NCBI RefSeq assembly: GCF_000950575.1
Contig: NZ_CP011005.1
Coordinates: forward strand, 2,356,001 to 2,420,000
DNA: 64,000 bases
Reading direction: 5' to 3'
From: Psychromicrobium lacuslunae
GTDB taxonomy: Bacteria; Actinomycetota; Actinomycetes; Actinomycetales; Micrococcaceae
A model generated the notes under the pieces. It searched no databases. It was not told the origin of the DNA and worked only from the letters and a program-made list of their open reading frames with translations. This document shows, in pieces, positions 1 to 64,000 of the stretch; positions within the stretch are counted from its first letter, which is position 1, and each line of letters begins with the position of its first letter. The position numbers and the translations under genes were made by a program.

Positions 1-196
1 CAGCCGCTGCTGCAGGCTGCCGCTCAGCGGTTTTCATCAACTGAGCTTGCTGTGACTGCGCTTCAATTGCTCGGGTGGTGCGGCTGGAGACCACCAGGTC
101 CCAGGTAAAAGCGCAGAAGGCAACGGCATAGGTCACGCCAGCTAGCAGAATGAAGAGCGCACTGTATTCGCCTAGCTGTTCGTTGATCTCTGGCAT
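1..196 (-). CDS. ccsB: CcsB/CcsA-family cytochrome c biogenesis protein (partial, N-terminus)
   Basis: This is the first ~65 residues of a membrane protein running off the left edge. The ATG lies at 194-196 and overlaps the ResB stop codon in a TAATG arrangement, so the two are translationally coupled. The fragment starts MPEINEQLGEYSALF, followed by one hydrophobic segment (about residues 12-35) and then a basic, Gln/Ala-rich stretch. That fits the N-terminus of actinobacterial CcsB, the System II haem exporter/synthetase that works with ResB. The haem-binding WWD region expected further on lies outside the window, so the call rests on gene order (TlpA-CcdA-ResB-CcsB) and the N-terminal pattern. 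Confidence 0.85.
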   Translation of the reverse strand, partial: MPEINEQLGEYSALFILLAGVTYAVAFCAFTWDLVVSSRTTRAIEAQSQQAQLMKTAERQPAAAA

Positions 197-1881
197 TAGC
201 TTTCCTTCACTTTCGTATCCGTTTCTTTCGGATCACTCTTCTGATTGTCCGCCACCTCGAGGGCTTTAGCCAGTTGCTCTCGCAGCAAGCTGGCTTCCCG
301 GTTCAAGCGGTAATCCTCGCCCCGGGCCAGCAGTCCGTACTCCAGCAGCACCCGGCCATCGGGATGCTCACCAGCGCGCACCCAAATCCGACGGCGCGAG
401 AGGAACAGCGAGCCCACCAACCCAAGCAGGGCGGTACCGGCAAAAATCAAGACATAGACCTGGGCCGGATTGTGTCGGATTTCCAAACCGGCGTATCGAG
501 TCAATCCGTCAAAGGTGATGGTGCCCTTACCGTTGGGCAGTTTATAGCTCGGTTTCTTGCTGTCCAGGGTGATTCCACCTGCCGGCAAGTTCCGTTCATT
601 GAGCGGCGTTAGTTTGGAAACGTCAAGAAGGAACACGTTCTGCGGCTTACCGCCGTCAAGACCCAAATTTCCGTAGTACGAATTCAACAGCACCGTCGGG
701 TTCCCGGGATCCGGATCGAGCGAGTAATCGAGCCCGCTGGCGTCCTTGGCTCCGGTAGGTAGGAAGATGCCCTGGAAGCCGAGCTGGTCCGGACCGGCGT
801 CCGGAACCTTGATCACCAGGCGCGAACTGTAGGCCGGGTCTGGCACACCGCCGATCACCCAATCAGAAAAAGCCACCTTGCCATTGCCGTCCTTCACGGT
901 GAAGTGCGGGGCATAGCCATTGCCAAGCAGGTAGACATCGGTGCCGCCAATGCTCAACGGTTCATTGACCTTGAGTTCCTTTTGCACCGGAGCGGCATCT
1001 GGAGAATCCTTGACGGTCAGCTTGGCGCTGAAGTCCAAGGGCTGCACTTTTTTGGCGTTGGCGTTTCGATCAAACTCGATCTTGAATTCATCAAGGGTCA
1101 ACGAATACGGCTGTAACCAATCCGAGTTGAAGTTAGTGCCGGGGCTGAAGGAGTCATAGCCAATCAGGGTGTTCACAAAACTATCCCCGGTGACCAAAAC
1201 CCGTTGACCGGAATAGCCGAAGAGGCCGCCCAGGGCTACCCCAACGAGCACCCCGATCAGCGAAACGTGGAAGAGTAGATTGCCAACTTCCTTGAGGAAG
1301 CCGCGCTCCGCACCAACGCTCGGCCGGTCTCCAGTAAGGCGTAAATCGACTCGGTACCCTCGGCGTTTTAGCACCGCAGCGGCTTGCTCGATTGTCTGGT
1401 CCGCACTCGCTGCGCGGGCCGCCGAAACCTGCAGCGTGCCGTATTCAGCAAGTCTGGAGAGTCTACGGGGCGTACGTGGGGGCGGCGTGCGCATCGCCTT
1501 ATAGTGCTGTTTGGCCCGCGGCAGTACGCAACCAATCAATGACACGAAAAGCAAGACGTAAATCGCCGAGAACCATGGTGAGGAGAAAACATCGAAAAGC
1601 TTGAACCAGTCCATCACCGGCCCGGTGACCGGATTGTCTTTGATGTACTGGGTCACCGCTGCCGGATTCTGGATGCGTTGCGGAAAAGTGGAACCGGGCA
1701 CCGCTGCTACTGCCAGTAGTAATAACAAGAACAATGCGGTGCGCATCGAGGTTAGCTGGGTCCAGGCCCAACGCAGCATGCCTAGAAAACCGAGCCGGGG
1801 CAGTTCCGGCTCGGTCGGCAGCTTGGCCTTGGCCGGCTTCCCTTTGCTCAGTTTTGGCTTAGGCGTTGCTTTTTCGGTCAT
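196..1881 (-). CDS. resB: ResB-family cytochrome c biogenesis protein
   Basis: ResB forms the System II cytochrome c synthetase with CcsB, delivering haem to apocytochromes outside the membrane. The protein has a Lys/Pro-rich cytoplasmic tail, three N-terminal membrane segments (about residues 46-63, 100-120 and 200-220), a large extracytoplasmic domain, and a last membrane helix near residue 485 followed by a cytoplasmic tail. Its ~560 aa length is typical of actinobacterial ResB. The ATG at 1881 is preferred over an upstream in-frame start at 1914 because GAGGAA precedes it and the upstream start would lie inside ccdA. It begins 10 nt after the ccdA stop and its own stop overlaps the ccsB start. 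Confidence 0.95.
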   Translation of the reverse strand: MTEKATPKPKLSKGKPAKAKLPTEPELPRLGFLGMLRWAWTQLTSMRTALFLLLLLAVAAVPGSTFPQRIQNPAAVTQYIKDNPVTGPVMDWFKLFDVFSSPWFSAIYVLLFVSLIGCVLPRAKQHYKAMRTPPPRTPRRLSRLAEYGTLQVSAARAASADQTIEQAAAVLKRRGYRVDLRLTGDRPSVGAERGFLKEVGNLLFHVSLIGVLVGVALGGLFGYSGQRVLVTGDSFVNTLIGYDSFSPGTNFNSDWLQPYSLTLDEFKIEFDRNANAKKVQPLDFSAKLTVKDSPDAAPVQKELKVNEPLSIGGTDVYLLGNGYAPHFTVKDGNGKVAFSDWVIGGVPDPAYSSRLVIKVPDAGPDQLGFQGIFLPTGAKDASGLDYSLDPDPGNPTVLLNSYYGNLGLDGGKPQNVFLLDVSKLTPLNERNLPAGGITLDSKKPSYKLPNGKGTITFDGLTRYAGLEIRHNPAQVYVLIFAGTALLGLVGSLFLSRRRIWVRAGEHPDGRVLLEYGLLARGEDYRLNREASLLREQLAKALEVADNQKSDPKETDTKVKES

Positions 1882-1891
1882 CGACAATTCC

Positions 1892-2644
1892 TCAAATCGG
1901 TAACTCCACCGCAAAAATCCAACCCTGTAACGTGCTGATCAAATAATTCCAGGCGCCGGTCACCATCAACAAACCAAGCACGATCAACAGACCACCGCCG
2001 ATCCGCTGCAGCAACAATTTGTGTTTCTTGAAGAAGCTCAACGCCCGCATGCCGCGCTGAAACCCTAGCGCAATCAGCAGGAAGGGCAGGCCCAGGCCCA
2101 GGCAGTAGACGAAAGTCAGCAGAGCGCCCTTGGCCGCGCTGGTACCCCCAGAGAAGGACATCGCTTGCACCGCACTGAGGGTCGGTCCGATACAGGGCAC
2201 CCAGCCCAGGCCGAAGGTCACACCAAGCACCGGCGCTCCCCACAACCCGGCCGGCGGCTTGCGATGAATCTTGGCTTCACCCTGCATAAAGGAAAACCCG
2301 CCCATGAAGACGATGCCCAGGATGATCACCACGACACCCATCAGCTGGGTAATCCACGATGAATTGATCGAAAGCCAAGCGCCAAGACTGCCAACCGCAG
2401 CGCCGAGTAAGACGAAGATCGCGGTGAAGCCGAGGACGAAAAGTGAGATACCCAAAACCATCCGGCCGCGGCGTTGCTTCGCGAGCTCCACCCCGGTCAG
2501 GCCGGTGACATAGCCCAAATAACCGGGGACTAGCGGCAGCACGCACGGCGAGAGGAAGGAGACCAGTCCGGCGAGCAACGCCACCGGCAGGGCTAGCAGC
2601 AGAGAGCCGTTCTGCACCGCCTCGGCGAAGGGGTTGTTTAGCAC
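1892..2644 (-). CDS. ccdA: CcdA-type thiol-disulfide transport membrane protein
   Basis: A DsbD-beta/CcdA-family protein that moves electrons from cytoplasmic thioredoxin across the membrane to keep apocytochrome haem-binding cysteines reduced. It is 250 aa with six hydrophobic segments. The two conserved redox cysteines are visible in SPCVLPLVPGYLGY (after helix 1) and GWVPCIGP (helix 4). The start codon is GTG at 2644 with a weak ribosome site. It sits between the TlpA-like gene (25 nt upstream) and resB (10 nt downstream), on the same strand, consistent with one operon for cytochrome c maturation. Confidence 0.95.
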   Translation of the reverse strand: MLNNPFAEAVQNGSLLLALPVALLAGLVSFLSPCVLPLVPGYLGYVTGLTGVELAKQRRGRMVLGISLFVLGFTAIFVLLGAAVGSLGAWLSINSSWITQLMGVVVIILGIVFMGGFSFMQGEAKIHRKPPAGLWGAPVLGVTFGLGWVPCIGPTLSAVQAMSFSGGTSAAKGALLTFVYCLGLGLPFLLIALGFQRGMRALSFFKKHKLLLQRIGGGLLIVLGLLMVTGAWNYLISTLQGWIFAVELPI

Positions 2645-2669
2645 GTCGTTGAACTGTTCACTTCTGAGC

Positions 2670-3275
2670 CTAGTTCCCCTCGGCCAGTGCGCTACTAATC
2701 AAAGCCTTGAGAGTGGACTTGTCCGCTACCCCCAGGATTCGCGCCGCAACTCGGCCAGATTTATCGAGCACCAGGGTGGTCGGCACCGCGGAGGGAGGTA
2801 CAAAGCTCGAGACGGCGAGTAAGACGGCTCCGTCTTTATCTTTGAAGCTTGGGTAAGTGGTCTTGAAGGTCCGGGCGAAAGCCTCAGCGTTGGCGACGTC
2901 GTCGCGGACGTTCACGCCGTAGAAGAGCACGCCTTTCGGCGTGAACTCCTTGTTCAGGGCCTCCAAGTCAGGAGCCTCCAAACGACACGGAGCGCAGGCC
3001 GCGTACCAGAAGTTGAGCACGGCGACTTTGCCGTCGAAGGTTTTGGTGTCCACCTTCTGACCATTCAGCAAGGTGCCGACGAAATTGACTTTCCCGCCGC
3101 GCTTATCGGCAGCATATTCCGTCACCGAACCGTCGCCGGCAATATAGTTCTTGCCGTCGCCTGCCTTTGCTTGATCGGCGAGCGGGTCAGGAGCAGCGCA
3201 ACCGGTCAGCGCAAGAGCGGCGGTGGCCGCAATGGCTCCGGCCGCACCGAAAAGCGCACGTCGATCTAGCGTCAT
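2670..3275 (-). CDS. TlpA/ResA-like thioredoxin-fold lipoprotein
   Basis: An extracytoplasmic thiol-disulfide oxidoreductase that probably receives electrons from CcdA and reduces apocytochrome c. The N-terminus carries DRRALFG, a hydrophobic stretch and a lipobox (ALTGC), so it should be a lipoprotein, possibly Tat-exported. The active site is CAPC inside a NFWYAACAPCRLEAP segment, with the usual cis-Pro region (PTTLVLDKSGRVAARILG) near the C-terminus. ATG at 3275 is chosen over an upstream GTG at 3287, with GGGTGA in front. Second gene of the cytochrome c operon. Confidence 0.92.
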   Translation of the reverse strand: MTLDRRALFGAAGAIAATAALALTGCAAPDPLADQAKAGDGKNYIAGDGSVTEYAADKRGGKVNFVGTLLNGQKVDTKTFDGKVAVLNFWYAACAPCRLEAPDLEALNKEFTPKGVLFYGVNVRDDVANAEAFARTFKTTYPSFKDKDGAVLLAVSSFVPPSAVPTTLVLDKSGRVAARILGVADKSTLKALISSALAEGN

Positions 3276-3347
3276 CTGTTCACCCACACTTCTACAGGTT
3301 GTCGAAATTCAATTGTCGCGCATTAGCTGGCTGGTCTCAAACCGCAG

Positions 3348-4010
3348 CTATGCCCCGGGGGTTGACGCCGCCCCGGGCAACAACGCCGCAGCCGGTTCGC
3401 TATAGCGCACCGAGCGCACTCGCTGCTGCTCAAACTCGATCGAAGTCACCGAGGCTAGCGAGCATTCTCGTCGCCGCGGATCGTGAAAGAGTCTGCGTCC
3501 CTGCAAGCTCAAATGCGTCACCCAGATCGGCAGTTGGTGGCTGACCAGGATGGCGTGCGCACCATCGCCCGCACGCTCAACGGCAATCACCCGGGCCGCC
3601 TCGACCGCAAGCCGCATTCGGTTCAGTTGCTCTTGATAGGGCTCCCCCCAGCTGGGGCGCAATGGATTGCGGAAATATCTCCAGTACCGAGGCTTGAGCA
3701 GCTCCGAGGAGCTCACTTTGAGCCCTTCAAACTGATTCTCCGCCTCGATCAACCGCGGATCGGTCTCAATGTTCAGGCCGAGCGCGCTTGCGCTGGGCTG
3801 GGCGGTCTCCTGAGCTCGGCTGAGTGGCGAAGCGGCCAGATAACCAAAAACCACGCCGGAATCGGCCATCTCACGAAAGTGCTCGGCCACCACAACGGCC
3901 ATCGCCACGCCCCGATCGGAGAGATGAAACTCCGGCAGCCGACCGTAGAGCACACCCTCGGGATTGAAGACCTCGCCATGACGCACGAGGTGGACGGTGG
4001 CATTGGGCAT
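3348..4010 (-). CDS. Histidine phosphatase family protein (phosphoglycerate mutase-like)
   Basis: A branch 1 histidine phosphatase of 220 aa. The phosphoaccepting histidine is in LVRHGEVFNPEG near the N-terminus; further on are the ASPLSRAQET motif and the second catalytic histidine in ILVSHQLPIWV. The substrate cannot be told from sequence. It is the first gene of the minus-strand cytochrome c cluster, the same position as Rv0525 in mycobacteria, but no role in cytochrome assembly is visible in the protein itself. Start ATG at 4010 has only a weak GAGAG upstream. Confidence 0.9.
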   Translation of the reverse strand: MPNATVHLVRHGEVFNPEGVLYGRLPEFHLSDRGVAMAVVVAEHFREMADSGVVFGYLAASPLSRAQETAQPSASALGLNIETDPRLIEAENQFEGLKVSSSELLKPRYWRYFRNPLRPSWGEPYQEQLNRMRLAVEAARVIAVERAGDGAHAILVSHQLPIWVTHLSLQGRRLFHDPRRRECSLASVTSIEFEQQRVRSVRYSEPAAALLPGAASTPGA

Positions 4011-4063
4011 ACAGCCATTCTCTCAAACCAGATTAAGAAAGGTTAATCAGATCTGGAATAAAA

Positions 4064-4076
4064 CATGCGTTTGCAT
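4064..4076. promoter_or_regulatory. Operator-like motif upstream of yceI
   Basis: CATGCGTTTGCAT, with CATGC/GCATG arms around GTTT when extended by one base. A 12-of-13 match lies upstream of the LLM oxidoreductase at 59878-59890. A common regulator is inferred; no regulator gene is adjacent to either site. Confidence 0.4.
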
Positions 4077-4136
4077 GATTCTTATAGACGAACGGGGCAA
4101 CCCGTCAACCTGTCGAATCACTATTTAGGAGTCATC

Positions 4137-4688
4137 ATGAGCGTTGAAACCATCCCCACCGGCCTGACCGTCGGCACCTGGACCCTTGACAACTCACACA
4201 GCCAAATCGGCTTCACCGTCCGTCACGCCGGTATTTCGAAGGTGCGCGGAGAGTTCACCGAAGCTAGTGGCACCGCCGTGGTTGGCGAGGATTTGAACTC
4301 CTCATCGGTGCAGGCAACGATTAAAGCGGCTAGCTTTGATTCGGGCGATGCCAACCGCGACGGCCACGTGCGCGGCGAGGATTTCTTCGATGTCGAGCAG
4401 TTCCCGGAGCTGAGCTTCACTTCGACCGGAATCAGCGGCTCGGGCGAGACCTACCAGTTGACCGGCGATCTGACCATTCGCGGCATCACCAAGCCGGTCA
4501 CTTTTGATACCGAGTTCAATGGCGTAGCTGTCGATCCCTTCGGCAACACGCGGGCCGGGTTCAGCGCCCAGACCGTGATCAGCCGCAAGGAATTCGGCCT
4601 GACCTGGAACGCCGCGCTGGAAGCTGGCGGCGTTTTGGTTGGCGATAAGGTCACCATCGGCATCGAGGCTGAATTCACCGCAGCTTAA
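4137..4688 (+). CDS. YceI-family protein
   Basis: A 183-residue YceI-fold protein, a lipocalin-like barrel whose characterised members bind polyisoprenoids. Typical family features are the opening GTWTLDNSHSQIGFTVRHAG, the middle GHVRGEDFFDVEQFPELSFTS, and the end FGLTWNAALEAGGVLVGD. There is no signal peptide, so it is probably cytoplasmic. The ATG at 4137 is preceded by AGGAG (4127-4131); an in-frame ATG at 4065 lies inside the putative promoter and is rejected. It is a single-gene unit followed by a strong terminator. Confidence 0.93.
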   Translation: MSVETIPTGLTVGTWTLDNSHSQIGFTVRHAGISKVRGEFTEASGTAVVGEDLNSSSVQATIKAASFDSGDANRDGHVRGEDFFDVEQFPELSFTSTGISGSGETYQLTGDLTIRGITKPVTFDTEFNGVAVDPFGNTRAGFSAQTVISRKEFGLTWNAALEAGGVLVGDKVTIGIEAEFTAA

Positions 4689-4699
4689 GACCTCCTTCC

Positions 4700-4752
4700 A
4701 GGCCGCTTTACCGCGTCATCAAGCAGCACGATGCGGTAAAGCGGCCTTTTTG
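4700..4752 (+). terminator. Rho-independent terminator of yceI
   Basis: Perfect 15-bp stem (4700-4714 with 4733-4747), 18-nt loop, then a run of five T, 11 nt after the yceI stop. Confidence 0.9.
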
Positions 4753-4811
4753 TGCAGTTTTGACACCTTCAGTTCCTATGCAAAAGGCCGGAACAGCAAT
4801 ACAGTGTTGGC

Positions 4812-5621
4812 ATGAGTACACCCCCAGAGAACCCGAATCCAGGCCAGCCGGGCGAACAGCCCGTGCAGCCCCCCGCTGATCCATATCAGGCGCCTGGCTA
4901 CCAGGCTCCTCAGGGGGTGCCACCCGAGCAACCAGCGGCACCCCAGCAGCCATATCAACAGCCCGGTTACCAACAGCCCGGTTACCAGGCTCCTCAGGGC
5001 GCGCCGCAACAACCTTACGGTCAGCAGCCGCCGCAGTATCCACAAGGTGGTCAGCAGCCGCCGCAGTATCAGCAACCTGGTCAGCCGCAGTATCAGCAAC
5101 AAGACCAAGGGAACTTCCAGTTTCAGATGCCCACCGACGGACCGAAGTCTTTCGACGACGTCATGCCCAAGGGCGGCTTCTCAGGAATCTTCAATGTCGC
5201 CGGTCTGCCAAACCTGCTGAAGTGGTCCTACATCCTGTGGCTAATCACCGCCGGAGTTTGGCTGCTGACCACCGTTATCGGGTTTATCTTCAGCCTCACT
5301 CTGCTGGGCAGAGGAGATGACACCTTCCTTGGTGTTTCCTACAGCAACGGTTATTGGCGCGGCGAAGGCATCAAGGGAATTATCTTCTCGATCATCGCGC
5401 TCGTGGTAATCGCCGCAATTGTGGTTTGCGCAATGAAGCTCAAAGAAGGCTTGCAATGGCCAAGGCTGGCATTGAGCATCATTGCCGCCGTATCGATTAT
5501 CTTGGCGATCTTCGGTGGAGGCGGCGTTGGCCTGATCGGCATCGTCGCCACTGTGCTGATGTGGCTTCCCGAGTCCACCGCCTGGTTGAACTCGCGCCGC
5601 GCCGCGCCGCCCGTGCAGTAA
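4812..5621 (+). CDS. Pro/Gln-rich N-terminus plus four-helix membrane protein, function unknown
   Basis: 269 aa. Residues 1-105 are low complexity, built from repeated YQQPGYQ/APQG and GGQQPPQYQ units; the DNA repeats too, so part arose by tandem duplication. After a short linker (FDDVMPKGGFSGIFN) come about four membrane helices (from residue 137 on) and an Arg-containing tail. The layout matches small actinobacterial integral membrane proteins with a Pro-rich cytoplasmic extension; no enzymatic motif is seen. No Shine-Dalgarno precedes the ATG, so leaderless translation is possible. The neighbour at 5720 has the same architecture, probably a paralogue. Confidence 0.85.
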   Translation: MSTPPENPNPGQPGEQPVQPPADPYQAPGYQAPQGVPPEQPAAPQQPYQQPGYQQPGYQAPQGAPQQPYGQQPPQYPQGGQQPPQYQQPGQPQYQQQDQGNFQFQMPTDGPKSFDDVMPKGGFSGIFNVAGLPNLLKWSYILWLITAGVWLLTTVIGFIFSLTLLGRGDDTFLGVSYSNGYWRGEGIKGIIFSIIALVVIAAIVVCAMKLKEGLQWPRLALSIIAAVSIILAIFGGGGVGLIGIVATVLMWLPESTAWLNSRRAAPPVQ

Positions 5622-5652
5622 GCGACTCAGTAACTCAGAACTAACACGCAGG

Positions 5653-5693
5653 ATGGCCGGGGTAGGGTTGAAAGACCTACCCCGGCCATTTTC
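5653..5693 (+). terminator. Rho-independent terminator
   Basis: Perfect 14-bp GC-rich stem (5653-5666 with 5676-5689), 9-nt loop, followed by TTTTC. It separates the two Pro/Gln-rich membrane protein genes into separate transcripts. Confidence 0.88.
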
Positions 5694-5719
5694 ATGGCCG
5701 CGAACGCACAAGGACAGCT

Positions 5720-6403
5720 ATGAGTACTCCAGCCAGCGGCGAACCGCACAGCCCTGAGGAATCCGCGCAATCCGTCGAACCGCCGCGCCGCGGGCAGTTC
5801 CCGGAAATCGCCCCCGGGGTGCCCCGCTACGGACAGTACGCTCCGGCCGGTTACCAATCACCCTTCGAACAGGAACAGGCCAAACAAGCGGCAGCTCAGC
5901 AGCCGCAGAACGGGCCGGCCGGGACTACTCCCGCTCAGGCACCTCAACCGGGCACAAGTACTGCCGCTGGAGCCGCGCGCTCGGTGCCCCGGCAGATCAC
6001 CAGCGCCTTCGCGCTCATCATGCTCGCTGGAGTGATTGCGCTGTTCAGCGCGATCAGCAGTATTTTTGTCGCTAACTCACCAGAGCTGCGCGCTGAGCTG
6101 ATTAAGCAAATCAATGCCTATCCGCAACTGGCCGGCGCGGACCTCGATATTTCCGCGATCATCACCATGAGCATCGTGTTCGCCGTGGTGATTGGCTTTG
6201 CCAGCGTAGCCCTCTATCTGCTGATCGCCTTCAAAATCCGAGCCGGAAAGAACTGGGCCAGAATCCTCGGCACCGTTCTGGCGGCAATTTCATTGCTCTC
6301 GCTGATCAGCTTCAATCCGCTGGTGATCTTGCAGGTCGGTTTCGGCATCTTCGGCATGATCTATTGCTGGCTACCCGCAAATCGGGACTATTTCAAGGCT
6401 TAG
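5720..6403 (+). CDS. Membrane protein with Pro/Gln/Ala-rich N-terminus, function unknown
   Basis: 227 aa. Residues 1-90 are disordered and rich in Pro, Gln and Ala (EQAKQAAAQQPQNG). About three membrane helices follow (near 95-115, 150-172 and 180-222), ending in NRDYFKA. AGGA lies 6 nt before the ATG. It resembles the upstream gene at 4812 in layout (disordered head, hydrophobic tail with a basic loop like KIRAGKNWARIL against KLKEGLQWPRLAL), suggesting an old duplication. No catalytic motif was recognised. Confidence 0.83.
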   Translation: MSTPASGEPHSPEESAQSVEPPRRGQFPEIAPGVPRYGQYAPAGYQSPFEQEQAKQAAAQQPQNGPAGTTPAQAPQPGTSTAAGAARSVPRQITSAFALIMLAGVIALFSAISSIFVANSPELRAELIKQINAYPQLAGADLDISAIITMSIVFAVVIGFASVALYLLIAFKIRAGKNWARILGTVLAAISLLSLISFNPLVILQVGFGIFGMIYCWLPANRDYFKA

Positions 6404-6470
6404 AAAGACCACGCATGCGCTGCTGAAACCGTACTTTCAACCCGGTCAGCCCTCCGTCAGGTGTTCTCGC

Positions 6471-7190
6471 TCAGGCGCTTTCACTACCGGTTTCGGGCAA
6501 CCGCTGTGCATGATAGGCCAAGATCTGCAACTCGGTCGCCATATCAACCTTGCGCAAATTGACGTACTCGGGAACCTGCAGCAACACCGGGGCAAAGCTC
6601 AGAATACTGTGAACACCGGCGGCAATCACTCGATCACAAATGTCTTGAGCCGCTTCAGCTGGCAAGGCTAGCACCACCATATTGGCTTTACTGCGCTCCA
6701 AAACACTCTCCAGCTGCGCAACGTCGCTCACCCGTAGCCAGCCGACCTCGTGGCCGATCACCAGCTGGTCCTGGTCCAGCAGGGCGACGACGTCGAAGCC
6801 TCGAGACTCAAAACCTGCATACCGCGCTAGGGCCCGCCCGAGGTTGCCGGCGCCAACGATCGCAACGCGCCATTCCTGAGTCAGGCCTAGCGCCGCGGTA
6901 ATGCGACGACTCAGGAACTGAGCCTCATAGCCAACACCTCGGGTGCCATAGGAGCCAAGGTAGGAGAGATCCTTTCGAACATTCGAGGAGCTCACGCCCG
7001 AAGCTTCAGCGAGCTCTTCCGAGGAGACCCGCTCGGCGCCCTCGGCCAGCAATGCGTTCAGCGCCCGCAGATAAAGCGTCAAGCGGGCCACGGCAGCAGC
7101 TGGCAGCGCTCTGACCTTGGCCGCTAATTCCGGCGGAGGCAGGCTATCGGCATCATCCGCGGAGCCGATCGGAAACTGCTGTGTGGGCAC
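6471..7190 (-). CDS. rex: Redox-sensing transcriptional repressor Rex
   Basis: Rex senses the NADH/NAD+ ratio and represses respiratory and fermentative genes when NADH is low. The 239 aa show an N-terminal winged helix (about 25-95, with SSSNVRKDLSYLGSYGTRGVGY) and a Rossmann domain with GAGNLGRA at 113-120. The C-terminus supplies the helix swapped between subunits of the dimer. No clear Rex operator (TTGTGAA-N4-TTCACAA) was found in the adjacent non-coding DNA. It is followed on the same strand by no further gene, unlike actinobacteria in which hemA lies next to rex. The glutaredoxin-like gene lies just upstream. Confidence 0.96.
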   Translation of the reverse strand: MPTQQFPIGSADDADSLPPPELAAKVRALPAAAVARLTLYLRALNALLAEGAERVSSEELAEASGVSSSNVRKDLSYLGSYGTRGVGYEAQFLSRRITAALGLTQEWRVAIVGAGNLGRALARYAGFESRGFDVVALLDQDQLVIGHEVGWLRVSDVAQLESVLERSKANMVVLALPAEAAQDICDRVIAAGVHSILSFAPVLLQVPEYVNLRKVDMATELQILAYHAQRLPETGSESA

Positions 7191-7227
7191 TCCCTTACTT
7201 TAGGTCGTGCCGATGAACAATCCCAAG

Positions 7228-7518
7228 TCAGTCCGTTCCACCGGAGTCTCGACGAACCGCCAACAAGCGGCGCATTCGGACTGGATCTATTTTCCAGAAG
7301 TCACGCTGGATACCGTCGATCAGCAGCACCGGCACCTCCTCAGCGAATTGCACATACTCAGGAAGCAGGGCGCCGGAGCCATCGAATATTGATTGCTCGC
7401 TCAGACTCAGGCCGAATTCCAGGCAAACCTCACGCGCTATGTGCAGTGCATCACCGCAAAGATGGCAATCTGGCTTGATCAAAAGGGTTACCGGCTCCGG
7501 GCTATCCGACGAGGTCAT
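7228..7518 (-). CDS. Glutaredoxin-like (DUF836) protein
   Basis: A 96-residue thioredoxin-fold protein with a CHLC active site at residues 18-21 (LLIKPDCHLCGDAL) and the cis-Pro segment EEVPVLLIDG. It matches the DUF836/glutaredoxin-like family found beside Rex and HemA in actinobacteria (Rv0508 position). A thiol-disulfide role is expected; the partner is unknown. It ends 38 nt before rex on the same strand, so the pair is probably co-transcribed. Confidence 0.9.
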   Translation of the reverse strand: MTSSDSPEPVTLLIKPDCHLCGDALHIAREVCLEFGLSLSEQSIFDGSGALLPEYVQFAEEVPVLLIDGIQRDFWKIDPVRMRRLLAVRRDSGGTD

Positions 7519-7589
7519 TTGCCTACAGTACTTCAGAACAGCACGGCTTGGCTTAGGGAAAAAGCTTGAAAACTGGCTAAACTCGTAGC

Positions 7590-8402
7590 ATGCCCGAAGT
7601 GAATAGCCAGCTAGCCGAGCCGCGCTCGGACGCTGACAGCCACCAAGGCGAAGCGGCGTTCTTCGACGTCGACAATACTCTGATGCGCGGCGCGAGTCTC
7701 TTCCATCTGGCTCGCAAGATGTACCAAAAGAAGGCCTTCACGCTGCGCCAAGCCCTCGGCTTTACCTGGAAACAGATGAAGTTCATTCTGCGCGGCGAGG
7801 ATATGGATGATATTCATTCGGTGCAGAACTCCGCGCTGACCTTGGCCGCCGGAATACGGGCCGACTTCGTCGCCAATGTCGGCGAGGAAGTCTACGACGA
7901 GATGATTGCCTCAAAAATCTGGCCCGGCACCCGGGCCTTAGCCGAGCAACATCTTCGGGTAGGTCGCAAGGTCTGGCTGGTCACCGCGACCCCGATCGAG
8001 GTGGCGGAAGTGATTGCTTCCCGGCTGAAATTAACCGGTGCGCTGGGCACGGTGGGAGAAATCCAGGATGGCGTGTACACCGGCCGTCTGGTCGGCGATA
8101 TTCTGCATGGCCCCGCCAAAGCGGTGGCGATCAAGGCACTCGCCGAGGCGCAAGGTATTGAGCTAGCGAATAGCTGGGCATACAGCGATTCCTATAATGA
8201 CATTCCCTTGCTCACCTCGGTGGGGCATCCGGTGGCGATCAACCCCGACGCAAAACTGCGTCGCCATGCGCGAGACCACAACTGGCCGATTTATGACTTC
8301 CGCTCGGGCCGTCGCGCGGCGACCGCCGGTCTTCGGCTGGCTACCGTGGCCGGAGCGGTCTATGGCTTGTGGCGTGGTTTCAGCCGGATTCGGCAGCGCT
8401 GA
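7590..8402 (+). CDS. HAD-IB family hydrolase (SerB-like)
   Basis: A 270-residue HAD superfamily phosphatase of subfamily IB. Motif I is FFDVDNTLM with the catalytic aspartates at residues 26 and 28; motif II lies in WLVTATPIE; motif IV is YSDSYNDIPLL. A small helical cap sits between motifs I and II. The C-terminus has a hydrophobic basic tail (LRLATVAGAVYGLWRG), which may associate with the membrane. Family members include phosphoserine phosphatase-like and lipid-phosphate phosphatases; the substrate cannot be assigned. Divergent from the glutaredoxin-like gene, 71 nt apart. Confidence 0.92.
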   Translation: MPEVNSQLAEPRSDADSHQGEAAFFDVDNTLMRGASLFHLARKMYQKKAFTLRQALGFTWKQMKFILRGEDMDDIHSVQNSALTLAAGIRADFVANVGEEVYDEMIASKIWPGTRALAEQHLRVGRKVWLVTATPIEVAEVIASRLKLTGALGTVGEIQDGVYTGRLVGDILHGPAKAVAIKALAEAQGIELANSWAYSDSYNDIPLLTSVGHPVAINPDAKLRRHARDHNWPIYDFRSGRRAATAGLRLATVAGAVYGLWRGFSRIRQR

Positions 8403-8452
8403 GGTTAGCTGCGGCTGAGGCCGGAAGTTGCGCGAAAAGCGCATCGCTTAAC

Positions 8453-8482
8453 GAAGAATGCCCGCCACCACAGGTGACGGGC
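8453..8482 (-). terminator. Terminator of the bS22 gene
   Basis: Read on the minus strand, a 10-bp GC-rich stem (8473-8482 with 8460-8469, one mismatch) and a 3-nt loop, followed by ATTCTT. It starts 14 nt after the bS22 stop. Confidence 0.7.
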
Positions 8483-8495
8483 CAGGCTCGAAGCC

Positions 8496-8594
8496 TTACT
8501 TCTTATTACGACGCTGGTGGCGGGTCTTACGAAGCAATTTACGGTGCTTCTTCTTTGCCATCCGCTTGCGGCGCTTTTTGATTACTGAACCCAC
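8496..8594 (-). CDS. Ribosomal protein bS22 (AURKAIP1/COX24-domain, 32 aa)
   Basis: A 32-codon gene beginning with GTG (8592-8594), preceded by GTGAGGAC, a good ribosome site. The peptide starts VGSVIKKRRKRMAKKK, continues HRKLLRKT and ends RRNKK; 19 of 32 residues are Lys or Arg. This is the actinobacterial small-subunit protein bS22 (Rv0500B type), an rRNA-binding component of the 30S subunit. The BldC-like gene lies directly upstream on the same strand, the same pairing as in mycobacteria. It is too short for most gene finders. Confidence 0.94.
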   Translation of the reverse strand: MGSVIKKRRKRMAKKKHRKLLRKTRHQRRNKK

Positions 8595-8679
8595 AAAGTC
8601 CTCACAAACTTTTTTCCTGGCCAGAAGCCCGGAATTATCTACATATTGACCGATCTGGATCTTTAATAGGGTACAGCCT

Positions 8680-8892
8680 CTAGGCTGTCTCTGCCGAACT
8701 GCCCAGTCCGACCGTGCGCAAATGCTCGTTCACAGCGTCTTCTGGCACTCGATAAGACCGACCGAATTGCACGGCTGGCAACTCGCCGGAACGAATCATC
8801 CGATACACCGTCATCTTCGACACCCGCATCACATCCGCGACCTCGGCCACGGTTAGAAAACTCACATCGGAGAATGTGTTTCTCTCAGCCAT
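8680..8892 (-). CDS. BldC-like / excisionase-family helix-turn-helix protein
   Basis: A 70-residue MerR-type DNA-binding protein (MAERNTFSDV start). It consists almost entirely of one winged helix: FLTVAEVADVMRVSKMTVYR as the helix-turn-helix, then GELPAVQFGRSYRVPEDAV as the wing. Actinobacterial BldC homologues of this size bind DNA cooperatively as developmental or growth-phase regulators. The target here is unknown. The ATG at 8892 is favoured over one at 8925 because it gives the standard family length. It lies 85 nt upstream of bS22. Confidence 0.93.
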   Translation of the reverse strand: MAERNTFSDVSFLTVAEVADVMRVSKMTVYRMIRSGELPAVQFGRSYRVPEDAVNEHLRTVGLGSSAETA

Positions 8893-9046
8893 CTCTGGAA
8901 CCCTTCGCTCTTGAGTTGATCGCACAACCCACGACGGCAGGATTACCTGACCGCATCAAAGATACTCTAGATGCTGGAGTGACCAATGTGAAAGTGCTTT
9001 ACCATAACTTTATACAGCCAATCCTCAGCAACACGCCACTTATTGA

Positions 9047-9742
9047 TTATTTTTCTCGAAGACCCTCTTGGTAAAACCCCTCGATATGCTCAGCAATGCA
9101 CGCCGCCGCGGCAGCTCGATCACCCTGCCGCAACAGCTCAAGGACATGCAGATGCTCCTGATGCAAGCGAGCCGAGGTGCGCCGCCAATCCGGCAGCAAA
9201 GCAACAATACTGCTGGTGTACTGCCTAATTGATTCGCGCAGCGAGAGCATCATGGCGCTAACCACCACATTGCCGGCCGATTCGGCGAGCGCTAGGTGAA
9301 ACCTGATATCAAGGGTCAGGAATTCTTCAGTTTGTGGAGTAGCCAAAGCCTGCATTTCCTCAAGCAATCGAGCTGCCTCGATCAGCGCCTGCGATTGAAG
9401 CTGACTATGCTGGCACGCCCAAGTCTCGAAAAGCAGCCTGGTTTGCACAATATCAGCAACCGGCAGGTGGGAACTGGCTACATGGAAGCGCAGGGCAGAA
9501 CCTAGTGCACTGGCCGGCTGAGCAATGATAATGGTTCCCGAACCTGGCCCGGAGCCGACCGCAGCACGCACCACACCCATCGCATCTAACACCGCAATGG
9601 CCTCTCGGATCGAAGCCCTGGAGAGATTGAACTGCTCGGCGAGCGCCCGCTCACTCGGCAACCGCTGCCCAATTCGCAGCGCACCTTGAGAGAGCTGCTG
9701 TTCGATCCAGGCCAGCACCGGTTGATGAGATTTCACTTTCAC
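9047..9742 (-). CDS. lldR: FadR/GntR-family regulator, probable lactate repressor LldR
   Basis: 231 aa with an N-terminal GntR winged helix (about 8-75, with GQRLPSERALAEQFNLSRASIREAI) and a C-terminal FCD ligand-binding domain (about 95-220, helices with metal-ligand-type His residues such as FHLALAESAGN and EHLHVL). It is divergent from the L-lactate dehydrogenase gene and the 73 bp between the two start codons hold two copies of a perfect palindrome of the type bound by LldR. It most likely represses lldD, with lactate as inducer, and also itself, since one site overlaps its own promoter region. Confidence 0.88.
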   Translation of the reverse strand: MKVKSHQPVLAWIEQQLSQGALRIGQRLPSERALAEQFNLSRASIREAIAVLDAMGVVRAAVGSGPGSGTIIIAQPASALGSALRFHVASSHLPVADIVQTRLLFETWACQHSQLQSQALIEAARLLEEMQALATPQTEEFLTLDIRFHLALAESAGNVVVSAMMLSLRESIRQYTSSIVALLPDWRRTSARLHQEHLHVLELLRQGDRAAAAACIAEHIEGFYQEGLREK

Positions 9743-9747
9743 AGTGT

Positions 9748-9766
9748 ATGTGGTCAGACCACATAG
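9748..9766. promoter_or_regulatory. LldR operator 1
   Basis: Perfect palindrome with core TGTGGTCAGACCACA at 9750-9764, extended to 19 bp by TA/TA. It sits just upstream of the lldR start. Centre to centre it is 31 bp (three helical turns) from operator 2. Confidence 0.85.
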
Positions 9767-9777
9767 GTTACTCTTGT

Positions 9778-9798
9778 TCTGTGGTCAGACCACAGAAC
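9778..9798. promoter_or_regulatory. LldR operator 2
   Basis: Second copy of the same 15-bp core (9781-9795), extended to 21 bp by TTC/GAA. It ends 17 nt before the lldD start codon and almost touches its Shine-Dalgarno, a position that would block transcription of lldD. Confidence 0.85.
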
Positions 9799-9815
9799 AT
9801 CCGAGGAGGAGCCTG

Positions 9816-11054
9816 ATGACTACCCCACCGGCGCTACGCCGCAGACTGCCCGACCTTGCCTCACTATCGGAACTCATGAAGTTCAGTGCGCCGCGCTTTG
9901 GCACCGATGCGCGACTGGCTAAAGCATCGACCATCTGGGATCTACGAGATATCGCTAAACGGCGCACCCCAACTGCGGCCTTCGACTACACCGATGGCGC
10001 AGCGGAGGCTGAGGTGACCATCAATCGTGCCAGGCAAGCATTTCGGGCGCTGGAGTTCAGGCCCGACGTACTTCGTGATGTCAGCGAGGTCGATCTGAGC
10101 ACCACTATTCTGGGCGGCAATTCAAGCCTGCCGGTCGGCATTGCGCCGACCGGTTTTTCCCGACTAATGCAGTCAGAAGGTGAATATGCCGGCAGTGCAG
10201 CCGCTGCGAAGGCGGGTATCCCCTTCACCCTATCGACCCTCGGCACCGCATCCGCTGAACAGGTCGCCAGCCACTGCCCGGAAGGACGCCGCTGGTTCCA
10301 GCTTTATGCAACCGCCGATCAGGGCAAGAACCTCGAGCTAGTGCAGCGCGCCCAGGAGCATGGTTTTGACACCATTATGCTGACCGTGGACACGGCGGTC
10401 GGCGGCATGCGACTGCGGGATACGCGCAATGGCATGACCATCCCTCCTCAGCTGACCGTGAAGACAATTCTCGACGCTTCTTACCGGCCGGCCTGGTGGT
10501 TCAATTTCCTCTCCCGAGCGCCTCTCGAATTCGCCTCGCTCAGCAGCTTCGAGGGAACCGTATCCGAGCTACTCAGCAAAACCTTCAATCAGGGCCTCAA
10601 CTATGACGATCTGGATTGGCTGCGAAATAACTGGTCCGGAAAGCTTCTGGTCAAAGGGATCCAGACGGTGGCCGACGCGGAGCGTGCGGTAGCCCATGGT
10701 GCCGACGGCGTGGTGCTGTCGAACCACGGCGGTCGACAGTTGGATCGCGCCCCGCTACCGTTCCATTTGGTCCCCAAGGTGCGCGCGGCCCTCGGCGAGC
10801 AGCCGACAATTGTGATGGACACCGGCATTATGAGCGGTGGCGACATTATTGCCGCTATTGCCAGCGGGGCGGATTTCACCCTAATTGGCCGGGCCTATCT
10901 CTATGGTCTGATGGCTGGCGGCCAGCGCGGAGTGGAGCGCAGCATTGAGATTCTGCGCTCGGAAATGTTGCGCACTATGAAGCTGCTCGGCGTCACCCGA
11001 TTGAGCGAACTGACCCCGGAGCACGTGAACCAAAGAGCCGACCGCTTTGAATAG
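9816..11054 (+). CDS. lldD: FMN-dependent L-lactate dehydrogenase (alpha-hydroxy-acid oxidase family)
   Basis: Oxidises L-lactate to pyruvate, passing electrons to the respiratory chain at the membrane. The 412 aa form a TIM barrel with family landmarks: FDYTDGAAEAEVT near residue 57, PVGIAPTGFSRLMQSEGE, the FMN-side Lys in LLVKGI, the catalytic His in LSNHGGRQLDRAP, and the phosphate-binding DTGIMSGGDI and IGRAYLYGL. ATG at 9816 is preceded by GAGGAGGAG; an in-frame ATG at 9744 would run through both operators and is rejected. Expression is predicted to be induced by lactate through LldR. Confidence 0.95.
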   Translation: MTTPPALRRRLPDLASLSELMKFSAPRFGTDARLAKASTIWDLRDIAKRRTPTAAFDYTDGAAEAEVTINRARQAFRALEFRPDVLRDVSEVDLSTTILGGNSSLPVGIAPTGFSRLMQSEGEYAGSAAAAKAGIPFTLSTLGTASAEQVASHCPEGRRWFQLYATADQGKNLELVQRAQEHGFDTIMLTVDTAVGGMRLRDTRNGMTIPPQLTVKTILDASYRPAWWFNFLSRAPLEFASLSSFEGTVSELLSKTFNQGLNYDDLDWLRNNWSGKLLVKGIQTVADAERAVAHGADGVVLSNHGGRQLDRAPLPFHLVPKVRAALGEQPTIVMDTGIMSGGDIIAAIASGADFTLIGRAYLYGLMAGGQRGVERSIEILRSEMLRTMKLLGVTRLSELTPEHVNQRADRFE

Positions 11055-11107
11055 CCGCCGGCCTGGGTCAGTGAGGGTGTCAACGGTAGCGTCTCCGGCG
11101 AATGCGG

Positions 11108-11145
11108 CTATGCCTAATGCTTGTGACTAATGTCTATGCCTAATG
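11108..11145. repeat. Two 12-bp direct repeats, 26-bp period
   Basis: CTATGCCTAATG occurs at 11108-11119 and 11134-11145, with a degenerate third partial copy at about 11147. It lies between the convergent ends of lldD and the ArsR gene. No function is evident. Confidence 0.6.
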
Positions 11146-11152
11146 ACTGTGC

Positions 11153-11587
11153 CTAGTCTTTGCGACGACCGAACTTCGGTAAGTTCGCCAATAAGTCGGC
11201 GGCCTTGGTAGCAGCGCGACCGACGCTGCGGCCAATCTGCTGTGGCATCGAGTCGGCATCTGCGTCGATTTCCGTTGCCGCGACGGGGTCGGAGCTAGCT
11301 GTTGCCTCGTCAGCCGAACCACTCGAGCCCAGGCCGAAGGCATCAAGCCAGTTCACCACGAGGTGTAGTGGAGCCGTCTCGAGCTGGTAGTAGCGACGCT
11401 GTCCCTCGGCCCGCATGCTGACTAATCCGGCTTCTCTAAGTACTCGAAGATGCTTTGACACAGTGGGCTGGCTAGCACCAAGTTGCTCGACCAGCTCACC
11501 CACTGCCTTCTGACCTGAGCGGAGGGCCAGTAGGATATCGCGGCGGGTTTGCTCGGCCAGCACGGCAAAGACGTCTTCGTTCACCAT
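11153..11587 (-). CDS. ArsR-family transcriptional regulator
   Basis: 144 aa. Residues 1-75 form an ArsR winged helix (AVLAEQTRRDILLALRSG, then GASQPTVSKHLRVLREAGL, then GQRRYYQLE wing). There is no visible cysteine metal site. The tail (80-144) is acidic then basic (AATKAADLLANLPKFGRRKD) and is not a known domain. The signal it senses is unknown. It is convergent with lldD and separated from acuC by about 100 nt. Confidence 0.9.
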   Translation of the reverse strand: MVNEDVFAVLAEQTRRDILLALRSGQKAVGELVEQLGASQPTVSKHLRVLREAGLVSMRAEGQRRYYQLETAPLHLVVNWLDAFGLGSSGSADEATASSDPVAATEIDADADSMPQQIGRSVGRAATKAADLLANLPKFGRRKD

Positions 11588-11685
11588 AGAACTACCCTAG
11601 CGATATATAACCGAAAAGGCATTAAGGATGCCTACCCCACGCTACCGCCGAGTCTGAAGAACGAGGAGTGGGAGGCGGTGGGGAC

Positions 11686-12894
11686 TCAGTCGAACCAGGG
11701 GTCAAGGCCGTAGAGCGGGAAGACTTCCTTGCGAGTGGCCATAATGGCCCGATCCACGGCATCGGCGGGGTTGTAGCCCACTTCCCAGGATCGCCACCAG
11801 AGGTCGACGTCGTCAGTCATCAGTCGGGGCGCCTCAACGCCGAAACTCGCCTGCACTCGCTCACGCCAGGCCACGGGGGTTTCGGTGCGCAGCGGGACGG
11901 GCTTGCCGGCGACAATGGCGATCAGATGAGTCCACACCCGCGGTACGACATTGACAATGCTGTACCCACCGCCACCCACCGCGAGCCAGCGTCCCTCGCA
12001 AAGTTCATTGGCAAGCGCAGAAAGGCTCAATGCGGCCTCGCGTTGCGCATCAACACTAGTGTTCAGATGGGTCAGCGGGTCGTCACGATGAGAATCACAG
12101 CCATGCTGCGAAACAATGATCTCCGGCTCGAAGGCTCGCACTATTTGCGGCACTACCGCGTGGAAGGCCCGGAGCCAGCCAGCGTCATCGGTGTGCGCGG
12201 GCAGCGCAACATTGACCGCACTGCCAATGGCCGATGCACCACCAGTCTCATTGGCGAAGCCGGTACCAGGGAAAAGGAACAAGCCACTTTCGTGCAGTGA
12301 AATGGTAAGCACCCGGGGATCATCGTAGAAAATGCTCTCGGTACCGTCGCCATGGTGGGCGTCAATATCGACGTAGGCCACTTTCTGGACACCCGAGTCA
12401 AGTAGTCGCTGCACGGCCGCGGCGGCATCGTTGTAAATGCAGAACCCGCTCGCCTTGGTTCGGCTGGCATGATGCATGCCGCCGGAAAAATTCACGCCTC
12501 GCTGGGCACTGCCGTCAATAATTGCCTCGACCGCCACCAAAGAGCCTCCGACCAGCCGGGCACTCGCCTCATGCATACCAAGAAAAGCCGGATCCTCCTC
12601 GGTGCCAAGACCCCGTGCCTCAATGGTGTGAGGCACCAAACTGACCGAGCGCACATCGGCGATGTAATCAGCATCGTGAACGGTCAGCAACTCTTGATCT
12701 GAGGCAATGTACGGCTCGGCCATCGTCACGTTTGGCCGCTCGAAAAGACCTAGCTGCTCGGCTAAATCCGCGGTCAAGCTGAGCCTGCCGGGAGCCATCG
12801 GGTGCCCGGCACCAAAGTTGTAAGCGGTCAGCGACGGGTCCCAGACCACGCAGCTGGCCGGGGCGCTCTGCATTTCATCGTTGAACGAAGACAT
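11686..12894 (-). CDS. acuC: AcuC-like histone deacetylase family protein
   Basis: A 402-residue class I/II deacetylase-fold enzyme. Zinc and catalytic residues are visible in AYVDIDAHHGDGTESIF and SQHGCDSHRDDPLTHLN, with the active-site Tyr region VGGGGYSIVN. AcuC proteins deacetylate acetyl-CoA synthetase at its active-site lysine and so switch acetate activation on. An acs gene is present in this window at 43472, a plausible substrate, although not linked. The ATG at 12894 begins MSSFNDEMQ; the longer frame to 13089 overlaps the potassium transporter gene and is rejected. Confidence 0.9.
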   Translation of the reverse strand: MSSFNDEMQSAPASCVVWDPSLTAYNFGAGHPMAPGRLSLTADLAEQLGLFERPNVTMAEPYIASDQELLTVHDADYIADVRSVSLVPHTIEARGLGTEEDPAFLGMHEASARLVGGSLVAVEAIIDGSAQRGVNFSGGMHHASRTKASGFCIYNDAAAAVQRLLDSGVQKVAYVDIDAHHGDGTESIFYDDPRVLTISLHESGLFLFPGTGFANETGGASAIGSAVNVALPAHTDDAGWLRAFHAVVPQIVRAFEPEIIVSQHGCDSHRDDPLTHLNTSVDAQREAALSLSALANELCEGRWLAVGGGGYSIVNVVPRVWTHLIAIVAGKPVPLRTETPVAWRERVQASFGVEAPRLMTDDVDLWWRSWEVGYNPADAVDRAIMATRKEVFPLYGLDPWFD

Positions 12895-13022
12895 CTCTGA
12901 AAGGCTACGTGATTCAGCGCAAAGCCGCGCAATCGCCCCGACGCACCACGCTAAAGCTCTAAAAAGTGGTTTACTACTTGTCAGATCTGCAATTCGTTCC
13001 GAGTAAGAAAGTCCCTCCGTCA

Positions 13023-14432
13023 ATGGCCAAGAGTCAGCCTGCCTGGCGCCCGCAACCCGAACGCGGTCGCTTCGCTTTTGTCGCCGCACTCCGGGACTTC
13101 ATTGATTCGGTAGCGAGCTCCTCGCCGGCTCGGCTGGCGCTGATTGTCTTCATTGTGGTGATCATGCTCTTCACCACGCTGCTTTCGCTGCCCGCGGCAG
13201 CAACCAACGGCCAGGTAACGCCTTTCCACGATGCGCTCTTCACTGCCGTCTCAGCGGTGTGCGTGACCGGCCTCACCACTGTCTCCACCGCGCTGCATTG
13301 GACATTCTTCGGCCAGCTGGTGATTCTGATTGCGATTTTCGTCGGCGGCCTCGGCATTCTGACGCTCGCCTCGCTGATGGCCTTAATGGTTTCCCGACGC
13401 CTAGGGGTACGCGGCAAGTTGATCGCCCAAGAGGCGATGAACGCCGGGAAACTAGGCGAAGTTGGCACCCTGCTGCGGATTGTGATCACCACCTCGGTGG
13501 TGGTTGAGATCGTGCTCGCACTCGTGATGATCCCCCGTTTCATCATTCTCGGCGAGCCATTTTGGCAGGCTGTCTGGCACGGCGTGTTCTACTCGATCTC
13601 CGCTTTCAATAACGCCGGCTTCACCCCGCACTCGGATGGCTTGGTGCCCTATGAGGCCGACCCCTGGATCCTGACGCCATTGATGGTTGGGGTCTTTCTC
13701 GGTTCTCTCGGCTTCCCGGTGATGATGGTGCTGTTGAGCCAGGGTTTCCGGATCCGCAAATGGAACCTGCACACCAAACTCACGGTTCAGGTGTCCTTGA
13801 TCTTAGTGCTAGTCGGCATGTTGGGCTTCGCCGCCTTTGAGTGGACCAATACCAAGACCATTGGCAGTCTTTCCGACGGCGATAAGCTGCTGCACTCGAT
13901 TTTTGCCTCGATCATGACCCGTTCCGGCGGCTTTAATTTGGTCAATATGAACGACCTTGATCCGGTCTCCCGGGTCTTTACCGATGCGCTGATGTTCGCT
14001 GGCGGCGGCTCCGCCTCGACCGCTGGCGGCATTAAGGTGACCACCCTTGCCGTGATGTTCTTAGCCATCGCGGCCGAAGCTCGCGGCGATGCCGATGTAA
14101 AGATCTACGGTCGCACCATCCCGCAGGGCACCATGCGGGTGGCCATTTCGGTGATCATTATGGGCGCAACTTTCGTGCTGCTGGCCACCGGAGCATTACT
14201 GATCATTAGCGATGCCTCGCTGGACAGAGTGCTCTTCGAAGTGATCTCGGCCTTTGCTACCTGCGGGCTCAGTACCGGCCTCAGCGGTGAATTACCCCCG
14301 GCCGGGGTTTACGTGCTGACCGCGCTGATGTTTGCTGGGCGAGTCGGCACTATCACCCTTGCTGCCGGGCTGGCGCTACGGCAACGTCGTCAACTATTCC
14401 ACTATCCAGAAGAGAGGCCGATCATTGGCTGA
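13023..14432 (+). CDS. TrkH/KtrB-family potassium uptake protein, membrane subunit
   Basis: The ion-conducting subunit of a Ktr-type potassium uptake system. The 469 aa contain four membrane-pore-membrane repeats with filter glycines seen in AVCVTGLTT, SAFNNAGFTPHSDG, MTRSGGFNL and ATCGLSTGLSG. It has the ~470 aa size of KtrB rather than the longer TrkH. The start chosen is ATG 13023 (MAKSQPAW); no strong ribosome site is visible. Its stop overlaps the downstream regulatory subunit gene. Confidence 0.9.
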   Translation: MAKSQPAWRPQPERGRFAFVAALRDFIDSVASSSPARLALIVFIVVIMLFTTLLSLPAAATNGQVTPFHDALFTAVSAVCVTGLTTVSTALHWTFFGQLVILIAIFVGGLGILTLASLMALMVSRRLGVRGKLIAQEAMNAGKLGEVGTLLRIVITTSVVVEIVLALVMIPRFIILGEPFWQAVWHGVFYSISAFNNAGFTPHSDGLVPYEADPWILTPLMVGVFLGSLGFPVMMVLLSQGFRIRKWNLHTKLTVQVSLILVLVGMLGFAAFEWTNTKTIGSLSDGDKLLHSIFASIMTRSGGFNLVNMNDLDPVSRVFTDALMFAGGGSASTAGGIKVTTLAVMFLAIAAEARGDADVKIYGRTIPQGTMRVAISVIIMGATFVLLATGALLIISDASLDRVLFEVISAFATCGLSTGLSGELPPAGVYVLTALMFAGRVGTITLAAGLALRQRRQLFHYPEERPIIG

Positions 14433-15111
14433 GAAATCAAGCTCGAATTCGCGCCCGGCGCACAATGCGCCGGTGCTGGTGATTGGCCTGGGCCGCTTTG
14501 GCGCGGCCACCGCCGAGCAATTGGTCAAGCAGGGTCGTGAAGTACTCGCCATTGAGCGGGATCCTGCCCTAGTGCAGAAATGGTCGGGCGCGCTGACCCA
14601 TGTGGTTGAGGCAGATGCCACCAATATTGATGCGCTGCGTCAGCTCGGCGCGCAGGACTTTAACTCCGCTGTGGTTGGGGTGGGCACCTCCATTGAGTCC
14701 AGCGTGCTGATCACCGTTAACTTGGTAGATCTTGGCATCGAGCATCTCTGGGTCAAGGCAATCACCCAGTCACATGGCAAGATCTTGACCAGAATCGGCG
14801 CCAATCACGTGATCTACCCTGAGGCAGACGCCGGGGTGCGGGCAGCCCACTTGGTGTCGGGGCGGATGCTCGACTTCATTGAGTTCGACGACGATTTCGC
14901 GATCGTGAAAATGTACCCGCCTAAAGAAACTCAGGGCTTCACCCTGGCTGAGTCGAAGGTACGCTCCAAGTACGGAGTCACCATTGTCGGCGTCAAATCG
15001 CCGGGCGAAGACTTCACTTACGCGCAGCCGGACACCAAGGTCTCGGGCCGGCACATGCTGATCGTCTCGGGGCATGTTGACTTGCTGGAGCGCTTCGCGG
15101 CCAGGCCTTAG
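14425..15111 (+). CDS. KtrA/TrkA-family potassium channel regulatory subunit
   Basis: Cytoplasmic RCK ring subunit that gates the KtrB-like pore in response to nucleotides. The 228 aa include one RCK_N Rossmann domain (APVLVIGLGRFGAATAEQL, with AIERDPA at the end of strand 2) and one RCK_C domain from about residue 145. The start is TTG at 14425, inside the last codons of the transporter gene, with GAGAGG 7 nt upstream; the only ATG in frame lies 93 nt earlier within the neighbour. The overlap implies translational coupling and a 1:1-type complex. Confidence 0.92.
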   Translation: MAEKSSSNSRPAHNAPVLVIGLGRFGAATAEQLVKQGREVLAIERDPALVQKWSGALTHVVEADATNIDALRQLGAQDFNSAVVGVGTSIESSVLITVNLVDLGIEHLWVKAITQSHGKILTRIGANHVIYPEADAGVRAAHLVSGRMLDFIEFDDDFAIVKMYPPKETQGFTLAESKVRSKYGVTIVGVKSPGEDFTYAQPDTKVSGRHMLIVSGHVDLLERFAARP

Positions 15112-15141
15112 CGCTCAGTCATCAGTGAGCCCGGACTGGTG

Positions 15142-15978
15142 CTAAGCCTGGTCGAGCTCTGCGGTGATGTCGTCCGAACGTTTAGCTGCCGCTTGCGCCC
15201 CGGCCAAGACGATCGCTGGCAAATCACGCTCGTCGAAGACCGCGATTGCCCGCTCGGTGGTGCCGTTCGGGCTAGTCACCGCCTTCCGGAGTGCGGTGGC
15301 GTCAGCCCCCTGCTGCCCCAGCATCAAACCGGCACCGGCCACCGTCTCGGTGGCCAAGGTCTTGGCCGTTTCTTCGTCGACTCCCAGCTCGCGTGCGGCT
15401 CTTGCCATTGCTTCGGCCAAATAAAAGGCGTAGGCGGGCCCGGAACCGCTAATTGCACCGATCACCGGCATTTGCTCTTCGGGGACGTCTAAGACCACGC
15501 CAGAGCCCGCGAAGACCTGGTGCGCGCGAGCGGACTGCTCGGCGTTGACCGAAGAGCCGGTCGATAGCCCCACTACGCCCCGGCCCACCATTAGTGGGGT
15601 GTTAGGCATCGTGCGAACCACGGCTTGCCCTGCCGGTAGGGCGCGCTCGATCTGCTCAATGGTGACCGCGCCAGCCACGCTCACCACTACCGCCTCGGGC
15701 TCCAGGGCAGCGGAAATCTCTCGACAGAGCGGAGCGATTTGTGCGGGCTTAACGCCTAACACCACGACCTCAGCGCCCGCCACGGCCAGCGAGTTAGCTT
15801 GTTCCTCTTCGGAGTTGGCAATCGCGGTGATGCCGTGTCGCTGGGCTAGTTCCTCAGCACGCTCAATTCGACGTACGGTAGCCACCACGGTGGCGGGATC
15901 GACCGGACCGGCGAGCATCCCCGCCAGAATAGCTTCGCCCATTGATCCACAGCCCAGAAACGCAATTCTACTCGTCAT
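15142..15978 (-). CDS. proC: Pyrroline-5-carboxylate reductase
   Basis: Last step of proline synthesis: NAD(P)H reduction of pyrroline-5-carboxylate. The 278 aa begin with the dinucleotide fold IAFLGCGSMGEAILAG, contain VVLGVKPAQI and VRTMPNTPLMVG, and end with the dimerisation domain SGSGPAYAFYLAEAM. It is the third gene of the minus-strand Ppx/isomerase/proC series known from mycobacteria (Rv0496-Rv0500), but here a 490-bp gap separates it from the isomerase gene. Confidence 0.96.
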   Translation of the reverse strand: MTSRIAFLGCGSMGEAILAGMLAGPVDPATVVATVRRIERAEELAQRHGITAIANSEEEQANSLAVAGAEVVVLGVKPAQIAPLCREISAALEPEAVVVSVAGAVTIEQIERALPAGQAVVRTMPNTPLMVGRGVVGLSTGSSVNAEQSARAHQVFAGSGVVLDVPEEQMPVIGAISGSGPAYAFYLAEAMARAARELGVDEETAKTLATETVAGAGLMLGQQGADATALRKAVTSPNGTTERAIAVFDERDLPAIVLAGAQAAAKRSDDITAELDQA

Positions 15979-16164
15979 GTTCTCTATCCTTTCACCATCC
16001 CGAACAGCTATCGAATTTGTTGATCAAATGCCCGAAAAACCGCGGAAATACAACGAAATTGAAGTGTTTCTACATTGTCAGGATATTCCCAGCTTGATAG
16101 CAGCTTGTGCCCAGAGTGTGGTCCTAACGTAGTGAATACCTCATTAAGGTGCGAGTGATTGCGG

Positions 16165-16262
16165 ACTGGTCGTTCTCGAACGATCGGTTACAGCGCCGGA
16201 GAGTCGGGCAGTGTTCCCCCCAACCACTGCCCACCGAGACTCTCCGGTGCTTTCACTTTTTA
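16165..16262 (+). ncRNA. Candidate small RNA: two hairpins, second with a C6 loop and terminator-like tail
   Basis: Within the 490-bp gap 15979-16469 there are two tandem hairpins. The first pairs 16165-16175 with 16178-16188. The second pairs 16193-16205 with 16236-16250 and 16206-16213 with 16225-16232, leaving a loop that contains CCCCCC, and is followed by TTTCACTTTTT. The 3' end looks like a plus-strand terminator although no plus-strand protein gene lies upstream. The C6 loop recalls the actinobacterial 6C RNA, which has two C-rich loops; only one is C-rich here. No convincing promoter was identified, and the rest of the gap shows nothing else. Confidence 0.5.
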
Positions 16263-16469
16263 ACAGCCAATTCTGCTAACGACTGATGACTATGGTTTCC
16301 CGGTCTGGACTCGAGGCTCAGAACTTAAACAGCCGCACCGGACTAGCCAGTGAAAGTGGTGCCTAGATAGCTCCGCGCTAGATTGGGCGGTCAAAAATGG
16401 TGCAGATATCTAAGTAAGCCCGAGACAGCCCGGAACACAACCCCGGTCTCGGCTACAGCCCGAGCCGGA

Positions 16470-17258
16470 CTAGTCTGATTTCGTGCTGGCGAGATGCTGC
16501 CGAGCAAATCGCAAGGTCTCAGCTAACCACTCTTCTCGCTCGCCGACCCCCTTGGCTTTGCGCGTCGAAATCTCAGCAACCACTGTGCCGGTGAAACCAG
16601 CCTGGGCGAGAAACTGCAGCACTCTGGCAGCCTGCTGATTGCCCTGGCCGGGAATCAGATGCTCGTCTCGGGCCGAGCCCGAGCCATCGGTCAGATGAAT
16701 ATGACGCAGCCGCTGACCTAAATCCCGAACCGACTCAAGCGAGGAGACGCCCGCGGTGGCGGCATGTGAGAGATCCCAAGTGACATCGTCGTAATCCTGA
16801 GCCATCGGGTCCCAGCCGGGCAAATACGCCTTCACCTCCCGGCCGCGCACCCGCCAGGGATACATATTTTCCACCGCGATCCGCACCCCGCTGGACTCGG
16901 ATAGGTCACGCACTCCGGAGCTAAAGTTTCGGCCATACTCGCTCTGCCAGCGAAAGGGCGGATGCACCACAACGACGCTCGCAGCCAACTCAGCAGCCAA
17001 TTTTATTGATTGCTCCACCTTGTTCCAGTAGGTACCCCAGACCTGCTGGGTCAGCAACAACGTCGGGGCATGAATAGCGAGCACCGGCAGCTGGTATCTC
17101 TCGGTCAAGGTCCGCAAGGCGGCGGCATCCTGACTGGTGGCGTTATTGGTCACCATCACTTCCAGACCGTCATAGCCGAGGTCCTGAGCGGTTGCGAAGG
17201 CATCGTGGACCGAGAGCGGGTACACCGAGGCGCTAGAGAGAGCGACCGGAATAGGCAC
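16470..17258 (-). CDS. Sugar phosphate isomerase/epimerase-like TIM-barrel protein
   Basis: 262 aa of the xylose isomerase-like / AP endonuclease 2 superfamily. Metal-ligand positions are seen in VVHPPF, IAVENMYPW, DLSHAATAG, IHLTDGSGS and VVAEIS. The exact substrate is unknown. GTG start at 17258, 12 nt after the Ppx stop, so the two are probably co-transcribed. The gene corresponds to Rv0498 in the conserved Ppx-isomerase-proC order. Confidence 0.87.
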   Translation of the reverse strand: MPIPVALSSASVYPLSVHDAFATAQDLGYDGLEVMVTNNATSQDAAALRTLTERYQLPVLAIHAPTLLLTQQVWGTYWNKVEQSIKLAAELAASVVVVHPPFRWQSEYGRNFSSGVRDLSESSGVRIAVENMYPWRVRGREVKAYLPGWDPMAQDYDDVTWDLSHAATAGVSSLESVRDLGQRLRHIHLTDGSGSARDEHLIPGQGNQQAARVLQFLAQAGFTGTVVAEISTRKAKGVGEREEWLAETLRFARQHLASTKSD

Positions 17259-17270
17259 GTTGACCGACTT

Positions 17271-18257
17271 TCAACTGATTTCTGAGGCGGCACGTGCGCT
17301 GACGTGTCGCGGCGGCTCGAGCGGACCGTCGAAGACGAGTTGATCAAGGCGGCGCAAAATAAGACCCTCACGCAATGCCCACGGGCAGATTAGCACGGTG
17401 GAGACCTCGAAGAGCTCCAATGCCGCCTCCGCGACCAGGGCCCCAGCAAGCACCTGGCTAGCCCGCGCCCTGGACACCCCGGGCAAATGCAGTCGATCGT
17501 CGGCACTCATCGCGGTCAATCGCTGCGCCCACAGGCCGAGATCCACGGCGCGCAGCTCGCGTCGCACGAAAGGACCCGAGGCGCTGGGTGCCGCACCGGT
17601 AATCCGCGCCAATGAGCGGAAAGTTTTTGAGGTACCGACCACCAGATCAGGCTTACCCAGTTCGGCGAATTCGGCGATTGGCGCCTGCAGAGTGGCGCGA
17701 ATGTACTTCCGCAGCTTTTTTACGCTTTTGGCGCTTGGCGGGTTCTCCGGCAGCCAGTCACGAGTCAGCCGGCCAGCGCCGAGCGGCACCGAGATGGCTT
17801 TGGCGGGCAGTTCATCAGCCCCCATCGCCATTTCAAAAGAACCACCGCCAATGTCCAGGTCAAGCACTGTGCCAGTACCCCAGCCATACCAGCGACGTAC
17901 CGCAAAAAACGTCATCGCCGCTTCTTCCGGCCCGGTGAGTTCACGAAGCTGAATAGTGGTTTCCTGGCGCACTCGGTTCAGTACCAGCTCGCCATTGCTG
18001 GACTCACGGATGGCTGAGGTACAGAACGCCAACAGATCCTGGGCCTGATGAGTAGCAGCGAATTGCCGCGCCTCCAGCACAAAAGCAATCAATTCTCGCT
18101 GTCCCGCTTCGGTAATAGCACCATCCGGATCCAGGTATTGCACTAAGGAGAGCGGTCTTTTATGCGAGGCAAAGGGCACCGGCTGAGCGCCGGGATGAGC
18201 GTCGACTAGTAACAGGTGCACGGTATTGGAACCAATGTCGAGAACACCAAGTCGCAT
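17271..18257 (-). CDS. Ppx/GppA-family exopolyphosphatase
   Basis: 328 aa of the actin-like ATPase fold. The phosphate-binding loops are DIGSNTVHLLLVDAHPG at the N-terminus and LDIGGGSFEMA in the middle, with the catalytic acid in the intervening TGPEEAAM. It has the short two-domain form common in actinobacteria (MTB PPX1/Rv0496 type), without the C-terminal HD domain. It should hydrolyse short-chain polyphosphate or ppGpp-related substrates. First gene of the minus-strand unit. Confidence 0.9.
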   Translation of the reverse strand: MRLGVLDIGSNTVHLLLVDAHPGAQPVPFASHKRPLSLVQYLDPDGAITEAGQRELIAFVLEARQFAATHQAQDLLAFCTSAIRESSNGELVLNRVRQETTIQLRELTGPEEAAMTFFAVRRWYGWGTGTVLDLDIGGGSFEMAMGADELPAKAISVPLGAGRLTRDWLPENPPSAKSVKKLRKYIRATLQAPIAEFAELGKPDLVVGTSKTFRSLARITGAAPSASGPFVRRELRAVDLGLWAQRLTAMSADDRLHLPGVSRARASQVLAGALVAEAALELFEVSTVLICPWALREGLILRRLDQLVFDGPLEPPRHVSARAASEIS

Positions 18258-18394
18258 GCTGTGGAGTCTATACCGTGCTTAGAGCTGACCGTATTACCGA
18301 CCTTTTCGTGACGGTTCATCAACACAGCAGATCCATTGTTGATCAGCGAGGACCGAGCATTGAAAGTCAAATGGTTCCGTACAAGACTGTAGAA

Positions 18395-19750
18395 ATGAGT
18401 GAAACCCGGCGACTAGCCACAAAAACCATCACAAACAATCAAGTTTCCGAATTGCATCAGGCGTTCGCCGATGATTCAGCGGCCATTCTGGCAAAGAACG
18501 CGGTCACCCGAACGGCCCTCAATGAGCTGGCGGTGAACCACAGTGTCTTAGCTAGCAGTTCGCATTCGGTCTCTGATCGACTGGATGACTGGAAGGTCAC
18601 TAACCAGAAGAAATCTGGTCGGTGCTGGCTTTTTGCCGCACTCAATCTGTTGCGAGCCGAGGCCCGGCAGATCCTCAATGTGAAGGATTTCGAGTTCTCG
18701 CAGAACTATCCGATGTACTTCGACAAGCTAGAAAGAGCCAATTACTTCTTGCAGTCGGTGATCGAAACTGCCGACCGGCCACTCGATGATCGTCTGGTGG
18801 TCTTCCTCAGCGAGTCGCTAATGGGCGACGGCGGGCAGTGGAACATGTCCAGCAGCATTTTCAAAAAATATGGTGCGGTGCCGCAAGAAGCCATGCCCGA
18901 GACCGAGTCCTCCTCCGATACTGCCCAGATGAATGCCCGGCTCAAGACCTTACTACGCAAAGCCGCACTTGAATTGCGCCAAGCTGTGGCAAGCGGTGCG
19001 AGTGAGACGGAATTGGACGCCGCCGTTCAAAACACCATCACCGAGGTGCACCGGGTACTGACTATTCACCTCGGCGCACCGCCCAGCAGCATCGACTGGC
19101 AATGGATCGACGACGATAAGAAGTTCAGCCGAGAAGGCGTACTCAGCCCGCAAGAATTTCTTGCCAAATACACCAAACTCAATCTCGATGATTATGTTTG
19201 CCTGGTTGACGATCCTCGCACCGAGCATCCCAAAGGGAAGACTCTCACCGTCGAGTACCTCGGCAATGTGATTGGCGGCGACGACACCGTCTACCTCAAC
19301 GTGGATATTCAGCTGATGAAAGACCTCGCCAAAGATGCGCTGCAAAACGGCAGCCCGGTCTGGTTCGGCTGCGATGTGGGCCCGCAAATGCTGCGCAGCG
19401 ACGGACTTTGGGATGCCGAGTTGTTTGATTACAGCGGCGTCTATGGGGTGGACCTCGCACTGAACAAGGAACAGCGGGTCAATATCGGAGAGTCTGCGAT
19501 GACCCACGCCATGCTGTTCACCGGGGTCGATGTGCTGGACGGCCAGACCCGGCGCTGGCGAGTGGAGAACTCCTGGGGTGAGGAGAACGCCGATAAGGGT
19601 TTCTACACCATGAACGACTCTTGGTTTGATGAGTACATGTTTGAAATCGCCGTCGATAAGAACAAGCTGAGCCCCGAGTTGCAAGCTGCCTTGGCGGAGC
19701 AACCGCTGGTACTGCCCGCCTGGGACCCAATGGGCGCCCTGGCCCGCTAA
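18395..19750 (+). CDS. pepC: C1-family aminopeptidase C (bleomycin hydrolase family)
   Basis: A cytosolic papain-fold aminopeptidase, usually a hexamer with active sites facing an inner cavity. The nucleophilic Cys is residue 77 in KKSGRCWLFAA, the catalytic His is in MTHAMLFTGVD and the Asn in VENSWGEENADKG. Its 451 aa match PepC length. The C-terminus ends in ...MGALAR, close to the family's intrusion of the tail into the active site. ATG 18395 (MSETRRLATK) is favoured by family length; ATG 18371 remains possible. Confidence 0.93.
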   Translation: MSETRRLATKTITNNQVSELHQAFADDSAAILAKNAVTRTALNELAVNHSVLASSSHSVSDRLDDWKVTNQKKSGRCWLFAALNLLRAEARQILNVKDFEFSQNYPMYFDKLERANYFLQSVIETADRPLDDRLVVFLSESLMGDGGQWNMSSSIFKKYGAVPQEAMPETESSSDTAQMNARLKTLLRKAALELRQAVASGASETELDAAVQNTITEVHRVLTIHLGAPPSSIDWQWIDDDKKFSREGVLSPQEFLAKYTKLNLDDYVCLVDDPRTEHPKGKTLTVEYLGNVIGGDDTVYLNVDIQLMKDLAKDALQNGSPVWFGCDVGPQMLRSDGLWDAELFDYSGVYGVDLALNKEQRVNIGESAMTHAMLFTGVDVLDGQTRRWRVENSWGEENADKGFYTMNDSWFDEYMFEIAVDKNKLSPELQAALAEQPLVLPAWDPMGALAR

Positions 19751-19792
19751 GCGGCGCACGCTTTTCGGCGTCGGAGGGCCTTCAGCCCGCAT

Positions 19793-19849
19793 CGAGTGTC
19801 GAGATACGGTGCCTATTCTCGGGTTTTAAGCACCATATCTCGACACTCG
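19793..19849. repeat. Intergenic palindrome family, copy A
   Basis: Imperfect inverted repeat opening CGAGTGTCGAG and closing CTCGACACTCG, arms about 20 bp, loop about 17 nt. It lies between the convergent pepC and topA genes, where it could act as a two-way terminator. Related copies are at 45479-45539 and 49738-49798. Confidence 0.85.
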
Positions 19850-19889
19850 GCGGGGTAAAACGTGGCAGCGGCGTGCCCTGCTGAGCAGG

Positions 19890-22664
19890 CTAGCGCTTCG
19901 CCGCTGTCTTCCGCTTAGTGCTCGTCTTGGCCCGAGAACTGGTCCGTTTCACCGGGCCGCGAGCGCGCTTATCCGCCAGCAATTCGATCGCCCGTTCGCG
20001 AGTCAACTCTTCAATTGACGTTCCGCGAGGCACCGTGATGTTCGTTTCACCATCGGTGATGTATGGCCCGAACCGGCCTTCTTTGACGACGATCTTCTTG
20101 CCCGAGGTCGGATCCTCACCGAATTCTGCTAGCGGCGGCACCGCAGCGCGGGTGCCGCGCTGCTTCGGCTGCGAGTAGATCTCCAGTGCCTGCTCCAGGG
20201 TGATAGTGAAAATCTCTTCCTCAGAGCCGATCGAACGAGAGTCAGTCCCCTTTTTCAGATAAGGGCCGAAGCGGCCGTTCTGCACGGTGATTTCGACGCC
20301 TTCGGCGTCGGCACCAAGCACCCGCGGCAGCGACATCAATTGCAGCGCTTCCTCAAGGGTGACCGTCTCAACGCTCATTGAGGCAAATAGGGAGCCGGTG
20401 CGGGGCTTCGCTTTGACCGGTTTCTTCGGCGGCTTCGGCTTGCCGTTCTTGTAGTACTCCACCGGCGCATTCGCGAGTTCTTCCGCGCTCGGTTCGGGAA
20501 TCAGCTCGGTGACGTAGGCACCGTAGCGGCCGTTCTTCGCCACCACGGTATGCCCGCTCTCCGGGTCAACACCGAGCACGCGCTCTTCCGGCGCTGCGGT
20601 GTTGATCAGCTCAATAGCCTTCTCAGCGGTCAACTCGTCAGGTGCCAGGTCTTCCGGCACATTGGCTCGCTCCGGTTCGGTACCTTCTGGCGCGTCGGCC
20701 GGCACCGGTTTCTCCAAGTAGGGTCCGAACTTTCCTACCCGCAAGGTGATGCCATCAGCAATCGGCACAGAGTTAATTTCGCGGGCATCGATCTCGCCGA
20801 GGTTGTCAACAATCGGCAACAGACCTGAACCGTCATCGGCGCCGAAGTAGAACAGCTTCAACCAATGCGAACCGGTTTCTTCGCCGCGCGAGATCCGGTC
20901 CAGGTCCTCTTCCATTTCAGCGGTGAAATCGTAATCGACGTAGTTCTCGAAGTGCTGCTCAAGCAACCGGACCACTGAAAAAGCCACCCAGCTAGGTACC
21001 AGGGCCGAACCCCGCTGGCTGACATAGCCGCGGTCCATAATGGTGGAAATTGTTGCTGCATAGGTCGAAGGGCGGCCAATGCCACGTTCTTCCAGAGTCT
21101 TCACCAGGGAAGCTTCGGTGTATCGCGGTGGTGGCGAGGTCTCGTGTCCCTGCGGTTCCAGGCTCTCGGTCTGCAGCGCATCGGCGACCGCCAGGTTCGG
21201 CAGTCTGCCGCCGTCGGCCGCGTTTGCTTCGTCGCTCTGCCGCGCCTCGTCCTTGCCTTCCTCGTAAGCGGCTAGGAAGCCTTGGAAGGTGATCACCGTG
21301 CCAGAAGCCGCGAATTCTGCGTCCCGGCCCTCCGCACTCTTTGCGCCGAGACGCACCGAGGCGGTGGAGCCTTTGGCATCAGCCATCTGAGAAGCCACCG
21401 TGCGCTTCCAGATCAGTTCGTACAGCTTGAACTCATCGGAACTCAATGAGCGAGCGACCTGCGCTGGCACCCGGAAAGAGTCACCCGCGGGACGAATCGC
21501 TTCGTGCGCTTCCTGGGCATTTTTCGACTTGTTCGAGTAGATCCGCGGGGCATTCGGCACGAACGAGGGATCGTAGAGTTCAGCGGCTTGACGCCGAGCC
21601 GCACTGATTGCCTGATCACTGAGCGCCACCGAGTCAGTACGCATATAGGTGATGTAGCCGTTTTCATAAAGGCTTTGCGCAACCCGCATGGTCACCCGTG
21701 CCGAGAATCGAAGCTTCCTGGCAGCCTCCTGCTGCAGCGTCGAGGTGGTGAAGGGCGCTGCTGGGCGGCGAGTGTAGGGCTTGTGTTCTACTGAGCGAAC
21801 GGCGAACTCGGCCTGCTCTAAGCCATCGGCGAGGGCAGTTGCACTCGCCTGATCTAAGTGCGCAACCTTGCTCGCGGTCAGCGCGCCGGAATCGTTAAAA
21901 TCTCGGCCGGTGGCAACCCGGGCACCGTCAACAGCAACTAGCTTGGCCTTGAAAGCCTGGGCTGACTCCGTGGTGGAGAACTCACCGAGCACGTCCCAGT
22001 AGGACGCTGAACGGAACGCCATCCGCTCTCTTTCCCGCTCCACCACCAACCGGGTCGCCACCGATTGCACCCGACCGGCGGAGAGACCACGGGAAACCTT
22101 CCGCCAGAGCACTGGAGAAATCTCGTAGCCGTAAAGCCGGTCCAGCACGCGCCGGGTTTCCTGGGCATCGACCATCGGCATATCAACATCGCGCAGTTCG
22201 TTCATGGCGCGCTGGATTGCCTCTTTGGTGATTTCCGGGAAGGTCAAGCGGTAAACCGGGACCTTCGGTTTGAGCACCTCGAGGAGATGCCAGGCAATCG
22301 CCTCACCTTCGCGGTCACCGTCAGTTGCCAGATAGAGTTCGTCGGCACCCTTGAGTGCGGCTTTGAGTTCGGCGACCCTTTTTTTCTTATCGGAGGGCAC
22401 CACATAGTACGGTTCGAAATCGTTGTCGAGATCGACTGCGAACTTGCCCACCGAAGTCTTCTTCAGTTCAGCGGGTAGGTCAGAAGGCTGCGGTAAGTCG
22501 CGGATGTGGCCGTAGGAGGCTTCGACTTCGAAGCCCGCGCCAAGATAACCGGCAATAGTTTTTCCCTTTGCCGGAGACTCTACAATGACCAGTTTCTTGC
22601 CGGTCTTTCCCTTGTTCTCATGCTGAGAAGAGGTCTTCGTTGCCTTCGATGCCTTGCTGGGCAC
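19890..22664 (-). CDS. topA: DNA topoisomerase I
   Basis: Relaxes negative supercoils. The 924 aa contain the TOPRIM domain (LVIVESPAKGKT, then LATDGDREGEAIAWHL) and the catalytic Tyr near residue 338 in YITYMRTDSVALSD. From about residue 590 there are four Topo_C repeats, each with a GRFGPYL-like motif (KFGPYLEKP, GRYGAYVTE, GRFGPYLKKG, GRFGPYITDG). No zinc-ribbon cysteines are present, as usual in actinobacteria, and the protein ends in a Lys/Arg-rich tail that helps hold DNA. Confidence 0.97.
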   Translation of the reverse strand: MPSKASKATKTSSQHENKGKTGKKLVIVESPAKGKTIAGYLGAGFEVEASYGHIRDLPQPSDLPAELKKTSVGKFAVDLDNDFEPYYVVPSDKKKRVAELKAALKGADELYLATDGDREGEAIAWHLLEVLKPKVPVYRLTFPEITKEAIQRAMNELRDVDMPMVDAQETRRVLDRLYGYEISPVLWRKVSRGLSAGRVQSVATRLVVERERERMAFRSASYWDVLGEFSTTESAQAFKAKLVAVDGARVATGRDFNDSGALTASKVAHLDQASATALADGLEQAEFAVRSVEHKPYTRRPAAPFTTSTLQQEAARKLRFSARVTMRVAQSLYENGYITYMRTDSVALSDQAISAARRQAAELYDPSFVPNAPRIYSNKSKNAQEAHEAIRPAGDSFRVPAQVARSLSSDEFKLYELIWKRTVASQMADAKGSTASVRLGAKSAEGRDAEFAASGTVITFQGFLAAYEEGKDEARQSDEANAADGGRLPNLAVADALQTESLEPQGHETSPPPRYTEASLVKTLEERGIGRPSTYAATISTIMDRGYVSQRGSALVPSWVAFSVVRLLEQHFENYVDYDFTAEMEEDLDRISRGEETGSHWLKLFYFGADDGSGLLPIVDNLGEIDAREINSVPIADGITLRVGKFGPYLEKPVPADAPEGTEPERANVPEDLAPDELTAEKAIELINTAAPEERVLGVDPESGHTVVAKNGRYGAYVTELIPEPSAEELANAPVEYYKNGKPKPPKKPVKAKPRTGSLFASMSVETVTLEEALQLMSLPRVLGADAEGVEITVQNGRFGPYLKKGTDSRSIGSEEEIFTITLEQALEIYSQPKQRGTRAAVPPLAEFGEDPTSGKKIVVKEGRFGPYITDGETNITVPRGTSIEELTRERAIELLADKRARGPVKRTSSRAKTSTKRKTAAKR

Positions 22665-22765
22665 GGTTCTCCTACCTGCGTATTTCCCTCATTGCGATAC
22701 TGCCCCCAGATCTAGTTCACCATACATTAGATGATGCACGACGCCAGTCAATACCTGCCAAAACC

Positions 22766-23434
22766 TTATTGTCGCAACCAACTTAGTACCGCGAGCACAC
22801 GACGATGATCCACCGAGGACGGCGGCAACTCAAGTTTGCTGAAGATCGAGGAGATATGCTTCTCCACCGCCCCCGCTGAAACTACCAGATGTTTGCTGAT
22901 CGCCGCGTTGCTCCGACCCTCAGCGATCAGCCCCATCACCTCGCGCTCTCGCTCGGTCAGCGACTCAACCGAGTTCCGAGCTGAGCTGTTTGAGCTGGTA
23001 TTGAAGAGCGCCGACACTACCTCTGGGTCCAGCACGGTACCGCCGTCATGAATACGTTCCACCGCATCCACCAACTCGTCCAGATCTGAGACTCGGTCCT
23101 TCAGCAAATAGCCGATCCCGCCTTCCCCCGAAGCAGTGGCCAAAAGATCCTTAGCGTAACTGAGCTCTACGTACTGGGAAAGCACCAAAATCCCAATGGC
23201 TGGCCAGCGACGCCGAATCGCCAACGCGGCGGCTAAGCCCTCGTCGCTATGTCCGGGCGGCATCCGTACATCGGTCAGCACCATATCGGGTTGGTATTCC
23301 TCGGCTGCTGACAACAAGGCCGGTGCATCGGCCACGGCGGCCAGTACCTCAAAGCCACCTTCAACCAGCAGCCGAATCAGGCCCTCACGGAGCAGCATTG
23401 AGTCCTCGGCCAGCACCACCCGGATTGTCTTCAC
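22766..23434 (-). CDS. LuxR/NarL-family response regulator
   Basis: 222 aa: receiver domain (1-125) with the phosphoacceptor Asp55 in MVLTDVRMPP, and acidic pair ED at 10-11; C-terminal LuxR helix-turn-helix (SLTEREREVMGLIAEGRSN, then AISKHLVVSAGAVEKHIS). It sits 37 nt downstream of a HisKA_3 histidine kinase on the same strand, so the two form a two-component system. The stimulus and regulon are unknown. Confidence 0.94.
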   Translation of the reverse strand: MKTIRVVLAEDSMLLREGLIRLLVEGGFEVLAAVADAPALLSAAEEYQPDMVLTDVRMPPGHSDEGLAAALAIRRRWPAIGILVLSQYVELSYAKDLLATASGEGGIGYLLKDRVSDLDELVDAVERIHDGGTVLDPEVVSALFNTSSNSSARNSVESLTEREREVMGLIAEGRSNAAISKHLVVSAGAVEKHISSIFSKLELPPSSVDHRRVLAVLSWLRQ

Positions 23435-23471
23435 GCCCTAAGATTACCTGGCTTGAAGACCCTGAAAGTCC

Positions 23472-24746
23472 CTAACTCAGAGGGAGCACACTGCTCAACG
23501 AGGTGCCACCGCTGCCCGACTCAACCGAAAGCACGGCACCAAGCGCCTCAACTCGCTCGGCCAGGCCGGCCAAACCATGGCCCTTGCCCACGTGGGCACC
23601 TCCTTGGCCGTCGTCGGTCACCGAAACCCGCAATGTATCTTCGGCGAGGGTGAGTTCCACGGTGGCCCGCCGGGCGTTGGCGTGCTTAGCCACATTGGTA
23701 AGCGCCTCCGCGACCATAAAATAGGCGGTATTTTCGGTTTTCTCGGGCAGCCTGCGGCCTTCAAGCCCCTCGGCCTGCACCGAGACCGGGATCGGCGTTC
23801 TCGCTGCAGAGGCTTCTACCGCCGCGAGCAGGCCTCGGTCAAGCAGAATCGGCGGAGCTATGCCGCGAGAGATGGCGCGCAACTCGTTGAGCGTGTCCTG
23901 GGTTTGCTGCAAAGCTTCGGCAACGAGCTCGGTGGCACCAGCCTCGCCACGCTCCATCCGACGCTGCGCCGATTTGAGATCCATCGAAACCCGCACCAAG
24001 CGCTGCTGTGGCCCGTCATGGATGTCTCGCTCAATCCGACGTAGATTTCCGGCTTCGGCCGCCACTGCCGAATCGCGGGAAGCCTCCAGCTGCGCGGCGC
24101 GCGCCTTCCAGACCGCTGATTGGTTGCAGAGCAGGCCTTTGGCCAGCACTCGAAGCAATAGAGCTAGTCCCTTCAACATCACCGGCAGGGTGAGCACAAA
24201 GAGCACCCCTATCGCGGCGTCCAACCAGCCCTGGTAAGGCTTGGCAACGCCGACGAAATCCCAAACATCGTGTGATTCTTCCGGCAAATAGCCCTTCCAG
24301 AAGAAGGCGGTGAGCAGTCCGGGGCCGGTCACCAACCAGGTCAGCGCGAGGCAGAACACGGCGACCCGAACGGGGAAAGCCACCACGGCGTGAATCACTT
24401 CGCGCCAGCGTAACGAATCACCGAGCGGGGTGAGGAAGCCACGAATACCGCCGCGGTTCCGACTGCGGTACACGTGTGGTGGCAACGGCCCGCGTGCCCA
24501 CCCGCTCAGCCGTCGCTCGGCGCTAGCGAAAAAAGAAGCGGTAAAGACGCAGGCAATCAAAATGAAAATGCCGAGATAAATGATTACCGTGCTGAGCCCG
24601 GCACTGAAAAGGGCGACGGCCGCTGCGAAAGCTGGAATTCCGACGAAAAAGGAGGCCAAGCAGTACCCCAAATCCCGGCCGAGCTGGCCGAAGAAACCTC
24701 GGGGACGTGCGATCGTTCCGCTACTTTGCTCGACGGACCTCGACAT
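23472..24746 (-). CDS. Sensor histidine kinase (HisKA_3 type)
   Basis: About 424 aa. Membrane helices in the first 210 residues form a sensor-like Psd/PspC-style region; the phosphoaccepting His is in IERDIHDGPQQRLV, and the ATPase domain ends with GHGLAGLAERVEALGG-like GLAGLAERVEALGA. It is the partner of the downstream response regulator. The start is uncertain: ATG 24746 (MSRSVEQ) has GGAGAAGAAGAG in front, while ATG 24812 (MSATNIL) and 24860 are also in frame. The sensed signal is unknown; the multi-helix N-terminus without a large outer loop suggests membrane or cell-envelope sensing. Confidence 0.9.
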   Translation of the reverse strand: MSRSVEQSSGTIARPRGFFGQLGRDLGYCLASFFVGIPAFAAAVALFSAGLSTVIIYLGIFILIACVFTASFFASAERRLSGWARGPLPPHVYRSRNRGGIRGFLTPLGDSLRWREVIHAVVAFPVRVAVFCLALTWLVTGPGLLTAFFWKGYLPEESHDVWDFVGVAKPYQGWLDAAIGVLFVLTLPVMLKGLALLLRVLAKGLLCNQSAVWKARAAQLEASRDSAVAAEAGNLRRIERDIHDGPQQRLVRVSMDLKSAQRRMERGEAGATELVAEALQQTQDTLNELRAISRGIAPPILLDRGLLAAVEASAARTPIPVSVQAEGLEGRRLPEKTENTAYFMVAEALTNVAKHANARRATVELTLAEDTLRVSVTDDGQGGAHVGKGHGLAGLAERVEALGAVLSVESGSGGTSLSSVLPLS

Positions 24747-24908
24747 GGTCTCTTCTTCTCCGCTCTCCGCACTGCTCTCGGGGTATCTGGTCAGGATGTT
24801 CGTTGCACTCATGGAATTTAGTTTTCCAGTCCAGCGGGATGAAAACATTGGTGCTTTCACCCATCTTTTTCCGGCTTTCCTGACCAGGCATAGTGGGGTT
24901 TTCCCTAC

Positions 24909-26486
24909 TTAGCTGGGCTGGTCCGGAATCAGGAAACCGTCGAGAATCAGCTGCCTAATTTCCTCCCGAAGCTCCAGCCCTCGCCCCAGCAGCGCCTCCA
25001 GCGCAGCGATAATCTGTCCGACGCTCAGCGTCCCGTCACAGGCCGAGACGAAGCCTGCTAGCTCGGTGCTGAGCAGAGTCGTTCGGCGCAGTCCGGCACC
25101 TTGACGGAGCAAGATCACTCCGGGGTGCTCGGCTCCTGGGCGCTGGTGGCGCTCCTCGGTGACATCCTCAGCCACCAACAGCTTGGCTGCGTCGAGATCC
25201 TCCGCGGTGCTGGCGGAGAGCCAGTCATGGCGTTCGATGCTGGCTGCTAATGCTGGCCCAATTGGCTGTTCAATCGGATGGTCGATTCCTTCCATTCGGC
25301 GCAACCTTGAGGAGCTTCCCGCGCTGACTGACCGTCGCAGCCAGAGCATGCCGAAGCCAATGCTGGCGATTTGACGAGCTTCGAAGTCGAGTAAGTACTC
25401 GCGGTAGACGCTGGCATAGCCCTCCGGTTCGCGGCCCTGCGAGGCATCCTGCAACCAGGTCTCCGCATACTGCTCCGGGCTGAGCTGCTCGCGTTGAATC
25501 AGCCAGTAGTCCAAATCATCTGCGAACCAAGGTTCGAGCCTTTGCTGCCAAGAAGCGGCCGAGCGGGGGATCTCCCAGTTTCCCAGCAATTGCGCGCTGC
25601 CAGCCTCGGCAAGCACCCGGGGTAACCCTTGAATCAAAGAGGAAACCAGCTCATCACCAGGCAATCCGCCGTCGCGGTAGGTGAACTGCTCGCTGGCGGC
25701 CTCGTCCGGGTGTCGTGGAGTGATCACAAAGGGCGGGTTCGAGACCACCAGGTCGAATTCTTCTCCGGCCACCGGTTGTAGCAGGCTGCCCAGTCTGAGT
25801 TCGACTCGCGCATTGAGGTTTTCGGCGTCAAGACCCAGGGCAGCCGCATTCAGCAGCAGGTTGAATCGGGTAAAGCCAAGCGCTCGTTCGGAAATATCGG
25901 TCGCCGTGACGTGCTCCGCATGACGTAATAGGTGCAAAGTTTGAATCCCGCAGCCACAGCCGAGGTCCAGCGCACGACGCATCGGCTTGCGGATTGTCGC
26001 CTGCGCCAAGCTCAAAGAAGCCCCACCGATCCCCAGTACGTGGTCCCGACGCAATACTCCGGGGCTTTGGTGCGCGGCAAGATCGCTGCAAACCCAGAGC
26101 CGCACTTCACCCTGTTCATCCTGAAAGGCATAGGGGCGCAGATCAGCCAACACCCGGCATTCCGTGCCCGCTGTCTCGGCGAGCTCCACTGTCTCAGCTA
26201 AGCCGAGAGAGCCCAGCCCGACCACGCCCAGCCTCGGCAAGGCCGCCTCGAGCTTTTCTATTGACACCGGTCGTGCCAGCAAGAAGAACCTGATCAAGGT
26301 GGCGAGCGCAGACTCAGATCGTTCAGTGCTCAATAGCGCAGCACCGAACTGTTCCCGGTTGAGCGCCGCATAACCGCTTTCGCCCAGCAGCTCGGCAACT
26401 CCGTCAATCGTGTAGTTGGCCGCCTCAAAGTCAGCTAGCAATGCGGGCAAGAGCAGCGGATCTGCTCGGGGGACGTCGAAAGTCAT
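24909..26486 (-). CDS. Class I SAM-dependent methyltransferase with extra N- and C-terminal domains
   Basis: 525 aa. The N-terminal ~130 residues form a helical domain (DUF7059-like, my recollection). The central methyltransferase has ALDLGCGCGIQTLHLL (motif I) and DLVVSNPPFVITP, the NPPF motif used by enzymes that methylate an amide or exocyclic amino nitrogen. The C-terminal ~160 residues look like a winged-helix domain (LSVGQIIAALEALLGRG). The NPPF motif points to a glutamine, adenine or guanine N-methyltransferase; the substrate is not known. It ends 48 nt after the sensor kinase frame begins on the same strand. Confidence 0.85.
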   Translation of the reverse strand: MTFDVPRADPLLLPALLADFEAANYTIDGVAELLGESGYAALNREQFGAALLSTERSESALATLIRFFLLARPVSIEKLEAALPRLGVVGLGSLGLAETVELAETAGTECRVLADLRPYAFQDEQGEVRLWVCSDLAAHQSPGVLRRDHVLGIGGASLSLAQATIRKPMRRALDLGCGCGIQTLHLLRHAEHVTATDISERALGFTRFNLLLNAAALGLDAENLNARVELRLGSLLQPVAGEEFDLVVSNPPFVITPRHPDEAASEQFTYRDGGLPGDELVSSLIQGLPRVLAEAGSAQLLGNWEIPRSAASWQQRLEPWFADDLDYWLIQREQLSPEQYAETWLQDASQGREPEGYASVYREYLLDFEARQIASIGFGMLWLRRSVSAGSSSRLRRMEGIDHPIEQPIGPALAASIERHDWLSASTAEDLDAAKLLVAEDVTEERHQRPGAEHPGVILLRQGAGLRRTTLLSTELAGFVSACDGTLSVGQIIAALEALLGRGLELREEIRQLILDGFLIPDQPS

Positions 26487-26614
26487 GCTCCTAGGCTAGT
26501 TAACTTTTGCTCGGGATAGGCAGCATCGGGCAGACCGTGGTGCTGTTTTTCGCCCGCCTTTCCCGCTTTCCCGGAGCCGGTGAGCAGGGCCACTCCAGCA
26601 TCACCGCTCGCAAA

Positions 26615-26702
26615 GGGTAGTAAACTGGTTGGCATGCAGACAGCGCAGCGATTTAGCAGCCCTCGGCCGATTGGCCGCCGGGGCTGCTCAGCGATGCGCT
26701 AA
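26615..26702 (+). promoter_or_regulatory. Leader with promoter, short ORF and long hairpin upstream of the PheRS-like gene
   Basis: A -10-like TAGTAAACT lies at 26618-26626. Downstream, ATG at 26634 opens a 22-codon ORF (MQTAQRFSSPRPIGRRG...) ending TAA at 26700-26702. Almost the whole ORF folds as one imperfect hairpin: 26642-26647 pairs with 26695-26700, and the AGCAGCCC arm pairs with GGGCTGCT, with a GGCC/GGCC tip. A leaderless leader peptide acting as an attenuator is one reading; a structured RNA is another. The main ATG is 60 nt further on. Confidence 0.55.
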
Positions 26703-26762
26703 CTCGCCCCGGAGGTTCGGTCGAGGGAGTTTCCCCACTTCTACTCACCGAAAGAACCTTCA

Positions 26763-27899
26763 ATGCCTAATTATCTGTCTTTAGCCGAACTCAATGAAGC
26801 GTTGAGCGTGCCCGATCTCAGCGATCCCTCCGATGGCAAGCACGCAATGCAGCTGCTTCTCGACGAAGTCATTACCGCCCTCAGCAGCAACTGGCAGCTT
26901 GCTAGTGTGACTCATCGCTTCAATCCCTTGGTGGCAACCCGGGACAACTATGACCGGCTCGGTTACAGCCCAGGCGCGGTCACGCGGGACTCACGTTATT
27001 CGCGGCATGTCTCACCTACCGTGATGCTCCGCAGCCACACCTCCGCGGGCATCCCGGCACTCTTAGACACGCTCCGCGAGACCGAGGAACGCTACGATAT
27101 GCTGCACGTCTTGCCCGGGCTGGTCTATCGCCGGGACGCGGTGGATCGGCACCACGTTGGCACCCCGCATCAACTCGATATCTGGCGAATAAAATCCCGT
27201 GGCATGCTCGGCCTGCCAGAGCTCCACGAAATGATGCAGGCAGTGGCGCAAGCGGTATTGCCCGGCTGCGAATGGCGGGCTACCCCGACCCAACACCCCT
27301 ACACCTCGCACGGACATCAGCTCGACGTGCTGGTCACCGGCGCCAACGGTTCAAGCGAATGGCTGGAACTGGGTGAATGTGGCTTAATCGGTAGCCATAT
27401 TCTGCGTGCCGCCGGCCTGGAGCCGCGTCGTTGGTGCGGCTTGGCGATGGGAATGGGACTGGACCGCGCTCTGATGCTACGGAAGCAGATCAATGACATC
27501 CGGTTACTGCGCGGCACCGATCCTCGGGTGCAGTCTCAGCTCCAGGATCTCTCACCGTGGCGGCCGGTGTCATTGATGCCGCCGATGCATCGGGACCTGT
27601 CATTGGTCTGTGACTCCTCGGTGGATGAGGAAACGCTGGGCGATGTGGCTAGAACCGCTCTGGGCAGTCGAGCAGACGAACTCTCAGCGCTGGAAATTCT
27701 GGCCAACACCCCGGCGGATCAATTGCCGGCGGTGGCCCGTGCTCGGCTGGGCATCGTCGAGGGACAGTCAAATGTGCTACTTAGGCTGACTCTTCAGGCG
27801 TTGGATCGAACTCTCACCATGAGCGAGGCGAACTCGCTGCGTGACACGGTGTACCTAGCGTTACACGAGGGGCCAGTGCTGGAATTGATCGCTGGCTAG
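26763..27899 (+). CDS. Single-chain phenylalanyl-tRNA-synthetase-like protein (FARS2-like: PheS core + FDX-ACB)
   Basis: 378 aa. The class II core resembles PheRS alpha: LRSHTS at 89-94, motif 2 VYRRD at 121-125, HQLD at 136-139, motif 3 GMGLDRALML from 230. Residues 267-378 are an FDX-ACB anticodon-binding domain (PPMHRDLSL, LTLQALDRTLTM), normally at the end of PheT. The N-terminal tRNA-binding coiled coil of bacterial PheS is missing. So the order matches monomeric mitochondrial PheRS (FARS2). The Phe-sandwiching FPF motif is HPY (178-180) and the pocket Glu is Asp139. The bacterial two-subunit PheRS is not in this window. Its amino acid, tRNA or other acceptor is unknown. No obvious partner gene lies beside it. 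Confidence 0.85.
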   Translation: MPNYLSLAELNEALSVPDLSDPSDGKHAMQLLLDEVITALSSNWQLASVTHRFNPLVATRDNYDRLGYSPGAVTRDSRYSRHVSPTVMLRSHTSAGIPALLDTLRETEERYDMLHVLPGLVYRRDAVDRHHVGTPHQLDIWRIKSRGMLGLPELHEMMQAVAQAVLPGCEWRATPTQHPYTSHGHQLDVLVTGANGSSEWLELGECGLIGSHILRAAGLEPRRWCGLAMGMGLDRALMLRKQINDIRLLRGTDPRVQSQLQDLSPWRPVSLMPPMHRDLSLVCDSSVDEETLGDVARTALGSRADELSALEILANTPADQLPAVARARLGIVEGQSNVLLRLTLQALDRTLTMSEANSLRDTVYLALHEGPVLELIAG

Positions 27900-27968
27900 T
27901 CACCCGGGTTCGCTGGCTACAGTCCACTCCAGGGCCGCCGTCCTCGCCATGCTTCACCGAGGCGAGAG

Positions 27969-28005
27969 TTGTGGTGCAGTATTCGCTACGAGTGCTGCAC
28001 CACAA
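27969..28005. terminator. Hairpin between convergent genes (possible bidirectional terminator)
   Basis: Perfect 11-bp inverted repeat (27969-27979 with 27995-28005) and 15-nt loop, between the ends of the PheRS-like gene and trhO. No T-tract follows in either direction, so termination is uncertain. Confidence 0.45.
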
Positions 28006-28034
28006 GGTGCGGGGCCCCGCCGTGGAACGAGTAC

Positions 28035-28946
28035 CTAGCGGGAAGCGGGAACTCGCTCAGATCCTTCCGCCGCTTGCGGCTCGCACCCTTCCGGGCAGCG
28101 CACGTTCTCAGCGTCCTTAGCGCAATCGGCACAGTAAAGGCTGAGTGTCCGGCAACTCAGATTGCTGCAATTATAAAAATCGCTAGTGGCTGAGCTGCAG
28201 CGAACACAACTGCCAATGGTCTTAGCTTCCGGGCTGAATTCCATCCGCATCCGCTGATCGAAAACGTACAGCGAACCTTCCCATAGACCCTGATCTCGAA
28301 ACTTTTCGCCGTAACGAACGATACCGCCGTCGAGCTGGTAGACCTCTGAGAATCCTCGGTTCAGCATTAAGCTGGAAAGCACCTCACAACGCACGCCGCC
28401 GGTGCAGTAGGTGACGATTGGCTTGTCTTTGAGCGAATCGTATTTACCGGAATCGAGCTCCTTGATGAAGTCACGAGTGGTCGAGACATCCGGCACTACA
28501 GCGTTTTTGAATTTGCCGATTGCCGCTTCGAAAGCATTTCGGCCGTCGAAGAAGACTACTTCTTTTTCCGCCACCAGCTCATGCAGTTCCTCGGGTTGCA
28601 GGTGCTTGCCACCGCCCACCACACCGTTTTCGTCGACCTCAAGCTCTCCGGGCGCGCCAAAACTGACGATCTCGGCTCTTGTTTTGACGCTCAGCCGTGG
28701 AAAGTCGTCGGCTGAGCCGTCGGACCATTTCACGTCGACCTGCTTGAAGTATTCCTTGGTGGCTTTGACATATTGTTTGAGCGCGCCGAGTTCGCCGCCA
28801 AGGGTGACGTTAATGCCATCTTTGGAGATCAAGATGCGTCCTCTGAGTCCGTGCTGTTCGCACAGCGAACGCTGCCAGAGCCGCACCGCTTCGGGGTCTG
28901 CCACCGGAGCGAAAGCGTAAAAGAGCACGATTCGTTGTATTGCCAC
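28035..28946 (-). CDS. trhO: tRNA uridine-34 hydroxylase TrhO (rhodanese domain)
   Basis: Oxygen-dependent hydroxylation of wobble uridine to ho5U in tRNA. The 303 aa contain the family N-terminal domain ([15 protein letters not shown]) and a rhodanese domain with the active Cys181 in [12 protein letters not shown]. The C-terminus has a cysteine-rich segment (CVRCSS..., YCADC, RCPEGC) that could bind zinc. Start ATG 28946. Its neighbourhood to a tRNA-synthetase-like gene, convergent with it, may be coincidence. Confidence 0.92.
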
Positions 28947-29008
28947 CTTTCAAGAATACCGGGGTTACGGTAATAGAGGTTGTTCGCTGCAAATGACAGA
29001 ATGACACG

Positions 29009-31342
29009 GTGAACCCGGATACGCCTCTGCTCTCAATACTGGGCCGTGGCCCGGAGCCAGAACAATTGCGGCATGTCCGGCAAGTAGCTGCCCGGCAGGC
29101 TATTACAGCTCCTTGGCCTCATTGGCTCGCTGAGGACATCGTTGAAGCCTATGCTTCGCTGGGGGTGCAACAACCCTGGCTACATCAGGTTACAGCTGCT
29201 GACTTAGCGCACCATGGCCAGCACGTGATCATCGCTACCGGCACCGCCTCCGGAAAATCACTCGCCTATCAACTTCCCGCGCTCAATGCGATTCACACCG
29301 CCCAACTCCGCCAAGCCGCCTCACCCGGCCGGATCCTGCCCGACAGCGAGGATGCCGCGGTGTTATATCTCTCGCCCACCAAGGCACTTGCTGCGGATCA
29401 ATTGGCTTCGCTCCGAGCACTCGGCCTGAGCACGCTTCGCGCCGAAACCTACGACGGAGACACCGATCTGGCTGCCCGACGCTGGATCCGTGATCATGCC
29501 AACTTTGTGCTCTGCAACCCGGATATGCTGCACTTCGGTATTTTGCCGAACCACGAATGGTGGTCCCGCTTTTTCAGGAAACTCAAGTACGTCATCATCG
29601 ATGAGGCCCACGGCTATCGAGGGGTTTTCGGTTCCCACGTCGCTGAAGTGTTACGCCGCCTCCGAAGGATCTGCGCGCATCACGGTTCAGCCCCGGTGTT
29701 CATTGCTGCTTCGGCAACAGCAGCGGAGCCGGAACGATCTTTCGGCAGGTTGCTTGGCGAAGCGGTGACAGCTGTTTCGCAAGATTCCTCGCCGCACGGT
29801 GCTACTACTATTGCGCTGTGGGAGCCTGCTCTGAGCGACATTGTCGGTGAGAACAATGCCCCCGAGCGGCGAACCAGCATTGCTGAAACCTCCGATCTGC
29901 TGGCTAATTTGGTTTCCGCCCACATTCGGACCATTGCTTTCATTCGTTCTAGACGCGGCGCTGAGGCAATATCTGGAAATACCAAAAGGTTGCTGGAGGA
30001 GGTCGATGCGAGCCTGCCACATCGTATTGCGGCCTATCGCAGCGGCTATCTGCCAGAGGAGCGTCGAGAGCTGGAGTCCTCGCTTCGCTCCGGCAAACTG
30101 CTGGGCGTAGCTAGCACCTCAGCGCTTGAGCTGGGCATTGATATCTCAGGCCTCGACGCGGTGCTGGTGGCCGGCTGGCCGGGTACCAGAGCTTCCCTCT
30201 TCCAACAGTTTGGTCGGGCCGGTCGAGCCGGCCAATCCGCCTTAGCGGTCTTTGTCGCCAGTGATGATCCGCTGGACACTTATCTGGTCAATCACCCCGA
30301 GGCCATCTTCGACGTTCCGGTCGAGGCCAGTGTGTTCGACCCCGATAATCAGGTGGTGCTCGGCCCGCACCTCTGTGCTGCTGCCGCTGAGCTCCCTCTT
30401 GGCCCCGCCGATCTCGAGCTATTCGGCCCGAACAGCGAACAGACTCTCGATCAGCTAGTCGCCGACGGATATTTGCGACGGCGGCCCGCGGGCTGGTTCT
30501 GGACTCATTCAGAAAACCCTTCGGCGATGATTAACCTTCGTTCACAGGGTGGCGGTCCACTGAATATTGTCGAAGCGGATACTGGCACGGTGTTGGGCAC
30601 CATTGGCTCTGAACAATCCCACTATCAGGCCCATGTTGGGGCGGTCTATCTCCACCAAGGTTCAACCTATCTCGTCGAAGAGTTGAATGAAGCGGAACAT
30701 TATTTAGTGGTCCGACGAGCGTGGCCGGACTACTACACCACCGCCCGTGATCTGACCCAAATCGAGGTACTGCGCGATCTACGCCAAAAAAGCTGGGGAC
30801 CGGTGACCCTTCATTTCGGCGAGGTGCAGGTGAAAACTCAGGTGGTCTCCTTTCAACGTAAATCCCTAGTTTCAAACGAGGTCCTCGGTGAGGAGCCATT
30901 GAGTTTGGAGCCAAGAGATCTCAACACCAAAGCTTTCTGGTTCACCGTGGATGCTTCCCATCTAGTCGCTCAAGGCTTGGCTCAGTCGCGCTTCCCCGGG
31001 AGCTTGCATGCCGCCGAGCACGCCGCCATCGGTTTGCTACCGCTGGTGGCTTCTAGCGATCGTTGGGATGTCGGCGGAGTATCAACCGCCTTGCATGCCG
31101 ATACCGGTGCCCCCACAGTCTTTGTTTACGACGGACATCCTGGTGGGGCTGGCTTCTCCGAACGCGGTTATGAAACGGCGAAAACCTGGTTGCAAGCGAC
31201 CCACGATGCCATCCTGGCCTGCGAATGTGAATATGGTTGCCCTTCCTGTGTGCAGTCACCGAAATGCGGCAATAAGAATAATCCGCTCGACAAGGCGGGC
31301 GCGATCGAGCTCCTTAAGATCCTGCTGCGCGACGCTGCTTAG
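29009..31342 (+). CDS. DEAH-box helicase with DUF1998 domain (YprA/MrfA-like)
   Basis: 777 aa superfamily 2 helicase. Motif I ATGTASGKSLAYQLP, motif Ia LSPTKALAADQ, motif II IIDEAHGYRG, motif III ASATAAEP, motif VI QQFGRAGRAG. The C-terminal DUF1998 domain carries the four-cysteine cluster CECEYGCPSC...KCG. Close families (MrfA) unwind DNA in mitomycin-lesion repair. Start GTG at 29009. The matching gene in mycobacteria is Rv3649, next to the same Tad cluster. Confidence 0.94.
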   Translation: MNPDTPLLSILGRGPEPEQLRHVRQVAARQAITAPWPHWLAEDIVEAYASLGVQQPWLHQVTAADLAHHGQHVIIATGTASGKSLAYQLPALNAIHTAQLRQAASPGRILPDSEDAAVLYLSPTKALAADQLASLRALGLSTLRAETYDGDTDLAARRWIRDHANFVLCNPDMLHFGILPNHEWWSRFFRKLKYVIIDEAHGYRGVFGSHVAEVLRRLRRICAHHGSAPVFIAASATAAEPERSFGRLLGEAVTAVSQDSSPHGATTIALWEPALSDIVGENNAPERRTSIAETSDLLANLVSAHIRTIAFIRSRRGAEAISGNTKRLLEEVDASLPHRIAAYRSGYLPEERRELESSLRSGKLLGVASTSALELGIDISGLDAVLVAGWPGTRASLFQQFGRAGRAGQSALAVFVASDDPLDTYLVNHPEAIFDVPVEASVFDPDNQVVLGPHLCAAAAELPLGPADLELFGPNSEQTLDQLVADGYLRRRPAGWFWTHSENPSAMINLRSQGGGPLNIVEADTGTVLGTIGSEQSHYQAHVGAVYLHQGSTYLVEELNEAEHYLVVRRAWPDYYTTARDLTQIEVLRDLRQKSWGPVTLHFGEVQVKTQVVSFQRKSLVSNEVLGEEPLSLEPRDLNTKAFWFTVDASHLVAQGLAQSRFPGSLHAAEHAAIGLLPLVASSDRWDVGGVSTALHADTGAPTVFVYDGHPGGAGFSERGYETAKTWLQATHDAILACECEYGCPSCVQSPKCGNKNNPLDKAGAIELLKILLRDAA

Positions 31343-31347
31343 CCGGG

Positions 31348-31749
31348 CTAAGCCGGTTGGCTCGGCGGTCCAGCTCGGGCCTGCACGGTGACTTGTTGGT
31401 AGAAAACGGAGAGCGGTGCGGAAAACTGCACCGAAGCGCTCACTCTTACCGTGTCGAACATCGGCCCCTGCACCTCGCAGAAGTTCAACACCGCTCCGTG
31501 GCGACTTGCAACCGAATCGGCCACCTGGCACGGCTCCCCAGGGCTGAGCCCCCGAGCGGCGTCCGCGGCAGCCAATGCTGCCAAATCGGCTGCACTGGCC
31601 GCCCGCTGGTAACCGGAAACAGCCTGCGACAATAAGGACAACGCACAAATTAAGACCATCGCAGCGATGCCCAGCCCGATCGCAAGCACCGTCCCGGAGC
31701 CACGTTGCGTAATGGCAAGCAGCGCAGCTGAGCCGGTGCGAGACTTCAT
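31348..31749 (-). CDS. Rv3654c-like TadE/TadG-family pilus protein
   Basis: 133 aa. A basic start, one strong membrane helix (about 12-35) and an Ala-rich outer portion with two cysteines (GEPCQVADSV, FCEVQGP) that could form a disulfide. The family is a minor pilin-like protein of Tad loci. Start ATG 31749 overlaps the stop of the TadE-like gene by 4 nt. Last gene of the cluster, 5 nt from the convergent helicase end. Confidence 0.83.
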   Translation of the reverse strand: MKSRTGSAALLAITQRGSGTVLAIGLGIAAMVLICALSLLSQAVSGYQRAASAADLAALAAADAARGLSPGEPCQVADSVASRHGAVLNFCEVQGPMFDTVRVSASVQFSAPLSVFYQQVTVQARAGPPSQPA

Positions 31750-32132
31750 CGGGCGCTACTAATACTTGGCTGTTCCGGCGGAGAGAACTGCTCAAGCTGC
31801 GCACTAGCCTGAGCATTCAACCGCCAGGCCAGCACGCTAGCAAAGGGGCCTCTTGCGGTTGCCGACACCGTAACGGTGACAAAGCCCTCCGTGCTGGAGA
31901 CTGTCACGCTGGCGTCCTGCCCGATAATGGTCCTGGCCGCCTGCACCGTGCCAGCGGTGGTTTCTCCGCGGGCGGCTTGGCGTGCCCCAGCCCGAGCAGC
32001 ATCGTCAAGTCTCAGCTGAGTCAAACCCAGCTGAGCGGTGAACACAATAATCGCGAAAAGCATGGTGATCACCGGCAGTAGGACCGCGAGTTCTGCCGTC
32101 ACCGAGCCCCGCTCAACCGAGGTTGAGCGCAT
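31746..32132 (-). CDS. TadE-family minor pilin
   Basis: 128 aa with the TadE-type N-terminus ERGSVTAELAVLLPVITML, whose Glu in the first positions of the hydrophobic helix is the pseudopilin signature, followed by an extracytoplasmic region (DDAARAGARQAARGE). It should be cleaved and exported by the Tad machinery. The start overlaps the DUF4244 stop by 20 nt. A palindrome (32110-32129) covers this junction and may couple translation of the two genes. Confidence 0.85.
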   Translation of the reverse strand: MRSTSVERGSVTAELAVLLPVITMLFAIIVFTAQLGLTQLRLDDAARAGARQAARGETTAGTVQAARTIIGQDASVTVSSTEGFVTVTVSATARGPFASVLAWRLNAQASAQLEQFSPPEQPSISSAR

Positions 32133-32388
32133 TGCGAATAATCGTTAGCAGGAACCCTCGCACCTCGTCGCTGCGAAGTATCACCACCAGCAGCCCCGCG
32201 AAACCAACTGCGGCCAGCGTCGCAATGGCATACTCAGCGGTGGCCATGCCTAGTTCGCTTCGACGCAGTCGCACCGCCTCGTCCCAAGGCCGAGTTGACG
32301 ATGAGCTAGCTGCACCGGGAAAGATCTCGTGTACATTTTCCTGCACTTTCGCTTGGGCCCCCGAAACGGCCGCGGATCTAATGCTCAT
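32113..32388 (-). CDS. DUF4244 Flp-pilin-like protein
   Basis: 91 aa. The segment LGMATAEYAIATLAAVGFA has the Flp prepilin layout: Gly before the cleavage site, then Glu and Tyr at positions 5-6 of the mature protein and one hydrophobic helix. So this is the probable major pilin. ATG 32388 is preceded by GAAAGGAAACC. It lies directly upstream of the TadE-like gene in the Rv3660c-Rv3654c order. Confidence 0.88.
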   Translation of the reverse strand: MSIRSAAVSGAQAKVQENVHEIFPGAASSSSTRPWDEAVRLRRSELGMATAEYAIATLAAVGFAGLLVVILRSDEVRGFLLTIIRNALNLG

Positions 32389-32451
32389 GGTTGGTTTCCT
32401 TTCAATGGTGTTGGTCGATTACTTGTTCGGTAGCTCTCAACGCGTCATGTA

Positions 32452-33045
32452 TTAGCCGCGCCCCGGTAACAGCGCAAGTACCAGTGGAACCACGCCGAGG
32501 CAAAAGAATGCAGGCAGAGCCGTCAGTCCCATTGGCAGCACTAGGCGTACCCCGAGTGCCGCAGCCTGACGCTGTAGCTCTCTCTGCGCCTGCCGCCTCC
32601 TGCTCGCGGCCTCCTGGCGTAATAACAGCGACGAAGACGTTCCACTGAGCGCCACAAAACTCAAAGAATCCGCCAAGTCGTGAAGCGCGGTATCACTGTT
32701 TGCCTGAGCTTTTACTTGGCTTTTTACTTGGGCTTTTACTTGATCTTCTTTCTGCCACCAGGCCTGCCATGCTTGCTGCCAACTGCTGCCGGTACGTAAT
32801 GCCGATGCCACCGCAGCCAAGCCTTTCCCAAAGGCCCCCTCACTGACAGAGGCTAGGTACATCAGTCCGGTCTGCAGGGCGTTGCCAGCGTCGAGCATGC
32901 TCGCCAAAAGATCCAAGCTGACCGCCACTTCGGCAGAAGATACCGGTCTTTTCGGTTTCCTCGACGGCTTTCGACTGCTTGTCAGGGGCCGGTCTAAAGG
33001 CCAGAAAAGCAGCGTTGCGGCAAGACAGCAGAGAGAAAAGACCAT
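32452..33045 (-). CDS. Type II secretion F-domain protein (TadC-like)
   Basis: 197 aa membrane platform protein of the Tad pilus machine. The N-terminal helix (LCCLAATLLFWPL) is followed by a cytoplasmic helical F domain (LDLLASMLDAGNALQTGLM) and a C-terminal pair of membrane helices (VLPMGLTALPAFFCLGVVPLVLALL). It includes short QVKAQVKSQVKAQAN Lys/Gln repeats that are unusual in the family. Gap of 64 nt before the pilin gene. Confidence 0.85.
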   Translation of the reverse strand: MVFSLCCLAATLLFWPLDRPLTSSRKPSRKPKRPVSSAEVAVSLDLLASMLDAGNALQTGLMYLASVSEGAFGKGLAAVASALRTGSSWQQAWQAWWQKEDQVKAQVKSQVKAQANSDTALHDLADSLSFVALSGTSSSLLLRQEAASRRRQAQRELQRQAAALGVRLVLPMGLTALPAFFCLGVVPLVLALLPGRG

Positions 33046-33049
33046 CGTC

Positions 33050-33760
33050 CTAAGCCACCTGACTCGCTCGTCGAATCAGTCCGGATACCCACACCCGACA
33101 GCTCAGGCTCAAAATGATGCCGGCACAGAGCGCAGAAGTCCCCCACGGGGGAGACAGCAACGCGGCAAGCGGATCCACCCCCATCAAGTAACCGCAGCCG
33201 AACCCCAATAACGGAAGCCAGGCCAGCAATTTCGCTGTCGCCTTTGGACCGGCGAGTGCGGTGACACGGAGGCTCGCAATATCTATCTGCTGTTCTAAGT
33301 GTCCGGCTAGATTCTCAAGCAAACCCGCCAGCGGGGTTCCACTCCGCTCTGAAACTCTGAGGCATCTAGCAAGCTCGGTCGCCCCTTGCAGTGCCAAAGG
33401 TTCAGCCTGAGCTGGCCAATTCTTTGGCTCCAGTGCGGCGGCCGGTGAGATCCCCAATGCGGCGAGCGCCGCTGCCTTGTGTAAGAGTCGCTTGAGCGCC
33501 TCCGATTTAACACCCAGCGCTGCCTGGTGCCACACTTCGAAGTCGGTTCGGCCAGCGCGGAGCAAAAGCGCCAATTTACGGAACACCTCCAATAGTTCGA
33601 TACCGCTCACCGCCGTCGGCCGCAGTTGTCGCTGGGAAACGGCCGAGCAGCGAGCATGTCTGTTTGCCCGGATCCGTTGAGCCCCCGACAAGAGCACGCA
33701 GGCGGTAGCAGAAAGCAAAAAGATGGTCATTGGCGTAGTTTCTTCCGCAGCTGCGGCCAA
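33050..33760 (-). CDS. Type II secretion F-domain protein (TadB-like)
   Basis: 236 aa second inner-membrane platform subunit. One N-terminal helix, then the F domain (LAGLLENLAGHLEQQIDIA), and two C-terminal helices (AKLLAWLPLLGFGCGYLMGV and TSALCAGIILSLSCRVWV). It lies 4 nt upstream of the TadC-like gene and its start overlaps the TadA stop. Confidence 0.86.
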   Translation of the reverse strand: MAAAAEETTPMTIFLLSATACVLLSGAQRIRANRHARCSAVSQRQLRPTAVSGIELLEVFRKLALLLRAGRTDFEVWHQAALGVKSEALKRLLHKAAALAALGISPAAALEPKNWPAQAEPLALQGATELARCLRVSERSGTPLAGLLENLAGHLEQQIDIASLRVTALAGPKATAKLLAWLPLLGFGCGYLMGVDPLAALLSPPWGTSALCAGIILSLSCRVWVSGLIRRASQVA

Positions 33761-34893
33761 GCGGTTCCATGCCGAAGCTCGCCCGGCGAATACTCTGCCG
33801 CCAATTCCACTCCTAGTACCCCCGATGCCAACGTGAACATGCCAATTTCACTGAGTCTGCGCCCTTCTGGGGCGTTCTCTAGATGCAGCACCACATCAAT
33901 GGCACTGGCTGCTTGCACCGCGACAGCCTGCGGACTGAGGCCAGCGAGTGAACCCAGGGATTGGAGTCGGGCAGGCACGTCCCTAGCGCTATTGGCATGC
34001 ACAGTACCTCCGCCAATGTGCCCGGTGTTGAGCGCAGTCAGCAGCTCGCGTACTTCAGCGCCACGGCACTCCCCCACAATGAGCCGATCTGGGTTCATCC
34101 GCAGCGCCTCATGGATAAGTTGGCTCATCACAACTCCCCCACTACCCTCAATATTTGGCGCTCGACTCTGCAACTGAAGTATCTGTGGATGTTCTGCGTT
34201 CAGTTCCGCGGTGTCCTCGACGAGCACGATTCTTTGATTTCTCGGACAGAGCCCCAGCAGTGTACTCAGCAAGGTGGTCTTTCCCGAACCGGTCGCTCCG
34301 CTAATCAGTACGTTCAGTCCTTGCATGACCAGATTTTTCACCAGATCAGCGCTTTGCGGGCAGAGCATCCCGCAAGAAATCAGCTCAGCCAGTTGAAAGG
34401 CTCGAAGCCTGGCGATTCTAATCGAAATCAAGGTTCCGCGAGCTGAGATCGGTGGCATTACCGCGTGCACCCGAATTCCCCCGGGCAACTGGACATCGGC
34501 ATAGGGCACAACATCGTCGAGCCTTTTTCCGGCAGCAGCCGCTAAACGCTTCGCCAATGCCAGCACCTGAGCTTCATCAACGAAGTGCAGGTCGGTTTTC
34601 GTCAGACCTGAGCTATCGCGCAGCCAAACCTCCTGCGGTGAATTGACGAAAATGTCAGTCACCTCTCTGCGGTTGAGAAATGACTGTAGCGGTCCCAGGC
34701 CAGTCAGCTCAGCTTTTATCCGGTCTGCGGCAATCAGCGATCCGGTAGCCCCTAATAGATGGCCGGTGGATCTGAGCGCTGCGGCAACCCTAGCCGTGGT
34801 CACTGGCTCAAGGTCGAGAGTGAGCTCGGTTCTCACGTCGTCCAGAAGCTGCTCATCCTGGCTCAGCGTTTGGACAGTTTCGCGGTGCTTCAT
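33727..34893 (-). CDS. tadA: TadA-family ATPase
   Basis: 388 aa secretion/pilus motor ATPase. Walker A LISGATGSGKTTLL near 210, Walker B-like Asp/Glu box VLVEDTAEL, and His box GGGTVHANSARD. The N-terminal domain includes VTDIFVNSPQEVWL. It powers Flp pilin assembly. The start overlaps the ssd stop by 4 nt. Confidence 0.93.
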   Translation of the reverse strand: MKHRETVQTLSQDEQLLDDVRTELTLDLEPVTTARVAAALRSTGHLLGATGSLIAADRIKAELTGLGPLQSFLNRREVTDIFVNSPQEVWLRDSSGLTKTDLHFVDEAQVLALAKRLAAAAGKRLDDVVPYADVQLPGGIRVHAVMPPISARGTLISIRIARLRAFQLAELISCGMLCPQSADLVKNLVMQGLNVLISGATGSGKTTLLSTLLGLCPRNQRIVLVEDTAELNAEHPQILQLQSRAPNIEGSGGVVMSQLIHEALRMNPDRLIVGECRGAEVRELLTALNTGHIGGGTVHANSARDVPARLQSLGSLAGLSPQAVAVQAASAIDVVLHLENAPEGRRLSEIGMFTLASGVLGVELAAEYSPGELRHGTAWPQLRKKLRQ

Positions 34894-35966
34894 CGTTCCC
34901 GCCCGTCCATCACGGCAAGCAGCGCAGAACTCAGCCGCCTGAGCGTTCGGTGGCCTGCATAGCTCGGCAGAGTTCCCTGCTCGGCGGCGGAGCGGACGCC
35001 GGGTATGCTGGCGACTCTGCCCAGCAGGGGTGCCTCAAGATAGTTGGCAATTAGTTCGGCATCTAGCCCCTCGGGCATACCACCTCGCAACACCAGATAA
35101 GGACGCTCGGTCGGCAGGGCATCAAGCAGCCGACGCGTGGCCGCCATGGCGAGCAGATTGGCCGGCAATACACACAGCAGCAGGTCAGCCCGCAAGACAA
35201 AGTTCTCCTGCGTCTCTCGGCTCCGCCCCGGATCTGTCAGCACAATATCGAAACCACGACGAGCCGCGTCGATAACAGCCGCCGCGGATCGTTGCAGCAC
35301 CCTGATACCTGCTTCACCTCCGGGCTGTGCCGAGTTACCAAAACCAAGCACCGGTGATGATGCTAGCTCAGGGAGTGCCTCCGCGAACTCGCTAGGATTC
35401 AAACTTCCCGAGCTCGCCGCTAGGCCCTGCCAGTTCAGTCCATCCGGCGGGTTCGGAGCCAAGCTCGATTCGACTCCCGCACCCCACGGATCGGCATCAA
35501 CGAGCAAGGAGGAGCGACCGAGCCGGTTTAATTGCAGAGCTAATAATGCGCTCAGCGTGGTTGCCCCCGCGCCCCCGCAACCGCCCAGTATCGTTACCAT
35601 TCGGCCGCGTGAGCGCTCGGCATGCAGACCGCTGAGAAACTCAACCAACCAGGTAGCGGCTTTGGGCATTGGAGCCACCCGGTCAATGCCTAGGCTGGCG
35701 GCGGCTAGCCACAACTCGGCCTCTTCATCGTCCCGTCCGACTAAAAGGGTCGGGGTGTCATCATGCCGCCAAGACCGTTGAGGCAAGGACTGCAGGTCGA
35801 CTACCAGCGCGGAAATTGTGGCCGCGTTGAGCGATCCCACAACGAAGTCCGCTCCGGCTGCGGCTAACGCCGCCTCAACCTGAGCACGCAGCTCTGCGGT
35901 CGCGATTAGCAGTTGCACCGGGGCTGGTGGTTTGCGCGGACTTATCGCTGCGGTTGTTGCTGGCAT
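34890..35966 (-). CDS. ssd: Septum-site-determining-like protein Ssd (CpaE/TadZ-like)
   Basis: 358 aa. A response-regulator-like N-terminal domain without an obvious phosphoacceptor is followed by a ParA/MinD-like domain (TILGGCGGAGATTLSALLAL, then LLVDADPWGAGVESSL). The usual Walker-A lysine is missing (GGAGATT), as in Rv3660c-type proteins. Such proteins position the Tad apparatus or affect septation. ATG 35966 gives the family length; the frame is open to 36446 but the extra region is low complexity and covers the divergent promoter area. Confidence 0.88.
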   Translation of the reverse strand: MPATTAAISPRKPPAPVQLLIATAELRAQVEAALAAAGADFVVGSLNAATISALVVDLQSLPQRSWRHDDTPTLLVGRDDEEAELWLAAASLGIDRVAPMPKAATWLVEFLSGLHAERSRGRMVTILGGCGGAGATTLSALLALQLNRLGRSSLLVDADPWGAGVESSLAPNPPDGLNWQGLAASSGSLNPSEFAEALPELASSPVLGFGNSAQPGGEAGIRVLQRSAAAVIDAARRGFDIVLTDPGRSRETQENFVLRADLLLCVLPANLLAMAATRRLLDALPTERPYLVLRGGMPEGLDAELIANYLEAPLLGRVASIPGVRSAAEQGTLPSYAGHRTLRRLSSALLAVMDGRER

Positions 35967-36186
35967 GGGTCCAGCTTGTTCGCACGGTAAGCGTATTGGA
36001 AGAACCGGATCGCTAGTTGTGGGGTAACTACCGAAATCTGGTTCTTGTGGAGGATGAGACGGCTCATCGAATCGCAAAATCATCGCTGACAGAACTTCCC
36101 GGACAGAAGTTGTCCGGGTTACCGAATTGTCGGCTCCGCCAATTCGTCGAAGCTCACTCAGAAGGCGGCACAATTGAAGGATGTAT

Positions 36187-37860
36187 ATGTTGCTGGCTGA
36201 GGCCGAAGGTGCCGAAGTCGCATTGCTGCCGCTGGATGCGGCGGGCCTCCCGCAATCCAGCGCCCGCCTGGTGCGCCCGGAGCAGCTAGCCGAGATCGTC
36301 CGTGAGGTCGAAGCACGGCGGAGACCTCGCTGGGTATGGGAACGCGCCCAGCACTGGTACCCCGCTCTGCTGGCAGCGGGAGTCAGTCTTGAACGCTGCC
36401 ACGACCTGGCGCTCTGCCGGCCTATCCTAGCTGGCTCAGAATTCACGCTGAAGACCAGTTACCCGCGGGAATATGCGCCGACCGAGGAACCTCTTGAACC
36501 GCCGGTCAGGATTGCCGTCGACCCTGCGCAAGGAAGCCTTTTCACCGAATTCGATCGGCCTGTCACACGCCGCGGCCAAACTGTCGAGGAACTCAGCGCG
36601 GAGCTCCAACTGCAGTTGAAAACGGTCAGCGATTCCCAGTTCCCGGCACGCCTGCAACTACTCCTGGCAGCCGAATCAGCTGGCGCCCTAGTCGCCGCCG
36701 AGATGCAGTATGCCGGCGTGCCCTGGCGCGTTGATCTGCATGAAAAGCTATTGGAGGAAACTCTCGGCCCCAGGCCAACGAACAACAACATCGTGCCGCA
36801 GAGACCGGCAAAAATGGAAGCGCTGGTGCGAGAGATTTCCGAAAAACTCGGCAGCGCGGGCTTCAACCCCGACTCACCCCAGGAGCTAATCCGTGCCCTG
36901 CACCGCGCCGGGATCGAGGTGAAAACCACCCGCAGCTGGGAGCTGGAAAAATCTAAGCACCCGGCCATCGCACCGCTACTGGCCTATAAAAAACTCTCCC
37001 GGTTATTCAGCGCCAATGGTTGGGCCTGGCTTGATCAGTGGGTGCTTGATGGCCGGTTTAGACCCGAGTACGTGGTGGGTGGCGTGGTCTCTGGCCGATG
37101 GGCCTCAAGGGGCGGTGGCGCCCTGCAAATCCCCAAACAAGTTCGTGGTGCGGTGCATGCCGATCCGGGTTACAAACTCATTGTGGCGGACGCCGCGCAG
37201 CTAGAGCCACGGGTACTCACCGCTTTGGCGCAAGATCGCAAAATGGCTGAAGCCGCCCAAGACCACGACCTTTACACCGGTATTGCTGCCCAAGGGTTCG
37301 GCGGCGATCGCAGCAAGGCAAAAATCGCCCTGCTCGGCGCAATGTATGGCGCAACCACCGGCGAATCTGGACGGCTGATGCCACAACTGAGCCGAACCTA
37401 CCCCCGGGCGGTTGGCTTGGTCGAGGCAGCGGCACGGTCCGGCGAACGAGGTGAGATTGTCACCACCAGGCTAGGCCGAAGCTGCCCGGCACCCTCCGAG
37501 AGATGGCTGAAGGCGCAACGCACCACCACCGAGCAAGAGCAACGCTGGGCCGATAACCTGGCACGTTCCCGGGGCCGCTTCACCCGTAACTTCGTGGTCC
37601 AAGGCTCCGCTGCTGAATGGGCGTCTTGCTGGCTCGCCGAGCTCCGCCGCAGATTGCGAGCGCGGCCAGAGCTGGCCGCCGAAATGGTATTTTTCCTACA
37701 CGACGAGGTGATGGTGCACTGCCCGGAAACCTCAGTCACCGACGTGAGCTTGCTGGTTGAAGAGGCAGCTAGCGCCGCCAAGGAACTGCTGTTTGGTAAC
37801 GCTCCCATCAACTTCCCGGTCAGCCTTGCCGTCGTTGACCACTACGACCAGGCCAAATAA
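36187..37860 (+). CDS. Family A DNA polymerase (actinobacterial bifunctional exonuclease/polymerase type)
   Basis: 557 aa PolA-like enzyme without the 5' nuclease domain. Polymerase motif A is VADAAQLEPRVLTAL, motif B RSKAKIALLGAMYG, motif C FFLHDEVMVH. The N-terminal ~100 residues occupy the place of the 3'-5' exonuclease but no Asp-x-Glu exo motif is visible. The second ATG (36187) fits GAAGG at 36175-36180 better than the ATG at 36181. Divergent from ssd over about 220 bp. It may act in repair alongside DNA polymerase I. Confidence 0.87.
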   Translation: MLLAEAEGAEVALLPLDAAGLPQSSARLVRPEQLAEIVREVEARRRPRWVWERAQHWYPALLAAGVSLERCHDLALCRPILAGSEFTLKTSYPREYAPTEEPLEPPVRIAVDPAQGSLFTEFDRPVTRRGQTVEELSAELQLQLKTVSDSQFPARLQLLLAAESAGALVAAEMQYAGVPWRVDLHEKLLEETLGPRPTNNNIVPQRPAKMEALVREISEKLGSAGFNPDSPQELIRALHRAGIEVKTTRSWELEKSKHPAIAPLLAYKKLSRLFSANGWAWLDQWVLDGRFRPEYVVGGVVSGRWASRGGGALQIPKQVRGAVHADPGYKLIVADAAQLEPRVLTALAQDRKMAEAAQDHDLYTGIAAQGFGGDRSKAKIALLGAMYGATTGESGRLMPQLSRTYPRAVGLVEAAARSGERGEIVTTRLGRSCPAPSERWLKAQRTTTEQEQRWADNLARSRGRFTRNFVVQGSAAEWASCWLAELRRRLRARPELAAEMVFFLHDEVMVHCPETSVTDVSLLVEEAASAAKELLFGNAPINFPVSLAVVDHYDQAK

Positions 37861-37906
37861 AGGTCACTGGCTAAAGGCTTCTTCCAACGGACTACTTTGA
37901 AACCCG

Positions 37907-37958
37907 TTGGACACTCAGAGTCGATTTAGATACGATACGATACGTGCCGTATCTAAAT
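37907..37958 (+). promoter_or_regulatory. Promoter and operator of the TetR-family gene
   Basis: TTGGAC (37907-37912), 18 bp, TACGAT (37931-37936). An 11-bp inverted repeat ATTTAGATACG (37924-37934) and CGTATCTAAAT (37948-37958) covers the -10 and the GTG start codon (37944). With this promoter the transcript would begin at or next to the GTG, so translation may be leaderless and the repressor would bind its own start. Confidence 0.72.
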
Positions 37959-38630
37959 AAAGATCAGACAGCTTCCGCCAACCTGGCAGGTAGGCCTCGG
38001 GATCAGGCCCGGGAGGCAGAAATCTTGCGTGTCACCCTAGAGGTGTTGGCCGAGCACGGTTACGACAAGTTGAGTTTTGAAGAGGTGGCTCGGCGCGCCA
38101 AGGCTTCGAAGGCAACTCTGTACCGCCGTTGGGCTGGTAAGCGTGAGATGGTGGTGGCAGCGATAAAGGCGGGACCGGCCTCCAGCCATCACGGTGCCGC
38201 AGCTATCGACACCGGCACCCTGCGCGGAGACCTTTTAGCCTTGACCGAACGGCTCAACGCCACGCTGCAGGCTAGCGACGGTTCGATGAGTTTGATGTTA
38301 TTACAGGCCGGCCTTGAGGACGCCGAGCTGTGCGAATACCTCGAAACCGCAACTGGCCCGACCGGCGCGAGGCTACCCGACTCGATCCTGCAGGCAGCCA
38401 TCCAGCGGGGCGAACTTCCAGCCCACGCCTCCCCCTTTAGCTATGAAGAAGTAGCCGGTGCGGCATTGCTATTACGCAAACTCAACGGGCTAAGGACCGA
38501 TCGCGCCTACCTTGAACAACTCATCGACGCGGTGCTGATCCCCGCGCTCCAGACGAAGCATGAGCTACCACCACACGCCGCGCCGGGCATCTTTTCCGGC
38601 GCGCCCAAAACAGCCCAGGCAACCCATTAA
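37944..38630 (+). CDS. TetR/AcrR-family regulator
   Basis: 228 aa. The N-terminal helix-turn-helix lies at about 20-70 (AREAEILRVTLEVLAEHGYD, EVARRAKASKATLYRRWAGK). The C-terminal ligand domain is not like a named subgroup. GTG start with no Shine-Dalgarno. The downstream alpha/beta hydrolase, 53 nt away on the same strand, is a likely co-regulated target. The gene carries its own palindrome (see promoter entry). Confidence 0.93.
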   Translation: MPYLNKDQTASANLAGRPRDQAREAEILRVTLEVLAEHGYDKLSFEEVARRAKASKATLYRRWAGKREMVVAAIKAGPASSHHGAAAIDTGTLRGDLLALTERLNATLQASDGSMSLMLLQAGLEDAELCEYLETATGPTGARLPDSILQAAIQRGELPAHASPFSYEEVAGAALLLRKLNGLRTDRAYLEQLIDAVLIPALQTKHELPPHAAPGIFSGAPKTAQATH

Positions 38631-38683
38631 CGTTCATCCTCGGCTGCCTCAGCACTCGATCCGACAACACCTAAGAGGACCCC

Positions 38684-39583
38684 ATGACCAACACTTCCAT
38701 TGCCGGCTTTCACTATCAAAAAATCGCTGGCCACGACGGCGTGCGACTCAATGCCGCAGTCGGTGGTAGCGGTAGCGCCGTGGTCTTACTGCACGGCTTC
38801 CCGCAAACCCACCTGATGTGGCGCGAGGTAGCCCAGGGCCTCGCCGAGAACCACACGGTGATCGTGCCTGATTTACGCGGCTACGGAGAAAGCGATAAGC
38901 CGCAGACAACCAGTCCCGAGACTTATTCCAAACGCAGTATGGCGAGCGACGTCGTCGGGCTAGCCAAAGAGCTGGGTCACCACTGCTTCGGGCTGGTGGG
39001 GCACGACCGGGGCGCCCTGGTGGCGATGCGCGCCGGCCTCGACCACCCGGAAAACATCAGCCACCTCGGCATCCTCGATGTGCTCCCCACGATGGATATG
39101 TGGGATGTTTTGCGCGGCGTCAATGCCGCTGTTGCCTGGCATCTGTACCTGATGGCGCAACCGGCTGGGCTGCCCGAGAAAATGATTCAAGCCACCGCAG
39201 AGGAATTCTTCGGCAGCTTCCTGGATGCTTGGGATCCGGCCGGAACGACCTTCCCGTCCGACATCCGACGACACTACCTCGATAGTTCGATCGCTGCGGT
39301 GCCATCCATTGTTGCCGATTATCGGGCCTCGGCGGGAATCGATCTTGAACAGGACCGGGCCGACCGGGCTGCCGGTAAGCAGCTTCAGATGCCGGTCGGG
39401 GTGATCTCCCAAGATTGGGGTTCCCAGCTCGGCTTCGACGCCTCCGCACTCTGGTCAGCCTGGGCACCGGACCTCAGCTACCAAGCAATTCAGGCCGGTC
39501 ATTTCATGGCCGAGGAGAAGCCTCAGGCGGTCACCGAATTCATTCGAGAACTGCTCGAACGCCCCGCCCCGGCGGATGCATAG
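38684..39583 (+). CDS. Alpha/beta hydrolase (epoxide hydrolase/haloalkane dehalogenase-like)
   Basis: 299 aa. Oxyanion loop HGFPQTH (37-43), nucleophile Asp108 in VGHDRGAL, and the histidine in AGHFMAEEKPQ. The Asp nucleophile places it with epoxide hydrolases and haloacid/haloalkane dehalogenases. The Arg that follows the HDRGA motif in fluoroacetate dehalogenases is Leu, and its HW pair is HL (AWHLYLMAQPAGLPE), so that activity is unlikely. It follows the TetR gene, suggesting induction by a xenobiotic or its product. Confidence 0.88.
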   Translation: MTNTSIAGFHYQKIAGHDGVRLNAAVGGSGSAVVLLHGFPQTHLMWREVAQGLAENHTVIVPDLRGYGESDKPQTTSPETYSKRSMASDVVGLAKELGHHCFGLVGHDRGALVAMRAGLDHPENISHLGILDVLPTMDMWDVLRGVNAAVAWHLYLMAQPAGLPEKMIQATAEEFFGSFLDAWDPAGTTFPSDIRRHYLDSSIAAVPSIVADYRASAGIDLEQDRADRAAGKQLQMPVGVISQDWGSQLGFDASALWSAWAPDLSYQAIQAGHFMAEEKPQAVTEFIRELLERPAPADA

Positions 39584-39604
39584 CTTCTGGAAGGGGCAAT
39601 AGCG

Positions 39605-39628
39605 TCGCTCAAGCAATCGCTCAAGCAA
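39605..39628 (+). repeat. Tandem duplication of a 12-bp unit
   Basis: TCGCTCAAGCAA occurs twice in a row at 39605-39616 and 39617-39628, 21 nt after the hydrolase stop. Probably a slippage product. Confidence 0.7.
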
Positions 39629-39639
39629 TAGGATCGTTG

Positions 39640-40344
39640 TTGAGCAGCTGCACACATTTGGGGGATCCGCTGAACGAATACAACACCCGGCCATATTTGA
39701 GAGACCGGCCCCCACCGGCACTTTCGGCTCCCTGGGTATTTCTCGTCGTCGTGCTCGCCGTCCCCTTGGGCCTGGGCGTCTGGATCGGCCTGACGCTCCT
39801 CTCCGATTATTGGAACTGGGCGACCTCCGCCGGACAAATATTCGCCTGGGAAATGGCGTTCTTCCTCGCGGTCCTCATCTGGCCGCTCTCGGTTAGGTCC
39901 ATTAGCCGCCAGTTTTGGCATCAAAAGCACCGCTTCGCCGCCGTCACGCTCGGCAACCGCAACGAATCAACACCCCGAATCAGGCTGACGATTGGGCAGC
40001 GCCTCGTCCGGCTGGTGGTGTTGCTACTGGGCGGCGTGCTTTTGCTATTGCTCGTCGGCCCCCAGGAAATCACAGTGGGCATGCTGCAGGGTCTGAAGTT
40101 CGTCAGTTTCGGTTCAGCCTCACTCTGGAGCGCCCTCAAGATCGCCGGTTACTTAGTGATGGCGATCTTATTGGTTCCGGTGCTGTTGATCTCTGATCGA
40201 ATGCTCCGCAAGCTACCGGCGGGCAACCCTCGGCGTCATCAGCTTGAGATTCGACTCAATTGGTACACCGCAGCAACCGCAGGCTGGGTGGTTTCGCTAC
40301 TTCTTGGTTTCATCTTTTCCTGGCTGATTCTGAGCACTCTGTAA
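39640..40344 (+). CDS. Multi-pass membrane protein, function unknown
   Basis: About 234 aa with four or five hydrophobic helices (PWVFLVVVLAVPLGLGVWIG, MAFFLAVLIWPL, LVVLLLGGVLLLLLVG, AGYLVMAILLVPVLLI, GWVVSLLLGFIFSWLI). Basic loops contain HQKHRF and RMLRKLPAG. There is no enzymatic motif. The start is uncertain: the open frame extends into the hydrolase gene; TTG codons at 39637, 39640 and 39658 are candidates and GGA is placed for 39640. Confidence 0.72.
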   Translation: MSSCTHLGDPLNEYNTRPYLRDRPPPALSAPWVFLVVVLAVPLGLGVWIGLTLLSDYWNWATSAGQIFAWEMAFFLAVLIWPLSVRSISRQFWHQKHRFAAVTLGNRNESTPRIRLTIGQRLVRLVVLLLGGVLLLLLVGPQEITVGMLQGLKFVSFGSASLWSALKIAGYLVMAILLVPVLLISDRMLRKLPAGNPRRHQLEIRLNWYTAATAGWVVSLLLGFIFSWLILSTL

Positions 40345-40364
40345 GGGCTAAACCGCGGGAGTCG

Positions 40365-41030
40365 CTACAGCGGTGCAGGCATCTCTAGGCTGTGATCCCA
40401 GGCCTGGGTCCAGCCCAACTCGTCGAAGAGCTTGTTCAAGATACCGCCGGTGAATCCCCAAACCACCGCATCCTCGACTAAGAAAGCCGGGCTACGAAAG
40501 GTATTGGAGCCCCGAGTAACCGTTGAGGTGCGGCGTAATTCCGGATTGAGTAAATCCTTCAGCGGTGCTCGGAACACTCGGGCAGATTCAGCCAGGTCGA
40601 CGGCGAATACCGGCGAGGGCGCGTCCCACCAGGCCAATACCGGGGTCACCATGAAGTTACTCACCGGCAGCCCGGTCTGCGGTAGGTCTCCGAGTATCTG
40701 CACCCCGGCAGGGTCCAGCCCGGTTTCTTCGACGGCCTCCCGGAGCGCGGCAGCTTGATGGCTGAGATCCTGCGACTCCACTCCGCCACCGGGAAAGCCA
40801 ATCTGACCGGGATGATCCTCCAAAGTAGCTGCTCGCTCCACCAGCAGCACATCACAGTCCTCGGGATCGGCGTCCTTGCCTCGACTATCACTGCCGAACA
40901 GGATTAGCACGGCAGCCTGCCGAGCCTGCCGTGGATCGATGGTGAGGTCACGGATCTCATCCCGCATCGCCGTCACCTCACCGCCGGCGGCGCGTGTGGC
41001 GAAGTCCCGGAGGTCGTCAAAAGCGGTCAT
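40365..41030 (-). CDS. NUDIX hydrolase, CoA pyrophosphatase-like
   Basis: 221 aa. The Nudix box starts at [14 protein letters not shown] and ends in [14 protein letters not shown]; a preceding [13 protein letters not shown] is typical of CoA/nucleoside-diphosphate NUDIX enzymes (NudL type). Start ATG 41030 overlaps the nth stop by 4 nt, so it is co-translated with nth. This nth-nudix pair is conserved in actinobacteria. Confidence 0.9.
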
Positions 41031-41839
41031 GATGGGCTAACGCTCTGTCGCTGAAATTTCTGCCTGAGTTCAGCGGCTGCCTCGGTATCGGCCAGCATCG
41101 CGGCCAATAATTCCTCGTTGCCGGGCGCCATTTCGTATTTGAGTAGTTTCTGTGCCTTCACCGGATCTGTTTCACCCATCCCGTAAGCGGGACAAAGATG
41201 AGCAACCGCACAAGCCCCACAGGCAGGCTTACGGGAGTGACAGACCCGGCGACCATGGAACACCACCCGATGCGAAAGCATCGTCCATTCGGCCGGTTCA
41301 ATGAGCTCGGCAACGTCCTTCTCGACCTGCACCGGGTCCTCGGAATCTGTCCAGCCGAAGCGTCGAGCCAGTCGGCCAAAATGGGTGTCGACAGTGATTC
41401 CAGGCACTCCGAAAGCATTGCCAAGCACCACATTCGCGGTTTTCCTGCCGACGCCCGGCAGCGTCACCAAAGCCGCTAAGGTACCAGGCACTTCACCGTC
41501 ATACTCATCCACCAAACGATTCGCCAGGCCGAGCAGCGACTTCGCCTTGGCGCGGAAAAAACCGGTTGGCCTAATAAGCTCCTCCAGTTCCAGCGGCTCG
41601 GCCTGTGCCAGAGCGACCGGATCAGGATAGCGAGCGAAGAGCGCCGGAGTGGTCTGGTTGACTCGCACATCAGTGGTCTGAGCAGAAAGTACTGTAGCCA
41701 CTAAAAGCTCGAAAGGGTTGCGAAAATCCAATTCCGCGTGCGCATAGGGGTATTGCTCGGCGAGCGTCCGGTTAATTTTTCGGGCCCGCCGTTTGAGACT
41801 CAGAGCTGTCTCAGCACCCGCCCCAACACCTTTAGACAA
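41027..41839 (-). CDS. nth: Endonuclease III
   Basis: Base-excision repair glycosylase/AP lyase. 270 aa: helix-hairpin-helix [14 protein letters not shown] with the catalytic Lys, the following [13 protein letters not shown] with the catalytic Asp, and the [4Fe-4S] cysteines in [18 protein letters not shown]. The start is TTG at 41839, directly after the stop of the upstream membrane protein (TAG then TTG), which implies strong translational coupling. Confidence 0.95.
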
Positions 41840-43240
41840 CTAGCTGTCCCGAGGAGCGCGCTCGATATTGCGCAGGTCACGCAACACCCCGAGCTTCCCA
41901 TCAGCGTTCTGAACGATATAGTCATAGCCCCGGTCCTGCAGTGCCAAGAACCAACTGCCGGGCTCGATGTTGTAGAGGAAGCCGCCAGTGTGTTCATCGA
42001 CCACCGCCTTGGGCTTATCGACAGCAAACCAGAATGCTTCCTGGGTCACCTCGCCTGCCGTGTTCTGGTTCGGTCGGTCCGCAGGATCGACCGTGGCCGC
42101 AAAGCTCTCCGGTTCCTTCGGCTCGGCCGCTAGCTGTGGCGCCGGTTCCGGCTCGTGGTGGGCTGGCAGTGGGGCCGAGCTGATCTGCGGTTCTTCTGCG
42201 GGCAGCGATTCCTCAGGCGCCGGGGTGGGCAAAAGTCCCGGCTGCTCGACCGCAGCTGGCTGCTGAGCCGGCAACTCGGCCGCCGTTTCAGCGGGCACGG
42301 CAGCGGCTGGGGCGGCGCCGCTTTCCTCGCTCCTACTCACCTCATCGCTTGGCTGCTCAGCCGGCAGTTCGGTCTGCGAGTCGACTGAGTCAGCTGCCTC
42401 AGCTGACCTAGCAGGCGACTGCCCGGCATGCGCCAGCGGATTGAGATTGGTCTCTGGGGCCGCAGCGCCGCTGGCAAGCACGCCAGCTGAGGCAGCCGAG
42501 TCGACTGAGTCATTTGAGGGGACTGGGTCAGCTGCAGGGTGCTGCCATCGAGTGGATTCAATTGGCTGAACAGGTTGCGGCTCAGCGAAGGTAGAGCCGA
42601 CCAGATCAACCGGCTGCTGAGCGTTCTTCTGATCGGCCAAGGCTGCCGCTGACCGGCTTGCGGAGCCGGTCGCGACTTTACCGTCGGCAAGGGCCGGTAT
42701 CCATGGTGAAAGCACCGTGCTGAGCAACATCACCACTGCTCCGATCAGCGAAATCAAGTAGCCAATCGAGAAACCAACTCCAACGCTGGTCACCGTGGCG
42801 AGGAAGAAGAACGCGGTCGCGAAGGAAGCCACCACCGAGCTGAATTGCTCAAGTGTCAGAGAGCCAATGCGCACCTGCCTAAGGACCTTGAAACCACGCA
42901 GCAAGAGCAGCACCAGCACTGCGAGCGGCAGCAGGATGCCGATGCCCAGATAAAACAGATTGTTGACGGTCCAGAAATTGCCCGCCCCACGAACGGCCAG
43001 CGGCAATAGAGTGCCAATGAACATCAGCACGACGGCGGCAATGATCACCAGATCTCGGAGCGCGAAGGGCCCGAGCGTCACCCCGCCGGTCGAGGCGCTG
43101 CCCGCGTCAGGTGCGCTGCCCACCGTCGAGCTTGGCGCATCAAGCTGTGCTGAGTCGGAAGTCGGCGTCGCGCCGCTCTTCGACTGCGTCGCCCAGGGCG
43201 AGACCTGACCCACCGCTTGGGTCTGCTGCGTGTCGCTCAT
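41840..43240 (-). CDS. Four-helix membrane protein with long Ala/Pro/Glu-rich linker
   Basis: 466 aa. Residues 1-45 are polar; four membrane helices follow (about 55-185, including LVIIAAVVLMFIGTLLPLAV). Residues ~200-395 are low complexity (SAEAADSVDSQTELPAEQPS). The last 70 residues form a compact predicted domain beginning AFWFAVDKPKAVVDEHTGG. The function is unknown. ATG 43240 has GGAGAAGA upstream. Its stop abuts nth. Confidence 0.85.
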   Translation of the reverse strand: MSDTQQTQAVGQVSPWATQSKSGATPTSDSAQLDAPSSTVGSAPDAGSASTGGVTLGPFALRDLVIIAAVVLMFIGTLLPLAVRGAGNFWTVNNLFYLGIGILLPLAVLVLLLLRGFKVLRQVRIGSLTLEQFSSVVASFATAFFFLATVTSVGVGFSIGYLISLIGAVVMLLSTVLSPWIPALADGKVATGSASRSAAALADQKNAQQPVDLVGSTFAEPQPVQPIESTRWQHPAADPVPSNDSVDSAASAGVLASGAAAPETNLNPLAHAGQSPARSAEAADSVDSQTELPAEQPSDEVSRSEESGAAPAAAVPAETAAELPAQQPAAVEQPGLLPTPAPEESLPAEEPQISSAPLPAHHEPEPAPQLAAEPKEPESFAATVDPADRPNQNTAGEVTQEAFWFAVDKPKAVVDEHTGGFLYNIEPGSWFLALQDRGYDYIVQNADGKLGVLRDLRNIERAPRDS

Positions 43241-43255
43241 ATTCTTCTCCTTGCA

Positions 43256-43270
43256 GGCCCGCGGCGGGCC
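43256..43270 (-). promoter_or_regulatory. GC-rich hairpin in the 5' leader of the membrane protein gene
   Basis: GGCCCGC/GCGGGCC-type stem, positioned 16 nt upstream of the start codon and next to its Shine-Dalgarno. On the plus strand it is followed by TTTT, so it could also stop antisense transcripts. Confidence 0.5.
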
Positions 43271-43471
43271 TTTTCGATAGAAAGCTCCCTTACAGAGTAG
43301 TAAGACGACCCGGCAAACCAAAGCGAGGGGGCTCCGTTCAGCTGGAAAAAGGGACCTCTCGGCGCAGCACGGACCCACAAACTTAATATGATGTGAGCTG
43401 GCACACCATCTTCCACTCAGGCGCGCTAGGGTAGGAATTAATCCAGCAACTCTGACGAGATGAGGCAAAAG

Positions 43472-45430
<1,959 letters not shown>

Positions 45431-45478
45431 CTCTCCGCGGGGCCAGCAGCACAGGTCCCGCCTACCCGGTAATCCGCC

Positions 45479-45539
45479 GTCGAGTGTCGAGTTTTGGGGC
45501 TTAAAACCCACTTTTAAGCCCCAAAACTCGACACTCGAC
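45479..45539. repeat. Intergenic palindrome family, copy B (perfect)
   Basis: 28-bp perfect arms (45479-45506 and 45512-45539) around a 5-nt loop. The outer half CGAGTGTCGAG is shared by copies A and C, the inner half GGGGCTTAAAA by copy C. It lies between acs and the sugar ABC operon promoter. Confidence 0.93.
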
Positions 45540-45631
45540 CTCGTTAAGGAGTATGTATTTGATCTTTTTTGTTCCATTCTGAGTGATAATGATCTATCGT
45601 TGTGGCACAGCTCACATCCTTTAAAGGAGAA

Positions 45632-46942
45632 ATGATGTCCGCAATGAAGCATTCGTCATTCGCAGGTTCCGCCCCGGACCTAGCGCGCCGCAGCCTGCTC
45701 AAGGGGGTCGGCCTGGGCGCCGTAGCACTCGCCGGCGTACCGTTCCTAGCCGCTTGCGGCGGTAGCGGCGGCAGTACGGATTCGAAATCTCTCACCTTCG
45801 GCTCTGGTTCTTCGGACGATGTCCCGAAGCGCGCCTACGAGGCGGTGATGGCTGCCTTCAAGACCAAATCGGGAGACTCGGTGACTGCTAATGTGGTGCC
45901 GCACAATGACTTCCAGAACAAAATCAACAATTACTTGCAGGGCAGCCCGGATGATGCCTTCACCTGGTTCGCCGGTTACCGGATGCAGTACTACGCGCAA
46001 AAAGGCCTCTTAGCACCGGTCGATGACGTTTGGGAGAAGATTGGCGGCAACTTCTCCGATGCGCTCAAAAAAGCTTCCACCGGAGCCGATGGCAAGAAGT
46101 ATCTTGTGCCCAATTACAACTATCCCTGGGGCTTCTTCTACCGCAAGAGCCTTTGGGAGCAAAAAGGGTACACAGCTCCCAAAACCTTCGATGAGCTCAA
46201 AACTCTTTGCGCCAAAATGCAGAAGGACGGCCTGATCCCGATTGGCTTTGCCGATAAGGACGGCTGGCCAGCGATGGGCACCTTCGACTACCTCAATATG
46301 CGCCTGAATGGGTTCCAGTTCCATCAGGATCTCTGCGCACACAAGGAAAGCTGGGACCAAAAGAAGGTCAGCGATGTCTTCGACACCTGGAAAGCACTGC
46401 TGCCCTACCAAGATCCGGCAGCGCTAGGCCAGACCTGGCAAGACGCCGCCAAGGCTCTCGAAGCGAAAAAGACCGGAATGTATCTGCTGGGCTCCTTCGT
46501 CACCCAGCAGTTCACCGACCCCAAGGTGCTCGCCGATATCGAGTTCTTGCCCTTCCCGGAGGTTGCGATGGAAGGTCAAGAAGCGGTCGAGGCTCCGATT
46601 GATGGGCTGCTGCTTTCCAAAAAGGGTGGCCAGAACCAGGCTGCCAGGGACTTTGTCGAGTTCATTGGCACCCCGGAGGGTCAGAACGCCTACTACAAGG
46701 TGGATACTTCCAACCTGCCAACCGCTAAGGGCGCAGATATTAGCGGTTTCACCCCGCTGAGTAAGAAGCTCTCCGAGACCATCGCGAGCGCCAAGAACAT
46801 CAGCCAGTTCTTCGATCGCGACGCGCTGCCCGCGATGGCTAGCAATGTGATGATCCCGGCACTCCAAAGCTTCATTAAGGACGGTTCGGTGGACGTCAAA
46901 AACCTCGAATCGCAGGCCAAAGCCCTGTACGCAGCGCAGTAG
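45632..46942 (+). CDS. Extracellular solute-binding lipoprotein, sugar ABC transporter (CUT1)
   Basis: 436 aa. Signal sequence with ARRSLLKGVGLGAVALAG and lipobox LAAC, so a Tat- or Sec-exported lipoprotein. The rest is a family 1 solute-binding fold (FKTKSGDSVTANVVPHND, YNYPWGFFYRKSLWEQKGY). It probably binds a mono- or oligosaccharide. ATG 45632 has AAAGGAG in front; the upstream GTG frame start is rejected. First gene of an operon with two permeases and DeoR. Confidence 0.92.
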   Translation: MMSAMKHSSFAGSAPDLARRSLLKGVGLGAVALAGVPFLAACGGSGGSTDSKSLTFGSGSSDDVPKRAYEAVMAAFKTKSGDSVTANVVPHNDFQNKINNYLQGSPDDAFTWFAGYRMQYYAQKGLLAPVDDVWEKIGGNFSDALKKASTGADGKKYLVPNYNYPWGFFYRKSLWEQKGYTAPKTFDELKTLCAKMQKDGLIPIGFADKDGWPAMGTFDYLNMRLNGFQFHQDLCAHKESWDQKKVSDVFDTWKALLPYQDPAALGQTWQDAAKALEAKKTGMYLLGSFVTQQFTDPKVLADIEFLPFPEVAMEGQEAVEAPIDGLLLSKKGGQNQAARDFVEFIGTPEGQNAYYKVDTSNLPTAKGADISGFTPLSKKLSETIASAKNISQFFDRDALPAMASNVMIPALQSFIKDGSVDVKNLESQAKALYAAQ

Positions 46943-46954
46943 GAGTCAGCAACA

Positions 46955-47914
46955 ATGACGCTTAGCAGCGAAACCATGCCGGTGGAGGCTTCCAAGGCTC
47001 CACCCACAAAGCGGAAACCTCGAAAGCTCAAACGGCTATCCCGCCGGGACGTGCTGGTGCTTTCCCTGATGGTTGGGATCCCCACCCTGGTCGAGTTACT
47101 ACTGGTCTGGGGCCCAACCCTGCTCTCCATTGCGCTCTCCTTTACGCGCTGGAATGGCTTGGATCTGAGCGATCTGAAACCGGCTGGCGTCGAGAACTAC
47201 CAATTCATCGCCCAGGACTACCCGCCGTTTTGGCCGGCCGTCGGGCACAATCTGCTTTGGCTGCTGTTCCTTGGCGTTATTGGCACCCCACTAGGCCTGC
47301 TGCTCGCTGTACTACTGGATCAGAAGATCAAAGGCAGCAGGATCTATCAGAGCATCTTTTTTGCTCCGGTGATGCTCTCAATGGCGCTGATCGGGATTAT
47401 CTGGCAGCTGTTCTACAACCGCGATAGCGGCCTGCTGAACTTCCTGCTCGGCACCGCCGGCACCCCGCAGGCGATCGACTGGTTCGGTGATTCCAATGTG
47501 AACATCTGGGCCGCCATGGTGGCCGCCACCTGGCGGCATGCCGGCTATGTGATGATCCTCTATTTAGCCGGTCTCAAGGGCGTTGATGGCACGCTCCGTG
47601 AGGCCGCCGCACTCGATGGCGCCAATGCCCGGCAAACTTTTTTCCGGGTGGTATTTCCGGCCATGCGACCGGTGAACATCATCATCGTAGTGATCACCAT
47701 TATTGAATCACTCAGGGCTTTTGACGTGGTCTGGGTGATCAACCAGGGCAAGAACGGCCTGGAACTGCTGAGCGCCCTGGTGATTCAAAACCTGGTCGGC
47801 GAAGGACAGGTGATCGGCGTGGGTTCGGCCCTCGCCGTGATCCTGCTAGTGATCTCGTTAGTGCCGATCGTTTGGTACCTGGTCCGCACCTTCCGAAAGG
47901 AAAACAACGCATGA
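46955..47914 (+). CDS. Sugar ABC transporter permease (MalF-like)
   Basis: 319 aa with six membrane helices and the EAA loop EAAALDGANARQTFFRVVFP, which contacts the ATPase. N-terminal 30 residues are basic (KRKPRKLKRLSRRD). Starts 12 nt after the solute-binding gene. Confidence 0.94.
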   Translation: MTLSSETMPVEASKAPPTKRKPRKLKRLSRRDVLVLSLMVGIPTLVELLLVWGPTLLSIALSFTRWNGLDLSDLKPAGVENYQFIAQDYPPFWPAVGHNLLWLLFLGVIGTPLGLLLAVLLDQKIKGSRIYQSIFFAPVMLSMALIGIIWQLFYNRDSGLLNFLLGTAGTPQAIDWFGDSNVNIWAAMVAATWRHAGYVMILYLAGLKGVDGTLREAAALDGANARQTFFRVVFPAMRPVNIIIVVITIIESLRAFDVVWVINQGKNGLELLSALVIQNLVGEGQVIGVGSALAVILLVISLVPIVWYLVRTFRKENNA

Positions 47915-48825
47915 GTACCGCGACACAGCTCAGCTCGGCCAAACCTTCGGCTCGACCCTCCGGATCAGCCAAGAAAGCCAAGAGACACTGGGGAACTCAT
48001 CTCTTCCTCACCATGATGGCAGTAATCTGGCTGGTGCCCTTGCTCTGGAGTATCTACACTGCGCTACGGCCCAAAGAGTCAACTGACGCTAACGGCTATT
48101 TCAGCTTTGCCGGCCCCTTTAACTTCCAGAACTTCATCGATGCCTGGAACCAGGCTGGCCTGGTGAAATACCTGTTCAACTCGGCGATTATCACCATACC
48201 CACCGTGTTAATAACGCTCTTTCTCGCCTCGATGATGGCCTTTGCGGTTAGCCGGGTGAGCTGGAAGTTCAACATCAGCCTGCTCATCCTCTTCACCGCC
48301 GGGAACCTGCTACCTCCTCAGGTCTTAGCGGCCCCGTTGTTCGAAATCTTCAAGCACATTGAACTGCCCTACTCGGTGAGCGCTTCGGGCAGCCTGCTGA
48401 ACACCTACATCTCGGTAATAGCCGTCAACACCGCGTTCCAGATCGGCTTCTGCACCTTCGTGTTGAGCAATTACATGAAGGCTCTGAGCCCCGATCTGAC
48501 CGAGGCAGCACTGGTAGACGGAGCCGGAATTTGGCGGCAATACTGGTCGATCATCATGCCGCTCTGCCGCCCGGCGCTAGCGGCGCTGGCTACCCTGGAA
48601 GTCATTTTCATTTACAACGATTACTTCTGGCCGCTGCTTTTCATCCAAAGCGGAGACCTGTTACCGATCACCGCTGGAATCAATAACCTACAGGGTCAAT
48701 TCCTTTCCAACTACAATCTAATTGCAGCCGGAGCCATCATTACCGTATTGCCCACTCTGGTGATTTACCTTCTCTTGCAGCGTCAGTTCGTGGCCGGACT
48801 GACACTCGGTTCTAGCAAGGGTTGA
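47911..48825 (+). CDS. Sugar ABC transporter permease (MalG-like)
   Basis: 304 aa with six membrane helices and EAA loop EAALVDGAGIWRQYWSIIMP. ATG 47911 overlaps the upstream stop (ATGA). No ATP-binding gene follows; a shared CUT1 ATPase (MsiK-like) elsewhere is likely. Confidence 0.94.
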   Translation: MSTATQLSSAKPSARPSGSAKKAKRHWGTHLFLTMMAVIWLVPLLWSIYTALRPKESTDANGYFSFAGPFNFQNFIDAWNQAGLVKYLFNSAIITIPTVLITLFLASMMAFAVSRVSWKFNISLLILFTAGNLLPPQVLAAPLFEIFKHIELPYSVSASGSLLNTYISVIAVNTAFQIGFCTFVLSNYMKALSPDLTEAALVDGAGIWRQYWSIIMPLCRPALAALATLEVIFIYNDYFWPLLFIQSGDLLPITAGINNLQGQFLSNYNLIAAGAIITVLPTLVIYLLLQRQFVAGLTLGSSKG

Positions 48826-48893
48826 GGTCACCAACAAGCCAAAGGATCTGCTATGACGAGAGCAATTCAGCCCTTGGAACGGGAAGCCAAGCC

Positions 48894-49670
48894 ATGTTAG
48901 CTGAAGCCCGACGCGTGGCGATTGCTGAAATGGTGCAGCGGGACCGGGTACTGAGAGTGGCCGATCTAGCACAAGCTCTCGATGTTTCATTGATGACGGT
49001 ACGTCGCGATATTGAAGCTCTGCACGACGCCGGAGTAGTCGAGAAAATTCACGGTGGCGCCAAGGCCCGCGGCGAACGCAGCATGTACGAGCCGGGCTTC
49101 GAACTCAAATCCACCCAGGCGGAGGCGGAAAAGGAAGCCATCGCCCGGGCCGCCGTCGAACTTGTGCAGGAAGGCATGGCGGTCGGGCTGAGCGCGGGAA
49201 CCACCACCTGGACGCTGGCCAAACAGCTAGCCACCAAGGATCGACTCACGATTGTCACCAATTCCGTGCGGGTCGCCAGCGTGTTTTATGACTCCCCGTC
49301 CCAGAACACTGTGCTGCTCACCGGTGGCGAACGCACCCCTTCGGACGCCTTGGTGGGGCCGATTGCCACGCGCGCCTTGCACCAGTTGCACCTCGATCTG
49401 CTGTTTATGGGCGTGCATGGAGTGGACGCCGAGGCCGGCTTCACCACTCCCAATCTGCTTGAGGCTGAGATGGATCGTGCCCTGGTGGCTGCCTCCCGCC
49501 GCGTCGTCGTGGTGGCAGACCACAGTAAGTGGGGCATTCTCGGCGTCTCATCAATCGCTTCCTTCGAAGAAGTCGAGGAATTCATCACCGACGACGGGAT
49601 GCCAACGGAAGCGGTGAGCCTGCTTCGCGAACGGGTAGGCTCACTCAGACTGGTCACGCCGCAGCGCTGA
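48894..49670 (+). CDS. DeoR-family transcriptional regulator
   Basis: 258 aa. DeoR helix-turn-helix in DLAQALDVSLMTVRRDIEAL, then the sugar-phosphate sensing domain (LSAGTTTWTLAK, TNSVRVA, LTGGERTPSDALVGP, ADHSKWG). It is the last gene of the sugar ABC operon (68 nt after the permease) and probably responds to the phosphorylated sugar. ATG 48894 is chosen; an upstream ATG frame overlaps the permease. Confidence 0.92.
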   Translation: MLAEARRVAIAEMVQRDRVLRVADLAQALDVSLMTVRRDIEALHDAGVVEKIHGGAKARGERSMYEPGFELKSTQAEAEKEAIARAAVELVQEGMAVGLSAGTTTWTLAKQLATKDRLTIVTNSVRVASVFYDSPSQNTVLLTGGERTPSDALVGPIATRALHQLHLDLLFMGVHGVDAEAGFTTPNLLEAEMDRALVAASRRVVVVADHSKWGILGVSSIASFEEVEEFITDDGMPTEAVSLLRERVGSLRLVTPQR

Positions 49671-49737
49671 GGCCGTCGACCTGAGACCACCGCCGCCTCT
49701 CCGCCGCAGCTTCCAGGCACCTCCCCTCTATCCTTTC

Positions 49738-49798
49738 GTCGAGCGTCGAGATATGAGGCTTAAACAGCAGTTTTAAGCCCCATATCTCGACACTCGAC
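49738..49798. repeat. Intergenic palindrome family, copy C
   Basis: Imperfect copy with outer GTCGAG...CTCGAC and inner GGCTTAAA...TTTTAAGCC. It follows the sugar ABC/deoR operon, so copies B and C lie on either side of that operon. Confidence 0.88.
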
Positions 49799-49804
49799 CG
49801 GTTT

Positions 49805-49875
49805 TAAGCGGCCGCTTAGCTGATTCACAAACTCTGTTAGTACATTGATTTATGGATTAAGTGATTTATGTACTA
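49805..49875. promoter_or_regulatory. AT-rich promoter region with nested repeats upstream of the zinc-ribbon gene
   Basis: A 14-bp perfect palindrome TAAGCGGCCGCTTA at 49805-49818. Then TAGTACAT (49838-49845) and its inverse ATGTACTA (49868-49875), 22 bp apart, enclosing two direct copies of TGATTTATG (49846-49854, 49862-49870). This looks like an operator over a promoter; no regulator is adjacent. Confidence 0.5.
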
Positions 49876-49893
49876 TGAAACGGAGGCATAACG

Positions 49894-50199
49894 ATGACCT
49901 GCCCAAAATGCGGCGAGACGATGCGCAATTACGAACGCAATGGGGTGACCATCGACCAATGCAGTGGTTGTCGTGGCATCTTCCTCGATCGCGGCGAACT
50001 CGAACAACTCATTGACGCCGAAGCCGGTTACTACGGCGGCCAACAAACACCACCGGCCCCCTTCGTGCAGCCTGGCTGGCAGAATCAAGGAAACTACGGC
50101 GGGAAACACGGCGGACACAATACTGGGCACGGTCGGGGTGGACACAATCAGAACGGTCGACGTCGCCGTGGCGGTTTCTTGGGCGATCTCTTTGATTAG
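49894..50199 (+). CDS. Zinc-ribbon (TFIIB-type) small protein
   Basis: 101 aa. The zinc ribbon is MTCPKCGETM ... QCSGCRGIFLD (CPxC-x20-CxxC) and the domain continues as DRGELEQLID. The C-terminus is Gly/His/Asn-rich (GGKHGGHNTGHGRGGHNQNG) and could bind metal or nucleic acid non-specifically, ending in RRRRGGFLGDLFD. GGAGG lies upstream of ATG 49894. The function is unknown. Confidence 0.9.
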   Translation: MTCPKCGETMRNYERNGVTIDQCSGCRGIFLDRGELEQLIDAEAGYYGGQQTPPAPFVQPGWQNQGNYGGKHGGHNTGHGRGGHNQNGRRRRGGFLGDLFD

Positions 50200-50233
50200 C
50201 CTGCTGCGCCGAGTCACCAGCTAACTTGTCACG

Positions 50234-51202
50234 ATGCCCCCGTCGAGCGACTTCAACGGCCCAGCCTGGTTGCCGGTTGCACCGCCAAGCCTGAGCGAGT
50301 ATTTAGCCCCTCATCTTCAACCGGTGCCATTGATTCCTCTGCTGGCAACTCTTGCGGCTGCCCTGTACCTCTGTGGTGCGATCCGGCTCTGGCGCCAAGG
50401 TCGCCACTGGTCCGTGCTGCACACAGCTTCCTTCGTGACAGGCTGCCTGCTCATCATGGTGGTGATGGGCGCGGGCATCGAAGGTTATGGCGTTAAGATG
50501 TTTTCCGTCTTCATGTTCCAGCAGCTAACCCTGATGATGGCAGCACCTCCCCTTCTGGTCTTCGGCGCCCCGGGCAGACTCTTGCTGCGCAGCGCTGCAC
50601 ATCACGGGCTTGGCCGCCTTGCACTCAGCGCGGCGTTGACGGCGCTACGCTCCCGCTGGAGTCGGCTAGTTTTGCACCCTGCTGTCATGATTCCGCTCTT
50701 TCTGCTGAGCTTCTACGGCCTTTACCTCTCCGGCATCGCCCAGGCGCTATTACCAAGCTGGCCAGGCCATGTGGCGCTGGAACTACTGTTCCTGATTTCC
50801 GGAATTCTTTTCACTGTGCCACTGATTTCCACTGACCCATTGCCCCGGCGGCAAAGCCATGGCGGACAGCTGATCGACCTATTTTCCGAGATGCCACTGC
50901 ACGCTTTCTTCGGGGTCATTGTGATGATGTCCACCGCTCCGCTGGTACCGTTTTTCGACACCCCGCCGGAGTCCTGGGGCATTAACCCAATGGCTGATCA
51001 GGGAATCGCTGGTGGACTCGCCTGGTCCTACGGCGAATTGCCATCTTTACTGCTGCTGATGTTGATCTTGGTGCGTTGGCGGCGCGATGATCTGCGGCTG
51101 GCGCGTCGACAAGATGCCCTGGCTGAAGAACCCGCCGAGCTGACCGCTTATAACGAATACCTGCAGGGCATCGCACGAAACCAGCAGCGGCCAAGCGGCT
51201 AA
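50234..51202 (+). CDS. CtaG/Caa3-type cytochrome c oxidase assembly membrane protein
   Basis: 322 aa with about seven to nine membrane helices. Family features are the His-containing helices (AAALYLCGAIRLWRQGRHWS, MFQQLTLMMAAPPLLVFG, FLISGILFTVPLISTDPLP, MPLHAFFGVIVMMST). It should help insert copper into cytochrome oxidase. Its start is 35 nt after the zinc-ribbon stop. Confidence 0.88.
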   Translation: MPPSSDFNGPAWLPVAPPSLSEYLAPHLQPVPLIPLLATLAAALYLCGAIRLWRQGRHWSVLHTASFVTGCLLIMVVMGAGIEGYGVKMFSVFMFQQLTLMMAAPPLLVFGAPGRLLLRSAAHHGLGRLALSAALTALRSRWSRLVLHPAVMIPLFLLSFYGLYLSGIAQALLPSWPGHVALELLFLISGILFTVPLISTDPLPRRQSHGGQLIDLFSEMPLHAFFGVIVMMSTAPLVPFFDTPPESWGINPMADQGIAGGLAWSYGELPSLLLLMLILVRWRRDDLRLARRQDALAEEPAELTAYNEYLQGIARNQQRPSG

Positions 51203-51217
51203 TGGCATACTAAAACC

Positions 51218-51664
51218 ATGACTTCCTCAGGTACCCTCCTGGTCCTTAACGGCCCCAATCTCAACCTGCTGGGCAGCCGCGAACCAGGGATCTACGGCTC
51301 CGCAACGCTGGCAGATATTGAGGCACTCTGTAGCAATAGCGCGGCCGAGCTTGGCTTCACTGCTCGGTGCGTGCAGTCGAACCATGAAGGGGTGCTGCTT
51401 GATGAAATCCATCAGGCCAGAGAGCAGGCGGTCGGTATTGTGATCAATGCCGGAGCCTACACTCATACCTCCGTAGCACTGAGAGACGCGCTCGCCGCAG
51501 TAAACCTGCCCGCCGTTGAGGTGCACATCTCAAATGTCCATGCTCGTGAGGAGTTCAGGCATCGTTCCTATCTCTCACCGGTGGTGAGCGCGGTGATTGT
51601 AGGAGCCGGTATCAACGGTTACCGCTTGGCCATCGCTCAGCTGGCCGAGCTACTCAAGGACTAG
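51218..51664 (+). CDS. aroQ: Type II 3-dehydroquinate dehydratase
   Basis: Shikimate pathway step. 148 aa with [20 protein letters not shown], the lid Arg/Tyr loop, the His in [17 protein letters not shown], and [21 protein letters not shown]. It starts 16 nt after the CtaG-like stop. Confidence 0.97.
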
Positions 51665-51717
51665 CCGCACCCCATCCCGAGTGGTCCCTGACGAGCAGAA
51701 GCCTCCCCGAAAAGCTC

Positions 51718-52902
51718 TCACTTACTGACGCAATGGCCTGAGGAGACTTGCTGGCTAAGTCCAGCTGCCTGCTGCACTACCGGCGCCACCTCGGTCAGAG
51801 TGAAGGCATAACCGATCTGGACATTTGAATCCGCTTTCGCAAAGATCACCCCGGAAACTTTCCCTTCCAGGTCTAGCAGCGGGCCGCCGGAATTACCCGG
51901 CTGCACATCCCCGGCGAGCTGGTAAACCTCTTCCAGGTGCCGATCCTGCCCATAGATATCGGGCACCAAAACCTGCCCCTTGCTCTGCACCGAGGCGGGT
52001 TTAGATTGGAATGGGCCACCCAGAGGATAGCCGTCAAAGGCTGCCGAGGCGCCAATCCCCAGATTCGAGCCCAAGCTGAGCGGCTTCACTCCTAAACCGT
52101 CAACGCTGATAACGGCTAGGTCTTGCTTCGGATCGAAGTAAACGATTTTGCCCAGCAGCGCACGCCCAGGCACCTCAACCACCGGCTGACTCACCCCGGC
52201 CACCACGTGCGCATTTGTCATCACCTGATTCTCAGCGATGACAAACCCGGTACCGGTTTGATTCTGCCCGCATTGGAAGGCAGTGCCAGTGATTTTGAGC
52301 ACCGATTCCGCGGCCGCGTTAAGCGGCGGCGTATCGGTTCGCGCATCGGGTGGGGCAACCGGCGTCGCTGCTCCGAATTGATTGAAAAGCTGCGGGATCC
52401 CCTCGCTGACCACCGTCGATCGAAGCTGCGCTATGGCCTGTTTGAGCGGCACCGGAGTGAGCGAGTCGATAGTCCTAATCACACTGGACTGGCTGATCGC
52501 TGAAGATAGGAAAGGAATGCCGAGTGTCGAGACGGTGAAAGCAACCGGCGAAATCAGTAGCGCAGCGACTAGAAAAGCCGCCACCGAACCCAGTACCCGG
52601 TTCACCGCACGGAGCGGCTTGAGTTTCACGCCACGGCTCAACAGCTGGCCAAGCGCAATTCCCAGCCAGTACCCGAGTGCGATCAACAGCAGTGCGGAGC
52701 CCACCACGGCAGCCAATCGCCAGCCCGAGTCGTTCGCCCAACTGCTGACGAAAGGTACCGCGAAGAACGCGGCGACCGCTCCAAGGGCAAAGCCGAGCAC
52801 ACCGCAAAGACTGATCAGCAGGCCTACCCGCCAGCCATAAAAGAGCTGCCAGATCAGCAGGATCAGCAAGGCGATATCGAGAACTGTCAGACCGAACACC
52901 AT
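51718..52902 (-). CDS. MarP-like membrane serine protease
   Basis: 394 aa. Four N-terminal membrane helices (CvpA-like, 1-160) carry an extracytoplasmic trypsin-like protease. The catalytic triad is visible: His in MTNAHVVAG, Asp in YFDPKQDLAVI, Ser in QPGNSGGPLLD. In mycobacteria MarP maintains pH in acid and processes a peptidoglycan hydrolase. ATG 52902 has GGAGGAAGA in front. Confidence 0.93.
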   Translation of the reverse strand: MVFGLTVLDIALLILLIWQLFYGWRVGLLISLCGVLGFALGAVAAFFAVPFVSSWANDSGWRLAAVVGSALLLIALGYWLGIALGQLLSRGVKLKPLRAVNRVLGSVAAFLVAALLISPVAFTVSTLGIPFLSSAISQSSVIRTIDSLTPVPLKQAIAQLRSTVVSEGIPQLFNQFGAATPVAPPDARTDTPPLNAAAESVLKITGTAFQCGQNQTGTGFVIAENQVMTNAHVVAGVSQPVVEVPGRALLGKIVYFDPKQDLAVISVDGLGVKPLSLGSNLGIGASAAFDGYPLGGPFQSKPASVQSKGQVLVPDIYGQDRHLEEVYQLAGDVQPGNSGGPLLDLEGKVSGVIFAKADSNVQIGYAFTLTEVAPVVQQAAGLSQQVSSGHCVSK

Positions 52903-53153
52903 TTTTTTCTTCCTCCACCAAGCTCGCTTCACCAGCCGTTCGGGCGACAAAGCGGAAGTGTCAGTGTATCGAGCCTTCTTAGCATCTTGCTTTGTATGGT
53001 CCTCAGCTCGGGTGCTTTCAGCTTCAGTTTTCGGCTTGATAAGCCACACCGAACGCCACAAAACCGGCCATAGATGCCAAATACGTCACATTCTCCAGAA
53101 TTATCTGAAACAATTGCCTCAGCACAGCATTGAAACGTTACTCAGGAGATTTC

Positions 53154-53831
53154 ATGGACATCGAGGTACTTCGCCGGGCACCACTATTCGCAACGCTCGA
53201 CGACGAGGCTTTCCGGTTGCTCACAGATGAGCTGACCGAAGTCGACCTCTCACGCGGAGCATCGGTGTTCCACGAAGGCGATCAGGGCGACCAGCTGTAT
53301 TTCATCGTTTCCGGCAAAGTGAAGCTCGGCCGTACCGCGGCGGATGGCCGGGAGTCTTTGCTGGCAATTCTCGGCCCTGGTGAGTTGTTCGGCGAGATGG
53401 CTCTCTTCGACCCCAGCCCGCGGACCGCGACGGCCACTGCTGTTTCGGAGACCAGGTTGGCCGGGCTGCGGAATGATAGCCTGCGTACCCTGCTGCAATC
53501 CCGCCCTGAAGTGTCGGCCCAGCTGCTGCAGGCTCTAGCCCGCCGACTGCGCCGCACCAATGACAACCTTTCCGATCTGGTCTTCTCCGATGTGCCAGGC
53601 CGAGTGGCCAAAGCCCTTATCGACCTGTCCGAACGTTTTGGTCGCCCAGCCACCGATGGCGTGCTGGTGGCACACGAATTGACCCAGGAAGAACTTGCCC
53701 AGCTGGTCGGCGCTTCACGCGAAACCGTGAACAAAGCCCTTGCTGAATTCGTGCAGCGCGGCTGGTTGCGGCTCGAAGCCCGCGCCGTGGTGATCCTTGA
53801 TATTAATCGCTTGCGGCAGCGCAGCCGCTAA
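53154..53831 (+). CDS. crp: Crp/Fnr-family regulator
   Basis: 225 aa. Cyclic-nucleotide-binding barrel (GDQGDQLYFIVSGKVKLGR, FGEMALFDPSPRTATA with the cAMP phosphate-binding Arg), and a C-terminal helix-turn-helix (LTQEELAQLVGASRETVNKAL). It is a GlxR/Crp-type global regulator of carbon metabolism. ATG 53154 with AGGAG 5 nt upstream. Near MarP, as in Rv3671c-Rv3676. Confidence 0.94.
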   Translation: MDIEVLRRAPLFATLDDEAFRLLTDELTEVDLSRGASVFHEGDQGDQLYFIVSGKVKLGRTAADGRESLLAILGPGELFGEMALFDPSPRTATATAVSETRLAGLRNDSLRTLLQSRPEVSAQLLQALARRLRRTNDNLSDLVFSDVPGRVAKALIDLSERFGRPATDGVLVAHELTQEELAQLVGASRETVNKALAEFVQRGWLRLEARAVVILDINRLRQRSR

Positions 53832-53954
53832 TCACTCGGCCACCGCTCGCTAGCAGACCCCGTCGAATCATGGGATTGAGTGGGAGAAGCTGGCTATGCC
53901 CAGCGAAACCCCGGTTGGACGGGGGCAGCCGACCATTTGAGAGCTAAGAACTGC

Positions 53955-54896
53955 TTAGCGCTCCCGGCAGATGCCGTCCGGCTTATTGGCAGCATCGATT
54001 TCGAGCCAAAATTCGCCGCCTTCCACCACCAAACGGGGCTGGAAGGCGGTGGCCGGCCGAGCATGGTTGAGGTAGGCGATGCAACCGCTGGACATCGCGA
54101 TCTTACTGAGAATCAAATCGCAACCGGAGCTGACTAGTTCGCCGAGGGTTCTGCCAATAGTATTCTCCGCACCGACTCGGTCGCCGAGTGCGGTGGTGTC
54201 ACGCTCAGCAATTAGCTTGGACGGGCATACCCAGTCTGCCCATTGGCTTTTGCTCTCCAAGGGTGCCGGGGTCTGATTCACCGGCGCCGCAGCGGCGAAA
54301 TACCGGGTATTAAAACGACGATGAGCGAAGTCCGGGCTGATCCAGTTAATCACTGGCTTGAGCAGGTCGGTGCGTAAGGCCAGGCCGCGTTTGCTGAGCA
54401 TGTCTTGAAAACTAAATTCCTGAGCCGCCAGAGCTTCGCGTTTCTTCATCCACTCAGCGGTCGGGGCAACGTCAATCACCGAACTTGCGTCACTACCAGC
54501 CAGCAGGATGCCGGTTTCCTCAAACGCCTCCCGGATCACCGCGACGATGTGCTTGCGCGCCAGGGTGGGGTCGTCCATCCCCATCGTCTTGGCCCAGGCT
54601 GCGGCGCTCGGGCCGACCCACTCAATGCTGGCGTCGACGTCGTCAGTGGTTTCCACGCTGCCCCCGGGGAAGGCCACGGTGCCTAAGGGGGAATAGCCGC
54701 GTCGATAGCTCAGATAGGTTTCCGGCCCGTGCGCACTGTCCTTGAGCAGGATCAGCGAGGAAGCATAACGGGCCTTGCTCGGCGTACGTTCGCCGTGCTC
54801 CAGCCAACTCTGTGCGGCCACGAATTCGTCCTGCCACAACTGAAAACGCCGCTTCCCGAGCAGCTTGCCCTGAACGGGGTTATTGGAACTCAACAA
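53955..54896 (-). CDS. NUDIX hydrolase, NUDT19-like, with split Nudix box
   Basis: 313 aa. The Nudix box begins GTVAFPGGSVE and resumes as REAFEETGILLAG only after ~39 residues, as in the NUDT19 group, where an insertion splits the box. Those enzymes hydrolyse CoA derivatives. Its start overlaps the stop of the RidA gene. Confidence 0.88.
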   Translation of the reverse strand: MLSSNNPVQGKLLGKRRFQLWQDEFVAAQSWLEHGERTPSKARYASSLILLKDSAHGPETYLSYRRGYSPLGTVAFPGGSVETTDDVDASIEWVGPSAAAWAKTMGMDDPTLARKHIVAVIREAFEETGILLAGSDASSVIDVAPTAEWMKKREALAAQEFSFQDMLSKRGLALRTDLLKPVINWISPDFAHRRFNTRYFAAAAPVNQTPAPLESKSQWADWVCPSKLIAERDTTALGDRVGAENTIGRTLGELVSSGCDLILSKIAMSSGCIAYLNHARPATAFQPRLVVEGGEFWLEIDAANKPDGICRER

Positions 54897-55389
54897 TCAA
54901 TTCCACCTCCACTGGCGCGTCCAGCGGCAGCACTGAAACACCAACTGCTGAGCGGGCATGCACACCGGCGTCCCCCAAGGCCTGACCGAGTAGCTCGGAA
55001 GCGCCATTAATTACTCCGGGTTGACCGGTAAAAGACGTCTCCGAGGCAACGAAGCCGACGACCTTGACCACCCGGGTGATCCGATCCAGATCGCCAATCA
55101 CACTCTTCACCGCGGCGAGTGCGTTCACCGCGGCAAGCGCGGCGCAATCTTTCGCGGTTTCAGCGGAGACCTCGGCGCCAACCTTTCCGCTAGCTGTGAG
55201 TTTTCCCGCAATGCTGGGAAGCTGCCCCGAGGTGTAAACATAGTTTCCGCTGATCACCGCGGGCACATAAGCAGCGACCGGCGCGGGAACCGGTGGCAGG
55301 GCGTGGCCAAGTTCTTCCAGCCGACGTTCCACCGCCGAGTGCGGAGCGTCGGTTTGCTGGATTGGCGCGTCAGTTCGGGGTTCGCTCAC
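54880..55389 (-). CDS. RidA/YjgF-family protein
   Basis: 169 aa, enamine/imine deaminase family. Motif VSVLPLDAPVEVELIVEF at the C-terminus and SGQLPSIAGKL. The protein has an extra ~40 residues at the N-terminus. GTG start at 55389. The Rv3678c homologue in mycobacteria. Confidence 0.9.
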   Translation of the reverse strand: MSEPRTDAPIQQTDAPHSAVERRLEELGHALPPVPAPVAAYVPAVISGNYVYTSGQLPSIAGKLTASGKVGAEVSAETAKDCAALAAVNALAAVKSVIGDLDRITRVVKVVGFVASETSFTGQPGVINGASELLGQALGDAGVHARSAVGVSVLPLDAPVEVELIVEFQ

Positions 55390-55391
55390 GA

Positions 55392-55547
55392 TTACTGCTT
55401 CTCTCGTTTGAGGTAGGCAACCAGGCCATTGCCATCGGGTCCAGGAACCACCTGAACCAGCTCCCAGCCATCCTCACCCCACTGATCGAGGATCTGCTTG
55501 GTGGCATGAATAATGAGCGGTATAGTCGCGTACTCCCACTTGGTCAT
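55392..55547 (-). CDS. DUF4177 small protein
   Basis: 51 aa, beginning MTKWEYATIP and containing WGEDGWELVQVV, the DUF4177 signature. ATG at 55547, 2 nt between its stop and the RidA start, so co-transcribed. The function is unknown. Confidence 0.9.
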   Translation of the reverse strand: MTKWEYATIPLIIHATKQILDQWGEDGWELVQVVPGPDGNGLVAYLKREKQ

Positions 55548-55583
55548 ACCCTCAGATTAGCCTGCCCCCGGTAGACTGAGGAA

Positions 55584-57872
55584 ATGGCTGTTCGAAAGAA
55601 TCCGATCATCAATACTGCCACCACGCTGGGAAAGCTCGTCGGCTTCCTTGCTGTGAGTGTGCTTTGCGGCGTCTTGGTTGCTGGCCTGATGGTGCCCGCT
55701 GTCGCACTGACTGGCAGCGCCGCCAGCACCTCCATCGATGCTTTCGACAAGCTTCCGGGTGAGTTGACCTCGGCCGATGCTGCGGTGGCGACCAAGATCC
55801 TGGCCTCCGACGGCTCGTTGATTGCCAATCTATACACCCAGAACCGGCAGCCGGTGGGTTTCGATCAGATGTCGCCGTTCATTAAAAACGCAGTGGTCGC
55901 GATCGAGGATTCCCGGTTCTACGAACACGGCGGTGTTGACGCCACTGGCATCATGCGAGCCCTGGTTTCCACCGTGCAAGGCGGCCGTCAGGGCGCCTCC
56001 ACCATCACTCAGCAGTATGTGAACAATAAAATCATCCAGGGGCTCGAAGCGCAGAATAAGGGCGATCTAGCCAAAATCGGCGCAGCGAAGACAGTCGCCG
56101 ATAAACTACGCGAAATGAAGCTCGCTATCGCTTTGGAGAAGCAGCAGTCTAAGGATCAGATCCTGGCTGGCTACCTCAATATTGTGAACTTCGCCAACGG
56201 TGCTTATGGCATTCAGGCCGCTGCGCAGCGATACTTTAGCGTCGATGCCAGCAAGCTAACGCTGGTCCAGGCGGCCACTCTGGCCGGAGTGGTGAACAGC
56301 CCCTCGTTCTACGATCCCATCGCGCATCCCGATAATGCCAAGGATCGCCGAAATGATGTGCTGGACAAGATGCTGGCGCAAAAGATGATCAACAAGAAAG
56401 ATCACGACGCCGCCGTCGCCGCACCGGTTACCCTGAAGCCAAAAGTGCAACCGCAGGGCTGTGCGACGGCAGCAGTGGCACCATTTTTCTGCGAATACGT
56501 CAAAAACTTAATTCTTGGTGATGCGACCTTTGGAAAAACCGTCGATGATCGGGCTCAGGCGCTTTATCAGGGCGGCCTGACAATTAAGACGACTCTCGAC
56601 CCCAAAGCCCAAAAGATCGCTCAAGATCAGCAGAACAACACCACCGGGCCTAACGACAATCGTGGCTCGGCGATGGTGAGCATCGAGCCCGGTACCGGAA
56701 AAGTGCTAACCATGGCGCAGAACTTCAAGATGTCAGCCGTAGCCGCGGTTGGTCAGACATCTTATAACTTCAGCGTCGGCAAGTTCGATGCAGATCACAA
56801 CCCTTTGGGCGGCCTCGGCACCATGGGGGTCGGCTCCACGATGAAACCTTTTACCTTCGCTTCCTGGCTTGATGACGGCCGCTCGATGAACACGGTTCTC
56901 AATGGCGCGAAGCGCGTTTACGGCACCGACACGGTGTGGCGGAACTCTTGCGGAACCACAACGGGTTACTTTGATAGCAGCCTGCCGGGAAGTGATGATC
57001 TGCAGAACGACGACCCGAACCATTACTATTCGATGTCGGTACTCAATGGTCTGGTGGGCTCGATCAATACGATTACCTTTGCCAGCGCCTCTCAGCTCGA
57101 TTTCTGCAAAATCAAGCAAATGACCACCGAGGCCGGGATTATCGACGGCGTCACCGGCAAACCGCTCACCTTTGATACCGCATCAAAACTCCTGGGTTCC
57201 GACAGCATCGACCCGCTGACGATGGCGAATGCTTTCGCTACTTTTGCGAATAAGGGGGTCTACTGCAAGCCAATCGCGATCAACTCGATCACTGACTCTC
57301 AGGGCAAGCAACTTCAAGTACCCCAGTCCGAGTGCAAGCAGACGATGAAGCCTGAGGTTGCCGCGGGTGTTATGTACGCTCTCCAACGTGTGCTGAGCGA
57401 CAAGGCGCGTGGCTCTGGAGCCCTTATCCAACCAAACGTGAATCAGGATAGCTACAACCTAGGAGCCAAGACTGGTACCACCAACTTCGGTGTGGACACC
57501 TGGGTTGTTGGTACAACCAGCGGTCTAGCGACAGCCTCCTGGTTTGGTAGTCCTACCGGTGAAATTGATAAACCGTTCCACAATCAGAACGTGACAATAA
57601 ACGGTCGGCCCTACGCTCAAATCGACGGTGCAAATATCGCAGGCACAGCCTTCTCCAACTTTATGAACGAGGTTGCTCCAAGCTATAAGCACGAGGACTT
57701 CCCACAGCCGCCAAGCAGCATGCTTGAGGAGCCCTACGTCGCGCCCCCGGTGACCCAAACTCCGAACCGGAACAACCCCACGAGCAGCAGTAAGGCAACT
57801 CCGCCGGCGACTAACGGAAATGCCAACACCAAGGGGAACAACGGGAACGGCGACTCGAAGAAGAAGCCTTGA
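55584..57872 (+). CDS. Bifunctional penicillin-binding protein (PonA2-like)
   Basis: 762 aa. N-terminal membrane helix (GFLAVSVLCGVLVAGLMVP), a GT51 glycosyltransferase (VAIEDSRFYEHGGVD, QGASTITQQYVNN), and a transpeptidase with STMKPF (SXXK), SIN and KTGTT. The tail (PQPPSSMLEEPYVAPP...) is Pro/Asn-rich and disordered. It polymerises and crosslinks peptidoglycan. It lacks the C-terminal PASTA domain of M. tuberculosis PonA2. Confidence 0.94.
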   Translation: MAVRKNPIINTATTLGKLVGFLAVSVLCGVLVAGLMVPAVALTGSAASTSIDAFDKLPGELTSADAAVATKILASDGSLIANLYTQNRQPVGFDQMSPFIKNAVVAIEDSRFYEHGGVDATGIMRALVSTVQGGRQGASTITQQYVNNKIIQGLEAQNKGDLAKIGAAKTVADKLREMKLAIALEKQQSKDQILAGYLNIVNFANGAYGIQAAAQRYFSVDASKLTLVQAATLAGVVNSPSFYDPIAHPDNAKDRRNDVLDKMLAQKMINKKDHDAAVAAPVTLKPKVQPQGCATAAVAPFFCEYVKNLILGDATFGKTVDDRAQALYQGGLTIKTTLDPKAQKIAQDQQNNTTGPNDNRGSAMVSIEPGTGKVLTMAQNFKMSAVAAVGQTSYNFSVGKFDADHNPLGGLGTMGVGSTMKPFTFASWLDDGRSMNTVLNGAKRVYGTDTVWRNSCGTTTGYFDSSLPGSDDLQNDDPNHYYSMSVLNGLVGSINTITFASASQLDFCKIKQMTTEAGIIDGVTGKPLTFDTASKLLGSDSIDPLTMANAFATFANKGVYCKPIAINSITDSQGKQLQVPQSECKQTMKPEVAAGVMYALQRVLSDKARGSGALIQPNVNQDSYNLGAKTGTTNFGVDTWVVGTTSGLATASWFGSPTGEIDKPFHNQNVTINGRPYAQIDGANIAGTAFSNFMNEVAPSYKHEDFPQPPSSMLEEPYVAPPVTQTPNRNNPTSSSKATPPATNGNANTKGNNGNGDSKKKP

Positions 57873-58816
57873 CCACTCGCGCGTCCCGGTCAGCGAGGAA
57901 CTGGCTGACCGGGTTCGGCACGGTAGCCGCCGCCGGTTTAGGCTGTGTTGCCTATGGGGCCTTCATTGAGCGGAATTGGTTCACTATTCGGCGTGAATCG
58001 CTGAATATTCTGCCCGCCGGTGCACCGGCATTCCGGATCCTGCACCTATCCGATATCCATCTGAACCTTGGGCAACGTAAGAAGACCGAGTGGCTGCAAG
58101 GGCTGGCGGAGCTCAAGCCCGATTTGGTAGTCAATACCGGCGATAACCTGACCCATCCGCAGGCCATTGATCCGCTGTTGAGCGCGCTTGAACCTCTCAT
58201 GCAATTTCCGGGCGTGTTTGTGCCCGGTTCGAATGACTACTACGCGCCACGGTTGAATAACCCAGCGGTCTATCTGCGTGGGCCATCGAAACTACCATTG
58301 AAACGCCAACCCGCTCGGCTGGATACTGAGCGAATGCACGCTGGCTTTGGTGCGCATGGCTGGGTTAACCTCACTAATCGGAATCAATCGCTCGTGCTGA
58401 AGGGCATTCGCTTCGATTTCTCCGGCGTGGACGATCCGCATTTGAAGCGTGAACGATACGCTGGTTGGCCGCAAGGAGCCGTTGATCAGGAAGATTCGCC
58501 GCATCTCAAGGTCGCCGTCGCACACGCCCCTTATCAGCGGGTGCTGGACCACTTCACCGAGGACGGAGCGGACCTGCTGTTGGCTGGCCACACCCATGGC
58601 GGGCAGTTGTGCATCCCGGGTTACGGTGCCATTGTCAGCAATTGCGATCTGCCGACCTGGCGAGCCAAAGGGCTCAATGACTGGGAAAGCGGAGGGCGCA
58701 CGACGCCGGTCAATGTTTCCGGCGGCATCGGCACCTCCCGCTTCGCCCCAGTGCGCTTCGCCTGCCGACCCGAGGCAGTGATGTTGGAGTTAAGAGCACG
58801 AAGCTCTAACACCTGA
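57869..58816 (+). CDS. Metallophosphoesterase
   Basis: 315 aa. Membrane anchor at 15-30, then metal motifs LHLSDIHLNLG, VNTGDNLTHP, GSNDYYAP and LLAGHTHGGQLCIPG. TTG start overlaps the PBP stop (TTGA). The substrate is unknown; a cell-envelope role is suggested by coupling with the PBP. Confidence 0.9.
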   Translation: MTTRASRSARNWLTGFGTVAAAGLGCVAYGAFIERNWFTIRRESLNILPAGAPAFRILHLSDIHLNLGQRKKTEWLQGLAELKPDLVVNTGDNLTHPQAIDPLLSALEPLMQFPGVFVPGSNDYYAPRLNNPAVYLRGPSKLPLKRQPARLDTERMHAGFGAHGWVNLTNRNQSLVLKGIRFDFSGVDDPHLKRERYAGWPQGAVDQEDSPHLKVAVAHAPYQRVLDHFTEDGADLLLAGHTHGGQLCIPGYGAIVSNCDLPTWRAKGLNDWESGGRTTPVNVSGGIGTSRFAPVRFACRPEAVMLELRARSSNT

Positions 58817-58827
58817 CGGTCTCACAT

Positions 58828-59865
58828 CTACTCCGCCGTCACCGGTCCCTCGGTATTCGGCTTCCAGCCCAGCTTCGGCGCCACATGCTTGGCGAAAGAT
58901 TCCAGGATGTGCATATTGAACTCGACCCCCAACTGGGTAGGAACGGTTAGCATCAACGTATCAGCCGCCATCACCGCTGAATCCTGCAACAGCTCCTCCA
59001 CCAACTTGTCCGGCTCCCCGGCATAGCTCTTGCCGAAGGTCGAACGGAAACCGTCGATGATGCCGACCTGGTCCCCGTCGCTGCGACCGAAGTACAGCCG
59101 ATCCGTGTCGTTCATAATCGGGAAGATGCTGCGGCTGACCGAAACTCGAGGATTACCGTCATGCCCGGCGTCTTTCCAGGCCTGACGATAGATCGCGATC
59201 TGCTCCGCCTGCAATTCATGGAAGGGCACCCCGGCATCTTCGGTTAGCAGGGTGGAGGACATCATATTGACGCCCATCTGCCCGGCCCATTCGGCGGTTT
59301 CCCGGGTCCCGGAGCCCCACCAGATCCGCTTCCGGACGCCGGGTGAATGCGGCTCCACTCGCAGTAACGTCTCTCGCCCGGTCGCCCTTGGATCGGAGGG
59401 CGCAATTCCTTCACCGTCGATCGCCCGCAAGAACAGCGCGAACTTCTGCCGGGCAATATCACCGCCGCGCGGATCATTACTACCGGTGTAGCCAAAGGAT
59501 TCATAGCCTCGGAGTGCGGTTTCGGGCGACCCCCGACTCATCCCGAGCGCTAGCCTGCCATCGCTGATCAAATCTAGCGCAGCGGTTTCCTCGGCCAGGT
59601 AGAGCGGGTTTTCGTAACGGAGATCGATAACGCCCGTCCCCACCTCGATCCGCTCGGTCTTCGCGGCAATGGCTGATAGTAGCGGGAAGGGCGAGGCCTG
59701 CTGCTTAGCGAAGTGGTGCACTCGGAAGTAGGCACCGTTGACGCCCAGCTCATCGGCAGCCACCGAAAGCTCAATGGCCTGCTTGATCGAGTCTTTCGCG
59801 GTGACGGTTTGCGAGCCACTACCCGGTCCGTAGTGTCCAAAGGAGAGAAATCCAAAACCTTTCAT
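58828..59865 (-). CDS. LLM class flavin-dependent oxidoreductase
   Basis: 345 aa bacterial luciferase-like TIM barrel (MKGFGFLSFGHYGPG start; LALGMSRGSPETALRGYESFG; RIWWGSGTRETAEWAG). It probably uses FMNH2 or F420H2. ATG 59865 is chosen, as ATGs at 59880 and 59916 lie in the operator-like region. An operator-like motif shared with yceI lies at 59878-59890. Confidence 0.9.
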   Translation of the reverse strand: MKGFGFLSFGHYGPGSGSQTVTAKDSIKQAIELSVAADELGVNGAYFRVHHFAKQQASPFPLLSAIAAKTERIEVGTGVIDLRYENPLYLAEETAALDLISDGRLALGMSRGSPETALRGYESFGYTGSNDPRGGDIARQKFALFLRAIDGEGIAPSDPRATGRETLLRVEPHSPGVRKRIWWGSGTRETAEWAGQMGVNMMSSTLLTEDAGVPFHELQAEQIAIYRQAWKDAGHDGNPRVSVSRSIFPIMNDTDRLYFGRSDGDQVGIIDGFRSTFGKSYAGEPDKLVEELLQDSAVMAADTLMLTVPTQLGVEFNMHILESFAKHVAPKLGWKPNTEGPVTAE

Positions 59866-59877
59866 GGTCACTAGAAG

Positions 59878-59890
59878 CATACGTTTGCAT
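59878..59890. promoter_or_regulatory. Operator-like motif upstream of the LLM oxidoreductase gene
   Basis: CATACGTTTGCAT, 12/13 identical to the motif at 4064-4076 upstream of yceI. Confidence 0.4.
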
Positions 59891-60084
59891 ATATTATTCC
59901 CGACTGCCCGATTCAAGACCCATCTCCGGGCAGGACGCCGGCGATGGTTTTACTCCGCTGCTATTTTCTGGGATTTACGAGCTATATTTACGCTTCACCC
60001 AGCCTGCCAGAGTGGATGCTATGCAGCCTTTCGACCGGCGCAGCTATTGCTCAAGTTCGCGACGCTACGGCGCCTGGCTCGCTG

Positions 60085-60121
60085 CGAACTCCGTGAAATA
60101 GGCACTCTCGCACAAACTTCG
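60085..60121. repeat. 37-bp imperfect inverted repeat, left flank of the DUF559 gene
   Basis: Opens CGAACTCCGTG and closes CACAAACTTCG. It aligns without gaps to 61178-61214, 29 of 37 identical. Confidence 0.75.
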
Positions 60122-60131
60122 TTGGTTATGA

Positions 60132-60171
60132 GGCACAGTGATGTAGGGAACTCCGCATCACTGTGCCGGTT
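60132..60171 (+). terminator. Strong hairpin before the DUF559 gene
   Basis: 12-bp perfect arms GGCACAGTGATG (60132-60143) and its complement (60156-60167), followed by GGTTTTCC. It may be a terminator or part of the repeat structure. No gene precedes it on the plus strand. Confidence 0.55.
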
Positions 60172-60241
60172 TTCCTCACATCTGGCCCCGACTTTTCTTT
60201 GAGACCAGAAAACGCCTGTTCGCTAAGCCAAAATGTTCTCC

Positions 60242-61120
60242 ATGACGGATCCGGTTCAGATCATCCGAGAGCTTGGCGGCGGCGCGCGTTGGAAGACCCT
60301 AATGTTGGCCGGTATTAGTCGCGCAGCACTTGCCCACGATGTCGAAGCGAAGCGCATTATTAACTACGGTTCGGGCGTCTATGGACTACCGGGGATGAGT
60401 ACCGCACGATTCCAGATGCTACGCGGTAACGCAGAATCCGCGTGCTTTACCGCCGCTAAGGAGCGCGGATTCTGGGTGCTCAAGCAACCAAATCAGCCAC
60501 ATGTCTCGGCGAATAACAATAAGAAGCTGATTGGCTTCGTGAAACATCGCGCCAAACTGCCGTTGAGCGATATTGACGTGGTATTACAAGTACTGCGGTG
60601 CGCACCGCGGAGCTCGGTCCGTCGGCCAAGCAACAGCGGTCAACAGCCAGGGCAAGCTTCACACCGCGCTGCTTTCGATGAGATAACCGAACTTGACGCC
60701 ATCGTTGTCGTGACCTCGGCAATTCGAATGAAAAGATGCACTCTGAACGAACTGAATGAGCGGCTGAGCAGACGCACCGATGTGAGGGCTCGCGAACTTC
60801 TGAAGAGAATCGATCCGCATGCGGAATCGCCCTTAGAAGTCGCCTCACGATTTCACCTGGAAAACGCCGGGTTCGTGGTGACTTCACAGGTTTATCTGCC
60901 AGGGATGGGGCGAATGGATCAATGCATCAACGGCGTGCTCGCACTGGAACTGATGGGCAAAGAATTTCACCTCGCCGAACAGAGCTTCAACGAGGATCTA
61001 CGACGTTTCAATCAATACACAGTCGCTGGTTTTCCGGTGCTGCGGGTAGGTTACGCACAGGTGGTGCATCATCCAACGGAGTTCGTCGATTTGGTACGGA
61101 GAGCAATGTCGGCACTCTAG
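60242..61120 (+). CDS. DUF559-domain protein with AbiEi-like N-terminus
   Basis: 292 aa. The N-terminal ~60 residues look like the winged helix of AbiEi-family antitoxins (MLAGISRAALAHDVEAKRI, GVYGLPG). The C-terminus has the DUF559/Vsr-like fold (MGRMDQCINGVLALELMG, EDLRRFNQYTVAGFPVLRV) with Asp and Glu at positions used by related endonucleases. Start ATG 60242 or 60233; neither has a good ribosome site. No toxin gene is adjacent. Flanked by related inverted repeats, suggesting an accessory gene. Confidence 0.8.
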   Translation: MTDPVQIIRELGGGARWKTLMLAGISRAALAHDVEAKRIINYGSGVYGLPGMSTARFQMLRGNAESACFTAAKERGFWVLKQPNQPHVSANNNKKLIGFVKHRAKLPLSDIDVVLQVLRCAPRSSVRRPSNSGQQPGQASHRAAFDEITELDAIVVVTSAIRMKRCTLNELNERLSRRTDVRARELLKRIDPHAESPLEVASRFHLENAGFVVTSQVYLPGMGRMDQCINGVLALELMGKEFHLAEQSFNEDLRRFNQYTVAGFPVLRVGYAQVVHHPTEFVDLVRRAMSAL

Positions 61121-61177
61121 TTCATCGCACCTCCTCTGATAGCCGAGCTTCGCAGCACCACCGTGCATGATTTGCAA

Positions 61178-61214
61178 CGAACTCTGTGGAAGAGGCGCTG
61201 GGGCACAAAGTTCG
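61178..61214. repeat. 37-bp imperfect inverted repeat, right flank of the DUF559 gene
   Basis: CGAACTCTGTG and CACAAAGTTCG arms (10 of 11 pair). Partner of 60085-60121. The rest of 61121-61392 shows no gene; a GTTAC-N5-GTAAC repeat lies at 61340-61354 before the ABC exporter. Confidence 0.75.
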
Positions 61215-61392
61215 CAGAGAACGGTGCGCGACAGCGCAACAGCACAGCCTGGCTTCGACGACTCCGCAAAGAATTCGAACATTACTCCAAAGTAGCCAGT
61301 CGAAACTCTTGGTGACCCAGGCCACAACACACTAGGATTGTTACTCTGCGTAACTAATTTTTACCGGTCACAAAGACACAAAAGAAGCTGGC

Positions 61393-63243
61393 ATGACTGC
61401 ATCGAAACGTAATCAAAACTCTCTCGCTTACTCCATCGGCCGACTATATCCCTTCCTCAAACCCATTCTTCCTCGCCTCGTTATGGGCTTACTTTGCGCC
61501 CTGGCCGCCAGTGTGGTGGCACTGGCAATCCCCCAGGTCTATCAAGTTCTGATCAACTCCGCGCTGCATCAGGGCGGCGAGACCAGTAGTGTCTGGATCG
61601 CCGCCGGCATCGTCCTCGCGCTCGGTGTTTTAGAGGCCGCCTTTGTCGCCCTGCGCCGCCAGTTCGTGATCACTCCAGCCACCACGGTGGAAACCAAAAT
61701 GCGGATCTCGCTCTACCGGCATCTGCAGGACCTCACTGTTTCGTTCCACGATCGCTGGGGCTCCGGGCAGCTACTCAGCAGGGCGATGAGCGATTTGAAT
61801 TTTCTCCGTCGCTGGATGGCCTTCGGTGCCATCATGCTGGTGGTCACCACCATTACGGTGATCATCGGCTTGGTGCTGATGTTCACGCTGAGCTGGGCGC
61901 TGGCGCTGATCTTCATTCTGGCCGGCGTGCCGATCGTGATTTATGGCTTCCGCTTCAACCGCTATTACCGCGAGGTCAGCCGGAAGAGTCAGGACCAAGC
62001 TGGTGACCTGGCCACCGCCGTCGAGGAATCCGTGCATGGCATTCGGGTGCTCAAGGCCTTCGGCAGGAGCCGTGAGGCCTTGGAGAACTTCAGCGATCAG
62101 GCCGAGGAGCTGCGCGAAACCGAGATCTCCAAAGCGAAGTCTCTTGCCACCTACTCACTGGTGATCAGCCTACTGCCCGAGCTTGCGCTGGGCTCCGGAC
62201 TGATCGTCGGCATCCTCCTGGTAGCCAATGGCACCCTGACGGTGGGCGCGCTGGTGGCGTTCTTTGCTACCGCAGCGGTGGTCGCTACCCCGGTGGAGTT
62301 CATGGGCCCACTGATGGCAATGTCACTGACCATGAAAACCGCGGTGGAACGGTTCTATGAAGTGATGGACGCCACGAACACCATCACCGACCCCGCGCAA
62401 CCAAGCGAACTCAACCAGCCAAGAGGCGCTGTCGAATTCCAACAAGTTGGCTTCCGTTACGCCGATGCCAAGAGCAATATTTTGCGCGATGTGAACCTCA
62501 GCATTCGCCCGGGTGAAACCATGGCGTTGGTCGGGGTGACCGGTTGCGGTAAATCCACCCTGCTGCAATTGGTGCCGCGGCTTTATGAGGTGAGTTCCGG
62601 TGCGATCAGCATCGACGGCGTCGACGTGCGGGAACTATCTTTGGACAGGCTACGGACCTTAGTGTCAGTCGCCTTCGAAGACACCACATTGTTCTCCTCT
62701 TCGGTTCGAGACAATGTACTGCTCGGCACCGGCCTGGACCCTGCCAGCCCCGCCGCCGACAAGGTACTGGAGGAGGCGCTCGACGTCGCCCAAGCACACT
62801 TCGCCTATTCGCTTCCCGAGGGCGTTGACACCCTGATTGGCGAGGAAGGACTCAGCCTCTCCGGTGGCCAGCGGCAACGCGTCGCACTGGCTCGCGCGAT
62901 TGCTTCCAAACCCGCCGTCCTAGTACTAGACGATCCGCTCTCCGCACTGGACGTGAACACCGAGGAATTGGTGGAGGGCAGGCTCCGTGAGGTACTCGCT
63001 GAGACCACCACGCTGATCGTGGCGCACCGACCCTCCACGGTAGCGATGGCGGATCGGGTCGCCCTGATGGAGAACGGCACGATTAGCGCGGTGGGCACCC
63101 ACTCCGAGCTGCTGGCCAGCAACGCGCACTACCGTTACGTGCTGGCCAGCCTGAATGAAGAGCCGAAGGATCTGGATAGCGAACTCGAAGACGATGACAA
63201 CGATCTTGATGATCTGCCGGGACTGAGCGAGGTAAAAGCATGA
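61393..63243 (+). CDS. ABC exporter half-transporter (TMD-NBD), subunit 1
   Basis: 616 aa. Six membrane helices then a nucleotide-binding domain: Walker A VGVTGCGKSTLL, signature LSLSGGQRQRVALA, Walker B VLVLDDPLSALD, H-loop VAHRPSTV. The residue after Walker B is Asp instead of catalytic Glu, as in one half of heterodimeric exporters. The C-terminus is acidic (ELEDDDNDLDDLPG). Overlaps the partner start (ATGA). Confidence 0.94.
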   Translation: MTASKRNQNSLAYSIGRLYPFLKPILPRLVMGLLCALAASVVALAIPQVYQVLINSALHQGGETSSVWIAAGIVLALGVLEAAFVALRRQFVITPATTVETKMRISLYRHLQDLTVSFHDRWGSGQLLSRAMSDLNFLRRWMAFGAIMLVVTTITVIIGLVLMFTLSWALALIFILAGVPIVIYGFRFNRYYREVSRKSQDQAGDLATAVEESVHGIRVLKAFGRSREALENFSDQAEELRETEISKAKSLATYSLVISLLPELALGSGLIVGILLVANGTLTVGALVAFFATAAVVATPVEFMGPLMAMSLTMKTAVERFYEVMDATNTITDPAQPSELNQPRGAVEFQQVGFRYADAKSNILRDVNLSIRPGETMALVGVTGCGKSTLLQLVPRLYEVSSGAISIDGVDVRELSLDRLRTLVSVAFEDTTLFSSSVRDNVLLGTGLDPASPAADKVLEEALDVAQAHFAYSLPEGVDTLIGEEGLSLSGGQRQRVALARAIASKPAVLVLDDPLSALDVNTEELVEGRLREVLAETTTLIVAHRPSTVAMADRVALMENGTISAVGTHSELLASNAHYRYVLASLNEEPKDLDSELEDDDNDLDDLPGLSEVKA

Positions 63244-64000
63244 GCATGGGCACCGCCGATGAAGATCGGATCAAACTCAATACCGCGGATTCAAAGTTAG
63301 TTCGCAAGCGGTCGCTCAAGCTGCTCGGCTCGCTGATTAGCCCGGTCCGTGGCCGCTTCATCTACACCATTGTCTTAGTGGTGCTCTCCCAGGCCACTAG
63401 GGTGGCCGGCCCGTTGCTGATCGCGTTCGGCATTGACCACGCGCTGCCTTCGATGATCAACGGGAACCCCGCACTACTGCTCTTCACCGGTGGCGGCTAC
63501 ATTCTGGCCGCGGTACTCACTTCGGTGATGACGGCAGGCTATGTCACGGCCACGGCTCAGCTGAGTCAGGCGATGCTGTTGGATCTACGACGCCGAGTGT
63601 TCCGGCACACCCAACGGCTCAGCTTAGAGTTTCACGAGAAGTACACCTCGGGCAGGATCATCGCCCGGCAGACCTCGGACCTGGAGGCGCTCCGCGAATT
63701 GCTCGATTCGGGTGTTTCGTCCCTGGCCTCCGGCATTGTGTTTATGCTCTTCACCGCGATCAGCATCTTCGCGCTGGACTGGCAGACCGGCATCGTGGTG
63801 CTGCTCGCTGGCATCCCGATGTTCTTCCTGGCGCGCTGGTACCAGACTCGTTCGCAGCTGGCCTTCCGTGCCTCCCGCGTGGTCTCGGCCAAGCTGATCG
63901 TGCACTTCGTGGAGACCATGACGGGCATTCGCGCGGTCAAGGCTTTCCGCCGAGAAAAGGATAACGGCGCCCGCTATTCGGAACTGGCCGAGGACTACCG
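63240..64000 (+). CDS. ABC exporter half-transporter, subunit 2 (partial)
   Basis: N-terminal ~253 residues of the second half; no stop before the edge. It begins MSMGTADEDR, continues through four membrane helices (IYTIVLVVLSQATRVAGPLL, LLLFTGGGYILAAVLTSV) and includes the coupling helix YTSGRIIARQTSDLEALREL. The nucleotide-binding domain lies beyond the window. The heterodimer's substrate is unknown. Confidence 0.9.
   Translation, partial: MSMGTADEDRIKLNTADSKLVRKRSLKLLGSLISPVRGRFIYTIVLVVLSQATRVAGPLLIAFGIDHALPSMINGNPALLLFTGGGYILAAVLTSVMTAGYVTATAQLSQAMLLDLRRRVFRHTQRLSLEFHEKYTSGRIIARQTSDLEALRELLDSGVSSLASGIVFMLFTAISIFALDWQTGIVVLLAGIPMFFLARWYQTRSQLAFRASRVVSAKLIVHFVETMTGIRAVKAFRREKDNGARYSELAEDY

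Follow-up and report, generated by a model that had tools for sequence, protein, structure and literature searches.

The window analysed here, a 64,000-nucleotide stretch of Psychromicrobium lacuslunae DNA, contains the srmL gene and two flanking genes, arranged as follows.

24909..26486, minus strand: DUF7059 / small methyltransferase gene, the upstream neighbour (context only)
26763..27899, plus strand: srmL, 378 amino acids, with a PheS-type class II core (residues 82–259) and an FDX-ACB domain (residues 270–368)
28035..28946, minus strand: gene for a TrhO-type tRNA uridine hydroxylase, the downstream neighbour (context only)

Further along, at 31348–36446 on the minus strand, a run of genes resembles a tad-type pilus cluster on inspection by eye of the ORF list alone.

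A sequence-only reading of this DNA had placed at 26763–27899 an ORF encoding a PheS-type core fused to an FDX-ACB domain. The ORF is real and Pfam matches both domains, tRNA-synt_2d at 82–259 with 99.9 bits and FDX-ACB at 270–368 with 29.8 bits, slightly below its cut-off of 31.1. Among 45 SrmL proteins, the class II core was matched in all and FDX-ACB in 42 (E ≤ 0.001). The same reading had doubted whether the family was described. It is: the window protein scores 494.8 bits with NCBIfam NF051887.1, "PheS-related mystery ligase SrmL" (cut-off 300; profile positions 2–349 of 349), and is a full-length member of this family, which has a name but for which NCBIfam states no function. The protein scores 117.2 bits with TIGR00469, the model of mitochondrial-type phenylalanyl-tRNA synthetase (PheRS), and 97.4 bits with TIGR00468, that of the bacterial PheRS alpha subunit, in each case under the cut-off (258.35 and 237 bits, respectively).

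The check for pheS and pheT that had been proposed found both genes, away from srmL. The ordinary pheS scores 303 bits with TIGR00468 (cut-off 237) and is followed by pheT, which gives the only PheT-core match in the genome, some 2 Mb away; none lies beside srmL, as the claim of a missing PheT partner had it. Structural comparison by VIA-align, on which the fold result rests, returned human mitochondrial PheRS as the best whole-chain match of SrmL, in keeping with the mitochondrial layout proposed from the sequence, and the structural model lacks the N-terminal coiled coil, also noted as missing. A 2010 review (PMC3275996) describes mitochondrial PheRS as the sole known monomeric synthetase with its class II module. 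SrmL is nevertheless not filed here as a mitochondrial-type PheRS, because it fails both the TIGR00469 cut-off and the FPF pocket. In a phylogenetic tree it sits on a single long branch (2.52), away from both PheS and the FPF-bearing phage enzymes described below; the program warns of long branches meeting.

The residues that stack on phenylalanine, FPF in PheRS, are HPY at SrmL 178–180, and the Gln-x-Glu pair is represented by HQLD. Both substitutions had been claimed and both are present: all 45 SrmL proteins have H178 and Y180, with P179 variable, and Q137 and D139 are likewise invariant in the 45, with H136 nearly so. The phage copies have HPY, HYY or HNY at the pocket. The predicted pocket thus truly differs from FPF, yet by itself it leaves the amino acid undecided. 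In human cytosolic PheRS, according to PMC12447630, Asn410 and Tyr412 replace the bacterial FPF residues, and Tyr412 stacks the substrate Phe together with Phe438; moreover, eight of 14 viral single-chain PheRS-like proteins with FPF have Gln-x-Asp. HPY therefore implies another amino acid only weakly. One alternative is that what SrmL loads onto tRNA-Phe, or onto some special tRNA, is a non-canonical aromatic amino acid or an analogue of Phe. The invariance of H178 and Y180 suggests a site that would suit a changed substrate equally well, but Tyr at the same place is compatible with Phe in the human enzyme (PMC12447630), and we regard this alternative as distinctly unlikely.

Upstream of srmL lies a short ORF with the following features.

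26634..26702, plus strand: leader ORF of 22 codons, MQTAQRFSSPRPIGRRGCSAMR, of a type found at 95 of 106 loci, the window included
26652..26654, plus strand: leader codon 7, a Phe codon (TTT), invariant in a codon comparison of the leaders

The 106 srmL loci are not independent, as named and unnamed ones overlap (for example, L067 and L081). The leader search accepted 97 of them automatically, and two were then discarded to leave 95: L076, which is cut by the contig end, and L121, for which the wrong frame had been picked. L121 has CGATTT and segment A (below) at the usual distance and is an uncounted likely case. Leaders range from 18 to 28 codons, with 23 codons in 63 of the 95, and Phe is codon 7 in 83. 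The codon specifies Phe in 95 of 95, a figure partly built in because the search demanded Phe three residues ahead of Pro. It is TTT in 93 and TTC in two, against a TTT share of 15% among the Phe codons of predicted ORFs at the same loci, and the preceding codon is CGA in 91 of the 95 leaders, where CGA makes up 9% of Arg codons in those predicted ORFs. What stands independently of the search rule is that just nine loci failed the leader search, most of them with an explanation: four are phages, three have fewer than 150 bases upstream and one (L077) is a broken copy, leaving L139, which shows no trace of a leader upstream of srmL. Conserved PRP and GR elements of the peptide overlap the RNA pairing segments. 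Phe is retained despite base changes (CGC TTC in L062, TTC in L122 and TCA TTT in L156), and the codon, beyond the bases alone, therefore seems to be kept.

A strict leader pattern matched 16 of 149 genomes, 15 of them at srmL or a remnant, while missing three of 18 srmL genomes; the reversed pattern gave no match in the 149. On these pattern searches the leader is tied to srmL. Use of the leader by another gene was rejected, the sole match off srmL (G437) falling inside a long ORF (932–2548 of L181), as was a leader tRNA or known riboswitch, Rfam yielding no match at gathering scores and ARAGORN no tRNA in the 64-kb window. For Actinobacteria, Seliverstov et al. (2005; PMC1262725) report finding no conserved RNA regulatory structures before phenylalanine operons. 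At srmL, a leader ORF with a Phe codon is present, as in a ribosome-mediated attenuator of a synthetase gene, with Phe the presumed cognate amino acid; that the codon is an ordinary Phe codon argues against a non-canonical substrate.

The leader and the region up to srmL contain the segments of a putative RNA switch.

26660..26669, plus strand: segment A, CCCTCGGCCG, pairing with B or C
26673..26688, plus strand: segment B, forming the A:B hairpin within the leader ORF
26713..26717, plus strand: anti-SD strand, AGGTT in the window and often GTCC in relatives, pairing with the ribosome-binding region
26718..26727, plus strand: segment C, CGGTCGAGGG, pairing with A or D
26728..26759, plus strand: segment D and the ribosome-binding region, of which 26755–26759 pairs with the anti-SD strand

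Segment A starts five bases past the Phe codon and has B, in a hairpin, or C as alternative partners. The pairings were analysed in 60 aligned leaders out of 74 dereplicated ones, 14 not being in the alignment; L157, which has a stop within its stretch, was left out of A4. Standard pairs between A and C number 569 of 600, against 541 ± 2.9 when C is swapped among sequences (maximum of 2000 swaps, 552), with C-G/T-A, C-G/G-C and G-C/A-T exchanges. For A:B, A:C, C:D and anti-SD:SD, duplex energy was better within than between sequences in all 5000 permutations. Kinship among the sequences could inflate these statistics; helices lacking pairing specificity, B:C (4997 of 5000 permutations as low), B:D (308), A:D (302) and C:SD (321), serve as the control, and B:C and B:D were rejected as switching helices on this test. 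SD openness is 0.31, against 0.42 with the upstream parts shuffled, and the default state therefore appears to hide the srmL ribosome-binding site. Covariation and duplex energies thus both point to mutually exclusive helices, one of which hides the ribosome-binding site, as in an attenuator. That the Phe codon is under such constraint suggests that the switch would sense the supply of Phe-tRNA.

The response of the folded leader to a stalled ribosome does not follow the classical rule. With a ribosome masked at the Phe codon in the A site (10 bases beyond), mean SD accessibility is unchanged, rising by more than 0.1 in seven of the 60 leaders and falling by as much in eight; masking 12 or 14 bases beyond gives a mean of 0.35 against 0.31. 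The rule that stalling on the Phe codon frees the ribosome-binding site is therefore unsupported by folding. Accessibility is raised by more than 0.15 in 10–15 of 60 leaders with the ribosome one to four codons past Phe, and in 23 of 60 when it has reached the leader stop; an anti-SD-like motif begins no more than a few bases from this stop in 28 of 60 (a rough pattern). Two further specific pairings, of B and of the 5' leader with the stretch before C, shift on masking. Kinetics may matter, complete translation of the leader may be what activates, or the stall may have another cause. Were full translation the activator, a good supply of Phe-tRNA would favour srmL, an arrangement ill-suited to a rescue enzyme; it would count against SrmL being a reserve enzyme.

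The distribution of srmL is that of a gene extra to the housekeeping pheS, sporadic and mobile, as seen in the family genomes examined and on plasmids. SrmL exceeds the cut-off in 16 of the 149 family genomes and in two of 396 phylum genomes, its own genome being counted in both; broken or partial copies occur in G422, G447, G523, G407 and G075, and the G423 copy is cut by a contig end. In each of the 18 family genomes that carry SrmL or a remnant there is also a second, PheS-type match. A genome scan gave 229 relatives, of which the best 80, those used in the analysis, all have actinobacterial titles. The tree mixes families, for instance Nocardia with Microbacterium at 99/99, and transfer between species is therefore favoured. 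On a Glutamicibacter plasmid srmL adjoins a chloramphenicol exporter gene, with tet(33) 8 kb further; on a Corynebacterium diphtheriae plasmid a partial match lies between erm(X) and tet(65); and on a plasmid of the gammaproteobacterium Azotobacter no resistance gene is among those listed nearby.

For the neighbourhood count, 101 loci were reduced to 38 groups at 75% identity; the script-made ORF calls are heuristic. Outside the inherited Micrococcaceae site, where the DUF7059 and small-methyltransferase protein is the upstream neighbour, no gene is common to many of the 38 groups. A conserved partner was accordingly rejected, the most widely shared neighbours being a helicase (nine of 38), a methyltransferase (eight) and TrhO (eight), which belong, as far as listed, to that same inherited site. 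Nor did a common biosynthetic neighbour stand out in the 38 groups, which again tells against a non-canonical amino acid. A Pfam tally of 68 of 176 candidate neighbour proteins (25 of 72 families listed) includes five GNAT acetyltransferases, two APH phosphotransferases and one aminoglycoside adenylyltransferase, and is suggestive only, because no background was counted. At one locus (L143, 5928–8918) a LeuRS gene lies upstream of srmL with a DegV-family gene between them.

These data bear on the possibility that SrmL is an auxiliary PheRS for particular stress or growth conditions and not for inhibitor resistance. Most of the srmL loci seen are not plasmid records, and the phage copies described below suggest supply of Phe-tRNA over resistance. 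The sporadic, decaying distribution argues the other way, as do the resistance genes adjoining srmL on two of the three plasmids and the second tryptophanyl-tRNA synthetase (TrpRS) described next, and we think this reading unlikely.

In a Frankiales MAG (L156), a TrpRS gene lies downstream of srmL at 2190–3368. It is one of two in that genome and the lower scoring (273.9 against 346.2 bits). Its likely start is at about 2379, and a 13-codon Trp-Trp ORF, MGTGPASTWWRRD, precedes it at 2222–2263. In this one case, judged by eye, two extra synthetases would adjoin, each preceded by a leader that encodes the amino acid of its enzyme.

Full-length SrmL is also encoded in viral contigs of 415, 517, 578 and 508 kb, in the 635-kb phage record LR745206 and in a 181-kb contig with a possible tmRNA, which may not be phage. 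SrmL is the only strong PheS-core match in these six records; a second, weak one is present in two of them (21 and 18 bits), within genes that by reading or position are GlyRS-like and LysRS-like. In L161 the nearest tRNA gene on each side of srmL is tRNA-Phe(GAA), among 25 tRNAs in 21 kb, and in L163 srmL is closely preceded by a tRNA-Phe, a single tRNA-Val separating the two. In L174, 8 bases separate the start of srmL from a short hisS-like gene before it; the surrounding island has LysRS-, TrpRS-, SerRS-, GlyRS-, AlaRS- and TyrRS-like genes and 28 tRNAs, of which two, about 8 kb away, are tRNA-Phe. No tRNA lies within 10 kb of srmL in the other three of the six (L162, L166 and L176). These island genes represent ordinary synthetase families, a further point against a non-canonical substrate. 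A phage with many tRNAs and synthetases, and SrmL as its sole PheS-like gene, most simply uses SrmL as its PheRS. The PheT core domain was found in none of seven viral records, a weak point because the records may be incomplete fragments.

The L174 island (3247–19643 of a 507,910-bp huge-phage contig) has several short genes, among them TrpRS (240 residues), HisRS (211) and an AlaRS-like gene (240); its 28 tRNAs fall within 21 kb, and ARAGORN places a tRNA with a four-base anticodon (ggaa) at 1829–1903, between tRNA-Lys and tRNA-Trp. The seventh record, L177, has in place of SrmL a single-chain PheRS that passes TIGR00469 (346.7 bits, cut-off 258) and matches the PheT C-terminus; the protein also matches phrog_19793, there listed as of unknown function. 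Such single-chain PheRS-like proteins occur in 17 viral loci (L177/L200 and L201–L216). Two further viral scans gave nothing new or no relative.

The tRNA arrays near the phage genes also bear on a third alternative, that SrmL is a ligase joining Phe to an acceptor other than tRNA, in the manner of EpmA, a LysRS relative that acts on EF-P. The low FDX-ACB score of the window protein (29.8 bits) and a regulation not clearly of the charging-enzyme type would fit such a role; against it stand FDX-ACB matches in 42 of 45 members, a mitochondrial PheRS match spanning the full length, the phage tRNA arrays and the want of a constant neighbour. We consider it very improbable.

Overall, three lines of evidence lead to Phe and tRNA-Phe: the leader with its Phe codon, the tRNA-Phe and synthetase genes around phage copies, and the second TrpRS with its Trp-Trp leader. 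On balance, SrmL is probably an auxiliary single-chain PheRS, which would activate Phe and charge tRNA-Phe. Plausibly, and with less assurance, it is one resistant to an inhibitor of PheST, held in reserve for shortage or inhibition of PheST, with the altered pocket (H178, Y180, Gln-x-Asp and W141) possibly conferring resistance to an inhibitor of the Phe site; we know of no such inhibitor. PMC7916415 lists ochratoxin A as an analogue of Phe with PheRS as its target. Against an auxiliary PheRS are the missed cut-offs of the PheRS models, the lone long branch, the lack of a classical folding response and the three of six viral or phage records with no tRNA nearby. Among the options left by the sequence-only reading, a resistant Phe enzyme is the one that best matches the Phe codon of the leader, the tRNA-Phe genes around phage copies and the plasmid setting; another amino acid or a non-tRNA acceptor is shown by no result and is less likely. 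Only tentatively do we propose that SrmL is the first auxiliary, inhibitor-resistant single-chain PheRS, common to huge phages and soil actinobacteria and controlled by a Phe-codon leader and translational RNA switch.

Auxiliary synthetases as a kind are already known; we consider the Phe member, its leader and the phage copies to be new. A literature text search by family name only found no paper on the SrmL family, the SrmL matches listed being unrelated by title, and a term search of the text of a 2022 review of duplicated synthetases (PMC9437257) found neither PheRS nor phenylalanyl. On the auxiliary-PheRS reading, NCBI's mystery ligase family gains a testable function. If SrmL is inhibitor-resistant, its spread would hint at a natural antibiotic against PheRS that has yet to be discovered. 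From a mobile PheRS on resistance plasmids one would suspect that natural antibiotics target PheRS and that resistance to PheRS-directed drugs may already be in circulation. A compact PheRS is also of interest to genetic-code work.

Comparison of SrmL with mitochondrial PheRS (FARS2; TIGR00469) reveals a PheS core and FDX-ACB in one chain of the same fold, but identity is only 24%, the score is under the TIGR00469 cut-off, and HPY and Gln-x-Asp stand where FARS2 has FPF and Gln-x-Glu. With bacterial PheS it has the class II core in common (25% identity to Mycobacterium tuberculosis PheS in the structural alignment), whereas it lacks the coiled coil and a PheT partner and carries a fused FDX-ACB domain. 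The viral single-chain PheRS-like proteins are of similar chain length and also have the PheS core, but they keep FPF in the 14 rows examined and form a separate clade. To the NF051887 entry, of which the window protein is a full-length member, the present work adds the leader, the phage copies and the synthetase context. A close parallel is the auxiliary TrpRS1 of Streptomyces, whose leader contains cognate codons. According to the titles of work by Vecchione and Sello in 2009 and 2010, this indolmycin-resistant enzyme is reportedly controlled by ribosome-mediated transcriptional attenuation. Both would be second synthetases under ribosome-mediated leader control, on the TrpRS1 side as judged from the title; the srmL leader, however, has Phe in place of Trp, and its helices point to control of translation start, where the TrpRS1 title speaks of transcriptional attenuation.
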